Shown here in pieces: positions 1-50,206 of a stretch of 50,206 bases of DNA (within the stretch, counting starts at the first letter, position 1; each line of letters opens with the position of its first letter). Under the pieces are notes generated by a model. The model was not told where the DNA came from. It saw only the letters and a list, made by a program, of their open reading frames with translations, and did no database searches. The position numbers were made by a program, and so were the translations under genes. Source of the stretch: Planctomycetota bacterium (lineage in GTDB: Bacteria > Planctomycetota > UBA1135 > GCA-002748355); contig JAJRTL010000011.1 of assembly GCA_024278315.1 (NCBI GenBank), positions 1 to 50,206 of the forward strand, read 5' to 3'.

Positions 1-600
1 GGAGACCTGGAGCGCGAAGAGCTGGTTGCCGAGACTGGGGAGGACTACGCAGCCATGGGTCACCTTGCCGCCGGAGCCGGTGCAGCCCTTGCCGGTTGAG
101 ACCGCACTCGCCGTGAGTTTTGGGACCACACTTCCCTTCGTGGCATGTCCCTTGTAGGTCGTGCCGACCTCGATCGCGAACTTGCTCCGCACCTTGTCGA
201 AGGAGGAGGGTCTCGTGGCCGAGAGCGGTGGTGTGAGGCGCAGGGTCAGGTCGAGTCCCAGACCGTGGAAGTTGCCGATCATCGAGAACTCGATGGCCTT
301 GAGGTCGAAGGTGATCTTGAGCTTGGGGCTCGTTCGCGTACCCCACCAGGGGATGTAGAGGCTCGTGAACTTGCCGGTGCCGTTCTCGAACTTGCCCGCC
401 GTGTAGGTCCACACGAAGGTGCCGGTCATCTGCCGCGCCTTGGCACGGGGATGGCTGGTGTCGGGTTGAAGCCAAACATCCTCGAGCTTGTAGGTGATGC
501 TCTTGGTCTGTGCGGAGAGGCTCGGTGCCAGGAGGCAGAGGCTGGCGAGGAGGCCGCCCACGAGCGTGGAGGTGGCGCGAATGCGGAGCAGAGACGGCAT
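1..600 (-). CDS. exported protein of unknown function (partial, 3' end outside window)
   Basis: The minus-strand frame is open from an ATG at 598-600 down to the left edge, giving 200 codons with no stop. The protein begins with a classical signal peptide: arginines at residues 6 and 8, a hydrophobic stretch rich in Leu and Ala, and a probable signal peptidase I site near Ser-Ala-Gln at about residue 31. The mature part is rich in Thr, Lys and Gly and looks like a beta-sheet extracellular protein. Segments such as TGTFVWTYTAGKFENGTGKF and the later Cys-Thr-Gly-Ser-Gly-Gly stretch resemble small secreted proteins that in some families end in a sorting signal, but the C-terminus lies outside the window. 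I do not recognise a family. It is read in the same direction as the VCBS protein gene that ends at 711, 110 bases upstream of it. Confidence 0.75.
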   Translation of the reverse strand, partial: MPSLLRIRATSTLVGGLLASLCLLAPSLSAQTKSITYKLEDVWLQPDTSHPRAKARQMTGTFVWTYTAGKFENGTGKFTSLYIPWWGTRTSPKLKITFDLKAIEFSMIGNFHGLGLDLTLRLTPPLSATRPSSFDKVRSKFAIEVGTTYKGHATKGSVVPKLTASAVSTGKGCTGSGGKVTHGCVVLPSLGNQLFALQVS

Positions 601-669
601 GAAGAAGATCCTGATTCGAGGTCAGCGGGGCTGGTGACCTGCGGCCTCCAGTGCTGCGAGTGTACTGCA

Positions 670-697
670 AGAGTGGGGCTCCGACGATCCCCACTCT
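670..697 (-). terminator. candidate terminator hairpin after the VCBS gene
   Basis: A perfect 9-bp stem (AGAGTGGGG with CCCCACTCT) closes a 10-base loop, 14 bases downstream of the stop of the minus-strand VCBS gene. There is no T tract after it on the minus strand, so it may be a processing or partial termination structure. Confidence 0.4.
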
Positions 698-710
698 CGA
701 GTCTCATCTC

Positions 711-3419
711 TCAGCGCAGGATGCGGTCGCTGATCCAGTTGCCGAGCCTCAGCTGGCTCACGCTGTTGCCATGCAGGAAGAGGCCCTGCGTCTGGATCGA
801 GAGACCCACCAGCGAGGGCTGTACGGGCAGCGGGAACTGGTAGAGGTAGGATTGGTTGTTGGGGATGACGAAGGGGGCACCCAGGTAGAGCTGTGTCGGA
901 GACAGGGAGAGCCAACCCAGGGGTGCGATCCGCACCGGACGTTTGAGAGCACTCAAAGAGAGCAGGGGGAAGGCGAGCCTGTCAGGGCGACCATAGGCGG
1001 TCTCCGCATAGAAGAGGATCCGGTAGTCCTGGCCCAGTCGTGCCAACTGGGGCGTATGGATCTGTCGCATGCGGTTCTTGTAGACATCCCTCCCGACAAC
1101 GATGTCCAGGTCACCATCCCTGTCCAGGTCGGCGACCGAAGGTCTGGGATAGGCCCGCCAGCCGAAGCCAACGCGCTCCCGGCTCTTGTCCGAGAAGACG
1201 CCCTTCCCGTTGTTCTCCAGATAGCTGCGTCCTCCGAAGAGGTTCTTTCTGGAGAAGTTCAGCATGAGGAGGTCGGGATCGCCGTCCTGATCCATGTCGG
1301 CGAAGACCAGGCTCCAGGTGGTGTCGAGGATCTGGGGGATCCGGCCCTTGCTCGCATCGGTGAATCGACCCTTGCCATTGTTCAGCAGGAGACGATCGAG
1401 CCTGCCGGCGCCGAAGTTCCAGTCCCCGTTGCCGACGAAGAGATCCACATCACCGTCACCGTCCACGTCGGCGGCGCCGACTCCCAAGCTGGCGTCCGAC
1501 ACCTTGGGAAGGGCCTTGGTCGTCACGTCGGTGAAGCCGCCCTTGCCGTCATTGAGATAGATCCGATTCTGCTCTCCTGTGCTGCCTGGAAGTCTGTGGC
1601 GTCCATTGGCCAGGAACAGGTCCAGATCTCCATCACCGTCCAGATCCGCAAGGATCAGGTCACGCGTCTCATCGCCATCCTTGGGGAAGGACGAGGCCGC
1701 TGCCTGCACGAAGCGACCTTTCCCGTTGTTCAGCAAGAGTTGATTCGAGCTGCCCACATTGGCCACGATCATGTCCAGGTCCTTGTCGCCATCGACATCC
1801 GCGAAGGCCAGGGTCTGGGAGTTCTGCTTGCTCGAGGGAAGACTCGCAAAGGTGGCGTCCTGGAAGTGCGCACGACCGTCGTTGAGATAGAGTGTGTTCT
1901 GTCCGCTGTTGGCGAAGGCCAGGTCCAGGTCCCCATCTCCATCGACGTCACCGGCAATGACGTCGACGCTCGTATCACTGTCCTTGGGGAAGTGGCTCTT
2001 CGTGACTTGCACGAAGCCTCCTTGGCCATCGCCCAACCAGATCTGGTTCTGGGCGTTCTCGTGACCCAGGAAGGCCTCCACCTTGTCCGGATTTCCATCC
2101 CCATCGAGATCGGCCAGGACCGTGGCGCGGACGGAGGAGTTGGGATCCCTCAAGAAGTGACCGCGTGTGGTCTCCAGGAACTGCCCCTTCCCCAGTCCCA
2201 GGATGAGTCGAAGCCCTGCACTGTAGTTGCCGCAGAGGATGTCGGGGTTGCCGTCGGCATCGAAGTCGGCGATCCGTACGCATGCAGTCGCGTTGCGATC
2301 TTCGATGAGGAGTGGCTTCTTGGGGCTGATGAAGGAACCACGACCGTTCCCGAGAAGGAGCCGGTCCGAGGAGCGGTAGTTTCCTACATAGACGTCGAAC
2401 CTGCCATCCGCATCCAGATCTGCCACAGCCAGGGAAGTCGAGTAGCTTGCCTCCTTCCCCATCGCATCGCGGAGTTCAAAAAAGCCGAAAGCGGATCCCA
2501 GGTTCCTGTAGACACGGTTCTGGCTTCCTGCATTCAGGTCGCCATTGGCCTCGATGAGGTCGAGGTCTCCATCTCCATCCAGGTCCACGAGAAGAAGGTC
2601 GTTGGTGTTCTCGATGAGCCCCAGTCTCCAGACCTTGCTGCCGTCGGTGAACCTGCCCTTTCCGTTGTTGAGATAGACCTTGTTGGCCTGACGATGGCTT
2701 TGGCTCCATGGGTGGCCATTGCCCAGCACCATGTCCAGATCCCCGTCGCCGTCCAGGTCCCCCAGGACCACGGCCTGGGTGAGGTCGGTATCCACTGGCA
2801 TGTGGGTCTTGGTGGCATCCGTGAAGACCCCCTTGCCATTGTTGAGGTAGAGCCTGTTCTGCTGGCCCGTCTTCCCGTCGTAACTGCCGTGGGCCAGGAC
2901 CAGATCCAGATCTCCATCCCCATCCACATCGGCCAGGGCCAGTGCGTTGGTGCTGTCGCCGTCTTTGGGGAGGTTCTTGGTCGTTGAGTCGGCGAACCGT
3001 CCCTGCCCGTCTCCGAGCATGAGCAGGGTCTGACCGATGGCAGTGACTCCCAGCCTGGTCGTAGCGATGACCAGATCCAACTTCTTGTCTCCGTTGACGT
3101 CGCCCACGGCCACCGCCGAGGGGAAATCCCTGCCCTTCCAGCTCAGGCGCTGCCGGAGGAAGCCTGCATTCCCATCATTGAAGAATGTGAATCCCACTGA
3201 GGAGGCGATGGCACCGAAGATATCGAGTCGCCCGTCCTGGTCGAAGTTGCCGATTCCCAGGCCGATGACCCCGTTGGCGGCAGCGGTGAACTGCGACTTG
3301 CCCTCGAGCCCGTAGCTCTGGAGCTGTCTCTGGGCAAGGCCCAGACCGCAGGGTAGCAGGCCGATCGAGAAGAGAAGGATCCAGCGCGAGGCTCTGGGAC
3401 ATGAGGAGAGGACAGTCAT
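711..3419 (-). CDS. secreted VCBS/FG-GAP repeat protein with 14 calcium-binding repeats
   Basis: The start is placed at the ATG at 3417-3419 because it opens a signal peptide (MTVLSSCPRASRWILL..., cleavage likely after LGLA). The frame stays open further upstream, but that part has no export signal. The product is 902 residues. After the signal peptide come 14 copies of a DxDxDGxxD calcium-binding loop, for example DVDGDGDLD and DLDGDGDLD, spaced about 50-60 residues apart. Each is followed by an aromatic-rich strand such as NRLYLNNGKGVFTDAT. This is the VCBS/FG-GAP pattern, which folds as beta-propeller blades; 14 repeats could form two seven-bladed propellers (inference). The last 120 residues lack repeats and resemble the C-terminal beta domain of many planctomycetal exported proteins (PNNQ..LYQFPLPVQPSLVGL). 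The likely location is outside the cell or on its surface. A substrate cannot be read from the sequence. Confidence 0.88.
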   Translation of the reverse strand: MTVLSSCPRASRWILLFSIGLLPCGLGLAQRQLQSYGLEGKSQFTAAANGVIGLGIGNFDQDGRLDIFGAIASSVGFTFFNDGNAGFLRQRLSWKGRDFPSAVAVGDVNGDKKLDLVIATTRLGVTAIGQTLLMLGDGQGRFADSTTKNLPKDGDSTNALALADVDGDGDLDLVLAHGSYDGKTGQQNRLYLNNGKGVFTDATKTHMPVDTDLTQAVVLGDLDGDGDLDMVLGNGHPWSQSHRQANKVYLNNGKGRFTDGSKVWRLGLIENTNDLLLVDLDGDGDLDLIEANGDLNAGSQNRVYRNLGSAFGFFELRDAMGKEASYSTSLAVADLDADGRFDVYVGNYRSSDRLLLGNGRGSFISPKKPLLIEDRNATACVRIADFDADGNPDILCGNYSAGLRLILGLGKGQFLETTRGHFLRDPNSSVRATVLADLDGDGNPDKVEAFLGHENAQNQIWLGDGQGGFVQVTKSHFPKDSDTSVDVIAGDVDGDGDLDLAFANSGQNTLYLNDGRAHFQDATFASLPSSKQNSQTLAFADVDGDKDLDMIVANVGSSNQLLLNNGKGRFVQAAASSFPKDGDETRDLILADLDGDGDLDLFLANGRHRLPGSTGEQNRIYLNDGKGGFTDVTTKALPKVSDASLGVGAADVDGDGDVDLFVGNGDWNFGAGRLDRLLLNNGKGRFTDASKGRIPQILDTTWSLVFADMDQDGDPDLLMLNFSRKNLFGGRSYLENNGKGVFSDKSRERVGFGWRAYPRPSVADLDRDGDLDIVVGRDVYKNRMRQIHTPQLARLGQDYRILFYAETAYGRPDRLAFPLLSLSALKRPVRIAPLGWLSLSPTQLYLGAPFVIPNNQSYLYQFPLPVQPSLVGLSIQTQGLFLHGNSVSQLRLGNWISDRILR

Positions 3420-3660
3420 GGGGTGCTCCGGGTAGAGGCCAGTCGTCGAATCTGGGGCACAGGCAGACCTTCCTTGCAGGCAGGCCCGCCGGGGATCATA
3501 GCCCTGCTGGCGAACGCCGGTAATGTCCGATGGTATGGGAATCGCTACAGCGCAGGCCAAGAAGCACAGGGGTGCCGCTTCCCTGGGCAGGGGGGAGGGC
3601 GCATAATCCCGGCTCGAAAAGCCCTGTTTCCCCTTGAGACCCCTCGTGGATGGAGGCCCT

Positions 3661-3978
3661 ATGGCCGGTGGAGAGATGAACCTGCTCAAGCAGGCCCAGA
3701 TGATGAACAGCAAGATGCAGGAGGTCCGGACGGAGCTCAAGCAGCGGATCGAGGAAGGCACGGCGGGTGGTGGTGCGGTGCGGGTCTACATGAATGGCCA
3801 GCGCGAGATCATGGGCGTCAAGATCGACCCCGAGGCCGTGGATCCCGACGACGTCGAGACGCTCGAAGAGCTGGTCGAGACCGCCGTCAAGCTCGCCCTC
3901 CAGAAGGCACAGGAGCTCGAGGAGCGTGAGATGAGCAAGATCACGGGCGGCCTCAACCTGCCTGGACTCAACTTCTGA
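3661..3978 (+). CDS. ybaB: YbaB/EbfC family nucleoid-associated protein
   Basis: This 105-residue protein has the usual length and pattern of YbaB/EbfC, a homodimeric DNA-binding nucleoid-associated protein. An N-terminal helix (NLLKQAQMMNSKMQEVRTEL) is followed by a short beta region (GGGAVRVYMNGQREIMGVKI), an acidic turn (DPEAVDPDDVETLEELV) and a C-terminal helix ending in a Gly-Leu-rich tail. The ATG at 3661 is preferred over an upstream TTG at 3634 because GGAGG lies 4 bases before it; an internal ATG at 3676 with GAGAG is the alternative. recR follows 33 bases after the stop, the order found in very many bacteria (dnaX-ybaB-recR); dnaX is not present here. The gene is divergent from the VCBS gene, with about 240 bases between their starts. 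Confidence 0.93.
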   Translation: MAGGEMNLLKQAQMMNSKMQEVRTELKQRIEEGTAGGGAVRVYMNGQREIMGVKIDPEAVDPDDVETLEELVETAVKLALQKAQELEEREMSKITGGLNLPGLNF

Positions 3979-4011
3979 GTCTCGTCCCTTCCCCTTCCCG
4001 GCACAGGCCGC

Positions 4012-4608
4012 ATGAAACGACCCGCAGCCCTCGAAGCTCTCAGCGAGGCCCTCACACGGCTCCCGGGTATCGGGGCCGTGACCAGTGAGCGGCTGGCCTA
4101 TCACCTGCTCTCCGTACCCAAGACGGAGGCCTTGCTGCTGGCCGATGCGATTCGCAGGGCTCGTGAGGAGATCCTCCTCTGCTCCCGCTGCGGCAACCTG
4201 GATCACGTGGACCCTTGCGGCATCTGCGAGGACCCGGAACGGGACCGAGGGATCGTGCTGGTGGTCGAGGGACCGCGCGAAGTCCTGTCCTTCGAGGCCG
4301 CAGGATTCCGTGGGCTCTATCACGTCCTCCACGGAAGGATCGCACCCCTCGAGGGTGTCCAGGAGAAGGACCTCGAGATCCAGAAGCTCATCGATCGCGT
4401 GAAGGCGAGCGGGTACCGCGAGATCTGTCTGGCCATGGCGCCCGACCTCGAAGGCGAAGCGACCGCCGATTGGCTCCGCCAGGCCTTGTCGGAGACCCAG
4501 ACCTCGATCACGCGCATCGCACGCGGCATTCCTGCCGGCGCCTCGATCACGCAAGTGCAGAAGAGCATCCTCGCCGATGCCCTCGAGGGTCGTCGCGGCA
4601 TGTCCTGA
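4012..4608 (+). CDS. recR: recombination mediator protein RecR
   Basis: At 198 residues this matches RecR, the ring-forming partner of RecO that loads RecA on gapped DNA. A helix-hairpin-helix lies near the start (LTRLPGIGAVTSERLAYHLL). A four-Cys zinc finger follows at about residues 57-72 (CSRCGN then CGIC). The Toprim domain (about 80-175) carries VVEGPREVLSFE, and GRIAPLEGV is the usual Toprim loop. The C-terminal part carries the conserved GASITQVQKSILADAL-type tail. No clear Shine-Dalgarno sequence precedes the ATG, so it is probably translated from the ybaB message. It converges with the hydrolase gene; the two stop codons are only 22 bases apart and no terminator is visible between them. 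Confidence 0.96.
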   Translation: MKRPAALEALSEALTRLPGIGAVTSERLAYHLLSVPKTEALLLADAIRRAREEILLCSRCGNLDHVDPCGICEDPERDRGIVLVVEGPREVLSFEAAGFRGLYHVLHGRIAPLEGVQEKDLEIQKLIDRVKASGYREICLAMAPDLEGEATADWLRQALSETQTSITRIARGIPAGASITQVQKSILADALEGRRGMS

Positions 4609-4630
4609 AGCCTTCCCCGGGAGTGGTGGA

Positions 4631-5893
4631 TCAGTCCTTCTGAAGAGCCTTCAGGTGTAGCTGCGCCCGCTTTCCGAAGCCGGTTCCCCCGAGCTTGCCC
4701 TGCGCCAGGGCTTGCATCTTCTTCTCCGACTCCAGGGGTGCGGAATCCAGCAGGTCCCTGGCCTCGAGGAAGGCCCTGCGCGCCTCCAGCTCGGCTCGGA
4801 ACTTCTTGTTCCTCTCGAGCTTCTTGCGTGCGGAGGCGAAGCCCTTGGCGAGGGTCGGCTCGGCTACGAGTTGGGCCTCGAGCCGGAGGATCTCCCTGTA
4901 TCGCAGGAGACCGTGGGCTGCCGGGTCCAGGCGGGCGAGCTCTTTGGGTAGCTTGCGGAGGGCGGAATGGACCTCCTTGATCACGGACAGGGCCTGGCTT
5001 CGCCGTGCGAAGCCCGCTCTCGACGAGCCCTTGGCGACTTCGCCGGCGGCACGGAGCAAGGCCGCGAACTCGCCTCGTTCCGCCAGGTGGCTCCAGCCCC
5101 CGAAGTCCTGGGTCGGCTTGGATCGGCGTCGCAGCAGGCTGCTGTAGTCGGGGCAGGCCTGGATGTAGCTCCGTTCCTGGAGGATGCTGCTCTCGGGAAC
5201 GTTGTGACCGGTGTCGGGCATCTCGATGTACTCCACGTCGTACCCTTCTGCCGACATGCGGAGGTAGTTGCGTCGGGTGGACTGGAGCATCTTGAAGCCT
5301 GTTCCTTCCTGATCTCCGACCCACATGATATAGGAGGTCCTGGGGGCTGGGCTCCGGGGCGCACGGCAGCCACTGTTCAGGAACACAGCACGGAAGGGGA
5401 ACTCCCTGTCCTGGCCGAACTCGAAGGTCCATCGGGAGGCTGTGATGCCTCCCATCGAGAATCCTTCCAGGAACATCCGACCACGATCGATCGGATAGTC
5501 GCGGCAAACCCGATCCAGGACCCGCTGGAAAGCCTCTGTCGTCCGCGGATGGGAACGCCCGCTCGTCTTTTGGTCCAGTTGATATTGTGGAGCCACGATG
5601 AAGACGGGAAAGGCCTTGCTGGACACGCCTGACATGCCCTGGAGGTGGATCTCGGAGGGGTCTCCATTGCCGTGCAAGGCGAAGAGCAGCGGATAGCGCT
5701 TGCCCTTGGCGAGGCCTTCGGGCACCGCCACCATGTAGTAGAGCCCCTCGAACCCAGGCTCGGTCAGTTCGATGCGCACCGTTCCGGGCTTCAAGCCTGG
5801 CGCCTTCCTGCCCTTCTTCTTCTGGCCGGGCGCGGAGGCAAGCGCGAGACAGCAGAAGGTGAGGGCGAGGACCCTTGGTCGGCTTGCAGTCAT
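4631..5893 (-). CDS. secreted alpha/beta hydrolase (esterase/feruloyl esterase-like)
   Basis: The ATG at 5891-5893 is chosen because AGGAG lies about 10 bases before it and the first 23 residues form a signal peptide (MTASRPRVLALTFCCLALAS). The product is 420 residues. The nucleophile elbow GFSMGG puts the catalytic Ser at residue 146, an oxyanion HGNG lies at 74-77, a candidate acid is Asp194 (VGDQEG), and the catalytic His is 230 (DTGHNVP). This is the pattern of PHB-depolymerase and acyl-ester hydrolases acting outside the cytoplasm. Residues from about 260 to the end are helical and charged (KKLERNKKFRAELEARRAFL) and look like an added tail, not part of the hydrolase fold. The substrate is unknown; it may attack plant or microbial polymer esters (inference). 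Confidence 0.85.
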   Translation of the reverse strand: MTASRPRVLALTFCCLALASAPGQKKKGRKAPGLKPGTVRIELTEPGFEGLYYMVAVPEGLAKGKRYPLLFALHGNGDPSEIHLQGMSGVSSKAFPVFIVAPQYQLDQKTSGRSHPRTTEAFQRVLDRVCRDYPIDRGRMFLEGFSMGGITASRWTFEFGQDREFPFRAVFLNSGCRAPRSPAPRTSYIMWVGDQEGTGFKMLQSTRRNYLRMSAEGYDVEYIEMPDTGHNVPESSILQERSYIQACPDYSSLLRRRSKPTQDFGGWSHLAERGEFAALLRAAGEVAKGSSRAGFARRSQALSVIKEVHSALRKLPKELARLDPAAHGLLRYREILRLEAQLVAEPTLAKGFASARKKLERNKKFRAELEARRAFLEARDLLDSAPLESEKKMQALAQGKLGGTGFGKRAQLHLKALQKD

Positions 5894-6151
5894 CACAGGA
5901 TCTTCTCCTTGGAGGTCCAAGCTCCCAGTATGCACTGACAAGAGCTGATCGCCGGGGCGGGAAACCAGGGAGCCTTGCCTGGGGCCTTGGTCGTGGATCC
6001 CCGCTGTCGATGGGAGTAGCGGCGCAGGAGGGTCGGGCATATCCCGCGCGGAATCAAGGGCTGCCTCCTCAAGGCTTCGGGCGGACTGGTCGAAACATGG
6101 ACTGCCAGGACGAGCAGTTCGTCCGGGCCTCGATCAACCACAAGGTGGGGC

Positions 6152-7498
6152 ATGAATCTGCAGCTGGGACTAGGCGCGAGGCAGGAACAGAGACTTGCGC
6201 TGCTTCCACAGATGCTCCAATCCATCGAGATCCTGCAGCTCTCGACGCAGGACCTGCTCGCACGGGTCGAGAAGGAGCTGTCGGAGAACGAGACACTCGA
6301 GTTGGCCGAACCCGAGGTCACGACCGAAGCCCCGAACGAGGAAGCCTCGGCGGAAGAGGAGCACTGGTACGAGGAGGAAGCGCCCAAGCCCAGGGGAACG
6401 GCGGAGGACTTCGATCCCCTGACCCAGGTGCCTGCGACCCAGAGTCTCTCACTCCAGGATCATCTCCTGGAACAGGCATCCCTCATCGAGCTGGATGACA
6501 AGAGCCGGTCCCTCTTGGGTTTCCTGATCGGAAGCCTGGACGAGAACGGGCACCTCTCACTGGATCTCGAGGATCTCCTGGAACTCTTTGGGGACGAGGA
6601 TCTTATCCGCGATGTGCTGGATCTGCTGCGCTCCCTGGAGCCGCAGGGCATCGGCTGGCCAGGCCCGATCGAGAGCATGCTGGCCCAGATCGACCCCACA
6701 GATCCCGACGCCGACGTCCTGGAGAACCTCGTCAGCCGCCACCTGGAGGATCTGGCCAAGAACCGGATGCCCAAGGTCTCCAAGGCCTGCGGGTTGAGCT
6801 TGGAAGAACTGGCCGAGGTCCTGCCCAGGATGCGTGACCTGGATCCATGCCCGGGTCGGCGCTTCGCGCCCGACGAGGCCGAGCTCATGCGTCCCGACGT
6901 CGTCGTTCGGCGTGAGGATGGGGAGTGGCAGGTCTACGTGGATGCCACCCGCGTGCCGCCCTTGCGTATCCGGAGCGACTACGAGGCGATGGCCCGGGAC
7001 CGGGACAGCTCCAAGGAACTCAAGACCTACCTGCGGGCCAAGCTCGGCTCGGCGCGCGATCTCATGGCCTCCATCCAACAGCGCAAGGAAACCCTGGGGC
7101 GGGTGGCACGAGCCATCTTCGATCGGCAGAAGGACTTCCTCGAACGGGGCCGCGCTGGCCTGCGACCGCTCAAAATGCAGGAGGTGGCTGATGCCGTGGG
7201 CATCCACTTGAGCACGGTGAGCCGCGCCATCTCACACAAGTACGTGCAGACCGATATGGGCATCTTCCCCTTGCGCCTGCTCTTCGATGGAGGCGTGGAG
7301 CTTTCGGGCAAGAGCCGCGGCTCGGTGAAGGAGAGCGTGCGCGAGCTCATCGAGAACGAGGACAAGAGCGATCCGCTCAGCGATGAGGCGGTCGTCGAGA
7401 AGCTGGCCCAGATGGATCTCAAGGTGGCGCGTCGCACGGTGGCCAAGTACCGCAAGGAGCTGGGTCTTCCCTCCTCCTGGCGTCGCCGCCAGTACTGA
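6152..7498 (+). CDS. rpoN: RNA polymerase sigma-54 factor RpoN
   Basis: This 448-residue protein has all three regions of sigma-54. Region I is Gln/Leu-rich at the N-terminus (LGLGARQEQRLALLPQMLQS), where enhancer-binding ATPases act. Region II is an acidic linker (about residues 45-90). Region III holds the core-binding and DNA-binding parts, including a helix-turn-helix (MQEVADAVGIHLSTVSRAIS) that reads the -12 element. The RpoN box ARRTVAKYRKEL near residue 430 reads the -24 element. The start ATG follows AAGGTGGGG. The gene opens the rpoN-truA-hpf-ptsN-ptsH block; in many bacteria rpoN sits directly before hpf and ptsN, so truA looks inserted. Its target promoters are not evident in this window. 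Length and motifs are normal. Confidence 0.97.
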   Translation: MNLQLGLGARQEQRLALLPQMLQSIEILQLSTQDLLARVEKELSENETLELAEPEVTTEAPNEEASAEEEHWYEEEAPKPRGTAEDFDPLTQVPATQSLSLQDHLLEQASLIELDDKSRSLLGFLIGSLDENGHLSLDLEDLLELFGDEDLIRDVLDLLRSLEPQGIGWPGPIESMLAQIDPTDPDADVLENLVSRHLEDLAKNRMPKVSKACGLSLEELAEVLPRMRDLDPCPGRRFAPDEAELMRPDVVVRREDGEWQVYVDATRVPPLRIRSDYEAMARDRDSSKELKTYLRAKLGSARDLMASIQQRKETLGRVARAIFDRQKDFLERGRAGLRPLKMQEVADAVGIHLSTVSRAISHKYVQTDMGIFPLRLLFDGGVELSGKSRGSVKESVRELIENEDKSDPLSDEAVVEKLAQMDLKVARRTVAKYRKELGLPSSWRRRQY

Positions 7499-7500
7499 GC

Positions 7501-7529
7501 TTGGCCTCGGAGTGCCCGCCGTGTAGCGT
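7501..7529 (+). promoter_or_regulatory. candidate sigma-70 promoter for truA, possibly giving a leaderless message
   Basis: TTGGCC at 7501-7506 and TAGCGT at 7524-7529 are separated by 17 bases. Transcription would begin at about 7536, exactly the truA ATG. No Shine-Dalgarno sequence precedes that ATG, which fits a leaderless transcript. The -10 match is only 3 of 6. Confidence 0.3.
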
Positions 7530-7535
7530 CTCGGC

Positions 7536-8333
7536 ATGCGGACGCTCCGACTCCTGATTGCCTATGACGGCACCGACCTGGCCGGTTGGCAGCGACAGGC
7601 CAACGGCGAGACCGTGCAGGAACATCTGGAACGTGCCTTCCGGACCCTCACCGGGGAGGAGATCACGGTCCATGGCAGTGGTCGGACCGACGCAGGTGTG
7701 CATGCCCTCTGTCAAAATGCACATGTGCGCGTGGAGAACCCGAGACCTCCGACCGACCGCCTGCACCGGGCCCTCAACAGCCTGCTCCCGCTCGAGATCC
7801 GCGTCTTGTGCGCCATGGAGGTGCCTCACGAATTCCACGCACGCTTCTCGGCCCGAGGCAAGCGCTACCTCTATCGCATCCGATGGACGGAGGTTCCCGA
7901 CCCCATCGAGCGGCGGTACTCCTACTGGGTGCCCCAGTCCCTGGACCTGGAGCGGATGCGGGAGGCGGCCGTCCATTTCCTGGGCGAACACGATTTCGTG
8001 GCCATGGCCAGCAACCCCGGTCATGCCTATATCCGTCCCACCGTCAGGACCATCCAGGCCATCCACCTCCTGCGGCGGAGGGGCGGGGCGGACCTCGTCG
8101 TCCAGGGCAGTGGCTTCCTCTACAACCAGGTCAGGACCATGGCAGGCTCCCTGGTGGCTGTGGGCAGGGGAAAGGAGGCACCCGAATGGATTGCCGCAAT
8201 TCTCCACAGTCGGGATCGGAGCCTCGCCGGGCCGACACTCCCACCTCAGGGCCTCTTCCTCCTGCGGGTCCTTTATCCAGAGGAATTCGGAGGAAATGGG
8301 GGCGCAAGGGAGAGAAGCTATCGGTCGAAGTAG
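7536..8333 (+). CDS. truA: tRNA pseudouridine(38-40) synthase TruA
   Basis: The 265-residue product is TruA, which converts uridines 38-40 of the tRNA anticodon arm to pseudouridine. The N-terminal AYDGTDLAGWQRQ and the catalytic block GSGRTDAGVHA are both present; the catalytic Asp is residue 52. Other conserved parts are the RALNSLLP segment, FHARFSARGKRYLYRI and the C-terminal GSGFLYNQVRTMAGSLVAVGRG. The ATG at 7536 lacks a ribosome-binding site, unlike its neighbours, which suggests leaderless or coupled translation after rpoN (38 bases upstream). The gene splits the usual rpoN-hpf pair. The last 15 residues are variable and rich in Gly, Arg and Ser. Confidence 0.97.
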   Translation: MRTLRLLIAYDGTDLAGWQRQANGETVQEHLERAFRTLTGEEITVHGSGRTDAGVHALCQNAHVRVENPRPPTDRLHRALNSLLPLEIRVLCAMEVPHEFHARFSARGKRYLYRIRWTEVPDPIERRYSYWVPQSLDLERMREAAVHFLGEHDFVAMASNPGHAYIRPTVRTIQAIHLLRRRGGADLVVQGSGFLYNQVRTMAGSLVAVGRGKEAPEWIAAILHSRDRSLAGPTLPPQGLFLLRVLYPEEFGGNGGARERSYRSK

Positions 8334-8363
8334 GTCTGCTGTCCCACGATGGGAAAGCGACTG

Positions 8364-8369
8364 TAGAAT
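8364..8369 (+). promoter_or_regulatory. possible -10 hexamer for hpf-ptsN-ptsH
   Basis: TAGAAT (5 of 6 to TATAAT) lies 77 bases before the hpf start and outside the truA coding region. No good -35 lies 16-18 bases upstream, so the call is weak. Confidence 0.25.
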
Positions 8370-8445
8370 GGGGGGGTCGTTCCTGGGCCAGGTCGAGGCC
8401 TCGCCAGGATTACCTCTTCTCCAGAACCCCAACAGGAGTACTACC

Positions 8446-8844
8446 TTGGAAATCGAGCTGACCGTTCGAAGTGGCAACATTCCCGACGCTGCAAAGGAAT
8501 ACGCACGAGACAAGCTGACGAGGGCCGCCAGGATCTTCGATAGGATCGGAAGCCTCCACATTCAGCTGGAGGAAGGTGCCGAGCGCAGCAAGGTCCACCT
8601 CGTTGCGCACCTGGATACCGGTGCGACCCTCGTCGCCGAGGAGGAGAGCCCCGAGCTTCGCTCGGCCATCGATCTCTGTTCGGACAAGTTCGATCGACAG
8701 GTCAGGAGGGCCAAGGAGCGCCTCATCGACCGAAATCGCAAGGCACCCTCCGGGGGCATCCATGGGGGAGCTCCCGGGAATCCGCCCCTGGAAAAAGAAC
8801 CCTCCTACGACGAGGTCATCCGGGAGCAACTCGAGCAGGACTGA
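8446..8844 (+). CDS. hpf: ribosome hibernation promoting factor (HPF/RaiA family)
   Basis: The start is a TTG at 8446 with AGGAG at 8434-8438, 7 bases upstream. The 132-residue product begins EIELTVRSGNIPDAAKEYAR and has the beta-alpha-beta-beta-beta-alpha pattern of the HPF/YfiA fold, with the HIQLEEG, KVHLVAHLDTGATLVAEEES and DRQVRRAKERLIDR segments. HPF binds the 30S decoding and tRNA sites and stabilises idle ribosomes. It is longer than short HPF (about 95 residues) but lacks the dimerising C-terminal domain of long HPF; the extra 35 residues (GGIHGGAPGN and a final acidic helix) are lineage-specific. The position between rpoN and ptsN is the classical one and supports the assignment. 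The frame continues upstream inside truA, but that part is only a shadow. Confidence 0.92.
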   Translation: MEIELTVRSGNIPDAAKEYARDKLTRAARIFDRIGSLHIQLEEGAERSKVHLVAHLDTGATLVAEEESPELRSAIDLCSDKFDRQVRRAKERLIDRNRKAPSGGIHGGAPGNPPLEKEPSYDEVIREQLEQD

Positions 8845-8845
8845 C

Positions 8846-8994
8846 CCGTCCAGCAGATTCCGCCCCGCCCCTCCCACGGGCCTGTCCGACCGAGATGGGC
8901 CCTGTGGGGAGAATCTCGTGGAGCACCCGCGGCGCGAGCTGGTTTTCGGGCCGCGGAGAGCTAGGCTGGCTGCGCCAAAACAGCTCGAGGACCA
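8846..8994 (+). other. intergenic region between hpf and ptsN with an imperfect hairpin
   Basis: CTCCCACGGGCC (from about 8870) can fold on GGGCCCTGTGGGGAG (from about 8897) with small bulges and no T tract. TAGGCT at about 8963 could be a -10 element for ptsN. No gene is seen. Confidence 0.25.
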
Positions 8995-9465
8995 ATGGAC
9001 TACGCGAAGATCTTCAAGGCGGATGGGGTGAACCCAGAAATACAGGCCACCGATGTGGAAGGGGTTCTGGATGAGCTGATCCACCTCCTGGGCGAGTCCC
9101 AGAGCCTCTCCAAGGGCATCGTCAAGGCCCTCAAGGAGAAGGTTCGCGAAAAGGTCGAGATGGGGGCCACGGGTGCGATCGGCCATGGTGTGGCCGTTCC
9201 CCACGTCAAGCTACCTGCGGTGAAGCAGACGATGGCAGTGTTTGGTCGGAGCAAGAGGCCCATCGAGTTCCAGGCAGGCGATGGGATCCCCGCCAATCTC
9301 TTCTTCTTGGTCGTGGGGCCCATGGATGCCCCGGAAGAGCATCTGGGCTTCATGCGTTGGATCGCGGGGATTTCCAGGAACAAGGACTTCCGGAGCTTCG
9401 CCACGGCCTGCAGCGGCAAGAAGGAGCTACAGGAGCTTCTGCTTGAGATGAACCCCAGTTCCTGA
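8995..9465 (+). CDS. ptsN: PTS EIIA-Ntr nitrogen regulatory protein
   Basis: This 156-residue protein is a EIIA-fru/Ntr domain. The phosphorylated His lies in GHGVAVPHVKL (about residue 71), inside the family motif with the preceding GATGAIG turn. A second conserved part, PIEFQAGDGIPANLFFLVVGP, matches the EIIA core, followed by HLGFMRWIAGISRNKDFR. EIIA-Ntr takes phosphate from HPr/NPr and regulates potassium transport, phosphate sensing and sigma-54-linked nitrogen control in other bacteria; here only the domain is evident. An HPr gene follows after 2 bases, so the two are co-translated. AGCTCGAGGACC before the ATG gives a modest ribosome-binding site. Confidence 0.94.
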   Translation: MDYAKIFKADGVNPEIQATDVEGVLDELIHLLGESQSLSKGIVKALKEKVREKVEMGATGAIGHGVAVPHVKLPAVKQTMAVFGRSKRPIEFQAGDGIPANLFFLVVGPMDAPEEHLGFMRWIAGISRNKDFRSFATACSGKKELQELLLEMNPSS

Positions 9466-9467
9466 CC

Positions 9468-9758
9468 GTGAGCGAGCCGTCCAACCCAGCCGAGAGCACG
9501 ATCGAGGTGGAGATCGTCAATATGCAGGGCATGCATGCGCGCCCGGCGCATCAGGTCGTCTTGCTGGCCAATGACTTCCCCTGCAAGATCCTCGTCAGGA
9601 AGGGAGATCTGGAAGTGGATGCCAAGTCCATCATGTCCCTCATGATGCTTGCTGCCGAAAAGGGCAGCCGACTGCAGATCCACGCGGAGGGGGAGAGGGC
9701 TCAGGAGGCCCTCGCGGCCCTCGATGAGCTTTTCGCCTCGGGCTTCGGCGAGGACTGA
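9468..9758 (+). CDS. ptsH: phosphocarrier protein HPr/NPr
   Basis: The 96-residue product carries the HPr active-site motif GMHARPAHQ, with the phosphorylated His at about residue 23 because of a 9-residue N-terminal extension. The regulatory Ser in DAKSIMSLMMLAA corresponds to Ser46, which HPr kinase phosphorylates in many phyla. The start is GTG, 2 bases after the ptsN stop, so translation is coupled. No enzyme I or HprK gene lies in the window; the partner that phosphorylates it must be elsewhere. Whether it serves sugar PTS or only nitrogen PTS cannot be told, but no EIIB or EIIC is nearby, which favours a regulatory role. Confidence 0.93.
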   Translation: MSEPSNPAESTIEVEIVNMQGMHARPAHQVVLLANDFPCKILVRKGDLEVDAKSIMSLMMLAAEKGSRLQIHAEGERAQEALAALDELFASGFGED

Positions 9759-9965
9759 GCGAGCTTTTTTACGATGCTTGGGCGCTTCTGCACTCGAGCA
9801 TCTCCCTGGCGTCTCCCTGCCATCGGCCCTTCCCCGCAGCTCGAGATTGCGGCTGGAGCCCGGATCTTGGCCCTAAAGAGCGCATCCTTGCAAGGCCGAT
9901 GAGGCATCGACGTGTACGGCAGAACTCACTGCCCACGACCAAGGAAGACAAGCCCAGGGTGAAAG

Positions 9966-10997
9966 ATGCTCAGAGGACGCAAGAGCGCAGTCGGTCTCGA
10001 CATCGGCGGATCCACGATCAAAGCCGTCGAAATCACGAGGGACAAGTTCGACTATATCATCACGGGATATGGGCAGATCGAGGTGCCCAACGAGTCCGCT
10101 CGGCCTGAGGCCATCCGTGAGCTGTTCAACGAGTGCCGCTTCAAGACCAAGAAGGTCGTGACAGCGGTCTCGGGGAAGTCGGTCATCGTGCGCTACATCA
10201 ACATGGTGCAGATGAACCAGGAGAATCTCAGCAATGCGATCCGGTTCGAGGCGGATAAATACATCCCCTTCGATATCGATGAGGTCCAGCTGGATTGCCA
10301 GAAGCTCATCGATGTCCCGAACCCCGAGGAGGGCAAGGACTCGGAGGAGATGAAGGTCCTGTTGGTGGCCGTGAAGAAGAGTCTGGTCGAGGATCAGGCC
10401 AAGCTACTTCATGAGATCGGCCTGCAGCCCGTGGCCATCGATGTGGACGTATTTGCCATCGGCAATGCCTACAGCCTCAACGAGAGCCTCTCTCCTGGAC
10501 TCGACGACGACAAGATCGTTGGACTCGTCGACATCGGTGCGAACAAGACCTGCATCAATATCCTGAAGGATGGTGTGAGCATGTTCGCGCGCGAGGTCTA
10601 CCTCGGTGGCAATGACTTCACGAATGCCATCACGCGTCGCCTTGGCGTGGATCTGTATCAGGCGGAGACCCTCAAGAAGGACCCGCAAGACAGGGAAGCC
10701 GAGGTGAAGGAAGCCCTCAACCCGGTCATCGAGGATCTGGGGAACGAGGTAAGCCTCTCCTTCGACTTCTTCGAGAACCAGTATGACGGGCACGTCAACA
10801 AGGTCTACCTCTCAGGCGGGTCCTCCATGATCCCGCATCTCGAGGAGGAGTTCGAAGTCCTGTTCGAGAAGAAGACGAGGGTCTGGAACCCGATCGAGGG
10901 TCTCAAGATCAAATCGGACAACGTGGATATCGATGCGCTGAACAACTCGGCGTTGCAACTTGCCGTCGGCGTCGGTCTCGCCGCCAGGGCCGTCTAG
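9966..10997 (+). CDS. pilM: type IV pilus assembly protein PilM
   Basis: This 343-residue protein is an actin-like ATPase of the PilM family. The phosphate-1 motif is SAVGLDIGGSTIKAVEI near the start, the second phosphate motif is VGLVDIGANKTCINIL at about 190, and the adenosine motif is KVYLSGGSSMIPHLEE near 285. Segments typical of PilM are RFEADKYIPFDIDEVQLDCQ and EIGLQPVAIDVDVFAIGNAY. PilM sits at the cytoplasmic face and binds the N-terminal INLLP tail of PilN. The start ATG is preceded by AGGGTGA. It heads a tight pilM-pilN-pilO/P operon (15 and 19 bases between genes). The 207 bases before it contain no gene; a TTTTTT run at 9763-9771 follows ptsH. Confidence 0.95.
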   Translation: MLRGRKSAVGLDIGGSTIKAVEITRDKFDYIITGYGQIEVPNESARPEAIRELFNECRFKTKKVVTAVSGKSVIVRYINMVQMNQENLSNAIRFEADKYIPFDIDEVQLDCQKLIDVPNPEEGKDSEEMKVLLVAVKKSLVEDQAKLLHEIGLQPVAIDVDVFAIGNAYSLNESLSPGLDDDKIVGLVDIGANKTCINILKDGVSMFAREVYLGGNDFTNAITRRLGVDLYQAETLKKDPQDREAEVKEALNPVIEDLGNEVSLSFDFFENQYDGHVNKVYLSGGSSMIPHLEEEFEVLFEKKTRVWNPIEGLKIKSDNVDIDALNNSALQLAVGVGLAARAV

Positions 10998-11012
10998 CAA
11001 GGAGACAGCACA

Positions 11013-11657
11013 ATGATCAACATCAACCTGCTTCCCCAGGAATACCGGCGCCGTGAAAGGACCTCCTTCAGGGTCTTCGGCACCATCATGGCATCGGTCA
11101 TCGCCGTTTGCTGCTCACTCGGATACTTCGGTCATGTCTACCTGAACGAGTTCAAGGCCGTCGAGGCCAAACGTATCCAGCAACAGGAAGTGCTCGATAG
11201 CCTGACTCCTCTTGCGGCATACGACGACGCCCTCGTGAAGGAGAAGGCCGAATACACGCGTCGCTCCCAGACGATCCAGGACATCGCCACCTCGCGTGTG
11301 CTCTGGACCAAGGTCTTGGACCAGTTCATCGACATCGTGAACAACAACGGTGACACCGCCAGGCATCTCGCCTGGTTCAAGAACATGAACTCCAAGGCGA
11401 GTGGTGGGCGGTTCGGTGGACCGAGCATGTCGCTCAATGCCATGCTGGCCTCCGATCAGTGGTCTCGCCAGGCCAACTTCCTGGATGACATCCGGGGTCA
11501 TCAGGAATTCGTGCAGGACATTCCCTACGACGGCGTGACCTTCCCAGGTGGTCGTGTGGTCAAGACTCCTGGCAAAACACCCCCCAAATCCATCGAGTTC
11601 CGGCTTGACCTCCAAATGAGGTCTTCCAAGGACTGGGTCGTGAACGAGAAAAGATAG
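11013..11657 (+). CDS. pilN: type IV pilus assembly protein PilN
   Basis: The 214-residue protein starts MININLLPQEYRRRER, the INLLP motif by which PilN docks into PilM. A single membrane helix (about residues 23-44, including IMASVIAVCCSLGYFG) and a periplasmic coiled coil (FKAVEAKRIQQQEVLD) follow, then a ferredoxin-like periplasmic domain. That domain is larger than usual: about residues 115-185 carry a Gly/Ser-rich stretch (KASGGRFGGPSMSLN) not typical of proteobacterial PilN. AAGGAG lies 9 bases before the ATG. It forms the inner-membrane alignment complex with PilM and the PilO-P protein encoded 19 bases downstream. Confidence 0.9.
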   Translation: MININLLPQEYRRRERTSFRVFGTIMASVIAVCCSLGYFGHVYLNEFKAVEAKRIQQQEVLDSLTPLAAYDDALVKEKAEYTRRSQTIQDIATSRVLWTKVLDQFIDIVNNNGDTARHLAWFKNMNSKASGGRFGGPSMSLNAMLASDQWSRQANFLDDIRGHQEFVQDIPYDGVTFPGGRVVKTPGKTPPKSIEFRLDLQMRSSKDWVVNEKR

Positions 11658-11676
11658 GGTCCGAGGGAGAACAACC

Positions 11677-13074
11677 ATGGCACAGATGAGCGAAAAGCAG
11701 ATCATGCTCTCGATCGCGCTCAGCGGTCTCGTCCTGTCAGGCGCCTCTTTCGGGGGCGTCTACTGGACACAGGGCAAGATCGCCGAAGAACAATCCGCGA
11801 TCGAAGGCATCGACGGCAAGATCAAGCAGGCGAAGGCGAAGAAGGTTCGCATTCCTCAGGATGAGAAGGACGTCATCATCCTCCGTGAGAACGTGGGCGA
11901 ATACGTCAAGATCCTTCCGGACAGTGGCGACCTGTCTAACTACGCGAGGCGAGTCAACAGCTTAGTGAATCGTTCTGGAGTCAATCTGACCCAGTACATC
12001 AAACAGAACGTCACGGGCAAGAGCCAAGGAGCCTTCGGGCGCTACTCCTACTCCTTGACTTTCGAAGCGACGCTCTGGCAGTTCATGAAGTTCATGAACC
12101 TCTTCGAGTCGCACAAGCGATTCGTGGCCGTCAAGAGCTTCAGTCTGACCGCAGGCTCGGTCGACCCGGACAATCCCTTCGAGGCTGTCCGTCACCAGAT
12201 CTCGATGGTCATCGAGACCTATGTCTACAACCAGGCTGCGGGCGGAAAGAAGCCCGTCACGATCGGTGCCTACAACAGCAAGAGAGACATCCTGCGTGAG
12301 GAGATCTATCTAGCTCGCAAGAACATCAAGGTCTTGAAGTACACCTTCACCGGCGAGAAGCATCGTCGGGACATCTTCATCGATCCTCGTTTCGAAGAGG
12401 GAGCCGATGGGGCGTCCGTAGAAAATCCACGGGAGGTCCAGCGGCGGATCGAAGAACTCGGCAACGAGATCTCGGCGCTCCTGAATCGGTATGAGAAGGC
12501 CAAGAATGAAGAGATCATGATCGAGCGCTATGCGGAGTTCAGCGAGATCAAGAAGGTCTATTCCAAGCTTCGTGCCAAGGCCGAGGAGCTCAAGGAGCTG
12601 CAGACCCTGGACCGCCACAGTCTGATCTACAACAACAAGATCGTCTTGCCACTCGAGAACCTGGCCGCGGCTCTGGACAAGAATCGCGACTCGGCGGATA
12701 GCTGGACGCTGACACAGCTCCAGGGCAACCTGGAGAAGATGCAGGACATGCTCGTGGATGGCGACTTGATCAGCGCCAAGACCCTGTACGAGACCATGCG
12801 AGATGCTGGGCTCGAGTTCAAGGACGAGCGAGGCAAGGTCGCGGAGATCATGGAGGTTCTCTACGAGAAGGCTCTCGCGGCCCTAGAGTTCAAGAGCCTG
12901 ACCCTGGAGATGCGAGGAGTCATCCTGCTCCCCAAGGGAATCTCCATCGCGATCATCAACGGCAAGACCTATCAGGAAGGGGATGCGATCAACAACGATC
13001 TCTACCTCAAGGAAGTCCAGAGGGAATACGTGGTCTTCCTCTACAAGGGAGTGGAGATCGCCAAGCGCCGATAG
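11677..13074 (+). CDS. pilO: type IV pilus alignment protein, PilO fused to a PilP-like domain
   Basis: This protein has 465 residues, about twice the usual 200-210 of PilO. The N-terminal part has a membrane helix (about 10-28), a coiled coil (31-56) and a PilO-type periplasmic domain (about 65-185, with LSNYARRVNSLVNRSGVNL and YSLTFEATLWQFMKFMNLFE). A stretch with KHRRDIFIDPR at 228-238 resembles the RRDPF signature of the lipoprotein PilP. A long helical region (about 255-400) follows. The final 60 residues (RGVILLPKGISIAIINGKTY, then VVFLYKGVEIAKRR) have the small beta fold of PilP/GspC that contacts the secretin. No separate pilP gene is present between here and pilQ, so I read this as a PilO-PilP fusion. 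GAGGGAG precedes the ATG. Confidence 0.8.
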   Translation: MAQMSEKQIMLSIALSGLVLSGASFGGVYWTQGKIAEEQSAIEGIDGKIKQAKAKKVRIPQDEKDVIILRENVGEYVKILPDSGDLSNYARRVNSLVNRSGVNLTQYIKQNVTGKSQGAFGRYSYSLTFEATLWQFMKFMNLFESHKRFVAVKSFSLTAGSVDPDNPFEAVRHQISMVIETYVYNQAAGGKKPVTIGAYNSKRDILREEIYLARKNIKVLKYTFTGEKHRRDIFIDPRFEEGADGASVENPREVQRRIEELGNEISALLNRYEKAKNEEIMIERYAEFSEIKKVYSKLRAKAEELKELQTLDRHSLIYNNKIVLPLENLAAALDKNRDSADSWTLTQLQGNLEKMQDMLVDGDLISAKTLYETMRDAGLEFKDERGKVAEIMEVLYEKALAALEFKSLTLEMRGVILLPKGISIAIINGKTYQEGDAINNDLYLKEVQREYVVFLYKGVEIAKRR

Positions 13075-13125
13075 CGCGCTCTCGAGCTAGAGGGGCTCGT
13101 TGCCGCAGGTCACGTGACCGATGAG

Positions 13126-13164
13126 AGAAGCCCACTCCAGCCTTTCGTGCTGGGGTGGGCTTCT
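13126..13164 (+). terminator. terminator of the pilM-pilN-pilO/P operon
   Basis: A 16-bp stem (AGAAGCCCACTCCAGC with GCTGGGGTGGGCTTCT, one G-U pair) closes a 7-base loop, 51 bases after the last stop codon. Only TTCTTC follows, so the T tract is weak, but the stem is very stable. Confidence 0.75.
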
Positions 13165-13192
13165 TCGCGTACTCCCCCGACCCGAGTAGATG

Positions 13193-13269
13193 GGGTCAGA
13201 CCCTTTTTCTCCGGGCGTATCGCCCGGTCAAGCGTGCCTGACCCAGATGCGTCCAGGGCACGCTTGACC
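13193..13269. repeat. cluster of three palindromes, REP/MITE-like remnant
   Basis: Three palindromes lie in 77 bases: GGGTC-A-GACCC (13193-13203), CCGGGCG-TAT-CGCCCGG (13211-13227), and a 13-bp perfect stem GGTCAAGCGTGCC with GGCACGCTTGACC (13226-13238 and 13257-13269, 18-base loop). The TGGGGTCAGACCC word followed by TTTTT is typical of repeats associated with REP-type tyrosine transposases in many bacteria (from memory). No transposase gene is nearby. Confidence 0.55.
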
Positions 13270-14079
13270 GAGGAGGCCTGAGGATCACCACGAAGATTGA
13301 GAAGGAAGGGAAGGAGTGTGAGCGGGTGTTGGATCCACTTTCTCCTCGGGCCGATGGAAACGTGTGTCCATCCCTGGATGGGTTCGCAGGACGCCCGTTT
13401 CAGACCTTCGTGTCCTCCCCGTTCTTCGTGGTAGAAAAAGGACTCGTGTTCTGCTTTGGTTCCACAAGGCCTCGACATTCCTGGGGTTGAGCAGTAGAGA
13501 ACACAGGAAGAGGGGAGGGGGAACCACGAAGAGTGAAGGCCACGAAGGAAGGAGGAGAGTCCGATGCGTTGACCCTCGTCAAACGCTGGTGCGGGCTCCA
13601 GGGCTTGCATCTGGGGCGGAACAACGGGGATCGCTTCGCCTGCCGTCTTCCTGCCTTCCGCGCGTGGCACCTACGGCCTGCAAACAGGTGTGGCGGCTGA
13701 GGGGAGCCGTGAGGGAACGAAGTCAGGAATGAACGACTGGAGGGCCGTTGCGGAGGGGGGAGTACTCAAGAACCTCCCATGTGGGTCCTATCTGCGCGCG
13801 ACCCTGTTCCTGGATAGATTGCTACCCGATCCAGTAGAAAAGGACAGGGGGTGCCGGTCGGGCTCAAAGCCTCGCCGTGCAAGGGCTGCGTGCGGGTCGA
13901 GGGACCATGACAAGAGGAATCGAGCGATTTTGGGTCAAGTCGAATCGCGATCGGAGTCGATTTACAACCCTGAACGATCTCCAGCGGAGCCCCCCAGTCG
14001 TGCCCGTTGATCCTCTCCCGAGGATTGGACAGAGATCTTGGCACATAAGAACCCCGATACCCTCAGGAGAGTGGACAAG

Positions 14080-15900
14080 ATGCCGCCTCTCAGATCCCGA
14101 CTTTCCCTCTGGAAGACCCTGGCCTTCAGCTTTATGGCCTTCGCTTGCGCTCAGACCATTACCGCCCAGACCCAGGGTCAGAATGGCAATGAGGTGGGTG
14201 ACCCCAAAGCCATCATGAAGGATGTCGACCTGCGCGATCGTCCCCTCAAGGACGTCGTCGAGGTCATCCGTCAGAAGACGGGTGTGAACATCATCATCGA
14301 TGATGACATCGACGAGCGGGTGACTCTCAAGCTCAAGAATGTGCACTGGCGCGACCTGCTCGAAGAAGCCGCCGACAAGGCTGGTTGCGTCGTGGTCCAG
14401 AAGGGGCGCAACATCATCAAGGTCGAGAAGCCCGCGCGCGTGGACTTTGCCTTCGATCGCGCCGATATCACCAAGGTGATCGATGCCATCTCCAAGATCT
14501 CGGGGGCCAACATCATCACGGCTCCCGAAGTCCAGGGGACCATCACGCTGCGATTGCGCAACGTGCCGTGGAGGGATGCCCTGGATCAGATCGTCAAGAC
14601 GCTTGGCTTCACCGTCGTCGAAGAGGACCGGGAGATCCTGCGCGTCGTCTCGCCTGCTAGCCTCATCGACCAGCTCGAGACGCGCGAGATCCAGCTGAGT
14701 TACGTGCGTCCTCCATCGGCCTTCGTTCCGAAGCTGACCTCGCAGTACGTGACTGGCAAGATCTATCGCAAGATCGGAGACCCAGCATTGAACTTCACCT
14801 TGCTGAAGGCGCTGCGCGAACTCAAGTCCGAGGCTGGATCCGTCCAGTACATCGACAAGCAGAACGTGTTGTTCCTGAAGGACACCAAGCCCGTCTTGGA
14901 TGCCATGGAGCGCATGGTGCACGCGATCGACCAGGAGCCTCGCCAGGTGTTCGTGGATGTGAAGTTCGTCACAACCCGGAACAGCGATCTCCTCGAGGTC
15001 GGTGTCAACATTGGTGATACCGGTTGGAAGGTCTCGCAATCCCTGGGCCAGATCCCGACCCGTCTGCCTTTCGAGATGGGGGGCGGTTGGCAGGATGGCG
15101 TGATCGCCTACCTCGATCCGAACAACCGGGGACCCTTCGGGGATGAGACGCTCAACCCAGGCACGACCATCATTCCGGCTACGGTCTTCGGAGCACTGGA
15201 CTTCCAGGGCATGCAGGCAGCTCTCCAGCTCCTGGCGAAGGATGAATCGGCCGAGATCGCCCAGGCGCCCAAGATCATTGCCCTGGATCACCAGGAGTCG
15301 ACCATTTTCGTGGGTGAGACCGTGCGCTACGCACAGGCCCGCTCCGAGCAGGGTCAGGCGGGTGGCCTGCAGTTGGTTGTCGAAGAAGCACCGGGATCCC
15401 CGGTCAGCACCGGATTCCAGCTCATGATCATCCCGCACGTCATTCCGGGCACGGACAAGGTGCAGCTCATGGTCATCCCCGAGAGCAACTCCCTGTCCGG
15501 CACCAGCGATTCGCCGCTGGCGCCTCCGGGCTTCGATGTCTTCACCGTGGGCTCGGGCTCGGGTGCTGGCTCCATTGCTCTGCCCCGTATCGCCTCGGCC
15601 ACCATCGCCACGAGCATGCTCTTGCTCTCGGGGCAGACGGCCGTCATCGGTGGGCTCACGACCGACACCAACACCAAGCAGACCACCAAGGTGCCGCTGC
15701 TGGGAGACATCCCCATCCTGGGTTGGCTCTTCAAGTTCCAGAGCAGCTCGAACTCGCGGAGCAGCCTCATTGTCTTCATTACTCCGGAGATCATCCGTAG
15801 TCCCGAGGAGACCGACGCCATGATCCGGAGCGTCCTCGACACCCGACGCAAGACGATGCAAAAGGAGTTCCAGGAGATCTTCGGCGAGAGCAACAAGTAG
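14080..15900 (+). CDS. pilQ: type IV pilus secretin PilQ (GspD superfamily)
   Basis: The ATG at 14080 is chosen because AGGAG lies 10 bases before it and a signal peptide follows (cleavage near TITAQ, residue 30); an upstream TTG at 14038 would bury the signal. The product has 606 residues. Two STN/N-type domains lie at about 45-115 and 120-190, each with a PLKDVVEVI or DITKVIDAI helix and an NVxWRD turn. The secretin barrel domain begins near residue 370 (VFGALDFQGMQAALQLLAKD) and contains VPLLGDIPILGWLFK and LIVFITPEIIRSPEE. It forms the outer-membrane pore for the pilus. There is no AMIN domain, unlike proteobacterial PilQ. It is separated from pilM-N-O by about 1 kb and followed by its own terminator. 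Confidence 0.93.
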   Translation: MPPLRSRLSLWKTLAFSFMAFACAQTITAQTQGQNGNEVGDPKAIMKDVDLRDRPLKDVVEVIRQKTGVNIIIDDDIDERVTLKLKNVHWRDLLEEAADKAGCVVVQKGRNIIKVEKPARVDFAFDRADITKVIDAISKISGANIITAPEVQGTITLRLRNVPWRDALDQIVKTLGFTVVEEDREILRVVSPASLIDQLETREIQLSYVRPPSAFVPKLTSQYVTGKIYRKIGDPALNFTLLKALRELKSEAGSVQYIDKQNVLFLKDTKPVLDAMERMVHAIDQEPRQVFVDVKFVTTRNSDLLEVGVNIGDTGWKVSQSLGQIPTRLPFEMGGGWQDGVIAYLDPNNRGPFGDETLNPGTTIIPATVFGALDFQGMQAALQLLAKDESAEIAQAPKIIALDHQESTIFVGETVRYAQARSEQGQAGGLQLVVEEAPGSPVSTGFQLMIIPHVIPGTDKVQLMVIPESNSLSGTSDSPLAPPGFDVFTVGSGSGAGSIALPRIASATIATSMLLLSGQTAVIGGLTTDTNTKQTTKVPLLGDIPILGWLFKFQSSSNSRSSLIVFITPEIIRSPEETDAMIRSVLDTRRKTMQKEFQEIFGESNK

Positions 15901-16453
15901 AACTACCTGCTACGCGCGGTCTTCGGACCGATGGGGGAGCCCCGGCCGCGATCGCGGGCCCGGGGCTTCTTGCTTTTCCTGGGGCAGGCCATGGGATAGA
16001 GTGCCAGCGACGCTATCTGATCCGAAGCTATGGCGTGGCCGGAGCTTCGGAGTCATCAGCCCGGAATATCCAGGACCGGATCTCCATCCTCCGAAATCAG
16101 GATGGGGCAGGGTCCTATGAACGAGACAAGCGTGTCAAAACGCACCAAGCCAAGGTCCATGAGGAGCGCCTCGTCGCCTTCTCTCCATCGCCCCCGGCCA
16201 GCTCCTGCTGGCTTCCAGGTCGCTTGCTTTGCGATCCCGGGTGAGCGGTCGACCATGGATGGCATGATCCAGGAATATCCGCACGGGGAGCGTCTCCGTG
16301 CTCGGCATCGCTCCTCTTCTCGGCCTTGTACCGCAGGGCAGCCTCCGCGAGGAATCGGGGAAGAGAGACGTTCTCAGCTCCAGGATCCGTCAGCCAATCG
16401 TGAGAGATGCGCGTGGCGTCCCGACATGGGCCCCAGAAACAAGGGGCATTTCC
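15901..16453. other. region without genes between pilQ and the RNase E/G gene
   Basis: The region holds the pilQ terminator (15938-15970) and then about 480 bases without a supported gene. Part of it is probably the long 5' leader of the RNase E/G message; in Escherichia coli such a leader mediates autoregulation, but no matching structure can be recognised here. Small open frames at 16030-16488 overlap the RNase start and look like noise. Confidence 0.5.
15938..15970 (+). terminator. terminator of pilQ
   Basis: A very GC-rich hairpin: AGCCCCGG pairs with CCGGGGCT and an inner CCGCG pairs with CGCGG. It is followed by TCTTGCTTTTCC, a modest T-rich tail, 38 bases after the stop. Confidence 0.7.
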
Positions 16454-18784
16454 ATGAAGAGGATGCTGGTCAATACCAACGACCCTGAAGAAGTCCGGAT
16501 CGCCATCGTCGAAGATGGCATCCTTCAAGAGCTACATATCGAACTTGCCAACCGGGAGAGCTATCTCGGCAACATCTACAAGGGCAAGGTCGTCAACATC
16601 GAGCCAAGTATCGGTGCTGCCTTCATCAACTTCGGCGGCAATCGCAATGGCTTCCTCCACGCCTCGGATGTCGTCCCCGCGTATGCCGACGAGAAGGTGA
16701 CGCTCATGGATGTGCTCGAGGGCAAGGTTCATGCGGGCAAGGAAGAAGGTCCCGAGGCCGTCCGCCAGATCCTCGATGATGCCGAGGAAGAAGATGTCGG
16801 CGACGAAGAGCCGGAGTCGGACGAGGTGCAGGAAGCGGAGGGAGGCGCAGAGAGGGGCGAGCGTGATCGGGAAGAAGGAGACCTCGAAGAAGCGGACTTC
16901 GACGAGGATCCACGCGAGTATGAAGAGGACGACGCCGGCGAGGATGACCAGGGAGACCTGGACGAAGGTGAGGACGACTACGAGGACGAGGACGAAGACG
17001 AAGATGAAGACGAAGATGAGGACGAATATGTCGAGGAAGCTGAAGACCTCGACGATGCCGACGATGAGCCTCACTCCGCCGAGGGCATAGAGCCCCTCGT
17101 AGCCCCATCGGAGGCCGAGGGAGAGGAAGATCCGGATGCCCTGAGGAGTGATGAGCCGACGGCTTCGATGTCGGCTGCCCCCGAAGACGAGGCTCATGCG
17201 AGTTCGGAGTCCAAGAGCGAATCGGGCGAGCGTGGCCGTGGGCGTCGTCGGCGTCGTCGACGTTCTCCCCGGGAAGGTCGTCCAGAGAACGACGATTCGT
17301 CCGGGGCAAGTGAGGAGCGCCAGGGAACAGCCGAGAAGGAGTCTGGCCGAGCCCCATCCGGTCGTGGCAACCGAAGCAAGTCCGGACGCAGTTCGAAGCG
17401 TTCCTCGTCCCGAGGTGGCTCCCGGGATGGAGGCCGGGGTGGCTCCAGGGGAGGCCGCGGCAATGGCCGCCGAGACGGGCGGAGTCGCAGAGACTCGGGT
17501 CGTCGGAGCGCGCCGAGGTTGCCCATCACCGACCTGCTCAAGAAGGGGCAGGAGCTCGTCGTGCAGATCACCAAGGAGGGCATCGGAGCCAAGGGGCCGA
17601 CGCTGACGACCTACCTGTCCTTGCCAGGCCGATGCCTGGTCCTGATGCCGTCTCTCCCCAAGTGCGGTGTCAGCCGCCGGGTCGAGGATGAAAAGGAGAG
17701 GCGACGCCTCAAGAGGATCATTCGGGATCTGGATCGTACCGGCAAGGGCGGGATCGGGTTCATCGTGCGGACGGCAGGCGTCGGCAAGGTCCGCGCGGAC
17801 CTCGAGCGCGACCAGGAGTATCTCGAGATGCTCTGGAACGTCGTGCTGAAGCGCGCCAAGAGCACGCGCGCTCCCGCTCCTCTCTACGTCGAATCCGACC
17901 TGGTCCTGCGCACGATGCGCGACCTCTTCACGCCGGACATCGACGAGGTCGTCGTGGATTCGGAGGCGGTCTATACGCGCGTGCGGGACTTCGTCGACAA
18001 GCTCATGCCGCGATTCACCGATCGCATCAAGCACCATCAGGGCCACGCACCGCTCTTCCATTCCTATGGGCTGGAAGCTTCGGTCGAGCTGCTCTACGAG
18101 CCCAAGGTCGAGCTCAAGCTGGGCGGGTCGATCGTCATGGAGCAGACCGAAGCCCTGGTGGCCATCGACGTCAACTCGGGCAAGTTCAAGCCGGGTACCT
18201 CCCTGGAGGAGACGGCCTACCGAACCAACATGGATGCCATCGACGAGATCGTGAGACAGCTTCGTCTCCGCGACCTCGGTGGAGTCATCATCGTCGACTT
18301 CATCGATATGATGGAGGAGAGGCATCGCCGCAACGTGGAGCGCAAGTTCCGCGAGGCTCTCAAACCCGACCGTGCCCGCATCAATGTGGGGCGGATCTCC
18401 ATCTTCGGGATGCTGGAGCTGACGCGCCAGAGGGTAGGGCCTGGTCTCAAGCGCACGGTCTTCCAGATCTGTCCGACCTGCACGGGGTCGGGCCTGGTCC
18501 GGACCGTCCAGAGCAAGGCCCTGGCCGTGCTTAGGGAGACGAGGGCCCTGGCCCAGCTCCCGGGCTTTGCCAAGCTCGAGGCCTATACCCATCCCGATGT
18601 GGAGGCCTTCCTGAGCAACCACAAGCGACGCGACCTGAGCTCCATCGAGGACGTGTTCACGCGGGAGATCCAGATCAAGGCCGAACCCAGCTATCCGGTG
18701 GATGTGGTCCACTACCGTTTCGTGGATCAGCTAGGTCGGGAGGCCAAGGTCCACGTGCCGCCCGGCCTGGGGGTCCATATCTAA
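16454..18784 (+). CDS. rne: ribonuclease E/G with a 270-residue low-complexity insertion in the S1 domain
   Basis: The ATG at 16454 is chosen because AAGGGG precedes it and MKRMLVNTNDPEEVRIAIVE is the normal N-terminus. The product has 776 residues. Residues 37-85 are the first half of the S1 RNA-binding domain (YLGNIYKGKVVNIEPSIGAA). Residues 86-356 are an insertion: first very acidic (about 110-210, including a run of alternating Asp and Glu), then very basic and Gly/Ser/Arg-rich (about 258-352). The S1 domain resumes at 358 (TDLLKKGQELVVQITKE). The RNase H-like catalytic domain then carries VAIDVNSGK and GGVIIVDFIDM, which supply the two metal-binding Asp residues. The zinc-link is CPTCTGSG. 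The enzyme cuts single-stranded RNA in decay and rRNA processing. The RNase E C-terminal scaffold is missing, as in RNase G. Confidence 0.93.
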   Translation: MKRMLVNTNDPEEVRIAIVEDGILQELHIELANRESYLGNIYKGKVVNIEPSIGAAFINFGGNRNGFLHASDVVPAYADEKVTLMDVLEGKVHAGKEEGPEAVRQILDDAEEEDVGDEEPESDEVQEAEGGAERGERDREEGDLEEADFDEDPREYEEDDAGEDDQGDLDEGEDDYEDEDEDEDEDEDEDEYVEEAEDLDDADDEPHSAEGIEPLVAPSEAEGEEDPDALRSDEPTASMSAAPEDEAHASSESKSESGERGRGRRRRRRRSPREGRPENDDSSGASEERQGTAEKESGRAPSGRGNRSKSGRSSKRSSSRGGSRDGGRGGSRGGRGNGRRDGRSRRDSGRRSAPRLPITDLLKKGQELVVQITKEGIGAKGPTLTTYLSLPGRCLVLMPSLPKCGVSRRVEDEKERRRLKRIIRDLDRTGKGGIGFIVRTAGVGKVRADLERDQEYLEMLWNVVLKRAKSTRAPAPLYVESDLVLRTMRDLFTPDIDEVVVDSEAVYTRVRDFVDKLMPRFTDRIKHHQGHAPLFHSYGLEASVELLYEPKVELKLGGSIVMEQTEALVAIDVNSGKFKPGTSLEETAYRTNMDAIDEIVRQLRLRDLGGVIIVDFIDMMEERHRRNVERKFREALKPDRARINVGRISIFGMLELTRQRVGPGLKRTVFQICPTCTGSGLVRTVQSKALAVLRETRALAQLPGFAKLEAYTHPDVEAFLSNHKRRDLSSIEDVFTREIQIKAEPSYPVDVVHYRFVDQLGREAKVHVPPGLGVHI

Positions 18785-18802
18785 AGGGCATGTGAGGAAC
18801 CG

Positions 18803-18826
18803 GAGCCGGGACTTGAATCCCGGCTC
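18803..18826 (+). terminator. hairpin after the RNase E/G gene
   Basis: A perfect 9-bp stem (GAGCCGGGA with TCCCGGCTC) closes loop CTTGAA, 18 bases past the stop. There is no T tract directly after it. It overlaps the -35 box of the rplU promoter candidate. Confidence 0.55.
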
Positions 18827-18840
18827 GTCCTGACTACACT
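18813..18840 (+). promoter_or_regulatory. candidate promoter of rplU
   Basis: TTGAAT (18813-18818) and TACACT (18835-18840) are 16 bases apart, both 4 of 6 to the sigma-70 consensus. The start would be about 33 bases before the rplU ATG. Confidence 0.4.
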
Positions 18841-18879
18841 CTTTCCCCCTTTCCATTCGCCAAGCAAGAGAATCAGTCC

Positions 18880-19194
18880 ATGTACGCGGTAGCCATCGAT
18901 CGAACCCGTCAAGTCCGACTCCAAGAGGGAGACAAAGTCCTCCTGGACTACAACCAGAGCTGGGAAGCCGGTTCCGAGGTCGTTCTCGACCAGATTTGCC
19001 TGCTCGGCACGGATGAAGGTACGCAGATCGGAGCGCCCTACGTCGATGGCGCCAAGGTCGTGCTCGAGGTCGTGGGTGAGGAAGCCGGAGACAAGATCGT
19101 GATCGGCAAGTTCAAGCGCCGCAAGGGCTATCGCCGCAAGACTGGTTTTCGCGCCAAATACACGAAAGTCATCGTCAAGTCGATCCAGGCCTAG
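18880..19194 (+). CDS. rplU: 50S ribosomal protein L21
   Basis: The 104-residue product starts MYAVAIDRTRQVRLQEGDKV and ends with the conserved FKRRKGYRRKTGFRAKYTKVIV segment of L21, which contacts 23S rRNA. Its length is normal for bacteria. The ATG follows AAGCAAGAGAATCAGTCC; the ribosome-binding site is weak. The gene is followed by rpmA and obgE, the classic L21-L27-Obg order. Confidence 0.97.
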   Translation: MYAVAIDRTRQVRLQEGDKVLLDYNQSWEAGSEVVLDQICLLGTDEGTQIGAPYVDGAKVVLEVVGEEAGDKIVIGKFKRRKGYRRKTGFRAKYTKVIVKSIQA

Positions 19195-19211
19195 AGCCAC
19201 CAGCTGATCCG

Positions 19212-19250
19212 ACGCAACTCAGACACGCAACTCAGACACGCAACTCAGAC
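19212..19250 (+). repeat. three perfect tandem copies of a 13-bp unit
   Basis: The unit ACGCAACTCAGAC is repeated three times without a mismatch (19212-19224, 19225-19237, 19238-19250) in the short gap between rplU and rpmA. It contains no obvious hairpin. A slippage-prone minisatellite or a protein-binding array are both possible. Confidence 0.9.
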
Positions 19251-19312
19251 ACCGGGACCCGTTCCCGATAACCAATGCACCCCACAGGGGTGAGCAACCA
19301 GAGGCGAGAGCA

Positions 19313-19558
19313 ATGGCACATAAAAAGGGTCAGGGTTCCACCAACAATACCCGTGACAGCAATCCGCAGTTCCGCGGCGTCAAGGCTACGCATGGCCAGA
19401 CGGTCAAGGCGGGCTCCATCATCGTCCGGCAGCTGGGCACCTACTTCAAGCCAGGCCGTGGCACCAAGTGCGGGAACGACTATTCGCTCTTCGCGCTGCG
19501 CGACGGAGTGGTTGTCTTCCAGAAGAACCGCAAGGTTCACGTCGATCCGGTTACGTAG
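19313..19558 (+). CDS. rpmA: 50S ribosomal protein L27
   Basis: The 81-residue product starts [20 protein letters not shown], the usual L27 N-terminus without the cleavable extension found in Firmicutes. It ends with [19 protein letters not shown]. The N-terminal arm reaches the peptidyl transferase centre. Length is near 85, normal. The start ATG follows AGAGGCGAGAGCA. A run of ten C residues occurs downstream, at about 19597-19606. Confidence 0.97.
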
Positions 19559-19615
19559 CAGAAGCGCGTAGATCAGGATCGATAGTCCGGTTGGTACCCC
19601 CCCCCGGATCGACGC

Positions 19616-19647
19616 AGCCTGGGACTCTCCCGGGCTGTTTGTGTTTT
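19616..19647 (+). terminator. terminator or attenuator just before obgE
   Basis: AGCCTGGGA (19616-19624) pairs with TCCCGGGCT (19628-19636, one G-U) around a 3-base CTC loop and is followed by GTTTGTGTTTT. It looks like an intrinsic terminator yet lies only 15 bases before the obgE ATG, so it may reduce read-through from rplU-rpmA into obgE. Confidence 0.65.
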
Positions 19648-19661
19648 CCATCCAGACGATC

Positions 19662-20657
19662 ATGTTCACCGACGAAGTCCAGATCCGGGTCCGAGCAGGA
19701 GATGGGGGACAGGGCTGTCTCTCCTTCCGGAGGGAGAAATTTGCTCCCAAGGGTGGCCCTGACGGTGGGGACGGTGGACATGGTGGCTCCGTCATCTTCC
19801 GTGTGCATTCAGGTGAGACGAGCCTTCATCATCTGAAAGGCTATGCCGAGTTCTCCGCGGATAAGGGCAGGCCTGGATCTCCCCGCAACATGACGGGAGC
19901 CGGCGGCAAGGATCTCATCCTGATCGTTCCTCAGGGGACCTTGATCCACGACGCAGAGCGAGGGCAGGTGCTGGCCGACCTGGACCAGAGTGATTCGGAG
20001 GTCGTGATCGCGCGAGGCGGCAAGGGCGGCTACGGCAACAAGCACTACGCGACGGCCATCAACCGCGCTCCCCGGCGCTATGAGCCAGGGACTCCGGGAG
20101 AGGTACGCGAACTCCGCCTGGTGCTCAAGCTGATCGCTGACGTGGGGCTGGTTGGCCTGCCCAATGCGGGCAAGTCCACGCTTCTGTCCGTGGTTTCGGC
20201 CGCACGCCCCAAGGTCGCGGCCTATCCCTTCACGACACTCGAACCGGGTCTTGGGATTGTCGAGCTGGGCAGCATCAAGACCTTTGTCATGGCCGATATC
20301 CCCGGTCTGATCGAGGGCGCATCCTCGGGTAAGGGGCTGGGCCACAAGTTCCTGAGGCACATCGAACGTACGCGTGTCCTGCTGCACCTCGTGGATTGCT
20401 CGGATTCTGCCGACACCGAGCCAGAGGAGGCCTTGAGAGTCGTTCGCGATGAACTTGCGGGATACTCGGAGAAACTCGCGTCCCTTCCCTGGCTCGTGGC
20501 AGCGACCAAGGTCGAGTCCGATTCCGCTGGGGAACGAGCCCTTGCCCTCGAAGCTGCCGTCGGACGGAAGGTTCACGCCATCTCGGCCATCACGCGCCAA
20601 GGCCTGGATGCCTTGCTGAAGTCCCTCTTGCCGGTCCTGAGTCCTTCCGAGGACTGA
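19662..20657 (+). CDS. obgE: GTPase Obg (CgtA), ribosome assembly factor
   Basis: The ATG at 19662 gives the typical start MFTDEVQIRVRAGDGGQGC; a GTG at 19641 would only add seven residues. The 331-residue product has the Gly-rich Obg domain (KGGPDGGDGGHGGSVIF and RGGKGGYGNKHYAT), then the G domain from about residue 158: G1 GLPNAGKST, G2 in YPFTTLEP, G3 DIPGLIEG and SAI for G5. The NKxD motif is replaced by ATKVE (VAATKVESD). There is no C-terminal TGS-like extension. Obg binds the 50S subunit and links GTP to ribosome assembly and growth. The ribosome-binding site is poor. Confidence 0.95.
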   Translation: MFTDEVQIRVRAGDGGQGCLSFRREKFAPKGGPDGGDGGHGGSVIFRVHSGETSLHHLKGYAEFSADKGRPGSPRNMTGAGGKDLILIVPQGTLIHDAERGQVLADLDQSDSEVVIARGGKGGYGNKHYATAINRAPRRYEPGTPGEVRELRLVLKLIADVGLVGLPNAGKSTLLSVVSAARPKVAAYPFTTLEPGLGIVELGSIKTFVMADIPGLIEGASSGKGLGHKFLRHIERTRVLLHLVDCSDSADTEPEEALRVVRDELAGYSEKLASLPWLVAATKVESDSAGERALALEAAVGRKVHAISAITRQGLDALLKSLLPVLSPSED

Positions 20658-20766
20658 TTTCAGGAAAGCGCGCTCCACCGTTCCCCCTGAGGCTGTCGAT
20701 AAGCAGGGCAGGCCCTCACTCGAACGAGAGTGGGGACAATGCGGGACGACAAGGAGCCATAGGCAC

Positions 20767-21864
20767 ATGGTCAAACTCGAGGAATTGCTCCAGTTCATGG
20801 TCAAGGAAGGCGCAGCCGACCTCATCCTGAAGACAGGAGCCTGTCCGGCAGTTCGTATGAACGGTCAGGTCCGTTTCATCTCGGATCAGCCTCTGAGTCC
20901 CAGCTTCACCAAGCAGTATCTCGAGTCCTTGGTGGGCAAGGATGGGCAGGAGAAGTTCCAGGAGGAGGGTGCTCTGGATCGTGCCGTGGCCGTCGAGGGC
21001 GTGGGGCGCTTCCGTTGCAACATCTTCCGTCAGTCCGGACGGGTTGCTTTCGTCTTCCGTCACGTCAAGGAACAGGTACCGAGCTTCAAGGACCTGCATC
21101 TTCCTGTGGAGCCGCTCCAACGCCTCGCCAATCTGCGGCGTGGTCTGGTCTTGGCCACGGGTGTGGCCGGATCGGGCAAGTCCACGACCTTGGCCTCCAT
21201 GTTGGAGTACATCAACTCCAGCCTGCCTCGCCACATCATCACGATTGAGGACCCGATCGAGTTCCTCTTCGAGGATAAGGTCTCCATCGTCAATCAGCGG
21301 GAGATCGGGACCGACTCTCCAAGCTTCGCCCTGTCGCTGCGACAGGCACTGCGCCAGGCGCCCGACGTCATCATGATCGGCGAGATGCGAGATCGCGAAA
21401 CGGTCGAGGCGGCGATCAGCGCAGCCGAAACAGGCCATCTCGTCATGTCCACGCTGCACACGGTGAACGCGGTCCAGACCGTAGAGCGCATCATCTCCTT
21501 CTTCCCGCCTCACCAGCACGATCTGATCCGTCTGCAGCTGGCCCTGAACCTCGCGGGGGTCATCTCCTTGCGTCTCATCAAGCTGAAGGATGGCGTGGGG
21601 CAGCTCCCTGCCTGTGAACTCCTGGTGAACACGCCCACGGTCAAGGACCACCTTCAGGAGGGCAAGACGCGATCTTTGCCCAAGGCGCTTGAGGAGGGGG
21701 CCTATTACGGCACCATGACCTTCAATCAGTCGCTCGTGCGCCTGTTCGAGGCGGGCAACATCTCCTACGACGAGGCTCTGGCCAACTCGGACAACCCCGA
21801 TGAGCTGAAGCTCCAGATGCGCGGGATCACCCGGGGAACCGCTGCTCAAGCCTTCCAGTCCTAG
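20767..21864 (+). CDS. PilT-family retraction ATPase, atypical paralog (PilU-like)
   Basis: This 365-residue protein aligns with PilT/PilU from end to end. The Walker A motif at 132-140 is GVAGSGKST, with Val in place of the usual Thr or Pro. The Asp box is IITIEDPIEFLF, Walker B is DVIMIGEMRD (200-209) and the His box is STLHTVNAVQTVERI. The region that in PilT reads AIRNLIRE is here VNTPTVKDHLQEGK, so the PilT signature is lost, as in PilU. AAGGAG lies 12 bases before the ATG. The position between obgE and a GspC-like gene suggests a separate unit. It may retract a distinct pilus or modulate the main PilT encoded at 45507. Confidence 0.88.
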   Translation: MVKLEELLQFMVKEGAADLILKTGACPAVRMNGQVRFISDQPLSPSFTKQYLESLVGKDGQEKFQEEGALDRAVAVEGVGRFRCNIFRQSGRVAFVFRHVKEQVPSFKDLHLPVEPLQRLANLRRGLVLATGVAGSGKSTTLASMLEYINSSLPRHIITIEDPIEFLFEDKVSIVNQREIGTDSPSFALSLRQALRQAPDVIMIGEMRDRETVEAAISAAETGHLVMSTLHTVNAVQTVERIISFFPPHQHDLIRLQLALNLAGVISLRLIKLKDGVGQLPACELLVNTPTVKDHLQEGKTRSLPKALEEGAYYGTMTFNQSLVRLFEAGNISYDEALANSDNPDELKLQMRGITRGTAAQAFQS

Positions 21865-22012
21865 CCTGGTCCCGGGCAAGCAGCAGGATCTGGCGAATCC
21901 TCGGGCCTCGGGCAAGTTTCCGTGGAGAGGGCCGTCTGAGGTCTGCCCGGATTCCGTCGCGGTTCCTGCCGTGGACCTCGTCCGGGCTCTGCCCTAGGAT
22001 GGGGAGCCAACG

Positions 22013-23209
22013 ATGCGTACCGAAACCCTGAGTTTTCTGATCTACCTTCTCTCCGTAGGGGTGCTGGGCCTGCTGGGCTATCAGCTCTACGAGAAGCACG
22101 ATATGCGCTGGGTCGGTATTCCCGGTGTCGGGAATCCCCCCGCAGAATCCCTCGTGAACTACCGCAAGAACGTGGTCCGGAATGGATCCCGACGCGTTGC
22201 CTCTGATAGACGGTGGTCCTATGCGGCTCGGATGGCTACCTGGTGGGATGTGATCAAGATGGCCAACCTTACAGGAAAGCTGCCTCCTCCCCCCAAGGAG
22301 GAGGTCACAGCCTCGGAGTCGGAGGAGGCGGCAGCCGTTCAGACGCCACAAACGCCCCTCCACGAGATTCTCAAGATCGTGACCCTGTTCGGGAGTGATA
22401 CGGGCACGATCAAGGTGCAGTACAAGGAGGGTCATGGGGTGCAAGGCCCGAGTGCCCTGGTCATGGGCCTGTCCGATACCGTCCCTGGATCTGGTATGTC
22501 GGCGGGGATGGCCCCGGGACAGACCCAGGCCGTCCTCGGGCCGCTCTATCAGGATCTGTCCATCGGCGAGAGCCTCTACCCTCCCTTCGAGTTGATCCAG
22601 GTCGTTCGTGTGGAGCCGGTAGGCAATGACATCGGGGTCGTCTTCAGCCGCCCGGCCCCTGGTGCGGAGGATGCCAAGGCTGGCAAGCGCGTCGAGGAGA
22701 TCGTCCTCGTCAATCAGCTGGAGATCGGCGGAGACAATTCCTTTGCTGGTCTCGGTACCATCGATGACGGGAATACGACCCGCAACGAGAGCTCTGGGCC
22801 CAAGGTGAGCAAGGGAACCTGGCAGGATCCTGGGGAAAAGACGCGGAAGATCGGAAACTCGATCATGATCTCGGTCAAGGATCAGAACTTCCTGAGTCGC
22901 CCGGACGAGTTTCTCCAGGAGGTGGCCGTCCAGGACTTCAAGGAGGAGTGGGCGGACCCCACTTCGCCGGGCAAGAAGATCAGTGTGCGAGGAGTGGCGG
23001 TCACCAAGATCTCACCCAGGCTCCGGCAGTTCGGTGTTCAGGAGGGCGAGATCCTGATCAAGATCAACGGTACTGCAGTCTCGGGCCGATCGAACGCCAT
23101 GAACCTGGGCAAGCAGCAATACAATCGGGGCGTGCGCAGCTTCGATCTCACCTTCCTGACCAGCACAGGCCGGGAGAGGGTGATCTCCTACCAGGCCCCG
23201 AACAAATAG
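22013..23209 (+). CDS. GspC-like inner-membrane protein with C-terminal PDZ-like domain
   Basis: The 398-residue protein has one membrane helix near the start (residues about 7-24), a Pro/Glu-rich linker (PPPPKEEVTASESEEAAA), a middle part of about 160 residues without a clear family, and a C-terminal PDZ-like domain (about 315-398: VRGVAVTKISPRLRQFGVQE, GEILIKINGTAV). This layout matches GspC of type II secretion, where the PDZ part meets the secretin and substrate. GGGGAG is a good ribosome-binding site. It follows the PilT-like gene by 148 bases. I cannot see a canonical HR domain, so the GspC label rests on layout, PDZ and context. Confidence 0.6.
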   Translation: MRTETLSFLIYLLSVGVLGLLGYQLYEKHDMRWVGIPGVGNPPAESLVNYRKNVVRNGSRRVASDRRWSYAARMATWWDVIKMANLTGKLPPPPKEEVTASESEEAAAVQTPQTPLHEILKIVTLFGSDTGTIKVQYKEGHGVQGPSALVMGLSDTVPGSGMSAGMAPGQTQAVLGPLYQDLSIGESLYPPFELIQVVRVEPVGNDIGVVFSRPAPGAEDAKAGKRVEEIVLVNQLEIGGDNSFAGLGTIDDGNTTRNESSGPKVSKGTWQDPGEKTRKIGNSIMISVKDQNFLSRPDEFLQEVAVQDFKEEWADPTSPGKKISVRGVAVTKISPRLRQFGVQEGEILIKINGTAVSGRSNAMNLGKQQYNRGVRSFDLTFLTSTGRERVISYQAPNK

Positions 23210-23229
23210 TCGACGAGGGGGACCCTGGA

Positions 23230-23982
23230 TTGGGCAGGTCCGAAGCGAGCTCCCGCATCCTCACTCTGGACCAGGGCAACACGAGCCTGAAGGCCCTGCT
23301 CTGGGAGGATGGGCAGGTGGTCCAGTGCTGGCGGGTCTTCCTCAAGGAGAAGGAGGGGGAAAGCCAGGTCCCGGACTCGAAACCGCTTCCTGAGCTCGAG
23401 GGCGTCGATGAGGTCCGCGGGGTCCGGGTGCCAGGATCGGGGGAGCCTCTGCTGCCAGCGAGCTGGCCCCAGGTCTGGTGGGCCGGCGAAGCTCTGGAGC
23501 TTCCAGGCAGGGTCCTGTATCGATGCCCCCAAGAGATGGGAGCGGATCGAAGAGTCGCAGCATGGGGGGCTCGAACCCTGCATGGCAGAGCCCTGGTCCT
23601 GGACTGCGGCACTGCGTTGACCCTCACCCATGTCGACGAGGAGGGCGAGATCCATGGGCTTGGGATCTCCACAGGCTATGGGACGCTCAGGAGGGGGCTG
23701 GCCCAGGCGGCGCCGGCCCTGGCTGGGTACCTGGCGGAGGATGTGCCCCTTCCGGCGGGCCTTCCCGAAGGAAGTGCCGAGAACTTGAGTCTGGGCATGA
23801 TCCAGGGCTGGGCCGGGCTGCTGGAACGTCTGCTTGCTGAAGCCCGCCGGCGTCTCCCCAAGCCCTCTCCCCTGGTGCTGACGGGGAGCGATGCGCCGCT
23901 CGCGGCCGAGCTGCTCGGTGAGGGTGAGGTGCAGGCCGAGCTACTGCACGTAGGGCTCCTGGCGCTGGCGTGGCGCGTGTGA
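23230..23982 (+). CDS. coaX: type III pantothenate kinase CoaX
   Basis: The start is a TTG at 23230 with GAGGGGG 8 bases upstream. The product is 250 residues, the usual CoaX length. It has the three CoaX motifs: DQGNTSLKALLW at 14-25 (phosphate binding), MGADRRVAAWGA in the middle (pantothenate site), and DCGTALTLTHVDEEG followed by GISTGYGTLRRGL. CoaX phosphorylates pantothenate in the first step of coenzyme A synthesis; it does not respond to CoA feedback. The last bases overlap the next gene as TGATG, so the two are translationally coupled. The linker of residues 28-55 is rich in Glu and Pro and is unusual for the family. Confidence 0.88.
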   Translation: MGRSEASSRILTLDQGNTSLKALLWEDGQVVQCWRVFLKEKEGESQVPDSKPLPELEGVDEVRGVRVPGSGEPLLPASWPQVWWAGEALELPGRVLYRCPQEMGADRRVAAWGARTLHGRALVLDCGTALTLTHVDEEGEIHGLGISTGYGTLRRGLAQAAPALAGYLAEDVPLPAGLPEGSAENLSLGMIQGWAGLLERLLAEARRRLPKPSPLVLTGSDAPLAAELLGEGEVQAELLHVGLLALAWRV

Positions 23983-25037
23983 TGCTTCGGCTGCGGCAAT
24001 TGACTGCACCCGGAGCCTCGGCGCTCGCTGTACTCGAGGTGTCGGGTGGCGATGCGAGTGCATTCCTCCATTCGCTCGGCGTGTCGACCCTGCCGAGCGA
24101 GGGGCAGCTGCGATTGGCTCGTTTGCGGCTGGGTCGAGGGTTGCGCGAACAGGCCCTGCTGGTGGCGACGCGTCGGGGTTATGAGATCCAGACGCATGGC
24201 AACCCTCTCTTGATCCGAGCGATCCTGGATGGCGCACCGCCGCAAGCCACAGCCCCTGCGGCAGCTTCCGTCGAGACATGGGGGCAGAGCATCCTGCGCG
24301 TGGCGCGCGCGATCCGGGGCCAGTATGCGCTGCGATTGGCACTCTTCCAGCTCGGGCGCGAGGGATCGACCGGCCTGCTCCAGGACCTGACTGAGGGCGG
24401 ATCGATGGATCGTTTCCTGTGCGACTGCGAGACGGCACTCTCACGTGCGGACGCCGTGCGGGCTTGCTTGCGTCCCCATCGCATCGTCCTCCGTGGCCGG
24501 GTCAACTCGGGCAAGTCGACACTCTTCAATGTGCTGGTGGGGCGCGAGCGCGTACGTACCGGGCCGAAACCGGCTCTTACGAGAGATCCTGTCTGGGAGG
24601 AGATCCTCTATCGCGATCGCGTCCTCTGGATCGTCGATACGGCGGGTGAATCGGAGGGGCTGCAGGATCTGGACCTCAGCGCCGAAGGGCTGGGCCGTAG
24701 GGAGGGAGACAACTCGGACCTGGTCCTCTGGCTGCACTCGAACCTGGAAACGAACGAGTCCCTGCCGCGAGAGCAGGAGGCCCTGCTTCTGGAAACCCAT
24801 CATCCGCGACCCGACATCGGGAGGCTGCATCTGGATCTGCTTCGTTTGGACCCCAGCGCTCTCAGGGCCGCCGTCTTGGATCGTGTTCTCGATCGCCTGG
24901 GGTTGGTTGAGCTGCCACCCCTGGCTCCGGCCCCTCTGGACGAAGGCATGGAGCGGGGCCTTCGTTGGCTTCTGGATCAACCGGATCGGCAAAAGGCCGC
25001 CCGTCGCCTGCTCGCGGAGGGCCCCCCGCCTTCCTGA
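23982..25037 (+). CDS. degenerate MnmE-like GTPase
   Basis: The ATG at 23982 overlaps the coaX stop (TGATG) and gives 351 residues. The N-terminus (LTAPGASALAVLEVSG) resembles the tetrahydrofolate-binding domain of MnmE, and the G domain contains G1 GRVNSGKSTLFN (172-183), a G2 Thr in LTRDP and G3 DTAG (219-222). Two things differ from true MnmE. The NKxD guanine motif is not recognisable (LETHHPRPD lies where it should be), and the C-terminal CIGK box needed for tRNA modification is missing. At about 350 residues it is also about 100 shorter. It may be a decayed or repurposed paralog; a normal mnmE may lie elsewhere. Its pairing with coaX suggests a link to that gene, of unknown nature. Confidence 0.75.
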   Translation: MLRLRQLTAPGASALAVLEVSGGDASAFLHSLGVSTLPSEGQLRLARLRLGRGLREQALLVATRRGYEIQTHGNPLLIRAILDGAPPQATAPAAASVETWGQSILRVARAIRGQYALRLALFQLGREGSTGLLQDLTEGGSMDRFLCDCETALSRADAVRACLRPHRIVLRGRVNSGKSTLFNVLVGRERVRTGPKPALTRDPVWEEILYRDRVLWIVDTAGESEGLQDLDLSAEGLGRREGDNSDLVLWLHSNLETNESLPREQEALLLETHHPRPDIGRLHLDLLRLDPSALRAAVLDRVLDRLGLVELPPLAPAPLDEGMERGLRWLLDQPDRQKAARRLLAEGPPPS

Positions 25038-25111
25038 GATGTGGGCCCCGTCTCCAAACGCATACCAACGCGAGGTTGACAGCGGCAGTGCTAGTGAGTC
25101 AACTCCTGGGG

Positions 25112-26446
25112 ATGACCCCGGGGAAGCGCGATCTCATCTCCATCGACGATCTCTCCAACGAGGAGATCCTTGGCCTGTTCCGCTACGCGGAGGAGTTCGA
25201 TGGGGATTTGAAGGCTCATGCAGCCACCTGCCCGGGCACCATTCTCGCCACGCTCTTCTTCGAGCCCTCGACGCGCACCCGGCTCTCCTTCGAGTCGGCC
25301 ATGCTACGTCTCGGCGGGGGCGTGATTTCTGCCACCGAGGGAGGCACGACCTCGGCAGCGAAGGGCGAGAGCCTGGCGGATACCGCGCGCATCGTGGGAG
25401 GACGCTACGCCGACCTGATCGTCCTGCGGCATCCCGATGAGGGGGCGGCCAAGGTCCTGGCAGACTACGCGGAGGTGCCGGTCATCAACGGAGGGGATGG
25501 AGGGCATGAGCATCCCACGCAGACCCTCTGCGACCTCTACACGCTCTGGAAGGAGAAAGGCCATCTGTCGGATCTCGAGGTCGTGCTCTGCGGTGACCTC
25601 AAACACTCGCGCACGATCCACTCCCTGATCTCGGCCCTGGCTCGATTCGATGCCAACATCGTTTGCCTGCCCTATGAGGGGTTCGAGATCCCCTCTCATG
25701 TGCTCGAGCGACTCGAACGACGATGGGGCAGCGAAATCCAGAGGGCCGACGTCGGCGATCTGCCAGGAATCAGCGCAGGCAAGGATGCTGTCTACGTGAC
25801 TCCGAGCCGCCCGCATCAGCAGTCCCTCTTCACGCAGCTCAATGCGCAGGTCGTCCAACGCATCGATGCCATCTACATGACGAGGTCACAGCGGGAACGG
25901 CAGGGTGACGACGACAAGGGGGATGGTTACATGAGCCTCGGGCCGACCCAGCTCAAGGAGAAGCGGTTCAAGGAGACGAGCATCCTTCACCCGCTTCCCC
26001 GGGTCGACGAGATCAGCTACGACATGGATCGGGATCGGAGGGCCATCTACTTCCGTCAGGCGGGCAATGGAGTTCCGATCCGGATGGCCCTCCTGGCCTT
26101 CCTGCTCGGCAAGCTCAAGCTGGGCGGGGCCAAGCCTCCGCGCGCGAGCAAGAAACCCCTCTACCGGTCCAGCCATGGCCTTCGCTGCTCGCATGAGGTC
26201 TGCATCTGCAATCGTGAGGGCCGTCGCTATCTGATCTCCGAATTCGAGGTCATCGAGGAACTACCACCGCTTCTGGCCTGTGCCTACTGCGGCACCGAAG
26301 AGCGCCCACAGTTCGTCGGTCATCGGCAGTCCAGAAAGCTGCACAGGGCCAATGCTGCCGAGGCCACGCGCATCCACGTCGAGAACCGGGTCTACTTCCG
26401 GGATCGTACGGCCGCTGTGGCCGCCGGGTTCGGAGAAGGACTCTGA
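25112..26446 (+). CDS. pyrB: aspartate carbamoyltransferase PyrB fused to a PyrI-type zinc domain
   Basis: The ATG at 25112 gives 444 residues; GTG codons at 25088 and 25094 are alternative starts. Residues 1-335 are the catalytic chain: STRTRLSFE at 53-61 binds carbamoyl phosphate, SAAKGES at 81-87 supplies the active-site Ser and Lys, HPTQTLCDLYT at 134-144 and HPLPRVDEI at 293-301 complete the site. The enzyme joins carbamoyl phosphate and aspartate in pyrimidine synthesis. After a short linker there are four Cys at 359, 364, 390 and 393, spaced C-x4-C-x25-C-x2-C, close to the PyrI zinc domain (C-x4-C-x23-C-x2-C). The PyrI nucleotide-binding domain, normally about 100 residues before the zinc site, is absent. 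A 50-residue basic tail follows. The esterase gene starts 2 bases later. Confidence 0.88.
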   Translation: MTPGKRDLISIDDLSNEEILGLFRYAEEFDGDLKAHAATCPGTILATLFFEPSTRTRLSFESAMLRLGGGVISATEGGTTSAAKGESLADTARIVGGRYADLIVLRHPDEGAAKVLADYAEVPVINGGDGGHEHPTQTLCDLYTLWKEKGHLSDLEVVLCGDLKHSRTIHSLISALARFDANIVCLPYEGFEIPSHVLERLERRWGSEIQRADVGDLPGISAGKDAVYVTPSRPHQQSLFTQLNAQVVQRIDAIYMTRSQRERQGDDDKGDGYMSLGPTQLKEKRFKETSILHPLPRVDEISYDMDRDRRAIYFRQAGNGVPIRMALLAFLLGKLKLGGAKPPRASKKPLYRSSHGLRCSHEVCICNREGRRYLISEFEVIEELPPLLACAYCGTEERPQFVGHRQSRKLHRANAAEATRIHVENRVYFRDRTAAVAAGFGEGL

Positions 26447-26448
26447 CC

Positions 26449-27129
26449 ATGACTCGTGATCTCTTGGAGTGTGTTGAAGTCGAGACTGGGCCTGACCCGC
26501 AGAAGTCGGTCCTCTGGCTCCACGGATTGGGTGCATCGGGGCACGACTTCGAGCCCATCCTTCCCTATCTGGGTCTGCCCAAGGGCAGTGCTGTCCGGTT
26601 CGTCTTCCCGCATGCGCCCGAGATCCCTGTCACGCTCAACATGGGGATGGTCATGCCAGCCTGGTATGACATCGCTGAGCTCAATCTCGAAAGAGGTCAT
26701 GACATGGAGGGGATCCAGAGGTCCCATTCCCAGGTCCTGGATCTCATCGGTCGGGAGAGGGAGCGCGGGGTGGCGAGCGAGGACCTCGTCCTGGCTGGAT
26801 TCTCCCAGGGGGGAGCGATTGCTCTCTACACGGCTCTGCGATTCTGCGAGCCCCTGGCCGGATGCCTGGCTCTCTCCACCTATCTGGTGGGGGAGGAGGG
26901 CCTGGCCGATGCCAGGAGTGAAGCGAATCGGGACCTGCCGATCTTCGAGGCTCACGGACGATTCGACCCGATGGTTCCGATGGAGCGAGGCCTGCATTGT
27001 CGAGATCGACTGGCGGAGCTGGGCTACACTCCTCTCTGGCGCGAATACCCGATGCAACATGAGGTCTGCATGGAGGAGATCCAGGATATCGGGGTTTGGC
27101 TGACGGAGGTTCTGGGTCTCTCTGCCTGA
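26449..27129 (+). CDS. carboxylesterase/phospholipase of the alpha/beta hydrolase 2 family
   Basis: The 226-residue product starts 2 bases after the pyrB stop, with GGAGAAGGA as ribosome-binding site. LWLHGLGASGHDF near the start supplies the oxyanion region, the nucleophile elbow is GFSQGGA (Ser about 122), the acid is Asp in GRFDPMVPM and the catalytic His is in YPMQHEVC. Length and pattern match acyl-protein thioesterase/carboxylesterase II (EstB type), which hydrolyses short acyl esters. No signal peptide is seen, so it acts in the cytoplasm. The physiological substrate cannot be told. Confidence 0.92.
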   Translation: MTRDLLECVEVETGPDPQKSVLWLHGLGASGHDFEPILPYLGLPKGSAVRFVFPHAPEIPVTLNMGMVMPAWYDIAELNLERGHDMEGIQRSHSQVLDLIGRERERGVASEDLVLAGFSQGGAIALYTALRFCEPLAGCLALSTYLVGEEGLADARSEANRDLPIFEAHGRFDPMVPMERGLHCRDRLAELGYTPLWREYPMQHEVCMEEIQDIGVWLTEVLGLSA

Positions 27130-27908
27130 ACCAGGACCATCCGGTGGGGCCCGCAGAGGCCTCCTGTGCGAATGCGCTCAGGCCCTTCCCCTCGGATCAG
27201 AATCCCAGCCTTGGTCCACCCGGTTCGCCTTCTCCTGGGCCGATGCATCCGGATCATGGAGGTTCCCGGGTGCGGGCACCCACGCACTTCTCGTGCGAGA
27301 TCACTCGCAGTCGCACTGGGTGGCGGACGAACCTCCCCGCAACTTGAGCCTAAGTGCCTTCTTTTCAGCTCGTTGTGCCATCCGGGCCCTTTTTGCGGTC
27401 TCGGTACGCGCTTTGCTAATGCTGGGAAAGCCCCCCTGGTCTCTCGTTCCTCTCAGTGAGAGTCCGTCCTGTCCGCCAAGGACAGGATATTCTTCATGGC
27501 GATCCTGAACGGGATCCCGTGATTCGAGCTTGAGGGCCTCGAGGCTTGTGCCGAGAGGCCTGAGCCTAGAGCAGCCAGTTTTCTTCCTCCGGAGACCCCA
27601 GTGGATCCCAGATTTGCATATCCCCGCCCGTCAGGGTTGAACCCGGCCAACAGGGCAAGATGCCTTGCTGCTGGGTGGATTGCTTCCAGGGAACAAATTG
27701 ACAGTGTGGAGCGAGACCGGAGAATGGGCCCTGTCCCTCTCGCCTCAATCCTCCCTGGCCAGGCAGCCTCTAGTCTTGCAACTCGTGAACATGTACTCCG
27801 CAGGAAAGCTGCGGTCGCTACCTCTGCAGTTGTGACGATCGAGCTTCTCGATCGAGCTCCCCATTCGGGATCCATCCGTGGACCCGCAGATCCAAGAAAG
27901 AAAAGGTC
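27130..27908. other. 779-base region without genes before the lipoprotein cluster
   Basis: No supported gene is found. The stretch is less GC-rich than its neighbours in places. TTGACA at 27698-27703 is a perfect -35 box but is followed after 17 bases by AGAATG, a poor -10. A 7-bp hairpin GATCGAG-CTT-CTCGATC at 27837-27853 lies in the likely leader of the first lipoprotein gene. The long minus-strand frame that covers 27453-29516 is antisense to that gene. Confidence 0.45.
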
Positions 27909-30900
27909 ATGATGATGCGACGTAGAGTCAGTTTGGCTGGATTCCGAAGCCGTGGAATCCGAGGTTTGGGCTCCATGGGGCTCGCTCTTGGTCTGGCCCT
28001 GTCCTTCTCCGCCTGTAGTGGCGGTGGTGGCGGTAGTGGTGAGGGGGGAACCGGGGCTGCTTCGGACGGAATCACGCTTATGAGCATCCATGCGGGCCGC
28101 CTCGTGGATGTCTACGGCCTGGTGGGGGACGAGGCCGGGAGCAGCACGGGCGCGATCGAGCTTTACGAGACCGACGTGCTGATTGGCAACGACATCCAGG
28201 ATGAGCGTCAGGTCAACGAGAACAAGGCCGACTCTGAGATCACCTATGACTTCATCGGGGCTGACCCCGCCACCCTTCAGCCAAAACTCCTGATCACGCG
28301 AGTGATCGGCTCCGCGGATTTCAAAACGGCATTCGGCGAGTTGGATGACACGGCCCAGCTGATCTCGGCCGGAGTCTATGGGCAAAACACTGCAGTTCAG
28401 CCCTTCAACGTCGCGGCTCGCAATGCAGGACTCCGCCTGACCTTCAATCGCGACCTGGGACTTCCGGCTGATTTCTTCATCGAGCGCGACGCCACGGGCC
28501 GGCCTGCCGGGATCAAGAATCCCGAGGCCATCGAGCTGGTGGAGATCGTGGGTGATCCGACCGACAATGATCCCATCGGCGACTTCAAGCGCATCACGAC
28601 CCGGATCGCCCATCGCAAGAACCTGATCATCCTGGATCCGGTCCTGCTGGGTGTGGAAGGCAACTGGTTCCAGGTGCCCAACCGCGCTTCGGGAATGCCT
28701 GCCAGCGCGACCCAGAACTTGCCCAACATCCGGGTCAACCTCACGCTGGAAGGGCCTCTCCGCATCAGGGGGCTCACCGCACGAACCGATCCGCGTTTCA
28801 TCCAGACGAACCTGTCCGGGCGCAAAGCGCTCGTGAGGGACTTCCGCTCGGGCAACAGTCGTGACACCACGGCCGGTTTGCAGAACGGCTTCGTGCGCGA
28901 GAAGATCCCGCCGCGCCTGGTCGGAGAGATGCGGATGCGTCTCGAGAGCGTCGAGAAGCTCAGCGAGACCGTTCAGCGATTGACGATCTTCAAGGCTGGT
29001 GTCGTACACGAACTCGATCGTGGTGATGTGCTCAAGCTCTTCCCCAAGGGGTCCAACACCGGTGTGGCTGCGGCCGTGACCGAGATCATCCTGGATCCGG
29101 ACGAGGATCACGGCAAGCCCGGTGTCCAGCGTGTACGTGTGCGTGTGCGCAGTATCGATGGCTGGGAGGCTCACGATCCTTCCAACGATCCTGAATTCCC
29201 CGCGTCGATTCCCGAGCGCATGAAGTGGCTGCTCAAGAACGCTCCGCTGGTGGTGCTCTCCGCCGAGTTCTTCGGCGGTGACCAGAAGACGACCGGGGAT
29301 GACCCCGAGAACTTCATCACCTTCACCCCGGATCCCGTTCCGGATCCAGGGCAGACGATCGTCAAGCCGGGTGAGAATGTCTCTCCCTTCGCCCACATCG
29401 TGTTGCGCTTCACCAAGCCTGTGAACCTGGCAACGGTCAAGCCCTACGATTCGATGATGCTCTCGACGCTGTCCAGTGCTCGTGACACCTTGGATCCCAA
29501 GATCGGCACGCCGCACCTCATCGCCTCGCAGATCTTCGATGAGGATGGCTCATCCACATCCTTGCGCGTCGCACCGCCGATGGGTTTCTTCCTCAGTGAG
29601 GAGATGCGCGGAGCCAGCAAGAAGAAGCAGTTTCCCTACTATCTCCATCTCGTGGGTGGATTCGAGGGCATCCGGGATTTCGCCGGCAACCCCATCGATT
29701 TCCAACGCACAGATGTGAGTTCGGCGCAGGCAAGCTTCAATACCTTCGAGTTCCACCTGGATACGAATGTCGAGAAGGCGGGCAACCGCTTCCCCAACAA
29801 CCGCGTGGTCAACATCGTGCGCCGCTTCACCTCTCTCGATGAGGATGAGAGCGTGAAGGGGCAGATCGACTTCTTCGGTCCCGTCGCCGTGGTCGGTGGC
29901 AGGGCGATCGGCCGCTCCCTGACGCGTGGAAGCTCCTTCGTCGATGACAAGAACCAGCTGCCCTCCCCGCCGGCATTCCCCTTCTCGTTCTGTCAGACTG
30001 GGGACTTCATGGCTCTGACGGCATCCAACCCGGTCAGTGGACCCATCTTGAATCCGCTGAACCCATGGGGTGGTAGGCTCGAGAACATCTGGCGTGAGAT
30101 CGACCTGTCACTCTCGCGCACCAACCCCGTCGACTTCAACCTCGATGTCGAGCAGATGTGGTGGGCTCCGTTCCAGCAGGGATCGGCCGGCACGCGGGAC
30201 ATCATCTATGACATCTTCGACCGCATCAGCCTCTTCCTGGGGCACTGCGAGTATCGTCCCGACAACTGCATCTGGCCTGCTGCCGCCCTTCCGCGCTACA
30301 GGCAGTCGGGTCTCCAGTTCTACTTCGATAGCAACTTCGCTCGCAATCTCAAGGCGGGTGCAACCAACATGACCAACCCCTCTGCGAACGACATCGAGGA
30401 GAGGCCTGCCCCGCACATCGCCTATGAGAACAGGGAAATGATCGTGCAACACAAGGATCTCACGATGGATCCGACCAACAGTGTGCGCTATCTACCTCTG
30501 CCGACCTTCGCCAAGGACAAGGGCTACTTCACCTTCCGTGACGAGGCCGTGGATGTCCTGGGTGGCGGGCGTGGCCAACCTCGCATCCTGAGCCCCTTCG
30601 GACCCGAGAACGAACGCTACTGGGATAGCGCAAATCGTACGAGCGCGGACGACGGCAACGTGGGCTCCATTGCCCTGCCGATCATGGCCGACTTCTGGTC
30701 CTATGTGGACGACCCCAAGCTGCCCAAGGATGACCCCTTCTTCGCGACGGGAGCCAATGGTCTCCAGCTCTCCCTCGCCGTTACGTCCAGTGCGGTGCCC
30801 TACTTCCGCGTCTATTCGGGTGGATCGCTGGTGTTGAGTAAGAACGCCAAGTACGTGCGTCCGGGTAGCCGTGATTTCAAGGTGGCGAGTGGTGGATGGA

Positions 30901-31475
30901 ACCCGCTCTCGGGAGCTCGCACTGCGGCTGGTGACCCGACCCAATACTGGATGAGATTCGACTGGTTGCGTCGGAAGTCCTACATGACCTACGGCTTCAT
31001 CAATCTGCAGGATCCACATAGCGATGCCACCAACAACTACGGTGACCCTCGACTGGGCTCCAGCAACGCCTATGCGATGAGCGCCAACCAGATCTGCAAC
31101 TTCCAGGAGTTCTTCGAGCCGCCTCTGTCGACGCTTCCAACCGGGACCGTCATCGAGGCCGAGTATCGCGGGGCCGACAGGGCGTCCTCTGGGTTCAAGG
31201 CCCTGGATCCTCGTCTGCCAGGAAATGCACACATCCGTCGTTCTTCCGGTTCCCAGTGGGCCTACCGCTACACGAACAAGCTCACCAAATACACGACCAA
31301 TCCCAACCAGCTCTTCCAGGACTCCTATCTGGGCAAGTTCCAGTTGGACGCCTCGAAGGTGCGGATCATGAACTGGCGCATTCGTTTCCAGAACAATCCT
31401 GAGGCGGTCAATCCCGCCCCGCCGACCCTGGACTCCTACGGTCTGAGTTACCGCATCGAGACCAGGATCAAGTAG
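27909..31475 (+). CDS. giant lipoprotein A1 (family A) with Ig-like segment
   Basis: The 1188-residue product begins with a lipoprotein signal peptide (LALSFSAC, lipidated Cys at residue 36) followed by a Gly/Ser linker. A region near residue 500 (SPFAHIVLRFTKPVNLATVK) resembles SbsA-type Ig-like domains. No other known domain is visible. It is a full-length paralog of the gene at 35151. Both share GRLVD-(V/I)-Y near the start, RDFRSG at about residues 310 here, VRRF-x-S-x-DED, NPVDFNLDVEQMWWAPF (NPQDFELDVEQLYWAPF there), DIFDRISLFLGHCEYRPD, and a C-terminal NWRIRF-type ending. It is Asp/Asn/Pro-rich and poor in Cys, as in outer-membrane or surface proteins. The function is unknown. The start has ATG three times in a row, with AAAAGG just upstream. 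Confidence 0.85.
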   Translation: MMMRRRVSLAGFRSRGIRGLGSMGLALGLALSFSACSGGGGGSGEGGTGAASDGITLMSIHAGRLVDVYGLVGDEAGSSTGAIELYETDVLIGNDIQDERQVNENKADSEITYDFIGADPATLQPKLLITRVIGSADFKTAFGELDDTAQLISAGVYGQNTAVQPFNVAARNAGLRLTFNRDLGLPADFFIERDATGRPAGIKNPEAIELVEIVGDPTDNDPIGDFKRITTRIAHRKNLIILDPVLLGVEGNWFQVPNRASGMPASATQNLPNIRVNLTLEGPLRIRGLTARTDPRFIQTNLSGRKALVRDFRSGNSRDTTAGLQNGFVREKIPPRLVGEMRMRLESVEKLSETVQRLTIFKAGVVHELDRGDVLKLFPKGSNTGVAAAVTEIILDPDEDHGKPGVQRVRVRVRSIDGWEAHDPSNDPEFPASIPERMKWLLKNAPLVVLSAEFFGGDQKTTGDDPENFITFTPDPVPDPGQTIVKPGENVSPFAHIVLRFTKPVNLATVKPYDSMMLSTLSSARDTLDPKIGTPHLIASQIFDEDGSSTSLRVAPPMGFFLSEEMRGASKKKQFPYYLHLVGGFEGIRDFAGNPIDFQRTDVSSAQASFNTFEFHLDTNVEKAGNRFPNNRVVNIVRRFTSLDEDESVKGQIDFFGPVAVVGGRAIGRSLTRGSSFVDDKNQLPSPPAFPFSFCQTGDFMALTASNPVSGPILNPLNPWGGRLENIWREIDLSLSRTNPVDFNLDVEQMWWAPFQQGSAGTRDIIYDIFDRISLFLGHCEYRPDNCIWPAAALPRYRQSGLQFYFDSNFARNLKAGATNMTNPSANDIEERPAPHIAYENREMIVQHKDLTMDPTNSVRYLPLPTFAKDKGYFTFRDEAVDVLGGGRGQPRILSPFGPENERYWDSANRTSADDGNVGSIALPIMADFWSYVDDPKLPKDDPFFATGANGLQLSLAVTSSAVPYFRVYSGGSLVLSKNAKYVRPGSRDFKVASGGWNPLSGARTAAGDPTQYWMRFDWLRRKSYMTYGFINLQDPHSDATNNYGDPRLGSSNAYAMSANQICNFQEFFEPPLSTLPTGTVIEAEYRGADRASSGFKALDPRLPGNAHIRRSSGSQWAYRYTNKLTKYTTNPNQLFQDSYLGKFQLDASKVRIMNWRIRFQNNPEAVNPAPPTLDSYGLSYRIETRIK

Positions 31476-31697
31476 ACGTCCGAGAACGAACAACCGAAAC
31501 AAACTAGATCAAGACAGGCACTGACACTCCTGGCCCCTTGGCATCGGCAATCGGTGAAGGGGAGCCTTCTCTGGCTCGGCACCATCGGGGCTGGGCCATG
31601 AGGACTGGGGTAGACTTGCTTCGTCATCCTCCACTTTCCACTGCTTTTCGATGGGCTCCCCCCCGGGAACCCGAACTCTCCTTCCAAGAGAACCGTC
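31476..31697 (+). other. intergenic region between lipoproteins A1 and B1
   Basis: 222 bases without a gene. TGGGGTAGAC occurs at 31612-31621 and again at 38946-38955, upstream of B2. TAGACT at 31616-31621 could be a -10 box. No strong terminator is seen after A1. Confidence 0.35.
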
Positions 31698-34600
31698 ATG
31701 ATGACACCCTTCAGACAGATCCGGACAAGCGTTGCCAGGACCAGCATGGTCGGCGCTTTGGCCTTGGCGCTGGTTGCTTGCAGCAAAGGCAGCGAAACGC
31801 CGGCAGACTCGAGGACCGGTGGCCCCTTCGAGGTGCTGACGACAGCACCGGCGAACAATGGCCAGCTCTTCCTCAACCAGTCCGTGCGTTGGACCATGTC
31901 CAATCCCTTGAACATCGACACGGCGACCTTCAACGCCATTGCGTTCACGGTGAGGGAGGCGGGAGGCGATCCGGTTTCAGAGCAGGTGACGGGAAACTTC
32001 CGCCTGGGTTTGGATGTCGACGGGGTCGAAGATCCCTATGTCCTGGAGTTCGTGCCGAAGCTCCCCACGAACAGCACGTTCACGAACGGTGGCTTCAAGC
32101 CTGCCCGTATCTATACGGTCACCATCGTCCAGGAGAGCATGGGCAACAATCCCGTGCTGCGCGACCTGGCGGGCAACGCCCTGTCGCCGTCCTCCGCGGG
32201 CCAGGTTTTGAGCTTCAAGACGGCATCGGGATCCTCGCCTGATGAGCTTTTCCTGGACACGAGGGTGGGTGGACCTCGTGTCATGAAGTTCGAGGTCGGA
32301 CCACAGACCGGTAACAGGGTTTCCCTGAACCGTCTGGGCACGGCGCCCGTCGAGGTGCGACTGAGCTTCAATCAACCCCTGAATCCCTCGAGCAGCAATG
32401 TCCCAGTCAACCAGGATACCAACCCTGTGAATGCGCTCCTGCGCCAGAAGGGACGAATCTACCTGGAGTATGACGATGTGATTCTCGGAGACAGGCAGTG
32501 GATCCGAGCTCAGGTCGAAATGCCCGTGAATGACAATCGTGGAGCAGAGGTGATCATCCGTCCCGATGGCATCCTCCCCAACAACGCAACAATCCGAGTC
32601 ATCGTCCTTGCCGACCTGCAGGACATTTCGGGCGAGTCCAACGTCAAGGATGCTTCCTACAACCCGATCGCCGGCACATTCGCGACCGAGACCTCGTTTC
32701 ATTCGCAGTTCGATGCGGTGATGATGAGTTTCAAGGACGACACCTTGATCGACAAGGATGCCGCCTTCAACGACCCGATCGCCGAAGTCAAGAACGGGCT
32801 CTTGAGCGCTTCGTTCGATTTCGAAGGCCTGCCCACCAACTTCAACTATGCGCCGACCTCGCGCGAAATCATTCTGAACACCAACTTCACGCAGGTGCAG
32901 CCCACCAATGGCCCGCCGATCGCGGTCTCGGGCGGTGTGTTCTCCTTCAACAACATCGAGATCAAGCAGGATGTCAAAGTCCAGGGCACGGGCACGAACC
33001 CGCTCGTCTTCCTGGCCAATGGCACGGTCCGTATCGATGGGCTCGTCTCGGTCAACGGTGGTGATGGCGCTCAGGTGAACACCCTGAACTCCGCCAACTT
33101 CCCGACCGGTGGTGGTGTAGGCGTCTGCATGGGCGGCAATGGTGGCAAGGCTAGTCAGAACGTCACCAACTCCACCCTTCAGGGAGAGACTGGCTGGGGA
33201 CCTGGCCAGGTGCCTGGAGGCGGCGGCAAGGGTGGCAAGATCGCCTGCGGCAGCATCTCCAACTATGCCGGTGGCGGTGGTGGTGGATCCATGGCCCAGC
33301 AGGGCGATGACGATTTCTCCAGCACAGCCGTCCAGAAGAAAGGCACGGGTGGAAATGGTGGCACCGCCAACGCGACGGGTGGCAAGCCCGGACCGACGAA
33401 CTTCTTGGACCAGACCAAGACCAACGATTTCTGGGGTCGCCTCGTGACAAAGAGCGGCGATGTCATCATCGGCGAACTCCTGTCTCCCACCGGCGGCGGT
33501 GGTGGCGGTGGTGGCGGTGACGTGACCTCGTCCAGCAAGTGTCAGGCGGGACAGCCCGGCTACATCAACGACCGCAAGGGCGGCGGTGGTGGAGGCGGCG
33601 CTGGCGTCGTGATCATCAAGGCTCTTGGACCCATCATCATCAGCTCGACCGGTCGCGTCTCCGCAGATGGCGGGCGTGGTGGTGGAGGTGAGTGGGCTGG
33701 TTCCTCCCGTTTCGGCGGCGGTGGAGGCGCAGGTGCCGGTGGTATGGTCGTCCTCATGTCGGCGACCCGCATCGATCTGCATACGCACCAGGGCACCTAT
33801 GCCAACAACGACTACAACTTCTCCGTGACGGCCGATGGCAACATCAGCCGCGTGGCCTCCTACGGCAGCGTGCGCCTGCACAAGTACCTACAGAGGAACG
33901 ACAAGAACAACACCGGCGGTTACGGTGGCATGGGCCTGGTCCAGCTGCAGACGCCTCCGGGTGACGATGCTGACGGCACCGGCACCAAGCTCGATGACAA
34001 CCTCCGCGTCATCCAGGGCGCCAATGTCCTGACTGGCACGGCGAAGACTTCCTACCTGATTCGCGGCGATATCCGACCGAATCCATGGTTCCTGGCTTCG
34101 CCGTATGGACGTTTCTCCTCCGCGGAGCTGCACTGGCGGTCGACGGCTGCTTCCGAACGTCGCGAGACCGTGACTCCTCAGAGTTCTGGCGCAAGGGTCA
34201 TCGACTCCTTGCTCGGCAAGAGCGGTCCTGAGTGGTATTTCCAGCAGCTCGTCAACCGGAGCAAGCAGGGCAACAGCGGCTACCTCGACACCGATATCAA
34301 CAGTGGCGCCCTGGTCTTCCCGCCAGTGAGACTGGATGGTGGTGTGACCCGCGCTGTCATCAAGGACGCACAGAGCAACGGGGCGGACTACCACGGTACG
34401 AATGCCCACGTCCTGACTCTGGACAAGAACTACCTTCCCGATCCGCTGACCGGTGGATGGAACTATTCCAACTACCGGGCGCGTCTCATGGACAAGTCCA
34501 ACAGCGAGGTGGCTGAGTTCCGGATCCTGTCCACGTCCAAGGATCAGATCCTGCTCGAAGCCGGTCTGACCGCGCTTCCGCCCAACCTCGGCAGCGTGGA

Positions 34601-35000
34601 GATCCTCGCCAAGTTCCTCCGGGTCGAGACCGGAGGAGCGGAGGGCCTGGGTGACAGCTACGAGGTCAAGGTCGGCCAGGTGAAGCAACGCTACCCCAAG
34701 ACCAACCTCCAGATCGGTTTCGCGTTCCACAAGGATCCCTCGGAGCCCAAAATCACGGGCAACAAGGATACGAACCGCTTCCCACAGGAGCTGGGCACCT
34801 TCCTCTACGACCTGGATCTCGACGATCCCGTGACGACCGAGCAGCTCCGTAAGCTGCACTACCGTTTCTCGAAGGCGAGGATCCGCTTCAACCTCAACTA
34901 CAACCCGGTTCAACCGTCCACCACTCCTGGTCCCAATCCGGTCCAGCCTGGTGTCGAACGACCCGGTATCCGATTCCTGAATCTGCCGTATCGTTTTTGA
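31698..35000 (+). CDS. giant lipoprotein B1 (family B), glycine-rich with Ig-like domain
   Basis: The 1100-residue product starts with a lipoprotein signal (LALALVACSK, Cys 28). Residues about 40-175 form an Ig-like domain (PFEVLTTAPANNGQLFLNQS) and about 210-310 a second (PVEVRLSFNQPLNPSSS). The region near 415-460 reads FSFNNIEIKQDVKVQG then NGTVRIDGLVSVNGG, the entrance of a glycine-rich beta-solenoid-like stretch (about 470-690) with runs of nine and seven Gly and paired strands such as GVVIIKALGPIIISSTGRVS. Glycine-rich secreted proteins with this GGGGGGAGG-VVIIKA pattern occur in myxobacteria and planctomycetes. The C-terminal 400 residues are a mixed beta domain. It sits between A1 and A2, read the same way. 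The likely place is the cell surface; the function is unknown. Confidence 0.82.
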   Translation: MMTPFRQIRTSVARTSMVGALALALVACSKGSETPADSRTGGPFEVLTTAPANNGQLFLNQSVRWTMSNPLNIDTATFNAIAFTVREAGGDPVSEQVTGNFRLGLDVDGVEDPYVLEFVPKLPTNSTFTNGGFKPARIYTVTIVQESMGNNPVLRDLAGNALSPSSAGQVLSFKTASGSSPDELFLDTRVGGPRVMKFEVGPQTGNRVSLNRLGTAPVEVRLSFNQPLNPSSSNVPVNQDTNPVNALLRQKGRIYLEYDDVILGDRQWIRAQVEMPVNDNRGAEVIIRPDGILPNNATIRVIVLADLQDISGESNVKDASYNPIAGTFATETSFHSQFDAVMMSFKDDTLIDKDAAFNDPIAEVKNGLLSASFDFEGLPTNFNYAPTSREIILNTNFTQVQPTNGPPIAVSGGVFSFNNIEIKQDVKVQGTGTNPLVFLANGTVRIDGLVSVNGGDGAQVNTLNSANFPTGGGVGVCMGGNGGKASQNVTNSTLQGETGWGPGQVPGGGGKGGKIACGSISNYAGGGGGGSMAQQGDDDFSSTAVQKKGTGGNGGTANATGGKPGPTNFLDQTKTNDFWGRLVTKSGDVIIGELLSPTGGGGGGGGGDVTSSSKCQAGQPGYINDRKGGGGGGGAGVVIIKALGPIIISSTGRVSADGGRGGGGEWAGSSRFGGGGGAGAGGMVVLMSATRIDLHTHQGTYANNDYNFSVTADGNISRVASYGSVRLHKYLQRNDKNNTGGYGGMGLVQLQTPPGDDADGTGTKLDDNLRVIQGANVLTGTAKTSYLIRGDIRPNPWFLASPYGRFSSAELHWRSTAASERRETVTPQSSGARVIDSLLGKSGPEWYFQQLVNRSKQGNSGYLDTDINSGALVFPPVRLDGGVTRAVIKDAQSNGADYHGTNAHVLTLDKNYLPDPLTGGWNYSNYRARLMDKSNSEVAEFRILSTSKDQILLEAGLTALPPNLGSVEILAKFLRVETGGAEGLGDSYEVKVGQVKQRYPKTNLQIGFAFHKDPSEPKITGNKDTNRFPQELGTFLYDLDLDDPVTTEQLRKLHYRFSKARIRFNLNYNPVQPSTTPGPNPVQPGVERPGIRFLNLPYRF

Positions 35001-35017
35001 TCCAGGAAGCCTGACTC

Positions 35018-35044
35018 GGAAATCTCTCCTCAAGGGAGGTTTCC
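35018..35044 (+). terminator. weak hairpin after lipoprotein B1
   Basis: GGAAA pairs with TTTCC around an inner CTCC/GGAG stem, 18 bases after the B1 stop. It has no T tract. Confidence 0.3.
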
Positions 35045-35150
35045 TGGGTCAGGTGCCCGGCACCCTCCTGGGCATCTGATCTCTACCTCTGACATGTTAG
35101 ACACCGCTCGAAGAAGACTCCCCGCAAGTCGAAGCCACAAGGACTCGAGA

Positions 35151-38100
35151 ATGCCAAGTTTCGATAGTAGAAGACCCGGTCAGCCATGGCTCAGATCCCT
35201 GAGTCGCAAGCTGCTCTTCGGAGGCCTGATTGGAGGCTTGATGTTGGCAGGCACTGCCTGCGACGGCCGCACGGAAAAGGACCCGACCGGCAACACTTCC
35301 ACGGGTAGTGGTGGTGCCAGGCTCATGGGCCTGCAGTACGGCCGCCTGGTCGACATCTACGCCTACCGGCGTGTGGAGGTTGGCATCAAGGACCGGTTGG
35401 ATCCACGCAATCGCCATGCCGTTCTCGTGCAGCGTGATGTCGTCGTCGGGCCTCGAGTCCAGAATGGTGATCCCTTTGCCACGGACACCGCTTCCTATCG
35501 ATACCTGCCATACGACCGGCAAGCGGGTCGCCGTGGTCTTCTGATCCTCTGGGATGACCAGAACAAGGACGAGAAGGCTGCGTACGACCGCGCTCTGCTG
35601 AACGCCACCAACAGTCTTGCCTCGGTCAATGACCATGCGGCCTTCCAACCCGGCAATCAGTTGGCTCCACCCATGGTTCCGGCGGATGCCGCCATCGTGC
35701 TGACCTTCGATAGCCCACTGGGACTGGATTCGGCCTTCTTCCGTCAGGTGCCCACGGCCCTGCAGGTGCTGCAGTTGGTGGGGAATCCCGATGTCGTCTC
35801 CCATGGTGCGGCCTACAGGCTTTTGGACACGAGAATCGTCTCCAAGGAGAACGGAAGGATCCTGATCATCGATCCGGAGATCAGCGGTTTCGAAGCCGTG
35901 GGGCGCGTACCCAACCCGCGTGGTTTGCCGCAATCGCAGAACCAGACCGCAGCCAATATCCGCATTGCGTTCCCGACCTCGGGCATCGTGAGCAATCAAC
36001 TCAAGGTGGCGACCGATGCCATCCAGGAACTGAACTCGGTGGACGTCAACGGCGATGATGCCGTGATCCGAGACTTCCGCTCCGGCAGCATCCTCGACGA
36101 TTTCGTCGGCAATCTCCCGGACGAGGACATGCCCGAGATCGCGACACGGAAGACCATGGGCATCATGTCCGTGGACGTTGCCAAGCGTATGGTCGTCGTC
36201 AACAAGAGGTTTGCGAATCTGATCCTCAGGCCACGCCTGCCTTTCGTCGACGGCCCTATCTCCACCCTCGATGGCAGACCTCTGGGCCCACGTGCCGTTC
36301 CGCAGGGGACCGCCTTCCAGAACGGGGACACGATCAGTCAGGACATTGTCTCGCCGGTGACCGGTGAAGTCGTCCGCATCCAGGGTGAGGTGCTCCAGAA
36401 TCTGGACATTCCCATTCTTGAGGGCCATCCCAACCTGGGTAAGGGAGGCGCTGGTCCGACAGCGATCCTGATCCTCTCGACCGTCTCTGGTACAGACTCC
36501 CTGGGCAATCCTGTGGTCATGGAGGGTTCGAGACTTGAGCCCCTGGGCAAGGCCTGCGAGGCCAAGGTCCACTACCACGATCAGGTGATCCTGCCTGGCA
36601 ATGAGGATGTCGGCGATGCGGGCCGCAGGGATGAGTTCCTGCGTTTCACGCCTGCACCTCCCAAGCTGGATGCCAACCGCAACCCGCTTCCGCCGAACAA
36701 GAACATCGCGCCGAATGTCCAGGTTTCCGTGGAGTTCAGCAAGCCGATGTATCTGCCTTCGGTCAAGTCAGATGAGAATGTCATTCTGGCCAACCGTACC
36801 GGCGATGTCTGGAAGTATCTGGCCAACCCCAAGGTGGCTACCGTGGCCACCGAGCCGACCATCGCGACAGATTTGAGGGGAGATGGCATGGCCATCAACC
36901 TCAACCCTCCGCTGGGCTTGCTTCACAAGAAGGGGACAGCTGAGGACTACTACTTCCATGCGGCCGTAGCCGAGCAACCCGCCACGGACCGTTCCGGCAA
37001 GAAACTCCTCGTGTCGGATACCGACAAGAGGCTCGATGCTGTGACCTTCCGGTTTAGCCTCGACAAGGCAGCGGAAGACAATCTGGTGGCTTCGATCGTC
37101 CGTCGTTTCGTCTCTGCAGACGAGGATGGCACGAGCGAACAGGACATCATCCTCGACTACTTCGGTCAGTATCAGGTCCTGCCGGCTCTGGGTGCCATGT
37201 TTGGCTCCCCAACCCTGCGTTTCACGAGAGTGGCCGATAGCTCGACCCTGCCCAGCATCCTTCGCGGAAACATGGGCGAGTGCTCCGTGAGCATGCCTCC
37301 CGAGACTCTCTATCATGGGCCCATCATGTTGGTGACCCCACCGAACCCGCCGGAGGGTTGGGTGATCGAGCCTCTGGTTCCCCAGGGCTCGCGTGTGCAG
37401 TGGACCTACCGTGAGGACGACTTCCAGCTCTCACACCGCAACCCGCAGGACTTCGAGCTGGACGTGGAGCAGCTGTACTGGGCTCCCTTCATCGCCCGTA
37501 GTCCCTCGCTGTTCACCTTCGATGTCTTCGATCGCTTCTCAATGACTCTTGGCACGGCCGAGAAACGTCCGGATACGCGAGTTCGTGTCACCAATCCTCC
37601 ACCTCCCGGGGTTCCCCGCTGTAGCCGGGATACGGCTTGGAGTGCCCGTAACGGCCTCTCGACCAACTTCGCGGGCAACTACCTGGACAACAGCAGCCGT
37701 GCGGTCGTCGTTTCCAGGAAGATCTACATGATCAACCCGCAGAAGCAGTTCTCTGCCAAGAGCGGTGTGGTCATGATGGGGTGGCCGGACTTCGAGAAGA
37801 CCTATACCTGGCGTGATCGGCGGGATGTCGGCTGGGACAGCGCGCGCGGTGTCGCAGTTGGGCTCGGTGGATCACAGGCACCCAACAACACGAGTACCGG
37901 TGATCGGACTCTCGACATCACGAGTCCTTGGCTCCCCGAGCTGGACGACAAGGGTGCGCCTATCGCCAACAACACCGCGCTCAACTTCAGCTCCGGTTAC
38001 TCCAACCTCCAGGCAGACGACTTCAAGGGCAAGACGACACAGGATCACCATCCGATCGCGCTGCCGCTGCTTGTGGACGTCAAGGTCTGGCCGGATGACA

Positions 38101-38912
38101 AGGCCAATGGCCTGGCCAAGGGAACGAACCGCTTCCAGCTCGCAGGCATCAATGCGCCTCAGCCGAGCCCCGAGGTTGGTTTCTACAATGCGGGCATCCC
38201 CTGGATGCGGGTGCAGAGCTCCGGTGGTCTCGACCTCAAGAACAACGAGACCTTCGTGAATCCCGAGACTGTGGGGACCGCGATCGGTGGTTGGTTGCAG
38301 AACGGATTCTTCGGTCGGTTCAACGCACCTCCGGGTGACGGCATGACCTACTGGGGCCAGGCCGACTTCGTTCGCAAGAAGTCCGTCATCACTGCGGGCT
38401 ACGTGGACATGCTGCTGCCCAACAAGAACGAGTTCACTCCTCCCCCGGGTTGGAGCGGCTCCCAGTTCGGCAAGAACGGTTACCCGGATCTCACGAGCCT
38501 CGGGGGAGCCGGTATGCGCGCAGGCGAGATCACCATCCTGACGACTCCGAGCTTCCAGGAATTGCCTGCCGGCACTTCGATCAAGATCGACTATCGAGGC
38601 AGCGAATCCTTCGACAAGTCCGACACGGTCTACAAGCCGATCGCCAAGGAGACTGCGGTGAACCGTGGCAACCTCCTGAGCCCGGACTTCGCCGAAGAGC
38701 AGTTCCGCTACGTTGGTTCCAAGCGCATCAAGGCCCTCGGGATGACCAACTACGTGTCCAAGGCGTCTCTTCTGGTCGACCCCAAGACCCGCGTGGCTCC
38801 GCGCTTCATCAACTGGCGCTTCACCTTCTTCAACAACGCCCAGGTCAACCCGGCAACCGTGCCCTTCCTGGAGTTCTTTGCAGTGAAGTATCGTCTGCGT
38901 TCGCCTAAGTAG
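35151..38912 (+). CDS. giant lipoprotein A2 (family A), paralog of A1
   Basis: The ATG at 35151 is preferred because AAGGA lies 7 bases before it; an in-frame ATG at 35094 would add 19 residues before the signal. The 1253-residue product has a signal ending in LAGTAC (Cys 37, position -3 is Gly, slightly atypical). The following residue is Asp, which in Escherichia coli keeps lipoproteins in the inner membrane; whether that rule holds here is unknown. The whole length aligns with A1: GRLVDIYAY, IRDFRSGS, NIAPNVQVSVEFSKPMYLPS (Ig-like), SIVRRFVSADEDGTSE, NPQDFELDVEQLYWAPF, FDVFDRFSMTLGTAEKRPD, PRFINWRFTFFNNAQVNP. The gene is followed by a very strong terminator. No function can be assigned. 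Confidence 0.85.
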   Translation: MPSFDSRRPGQPWLRSLSRKLLFGGLIGGLMLAGTACDGRTEKDPTGNTSTGSGGARLMGLQYGRLVDIYAYRRVEVGIKDRLDPRNRHAVLVQRDVVVGPRVQNGDPFATDTASYRYLPYDRQAGRRGLLILWDDQNKDEKAAYDRALLNATNSLASVNDHAAFQPGNQLAPPMVPADAAIVLTFDSPLGLDSAFFRQVPTALQVLQLVGNPDVVSHGAAYRLLDTRIVSKENGRILIIDPEISGFEAVGRVPNPRGLPQSQNQTAANIRIAFPTSGIVSNQLKVATDAIQELNSVDVNGDDAVIRDFRSGSILDDFVGNLPDEDMPEIATRKTMGIMSVDVAKRMVVVNKRFANLILRPRLPFVDGPISTLDGRPLGPRAVPQGTAFQNGDTISQDIVSPVTGEVVRIQGEVLQNLDIPILEGHPNLGKGGAGPTAILILSTVSGTDSLGNPVVMEGSRLEPLGKACEAKVHYHDQVILPGNEDVGDAGRRDEFLRFTPAPPKLDANRNPLPPNKNIAPNVQVSVEFSKPMYLPSVKSDENVILANRTGDVWKYLANPKVATVATEPTIATDLRGDGMAINLNPPLGLLHKKGTAEDYYFHAAVAEQPATDRSGKKLLVSDTDKRLDAVTFRFSLDKAAEDNLVASIVRRFVSADEDGTSEQDIILDYFGQYQVLPALGAMFGSPTLRFTRVADSSTLPSILRGNMGECSVSMPPETLYHGPIMLVTPPNPPEGWVIEPLVPQGSRVQWTYREDDFQLSHRNPQDFELDVEQLYWAPFIARSPSLFTFDVFDRFSMTLGTAEKRPDTRVRVTNPPPPGVPRCSRDTAWSARNGLSTNFAGNYLDNSSRAVVVSRKIYMINPQKQFSAKSGVVMMGWPDFEKTYTWRDRRDVGWDSARGVAVGLGGSQAPNNTSTGDRTLDITSPWLPELDDKGAPIANNTALNFSSGYSNLQADDFKGKTTQDHHPIALPLLVDVKVWPDDKANGLAKGTNRFQLAGINAPQPSPEVGFYNAGIPWMRVQSSGGLDLKNNETFVNPETVGTAIGGWLQNGFFGRFNAPPGDGMTYWGQADFVRKKSVITAGYVDMLLPNKNEFTPPPGWSGSQFGKNGYPDLTSLGGAGMRAGEITILTTPSFQELPAGTSIKIDYRGSESFDKSDTVYKPIAKETAVNRGNLLSPDFAEEQFRYVGSKRIKALGMTNYVSKASLLVDPKTRVAPRFINWRFTFFNNAQVNPATVPFLEFFAVKYRLRSPK

Positions 38913-38953
38913 GCCTGGCTGACGACCTACCGGGCCAACGACCCTGGGGTAGA

Positions 38954-38989
38954 CAAGGCCCCCCTCCCTCGCATGGGAGGGGGGCCTTG
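38954..38989 (+). terminator. strong terminator after lipoprotein A2
   Basis: A perfect 15-bp stem (CAAGGCCCCCCTCCC with GGGAGGGGGGCCTTG) closes a 6-base loop, followed by TGCCTTTCC. It separates A2 from the interrupted B2 gene. Confidence 0.85.
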
Positions 38990-39057
38990 TGCCTTTCCGG
39001 AGGGGCACTCCAGAGTGCCGCAGCAATCTGGCCCACCTTGGGATAGGCTGGGCATCG

Positions 39058-40839
39058 ATGATCTGGACCCGCCTTCTTCTCTACCTGCCGCTGCTCGCCC
39101 TCGCTTGCAGTCGGGAGTCGCCTGACCGGGAGCTCGAGGTGCGCCGTGTGGATCTGGCGGCGGACCCCCTCTTCGTCAACCAGGCGATCCGGGTGTACTT
39201 CGACAAGGTCCTGGATCGCGCCTCGGTGACCCCTGATACCGTGCGGGTCCTCGATGAGGCCGGCAACGCCGTGCCTGGGCGCCTCAGGACAGGCGATTGG
39301 TAGCTGGCATTCGAACCCATTCCTCCTCGCAAGCCGGATCTCTCGGATGGCTCCTTTGTACCGGGGCGCAGGTACCGGCTGGAATTGGCCGCCTTCCCCC
39401 TGGCCAATGCGCTGCGGGGGCGTGCTGGCGAAGTCCTGAAGAAGCCCGTGTCCCGGGGATTCCGCATCCACACCAGTGCCGACCTGCCGGCTGGAGCTGC
39501 GACGGAGTTCCTTCCCAGCACGGGCGGAGAGTCGATCTTCCACCCCCTCCTCCCTGTGCAAGTGCTGGAGGGGGGGCAGGTTCTCGAGGTGGCCTTCAGT
39601 CGACCCGTCTACCCTCCGTCCGTTCGGCTCGAGGCCTTTCTCCTGACTCGTCAGCTCGGGATGACGCCGATAGCTTTGCGAAGGGTCGAGATCCTGGGTC
39701 GTCCCGGCCGCTTCGGCCCCGGGTCGGTTCTCCGTCTGTATCCCGCTCGAGCCCTCACCCCGGGTCTCTACATCCTGTCTTTCCAGCCGGGATCCGAGGG
39801 GATCCAGGATTACGGTGGCGAGGGACTGCTGGTCCCCTCGACCTTTCCGGGCCAGCGTTGGAACCAGGGAGGGCCCCTGACCTTCGCAGTTGAGGAGAAG
39901 GGGCTCTCCTCCCCCTTCCAGGAGGATCTCCGTCAGCGTGCACCTGTCTTCGACATGGATCCCGAGGGCGTTGGCCTGCCTGTAGATATGGAGGGTGGTC
40001 TCCGACTCACGTCCACGGGGCTGCGTTTCCCGGATCTGGAGTTTTCGAAGTTCCAGAGCCATGGTCCTCTCTCCGTGGAAGAGAGGATGGTCATCCTGGA
40101 ACCGGAAAGACCTCTACCCGGCGAGCAGGCCAGGCTCGGGAGCCAGTGGGATTTCGACTCCCTCGTGGTCCGTAGGGGCTGCAAGCTCATCGTGATGCTG
40201 GATCGGGATCTGGAGATCCGGATTGCAGGGCGGTTCTCGGTAGAGGGAGAACTGCTCTTCCGGTTGGGGGGCAAGGCTCGGGCTCTTGGCGGAAAGCGTT
40301 CGGGCTTGTTCCGCGGGGATCCACGTCCGACCTGGGCCGAGATCCACCCTCGGGTTCGCATCCTGGTCGGTGGACTGTGCCGACTCGAGGGTGCCATGGG
40401 GCTCTATCAAGAGAGTGAGCCAGGACCAGGGGAGGCTCGTGCGAGGCTCGTTCCCGGATACCTCTGGGGCCGAGGACCTTTTTTTGGCAACTGGGGAGCC
40501 AGCAGGCTCCAGAGTTGGATCCGTACGCCGCAGGATGCGAGCGAGCCCCGGGCGCTGCGGCCCACCGCCTTGCCAGGGCGATGGGGGTGGTTGGGTCCCT
40601 GGCATGCCCTTGAGCCATCCCACTCGTTCAAGGGTGAGGTGACCTTGCTCGGAGCGACACAGGATCTGACCCTCGAACTCCTGGTGCAGGGGCGGCATGA
40701 GAACGGGAGACTCAGCTCCTGGGTTCTGCCCGATGTCCTTCCGCAACTCGGGCGCTTGAGCGCACTTCGCGCGGCTCTCTACGTGGATGGCTCCGACGCG
40801 GACACCGGCCTCCTGCTTCAGGGGATGGGGATCCGCTGA
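39058..40839 (+). pseudogene. lipoprotein B2 (family B), interrupted by an in-frame TAG
   Basis: The reading frame starts at an ATG at 39058 with a clear lipoprotein signal (LLALACSRE, Cys 17). It runs through an Ig-like segment (QAIRVYFDKVLDRASVTPDT) to codon 81, reading GDW, where TAG at 39301-39303 stops it. The same frame continues with no other stop to 40839: LAFEPIPPRKPDLSDGSF, then FVPGRRYRLELAAFPLANAL, which is the expected continuation of the Ig-like domain. The downstream part (about 512 codons) resembles B1: WDFDSLVVRRGCKLIVMLDR with LEIRIAGRFSVEGELLF matches the FSFNNIEI...NGTVRIDGLVSVNGG region there. It lacks the long Gly-rich part. A single base change would restore a 593-residue protein. 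Nonsense mutation, read-through or sequencing error are the options; I favour a recent pseudogene. Confidence 0.75.
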
Positions 40840-41091
40840 TTCACGCCTATGTGGATGCGGCTGCGGCAGAAAGCGCGAGGCTCGTTCGCCCTCGCGAGCC
40901 TCGTGATTCCTGGCTTTCAGAGCGATTCCCTACCGAAAAGTCCTCCCGAGAACGGTTCCTGTCAGGCTAGAATCTGCCCTTTCCAAGAGGCTTACCCCAG
41001 AATAGATGGCGGATCGGGACTGGGGTCGAGCCAAGGGCGGTTCCCGCGCAGGCGGGTGTAGGGCGGCCAGACAGGTCGTACGGGGAGACGA
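40840..41091 (+). other. intergenic region before the prepilin peptidase gene
   Basis: A 9-bp stem CGAGGCTCG with CGAGCCTCG (40876-40903) may end the B2 transcript. TAGAAT at 40968-40973 could be a -10 box for pilD, but no -35 matches. No gene is seen. Confidence 0.4.
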
Positions 41092-42066
41092 TTGGATATT
41101 CTGCTCGCAATTGTGAGTGCGATTCTGGGACTCATGGTGGGTTCCTTCCTCAACGTGGTGATCTATCGTCTCCCACGCGAGACCTTCCTCTCCGGGGGCA
41201 AGCGCTCTCACTGCCCCTCCTGCCAGGCGCAGATCGCGTGGTTCGACAACCTTCCCGTGATCTCCTGGTTGTTGTTGCGGGGCAAGGGGCGTTGCTGCGG
41301 CACAAGGATCTCGATCGAGTATCCGCTCGTCGAACTCGTCACCGGCTCGGCATTCCTCGCGATCTGGCTCTATCAAGGCCAGGGTGGTTTCCGCGGTAGC
41401 ACAGCCGTCTGGTCACCCTTGGTGGGTTGGGATGCGGCGGCCGTCCTCTTGCTCGTCGCGAGCTTCGCACTCACGTCCGCGCTCCTGGCGGCCTCGGTCA
41501 TCGACTTCCATCACCGCATTCTGCCCAACGCCATCAACTATCCTGGGCTCGCGCTGGCCCTGCTGTTGAGCCTGTTGCTCCCCTCCATCCATGCGGACGA
41601 CTGGCTCTATGGTCGTTTCCATGAGGCTGCCCCCAGTGCACGTTCGTTTCTCGTCGCACTGGCTGGCATGGCCGTGGGGGCTGGTCTTCTGCAGCTCGTG
41701 GCCTGGATCGGTAAGAAGCTCTACGGCCGGGACGCCATGGGCATGGGTGACGTGAAACTCATGGCCTTCCTCGGTGCTCTGCTGGGTCCAGGCGGTGTGC
41801 TCCTGGCCTTGGCCTTGGCCGTCCTTCTGGGCGCTTTTGGTGGGATCGCAGCCGCGATCTTCACGCGGGATCCCATGATTCCCTTCGGCCCCTTCCTGGC
41901 TGTGGCCTCCCTGGCCTCCTGGTTTGCAGAAGGCTCGATTCGCTACCTGCTGGGAGAAGCTTGGCCCCTCTGGCTGCGCACCAGCGATTATGGGATGCCA
42001 ACACTGGTTGGCATCTGTGTACTTTGTTTGTTCGCCATCCTCTTTCTCCGGAGGCTTCGGCGATGA
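41092..42066 (+). CDS. pilD: prepilin leader peptidase/N-methyltransferase PilD
   Basis: The start is a TTG at 41092 with GGGGAG 4-5 bases upstream. The 324-residue membrane protein has an N-terminal GSFLNVVIYRLPR box and the cytoplasmic Cys domain, then at least six hydrophobic helices. The two catalytic Asp residues of this aspartic protease are D138 (ASVIDFHHRILPN) and D220 (GMGDVKLMAFLGALLG). Cysteines are at 41, 44, 68 and 69 (CPSC and CC), so the second pair is adjacent instead of C-x2-C. It cleaves and N-methylates type IV prepilins and type II pseudopilins. The last codon overlaps an ATG (ATGA at 42063), which may link it to the next gene. Confidence 0.94.
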   Translation: MDILLAIVSAILGLMVGSFLNVVIYRLPRETFLSGGKRSHCPSCQAQIAWFDNLPVISWLLLRGKGRCCGTRISIEYPLVELVTGSAFLAIWLYQGQGGFRGSTAVWSPLVGWDAAAVLLLVASFALTSALLAASVIDFHHRILPNAINYPGLALALLLSLLLPSIHADDWLYGRFHEAAPSARSFLVALAGMAVGAGLLQLVAWIGKKLYGRDAMGMGDVKLMAFLGALLGPGGVLLALALAVLLGAFGGIAAAIFTRDPMIPFGPFLAVASLASWFAEGSIRYLLGEAWPLWLRTSDYGMPTLVGICVLCLFAILFLRRLRR

Positions 42067-42128
42067 AAACGCTTTTCTCTCACACTTGCCTCGATTGGGC
42101 TCGCGATGGAGCCCGGGAGATGATGACC

Positions 42129-42803
42129 ATGATGACGATGCTACGATCCAGAAAGAGCCTTCTGTTGCTCTTCGCTCTCTCCCTCGCTTCCTTGACCGGA
42201 TGCAAGGCCAAGCTTCAGGCCCAGCTGCGCGATCGCGATGAGACGATCCGGAGCCTGGACGGTCAGCTGGCCAACATGCGCCTGGAGAACGAGCGCTTGC
42301 AGGCCGAGCGCGATCGAGCCCTCGCCGATGCCAAGGCGCGCCAGAGCCAGCCCCAGGAAGCCTCGGCTCCCAAGCAAGGGAACAAGAAGGATCTGGATTT
42401 CCTTGCCAACGAGATTGGCAGTGACGTCAAGGTCCGGAATGTGGGGGGGCGGATCTCGATCGGGATCCCGAGCAGCGTGAGTTTTGCTCCTGGGAGCACT
42501 CAGCTCAGCCCCGAAGGTCAGAGGGTTCTGGGGCGAGTCGCGCGGGTCCTCCAGAGGGACTTCGCCGGTCGGCGCATCTACGTCGAGGGGCACACCGACC
42601 GGACGCCGCTCAAGAAGACCAAGTCCAAATACAAGACCAATCGGCGGCTCTCAGCCATGCGAGCCGATGCCGTGGCCACGTACCTGGGGCAGCATCAGGT
42701 CCCTGAGTCCAAGATCGTGATCGTGGGCTACGGGCCCTACAAGCCTGTGTCGCAGAGCAACCTGGCCGCCAATCGCCGGGTGGAGGTCGTGATCGGCGAC
42801 TAG
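42129..42803 (+). CDS. OmpA-family peptidoglycan-binding lipoprotein
   Basis: Of several ATGs the one at 42129 is chosen, because GGGAG lies 9 bases before it and the lipoprotein signal (LLLLFALSLASLTGC, Cys 25) follows at a normal distance; ATGs at 42063 and 42120 are in the same frame. The 224-residue product has a coiled coil after the Cys (about 30-70, with RDRDETIRSLDGQLANMRLE), a Gln/Ala/Pro linker and an OmpA C-terminal domain (about 100-224) with FAPGSTQLSPEGQRVL, IYVEGHTDRTPLKK and NRRLSAMRADAVATYL. Such proteins anchor the outer membrane to peptidoglycan. It is not a MotB because it lacks a membrane helix. The neighbour is pilD, which may indicate a role near the pilus channel (inference). 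Confidence 0.88.
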   Translation: MMTMLRSRKSLLLLFALSLASLTGCKAKLQAQLRDRDETIRSLDGQLANMRLENERLQAERDRALADAKARQSQPQEASAPKQGNKKDLDFLANEIGSDVKVRNVGGRISIGIPSSVSFAPGSTQLSPEGQRVLGRVARVLQRDFAGRRIYVEGHTDRTPLKKTKSKYKTNRRLSAMRADAVATYLGQHQVPESKIVIVGYGPYKPVSQSNLAANRRVEVVIGD

Positions 42804-42914
42804 GCAGCCCGAACGATTCATGACCTCGATGCGTCTGGGAGGCTTCTCCGGGCCTGCCGAGCGCGGGGCCGGAGATTGCGTCCCAATCCCCTGGTCTACC
42901 ACGCCCTATGGCGA

Positions 42915-42943
42915 TTCCATGGCGGTGGCCTTGTGCCTATAGT
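42915..42943 (+). promoter_or_regulatory. candidate promoter of the EF-G-like gene
   Basis: TTCCAT at 42915-42920 and TATAGT at 42938-42943 (5 of 6 to the -10 consensus) are 17 bases apart. The expected start is about 45 bases before the ATG at 42995. Confidence 0.4.
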
Positions 42944-42994
42944 CTGGGGCCCGAACTCCCCCCAGAAAACCGCTGCAACAAGAGGAATTGGCGT

Positions 42995-45004
42995 ATGGGA
43001 CATCAAGTAGACAGTCTCCGCACCTTCACACTACTGGGCCATGGCGGCTCCGGGAAGACCTCCCTGCTGGACGCCATGGCCTATCAGGCAAAAGTCTCGC
43101 CCAGGCACGGTAGCCCAGCGGACGGAACCAGCATCTCTGATACCGAGCCCGAGGAGAAGGAGCGGCATCACACGCTGACTTCCCATCTCTTCCGGATCCC
43201 CTGGAACGGACGTTCACTCGAAGTCGTGGACACTCCCGGGCACTCAGACTTCCTCGCGGATGCACTCTGCAGCTTGCGCGCCGTCGAGACCTGCATTTTC
43301 GTCATCGACGCCAGCACCGGTGTGACCTTCCACACCCGCCGACTCTGGAGCATGGCTGGCCAACTCAAGAAGGGTCGCATGGTCGTGCTGACCAAGGCCG
43401 ATTCGGACAACGTCAAGCTGGATGAAGTGTTGGATGACATCCACGCACAGCTCGGCAATCGTGTCGTTCCCTTCAACCTGCCCGATGGAATGGGATCCGC
43501 CTTCAAGGCTGTCGAGACCTGCCTGGAAGAATCATCGAAGTATCGTCCGACGCTCGAAGAGGGTGTGGCCGAGTCCGATGATGCCCTGATGGAGAAGTAC
43601 TTCGAAGAGGGCACACTGACCTCCGAAGAAGTGGAGAAGAACCTGCCCCATGCCATCGAGCTGGGAACCATCCACCCGATGCTGACGGCCAGTGGCACGT
43701 CGATGATCGGCATTCCTGAACTCCTCGATTTCATCTCCAAGGACACGCCCTCTCCGATCCAGGCTGTCCCGCGCAAGGCGGCCAAGGACCCAGAGAAGGA
43801 ATTCGATGTCGAGATCTTGCCGGACCCGGCGGCACCCTTCGTGGGCCTGGTCTTCAAGGTTGTGTCGGATCCCTTTGTCGGCAAGCTCGCCTACATCCGT
43901 TGTCTGAGAGGGACGCTCAAGGCTGACGAAGGGTTCACGATTTCCCGGACGGGGGAACACTACAAGGTGCCCGCCCTCTTGCGCGTGCATGGTAAGGATA
44001 CTGCAGATCTGGATGAATGCGTGCCCGGAGAGCTCTTCGCGGTCGCCAAGATCGAAGAGCTGCACATCGGTGATACGGTCTGTGCCGACGCGGAGGTCTT
44101 GCATCTCCCGCAGTTCGATCTGCCATCTCCCATGGTGGCGATCGCCGTGAACCCCAAGAGTCGCGGCGACGAGCAGAAGATCGGTCCTGCTCTCGAGAAG
44201 CTCGCCGCCGAAGATCCCTGCTTCCGCACGGGAAGAGATCCAGACACGGGTGAGTTCCTGGCCGAGGGCTTGTCCCGACTGCATCTGGATGTGATCTTCG
44301 GGAGGCTCAAGGAACGCTACAAGGTCGAGCTCGTGCAGCACGAGCCTCTCGTGCCCTACCGCGAGACCGTGACGATCAGTTCCAAGGGGCATCACCGTCA
44401 CAAGAAGCAGAGTGGTGGACGTGGACAGTTCGGCGAAGTGTATGTGCGTTTGGAGCCCAGGGACCGTGGTACGGGCTTCGAGTTCGTGGATGCCATCGTG
44501 GGTGGGTCGATCCCCCGGCAGTTCATTCCCGAAGTCGAGAAGGGCGTCCGCAAGATGATGTCCGAGGGCGTGATCGCAGGATTCCCGGTCGTGGACTGTG
44601 CGTGCGAGGTCTATGACGGCAAATTCCACGATGTCGACTCCGATCAGCTTTCGTTCCAGTTAGCGGGTGGACGTGCCTTCATGGATGCCTTCGAGAAGGC
44701 CAAGCCGATCCTGCTCGAGCCCATGATGGTGCTCGAGATCCATATGCCTTCCCGGTTTACGGGTGATATCACGAGCAATCTGTCCAATCAGCGCGCACGC
44801 ATGACCGGTATGGATTCTGAGGGTGATGACCAGGTCATCCACGCCACGATGCCGCTCAAGGAGGCTCGTGGGTATCAGTCGCAGCTTCGATCGCTGACGG
44901 CGGGGGAGGGGAGCTTCTCGATGAGGTTTTCCCACTTCGACCCGCTCCCGGGGAACCTGCAGCAGGAAGTGGTGGCTGCGAGGAAGAAGAAGACTGAAGA
45001 CTAG
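42995..45004 (+). CDS. elongation factor G-like translational GTPase (EF-G paralog)
   Basis: The ATG at 42995 follows AGAGGA by 8 bases. The 669-residue product has the five EF-G domains: G1 GHGGSGKT at 15-22, G3 DTPGH at 79-83 and G4 TKAD at 133-136 in place of NKxD. The switch I region reads EKERHHTLTSHLF, where canonical EF-G has ERGITI. Later parts include RGQFGEVYVRLEPRDRGTGF (domain IV) and SRFTGDITSNLSNQRARMTGM (domain V). These departures are typical of the second EF-G-like family found in many bacteria (FusA2/EF-G-II), not the main FusA. Its role is unclear; related proteins act in ribosome recycling or are non-translocating. It stands alone, with no rpsL, rpsG or tuf nearby, which also argues against the main fusA. 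Confidence 0.88.
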   Translation: MGHQVDSLRTFTLLGHGGSGKTSLLDAMAYQAKVSPRHGSPADGTSISDTEPEEKERHHTLTSHLFRIPWNGRSLEVVDTPGHSDFLADALCSLRAVETCIFVIDASTGVTFHTRRLWSMAGQLKKGRMVVLTKADSDNVKLDEVLDDIHAQLGNRVVPFNLPDGMGSAFKAVETCLEESSKYRPTLEEGVAESDDALMEKYFEEGTLTSEEVEKNLPHAIELGTIHPMLTASGTSMIGIPELLDFISKDTPSPIQAVPRKAAKDPEKEFDVEILPDPAAPFVGLVFKVVSDPFVGKLAYIRCLRGTLKADEGFTISRTGEHYKVPALLRVHGKDTADLDECVPGELFAVAKIEELHIGDTVCADAEVLHLPQFDLPSPMVAIAVNPKSRGDEQKIGPALEKLAAEDPCFRTGRDPDTGEFLAEGLSRLHLDVIFGRLKERYKVELVQHEPLVPYRETVTISSKGHHRHKKQSGGRGQFGEVYVRLEPRDRGTGFEFVDAIVGGSIPRQFIPEVEKGVRKMMSEGVIAGFPVVDCACEVYDGKFHDVDSDQLSFQLAGGRAFMDAFEKAKPILLEPMMVLEIHMPSRFTGDITSNLSNQRARMTGMDSEGDDQVIHATMPLKEARGYQSQLRSLTAGEGSFSMRFSHFDPLPGNLQQEVVAARKKKTED

Positions 45005-45022
45005 GTTGTCTTTGGGTGACTG

Positions 45023-45150
45023 ATGGCTGATGGCTGGGGGGCTGTCGGCTGTTGGTGGATGGCTGATGGCTGGGGGGCTGTCGGCTGTTGGTGGATGGCT
45101 GATGGCTGATGGCTGGATGGCTGATGGCTGGGGGGCTGTTGGCTGGGGGG
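45023..45150 (+). repeat. tandem 36-bp repeats made of ATGGCTG words
   Basis: Two perfect 36-bp copies lie at 45023-45058 and 45059-45094. Each begins ATGGCTGATGGCTGGGGGG and ends CTGTTGGTGG. Partial copies follow: ATGGCTGATGGCTGATGGCTGG at 45095-45116, then ATGGCTGATGGCTGGGGGG and CTGTTGGCTGGGGGG to 45150. Runs of six G occur at four places, which could support G-quadruplexes. The pattern resembles a minisatellite; there are no spacers, so it is not a CRISPR. Confidence 0.9.
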
Positions 45151-45185
45151 AGTGGTTGTGGGGTGTTGGTTTGTGGGGCGCGGGG

Positions 45186-45268
45186 GGCCGGGAGGTCCTC
45201 GGGCCCCTTTGCTCCGTACATCGGATGCACTCGGGAAGTCGCTACAGGGGCCCGAGGACCTCCCGGCC
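45186..45268. repeat. 22-bp perfect inverted repeat with a 39-bp loop
   Basis: The arm at 45186-45207 starts GGCCGGGAGGTCC and ends CGGGCCCC; its exact reverse complement lies at 45247-45268. The loop is 39 bases. On either strand it would form a very stable hairpin. It could be the terminator of the EF-G-like gene, although it starts 182 bases after its stop, or a small non-autonomous mobile element. No target-site duplication is clear. Confidence 0.9.
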
Positions 45269-45506
45269 TGTGTTGCGGGGGGGCTGCCTACCGCTGGGGG
45301 CGGGAGCGGAGGGGTCGCTGCGCGCTGCGGGTCGCTGCGCTGCGTGGTGAGTGGGGAGGAAGGGGTTGAAGTCTGGTGAGGTCGGAGTTCCGCCTTGCGT
45401 TTGGGTGGTGGGCAGAATGCTGAGGGTGTGCTAACGGCGGGGGGCGGATTCGCCGATAGAGACTCAGGACTCCTGAATCAGATTCCACACAACGAAGGAT
45501 GAATCC

Positions 45507-46568
45507 ATGGTCTCTATGGAAGAGTTGCTGAACCTCATGGTTCAGCGGGGTGGCTCCGACCTCCACATTTCTGTTGGCTCACGCCCCAAGATCCGCATCG
45601 ACGGAAAGCTCTACGACACGGAACACGACGTCCTGACGCCAGAGGTGACGCAGAAGATCGTCTATTCTGTCCTGACCTCGGACCAGATCGCCAAGTTCGA
45701 GAAGGAGTTGGAGATCGACTTCTCCTTCGGAGCCGCCAATCTTGGCCGATTCCGGACCAATGCATTCATCCAGAGAGGGACGGTTGCGGCGGTCTTGCGC
45801 GTGATCCCCTTCGAGGTCTATGACTTCGATCAGTTGGGGCTCCCCAAGAAGGTCTGCGAATACGTCTGCAGCATGCACAAGGGGTTGATCCTGGTGACGG
45901 GGGCCACGGGATCCGGGAAATCGACGACTCTGGCGTCGATGGTGGATTACCTGAACCAGCAGCGGCAAGGGCACATCATCACCGTGGAGGATCCCATCGA
46001 GTTCCTTCATCGCAACCGTAACTGTCTCGTGAATCAACGCGAGGTCGGTGCGGATACACATGGATTCCCCAAGGCACTGCGTTCAGTGTTGAGGCAGGAT
46101 CCGGATGTGGTCCTGATCGGTGAGCTTCGCGACCTGGAGACCATCGAGGCAGCCCTCACCCTGGCCGAAACGGGTCACTTGACCTTCGGCGCGCTACACA
46201 CCTCGGACTGTGTGCAGACGATCAACCGGATCGTCGACGTCTTCCCGGCACACCAGCAGCAGCAGATCCGGACGCAGTTGAGCTTCACGCTCCAGGCCGT
46301 TCTGTGTCAGCAGCTGTTGCCCAAGACCTCGGGCAAGGGCCGAGCCCTCGCCGCCGAGATCATGATCGTGAATCCGGCCATTCGTGCGCTCATACGCGAT
46401 GACAAGGCCCACCAGATCTACTCGATCATCCAGACCGGCGGAAAGATGGGAATGAAGACGATGAATCAATCCCTCTACGATCTCTACCGGAGCAATGTCG
46501 TCAACTACGAAGACGCTCTCGCGGTGTGTCAAGACAGGGCTGAGTTCCAGCGCCTGGCCCGTCGCTGA
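45507..46568 (+). CDS. pilT: type IV pilus retraction ATPase PilT
   Basis: The 353-residue product starts MVSMEELLNLMVQRGGSDLH. The N-terminal PAS-like domain is followed by Walker A GATGSGKST (132-140), the Asp box HIITVEDPIEFLH, Walker B DVVLIGELRD and the His box GALHTSDCVQTINRI. The PilT signature AIRALIRDDK is present (AIRNLIRE type), which separates it from the paralog at 20767. PilT is a hexameric AAA+-like ATPase that disassembles the pilus and drives retraction. It is the first gene of pilT-pilB-pilC (51 and 97 bases between genes). AAGGATGA precedes the ATG. It follows the repeat island directly. Confidence 0.96.
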   Translation: MVSMEELLNLMVQRGGSDLHISVGSRPKIRIDGKLYDTEHDVLTPEVTQKIVYSVLTSDQIAKFEKELEIDFSFGAANLGRFRTNAFIQRGTVAAVLRVIPFEVYDFDQLGLPKKVCEYVCSMHKGLILVTGATGSGKSTTLASMVDYLNQQRQGHIITVEDPIEFLHRNRNCLVNQREVGADTHGFPKALRSVLRQDPDVVLIGELRDLETIEAALTLAETGHLTFGALHTSDCVQTINRIVDVFPAHQQQQIRTQLSFTLQAVLCQQLLPKTSGKGRALAAEIMIVNPAIRALIRDDKAHQIYSIIQTGGKMGMKTMNQSLYDLYRSNVVNYEDALAVCQDRAEFQRLARR

Positions 46569-46619
46569 TCCTCACGGGGCATCGTTCCTTATCCCGACCT
46601 GACCTTAGCAAAGAAGCAC

Positions 46620-48338
46620 ATGGCATCTCTCGACAAGAAGCTCGGATCCATTCTCGTCAAGGAGAAGAAGGTCGACGTGGAGGATATGAGCCGACTTCTG
46701 AAGAAGTCGAACTCGGAAAAAACGCCCCTCTCCGAAATCATCGTCAAGGATGGTGTCCTGACCTCGAACGAGTTGCTGGGGCTCATTGCAGCCCATGCCA
46801 ATCTCCCACCAGTAAGCTTGCAGAAAATCCACATCAAGGACGAGGTCAGGGACAAGATCCCCGAAGACGTGGCACGTCAATGCAAGGTCGTTCCGATCGA
46901 GATCATCGGTGACTATCTTACGATTGCGGTCGCGAATCCCTTCGACATCCTCAAGCTCGACGACATCCGCATCATCACGGGGTGTGAACTCCGACCTGTC
47001 GTTGCCCTGGAAGGTCAGATCGAAGTCACGCTCCAGAACGTCTTCAAGACGGACTCGGCGGCGATGGATGACATCCTCGACGGTTTCGATGATACAGACA
47101 TCGACACGATCGAGAAGAAGGACGATGACGATGATCTGGACCTGGCGGCAGGTAGCGATGGTGCCAGTCCGGTCGTCAAGATCGTCAACAAGATGATCCT
47201 CGATGCGGTCAACCAGGGTGTCAGTGATATCCACATCGAGCCCTTCGAGAAGAAGCTCCTGATCCGCTATCGAAAGGATGGGACGCTCATGGAAGTCATG
47301 ACTCCTCCCAAGAGGATGCAGAACTCCATTGCCTCCCGTATCAAGATCATGTCCAAGTTGGACATCGCGGAGAAGCGCAAGCCTCAGGACGGCAAGATCC
47401 AGATGAAGATGGGCAACAAGGCCATCGACTTCCGTGTTTCGACGCTTCCTACGGTTTGGGGCGAGAAGGTCGTCCTTCGTATCCTGGATTCAAGCAACTT
47501 GACCCTGAACCTCGAGACTCTCGGATTCGAGGACAAGTGCATGGAAGACTTCAAGTGGGGCATCAGCAAGCCTTACGGGATGATCCTCGTCACGGGCCCC
47601 ACGGGTTCTGGTAAATCCACGACTCTCTATTCGGGCATTCATCACATCCACAAGCCCGATGTGAACATCGTTACCGTCGAGGATCCTGTCGAATACACAC
47701 TGGACGGCGTCAACCAGGTGCCCGTCAATCCGGTCCAGGGATTGACCTTCGCCTCGGCACTTCGCTCCATCCTTCGACAGGATCCCGACATCATCCTCCT
47801 GGGCGAGATCCGCGACAAGGAGACCATCGAGATTGCCGTCAAGGCCGCTCTCACCGGTCACCTGGTCTTCTCGACACTTCACACCAACGACGCGCCCAGC
47901 ACGGTCATCCGAATGGTGGACATGGGCCTCGATCCCTTCATGGTCGCGAGTTCGGTCAACGTGATCTGCGCCCAGCGTCTGGCCAAGAGGCTCTGCGAGG
48001 GCTGTCGGACTCCCATGGATGTTCCCAAGAAGCGACTGCACGATCTGGGAGCCAAGGAAGAGGATTTCGAGGATACCGAAATCAAGATCTACCAGGCCAA
48101 TGACAAGGGCTGCAGCCGTTGTTCCAAGGGCTACAAGGGTCGTTTCGCCCTGCTCGAGACTCTCAAGTTCACCGAGAGGGTCAAACGCCTGATCATTGAG
48201 GAAGCCACGGTCATGGATCTCAAGGCCGCGGCCATGGATGAGGGGATGGTGACGCTCCGAAGAGCAGGGCTTCTCAACGCCATGCGTGGCAACACCTCCG
48301 TCGAGGAGATCCTGAGGGTGACCATGGCAGATGGTTGA
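46620..48338 (+). CDS. pilB: type IV pilus extension ATPase PilB
   Basis: The 572-residue product has the N-terminal MshEN/GspE-N domain (about 1-145: LGSILVKEKKVDVEDMSRLL and ITGCELRPVVALEGQIEVTL), an acidic linker with six Asp in DDDDDLDLA (about 168-178), and the secretion ATPase domain. Walker A is GPTGSGKST at 326-334, the Asp box VNIVTVEDPVEYTLDG, Walker B DIILLGEIRD and the His box STLHTNDAPST. The C-terminal zinc site is CEGCR with CSRC. This assembles the pilus from pilins at the inner membrane. It lies 51 bases after pilT. Length and motifs are normal. Confidence 0.96.
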   Translation: MASLDKKLGSILVKEKKVDVEDMSRLLKKSNSEKTPLSEIIVKDGVLTSNELLGLIAAHANLPPVSLQKIHIKDEVRDKIPEDVARQCKVVPIEIIGDYLTIAVANPFDILKLDDIRIITGCELRPVVALEGQIEVTLQNVFKTDSAAMDDILDGFDDTDIDTIEKKDDDDDLDLAAGSDGASPVVKIVNKMILDAVNQGVSDIHIEPFEKKLLIRYRKDGTLMEVMTPPKRMQNSIASRIKIMSKLDIAEKRKPQDGKIQMKMGNKAIDFRVSTLPTVWGEKVVLRILDSSNLTLNLETLGFEDKCMEDFKWGISKPYGMILVTGPTGSGKSTTLYSGIHHIHKPDVNIVTVEDPVEYTLDGVNQVPVNPVQGLTFASALRSILRQDPDIILLGEIRDKETIEIAVKAALTGHLVFSTLHTNDAPSTVIRMVDMGLDPFMVASSVNVICAQRLAKRLCEGCRTPMDVPKKRLHDLGAKEEDFEDTEIKIYQANDKGCSRCSKGYKGRFALLETLKFTERVKRLIIEEATVMDLKAAAMDEGMVTLRRAGLLNAMRGNTSVEEILRVTMADG

Positions 48339-48435
48339 TCCCGCTCTTCATCTACCAGGCCGGAAATGGGGTGAAGATCCCATGGCCGTCTGACGAAAAC
48401 AGATTCCATCAAGCAACAGAAAGCAGCACGAGACC

Positions 48436-49686
48436 ATGGCAACAACATTCACCTACACGGCCAAGGATGTGTCTGGCAAGACCATCTCCGGGACGCTCAA
48501 GGCTCCCTCGGAATCCGAGGCGGTTCTCGAACTCCGAAAGAAGAATCTCGTTCCGGTCAGTGTGAAGAGCGGGGGCGGTGGTTCCCTCTTCGCCAGGTCC
48601 TTGGGCGGCAAGAGAGACAAGACTGCTGGCTGGCGAAAAGCGAAGCCCAAGGCCGCTCTCCAGGAGATCGTGCTCTTCACGAGGCAACTCGCGACGATGC
48701 TTTCTGCTGGTATCCCGATGCTCGAGGCTCTGGAGATCCTGGCCGAGCAGGCCGAGACTCCTGGTTTCAAGCGCGGTCTCATGGGTGTCGTGGATGAAGT
48801 CCGGTCCGGCGGTGACCTCTCGGTGGCATGCAGCCGATATCCCAAGTGTTTTTCGGACATCTATGTCAGCATGATCAAGGCTGGCGAAGTCTCAGGTCAG
48901 ATCGACACGATTCTCGAACGCCTGGCCGAGTATGTAGAGGCCGCACAACACCTCAAACAAGAGATCAAGTCAGCCATGACCTATCCGGTCGTGTCCCTGA
49001 TCCTCGTCATCGGTATCGCAGGGTTCCTGATGATCGGCATCGTGCCACAGTTCAAGCCGGTCTTCGAGTCCCTGGATGTGGAGCTTCCTGGCCTGACCGT
49101 TGCGGTCATGGATACAGCCTTCTTCCTGAAGGCCTACTGGTATCTCATGATCGCTGGTGGCATCGCTGCGAGCTTTGGAATCGTGGCATGGAAGAAGACC
49201 GAAAAGGGAGCCTATGCATGGGACGCCATGATGTTACGGGTCCCCGTCTTCGGACCCCTGTTCAAGAAGGTGGCCCTGGCTCGCTTCGCACGCACGTTTG
49301 CAACGCTCGTCAAGAGTGGTGTTCCGATCCTGGCTTCTCTCGAGATCGTCTCCGAAACGGCGGGTAACCGGGTCTTGACGGCAGTGATCGACAAGGCGAG
49401 GTACAACGTCCAGCAGGGTGACACGCTTTCCGAGCAGCTCGCACAGAGCCCGATCTTTCCGCCAATGGTGACGAAGATGATCTCCATCGGCGAACGATCT
49501 GGTTCCTTGGAGACGCTCCTTGAGAAGATCGCATCATTCTATGACGAACAGGTCTCGGCAGAGGTCAAGAGTCTGACTTCCCTCATCGAGCCGATCATGA
49601 TCGCAATCATGGGGTTCTTGGTCGGTGGCATCGTCTTGGCCGTCTTCCTTCCGATCTTCAAGCTGCAGGCTGCCCTGTCCAAGTAG
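48436..49686 (+). CDS. pilC: type IV pilus inner-membrane platform protein PilC
   Basis: The 416-residue product has two T2SSF/GspF domains, at about 75-200 and 275-405, with the typical FTRQLATMLSAGIPMLEALE and FARTFATLVKSGVPILASLE segments. Three membrane helices lie near 180-205, 225-245 and 380-402. N-terminal residues 1-45 (YTAKDVSGKTISGTLKAPSE) are the short platform domain. PilC couples the PilB and PilT motors to the pilus base. The start ATG follows GCAGCACGAGACC; the ribosome-binding site is weak. A strong terminator lies 37 bases after the stop, so pilT-pilB-pilC form one operon. Confidence 0.95.
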   Translation: MATTFTYTAKDVSGKTISGTLKAPSESEAVLELRKKNLVPVSVKSGGGGSLFARSLGGKRDKTAGWRKAKPKAALQEIVLFTRQLATMLSAGIPMLEALEILAEQAETPGFKRGLMGVVDEVRSGGDLSVACSRYPKCFSDIYVSMIKAGEVSGQIDTILERLAEYVEAAQHLKQEIKSAMTYPVVSLILVIGIAGFLMIGIVPQFKPVFESLDVELPGLTVAVMDTAFFLKAYWYLMIAGGIAASFGIVAWKKTEKGAYAWDAMMLRVPVFGPLFKKVALARFARTFATLVKSGVPILASLEIVSETAGNRVLTAVIDKARYNVQQGDTLSEQLAQSPIFPPMVTKMISIGERSGSLETLLEKIASFYDEQVSAEVKSLTSLIEPIMIAIMGFLVGGIVLAVFLPIFKLQAALSK

Positions 49687-49723
49687 GATCGTCCCGTAAG
49701 GTTTGGAAGCACAAACTGCCGAT

Positions 49724-49758
49724 AGGAAGGCAGGGTCCCGCTGGGACCCTGCCTTCCT
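49724..49758 (+). terminator. terminator of pilT-pilB-pilC
   Basis: A perfect 16-bp stem (AGGAAGGCAGGGTCCC with GGGACCCTGCCTTCCT) closes a 3-base loop, followed by TCGTATCC. There is little T tract, but the stem is among the strongest in the window. Confidence 0.8.
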
Positions 49759-49805
49759 TCGTATCCATCGTCTCCCCTCCCCAAGGCCACGGAGATCAAT
49801 AGAAG

Positions 49806-50206
49806 ATGACCGCATCTACCACTTCGGAAACCCGCAAGAACCTCCTGCTCTATGGTGGGGCCTCCTGCATCGTCCTGCTGCTTGTCTATCTGGGTTGGAT
49901 CTATCCCAAGACCTACGAGAACCAGACGGGTTCGCTTCTCTCGAGTGCGATTGCCGAGCTCGACTTTGCCGGTCGGATTCCCACTCAGGACAAGGGTGGG
50001 AACAAGCTGGAGACCTCATCCAACCCCAAATTCCTGAAACTGTGGAAGGAGAGGGAGCGACTCCTCGGCAATAGTTGGGAGAAGCTCGACAAGGTGGAGG
50101 CTCAGGACCCTGGCCTGGCGCTCACGAGGGAGATGCGTGGCTACTTCTTCTGGATCAAGAAGGACTATGACAAGGCAAGAGAGTGGTATAGAGAGGCTCT
50201 GTTGAC
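49806..50206 (+). CDS. membrane-anchored protein with TPR-like helix (partial, 3' end outside window)
   Basis: The frame runs from ATG 49806 to the right edge, 133 codons without a stop. AGAAG just before the ATG is a weak ribosome-binding site. It has a short polar N-terminus, one membrane helix (about residues 13-32: LLLYGGASCIVLLLVYLGWI), then a soluble helical part. FFWIKKDYDKAREWYREAL near the end matches the consensus of a tetratricopeptide repeat helix. In pilus loci such proteins (PilF/PilW-like or generic TPR) help build or organise the machine, but that is only inferred from position after pilC. It is separated from pilC by the terminator and so is transcribed on its own. Confidence 0.7.
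   Translation, partial: MTASTTSETRKNLLLYGGASCIVLLLVYLGWIYPKTYENQTGSLLSSAIAELDFAGRIPTQDKGGNKLETSSNPKFLKLWKERERLLGNSWEKLDKVEAQDPGLALTREMRGYFFWIKKDYDKAREWYREALL

Follow-up and report, generated by a model that had tools for sequence, protein, structure and literature searches.

Do the very large lipoprotein genes that alternate inside a Planctomycetota type IVa pilus locus encode parts of the pilus, or a surface structure independent of it? Planctomycetota surfaces and attachment structures are poorly understood, and the question is directly testable in any cultured member of the order. The window (the whole stretch of DNA analysed, 50,206 nucleotides) is contig C64 of G000, a Planctomycetota MAG of 5.16 Mb in 518 contigs and 85% complete. 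It is a type IVa pilus locus with two lipoprotein families, A and B, and the following features:

9966, pilM
11013, pilN-like gene
11677–13074, pilO, with a GspB/GspC-like C-terminus (T2SSB, E 6e-7)
14038, secretin gene pilQ
20767, pilT (pilT1)
24965–26446, forward strand, pyrB, by synteny the constant neighbour upstream of the A array
27909–31475, forward strand, A1, lipoprotein of 1188 aa (Cys36), multi-domain and beta-rich
31698–35000, forward strand, B1, lipoprotein of 1100 aa (Cys28) with Ig-like domains, short strands and a glycine-rich lobe
35151–38912, forward strand, A2, paralog of A1, 1253 aa
39058–40839, forward strand, B2, a short B1 paralog that lacks the glycine-rich lobe and has an interrupted reading frame
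41092–42066, forward strand, pilD prepilin peptidase, by synteny the constant neighbour downstream of B2
41961–42803, forward strand, OmpA-type peptidoglycan-binding lipoprotein, by synteny a conserved gene after pilD
45507, second pilT (pilT2), after an EF-G paralog
46620, pilB
48436, pilC

RNase E/G and rplU/obgE lie between pilQ and pilT, and the order after the ORF at 22013 is coaX, GTPase, pyrB, esterase, A1, B1, A2, B2, pilD. The product of pilD is a genuine prepilin peptidase by its domains (PF06750, E 1e-32; PF01478, E 5e-15), and a search of the window genome for PilN with PF05137 gave 0 matches. The PilO-like ORF mixes type II and type IV pilus traits through its GspB/GspC-like C-terminal domain. 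ORF 22013–23209 encodes a membrane-anchored, GspC-like protein whose C-terminus matches PDZ weakly (E 0.11); its equivalent was not recognised at the loci of family f5, and neither were the pil genes other than pilD there. The esterase is a carboxylesterase (26449–27129) in the gap between pyrB and A1, and none was seen at the equivalent place in the loci of relatives. The EF-G paralog (42908–45004) lies between the OmpA-type lipoprotein gene and pilT2, a position stable across families. A second PilT cluster in the same genome (G000:C476:33088–37439) consists of a GspE/PilB-type gene, PilT and another GspE/PilB-type gene, and similar clusters persist in f5.

A1 and A2 were aligned by BLASTP at 188 bits (E 3e-52, 28% identity over 809 columns), and all motifs that the first-pass annotation had named as shared were present, which upholds its claim of A1/A2 homology. 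The lipobox cysteine (Cys36 in A1) was unchanged in 18 of 18 aligned A proteins. The sequence AAGGA stands immediately 5′ of the A2 start at 35151, and this ORF is open from an ATG at 35094 as well. The AF2 model of A1 was confident and beta-rich (pLDDT 82.5, pTM 0.80) and had no global PDB match by Foldseek, the top match (probability 0.57, TM 0.09) not being trusted as a fold assignment. Searches of Pfam and NCBIfam with A1 and A2 gave no match, nor did PDB sequence profiles, and by this profile evidence A is without any curated family in Pfam or NCBIfam. Big_5 (PF13205) was detected in 5 of 18 A homologs at E values up to 0.1 and not in the A1 of the window, where a reading of the alignment would place an Ig-like (Big_5-type) domain at about residues 486–620.

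For B1, Cys28 was unchanged in 28 of 28 homologs, and the match to PF13205 reached 30.3 bits, against a gathering score of 23.6. Big_5 recurred in all 28 B1 homologs (E up to 0.01) and in 18 of 21 B2 homologs, and this generic domain is, as far as profile matches go, the sole curated coverage of the B family. In the AF2 model, B1 is laid out as an Ig-like N-terminus, a run of short strands that is probably a solenoid, the glycine-rich lobe (residues 456–700, 31% glycine, largely at pLDDT below 50) and a beta-rich C-terminal part. The lipobox of B2 ends in LLALAC. Single-sequence BLAST aligned B1 with B2 at E 0.007, and profile–profile comparison at a probability of 99.6% (E 2.8e-24, 377 columns), the homology covering the N-terminal ~455 residues of B1, up to the glycine-rich region. 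The proposed kinship of B1 and B2 is thus borne out, and profile alignment found both pairs, A1–A2 and B1–B2, to be homologous. Matches of B1 to an L,D-transpeptidase and antibody Ig folds in Foldseek (TMq 0.08), and to phage tail/Ig proteins in a viral library, were not accepted as homology, and whole-protein homology between A and B was rejected, as only a 38-column C-terminal strand pair aligned (probability 54%, E 1e-4).

All four genes lie on one strand and encode a signal peptide and a lipobox-like cysteine, as first annotated; B2 had been counted among four lipoproteins and is not intact, its frame being broken by a stop codon:

39301–39303, forward strand, in-frame TAG at B2 codon 82, the homologous frame staying open from 39304 to 40839

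From the lipobox start the frame runs for 81 residues only, and the homologous frame is open on both sides of the TAG. The gene is open in 19 relatives, at about 510–680 aa and mostly 600–650. The TAG could mean that B2 is a pseudogene, or it could be a wrong base in the assembly, and B2 of this MAG is probably non-functional unless the latter holds. Two hairpins were found in the intergenic gaps of the array:

34998–35051, forward strand, hairpin in the B1/A2 gap (−37.1 kcal/mol; z −4.0 for the folded stretch), a possible transcript end
38953–38990, forward strand, G+C-rich, terminator-like hairpin of 16 bp in the A2/B2 gap (z −4.4 for the folded stretch)

Since such very stable hairpins (z about −4) follow B1 and A2, the four genes are perhaps not one transcript, and the array genes may be transcribed separately.

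With A1 as a single-sequence query, matches were found in 118 of 121 relatives. Profile searches, which were kept to the phylum, found A and B1 each in 22 of 22 order members of the phylum sample, making the two, with their fixed locus, a near-universal marker of the order; among 294 phylum genomes A was found in 45 and B1 in 73, many distant matches being single-domain. Confirmed matches in the genome-contig scan came from Planctomycetota or uncultured-bacterium MAGs. The arrangement pyrB-A1-B1-A2-B2-pilD was present at no fewer than 20 named MAG loci, and variants in named MAGs were A-B1-B1-A-B2, A-A-B1-A and A-pyrB-A-B1-A-A-B2. Families f8 and f2 have pyrB-A-B1-B2-pilD, and f5 and f7 have pyrB-A-A-B1-B2; one f8 genome carries four tandem A genes, and across other families the number of A copies ranges from 1 to 4. 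The block also occurs in three lineages outside the order, namely f24 (pyrB-A-B1-B2-pilD, with pilT), f47 (GTPase-A-B1-B2-pilD-fusA) and f11 (pyrB-A-B-like genes), the deepest orthology being weak, with A scores of 20–47 bits in f11 and f47 (long-branch divergence outside the order).

The expected neighbour linkage of A and B was seen downstream of pyrB, where B1 directly follows A in 27 of 29 cases with room downstream; one of the two exceptions (L066) is an overlapping-ORF artefact, and in the other a second A comes first. The first-pass annotation had named A genes routinely found without B as evidence against a two-component system, and such genes were found in part: secondary loci, in f8 and in other families, repeatedly carry an A with no B beside it (L224, L225, L229–L232, L085, L087, L094, L105), and the window genome has further B1 paralogs (57–59% identity) on the short contigs C479 and C254 without an A neighbour. 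These solo A and solo B loci argue against an obligate two-component A-B system; the A-B linkage is preferential, not obligatory.

The alternating order had been taken to suggest duplication of an A-B pair, and the trees do not support this. The A tree was built by a quick method with SH-aLRT as the only support measure and rooted at the midpoint. In it, the A1 and the A2 sequences each formed a clade, the two being sisters confined to f1, f3 and f6 (support 99–100) and separate from the A genes of other families, and A had duplicated independently in f5, in f7 and in G024. In the B tree, one change parts B1 from B2, with the families sampled on each side, so that this split is order-wide. Because the B1/B2 split is order-wide and the A1/A2 split is confined to three families, with other families having A-B1-B2 or A-A-B1-B2, a duplication of the pair is not supported; by tree topology, B1 and B2 parted first, and A1 and A2 arose later by tandem duplication. 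The ancestral block in this order, older than the order itself, would have been A-B1-B2, followed by several independent tandem duplications of A; in this lineage the second A would have ended up in the B1/B2 gap, which yields the A-B-A-B order.

The position of the block would fit accessories of the type IVa pilus, either a PilY1-like tip or adhesin complex or a lipoprotein collar round the PilQ secretin. The genes lie between pilT1 and pilD/pilT2/pilB/pilC in f1, f6, f8 and f2, and f24, outside the order, has the same position with pilM and pilT. PilY1 (PF05567) gave 0 matches among 25 genomes of the order and 149 of the phylum, a zero of little weight, as the control genomes gave none either. 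A, B and their homologs likewise lacked a PF05567 match, and neither A nor B has a pilin-like domain. Although PilY1/PilC tip adhesins are also large, encoded near type IVa pilus genes and thought to reach the outside, A and B differ from them in being lipidated and in being retained without pilus motor or PilM genes. The housekeeping genes pyrB, coaX, fusA and rne share the block, which makes position weak evidence for a pilus role.

The lineages that lack the pilus genes and keep the block, a natural knock-out, bear on this most directly. Four f5 loci (G015, G022, G025, G028) and the f47 loci (G184, G249, G202) retain A-(A)-B1-B2-pilD, in the order rne/coaX/GTPase/(pyrB)-A-(A)-B1-B2-pilD-(OmpA)-fusA, and no pilM/N/O/Q, pilT1, pilT2, pilB or pilC was recognised at these loci. 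PF11104 was useless as a test of PilM co-occurrence (291 of 294 genomes match), and the TIGR01175 cut-off and the PilB ortholog level were used. PilM (TIGR01175) exceeded the cut-off in 0 of 13 genomes (11 f5 and 2 f47), against 11 of 11 comparison genomes. The best PilB matches in f5 and f47 scored 400–470 bits at unrelated places, a paralog level, whereas syntenic orthologs scored 557–806 bits; the PilB of an f7 genome (G013) also reached just 424 bits. As f5 and f47 keep A-B1-B2 without PilM or an ortholog-level PilB, A and B do not appear to be obligate parts of the type IVa pilus; on gene content, an obligate role in this pilus is rejected, and we regard an accessory role as unlikely.

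Both lineages still encode PilT/GspE-type machines of other clusters, so another PilD-dependent machine could take part. A and B might then be surface lipoproteins exported by a type II-like or PilD-dependent machine, in the manner of pullulanase-type lipoproteins. Pullulanase PulA and SslE are large type II-secreted surface lipoproteins tied to such a machine; A and B have neither an enzymatic domain nor sequence similarity to them, the linkage being solely through the pilD neighbourhood. In favour of such export, pilD adjoins B2 even where the remaining pil genes are gone, the GspE/PilT-type machines remain in f5 and f47 genomes, and the PilO ORF has its GspB/GspC-like C-terminus. Any type IV filament needs PilD, however, so its retention would be expected regardless, and no dedicated secretion genes adjoin the block in f5 or f47. 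Export by this route seems doubtful to us, and for the export complex that the first-pass annotation had floated no evidence was found.

We favour the reading that A and B are large envelope lipoproteins with a structural or adhesive role at the surface, independent of the pilus, and give it a probability of roughly 0.5. The lipobox cysteine in all four proteins, the Ig-like domains and the beta-rich models fit surface or envelope structural proteins, and the solo A paralogs elsewhere suggest that A can act away from the pilus locus. A and B would be exported by Sec and lipidated at the invariant cysteine, then most likely transported to the outer face of the outer membrane; the Ig-like domains would form a rod, from which the glycine-rich lobe of B1, probably with a solenoid, would project as a contact surface. 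A-B1-B2 would stand in the pilus locus through old synteny and not through dependence on the pilus. From the AF2 strand pattern we infer the surface exposure and the solenoid, and we further infer the role in adhesion or structure.

The lipoproteins could instead face the periplasm. As scaffolds there, A and B would join the outer membrane to peptidoglycan together with the OmpA-type lipoprotein, a conserved peptidoglycan-binding neighbour whose gene is kept at the f5 loci. That gene was, against this, unrecognised at the f47 loci, and the size of A and B, their build from Ig-like domains and solenoid, and the glycine-rich loops in B1 would better suit an exposed surface, which leaves a periplasmic scaffold quite improbable.

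The preferred reading, surface lipoproteins independent of the pilus, was also compared with known surface systems. Big_5 is common to B1, B2 and some A proteins and to the extracytoplasmic SbsA/Big_5 Ig-like surface and S-layer proteins (PF13205), and Foldseek found likeness to Ig-domain stacks and the S-layer protein SbsC (4uic) at domain level only. Unlike SbsA and SbsC, A and B are lipidated and form a fixed gene block, and neither an S-layer anchoring domain nor a global fold match was found. In SusC/SusD, members of two families stand side by side in recurring pairs, with lipidation of one or both; A and B are likewise two adjacent, repeated lipoprotein families, but they have no TonB-dependent transporter or SusD domain and can occur apart.

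Large Ig-like surface lipoproteins are known as a kind; literature searches returned no description of the A and B proteins, and neither the order-wide syntenic A-B1-B2 block nor its independence of the pilus genes around it was found in the literature searched. A, B1 and B2 may form a Planctomycetota surface assembly of their own, such as an appendage or adhesion complex, older than the order, outlasting the type IVa pilus and possibly matured or displayed through PilD, a suggestion we make tentatively. At f5 loci (L213:10655–13831, L215, L217, L218), an extra B2-like gene of ~1060–1120 aa follows fusA, at the site held elsewhere by pilT2/pilB/pilC.
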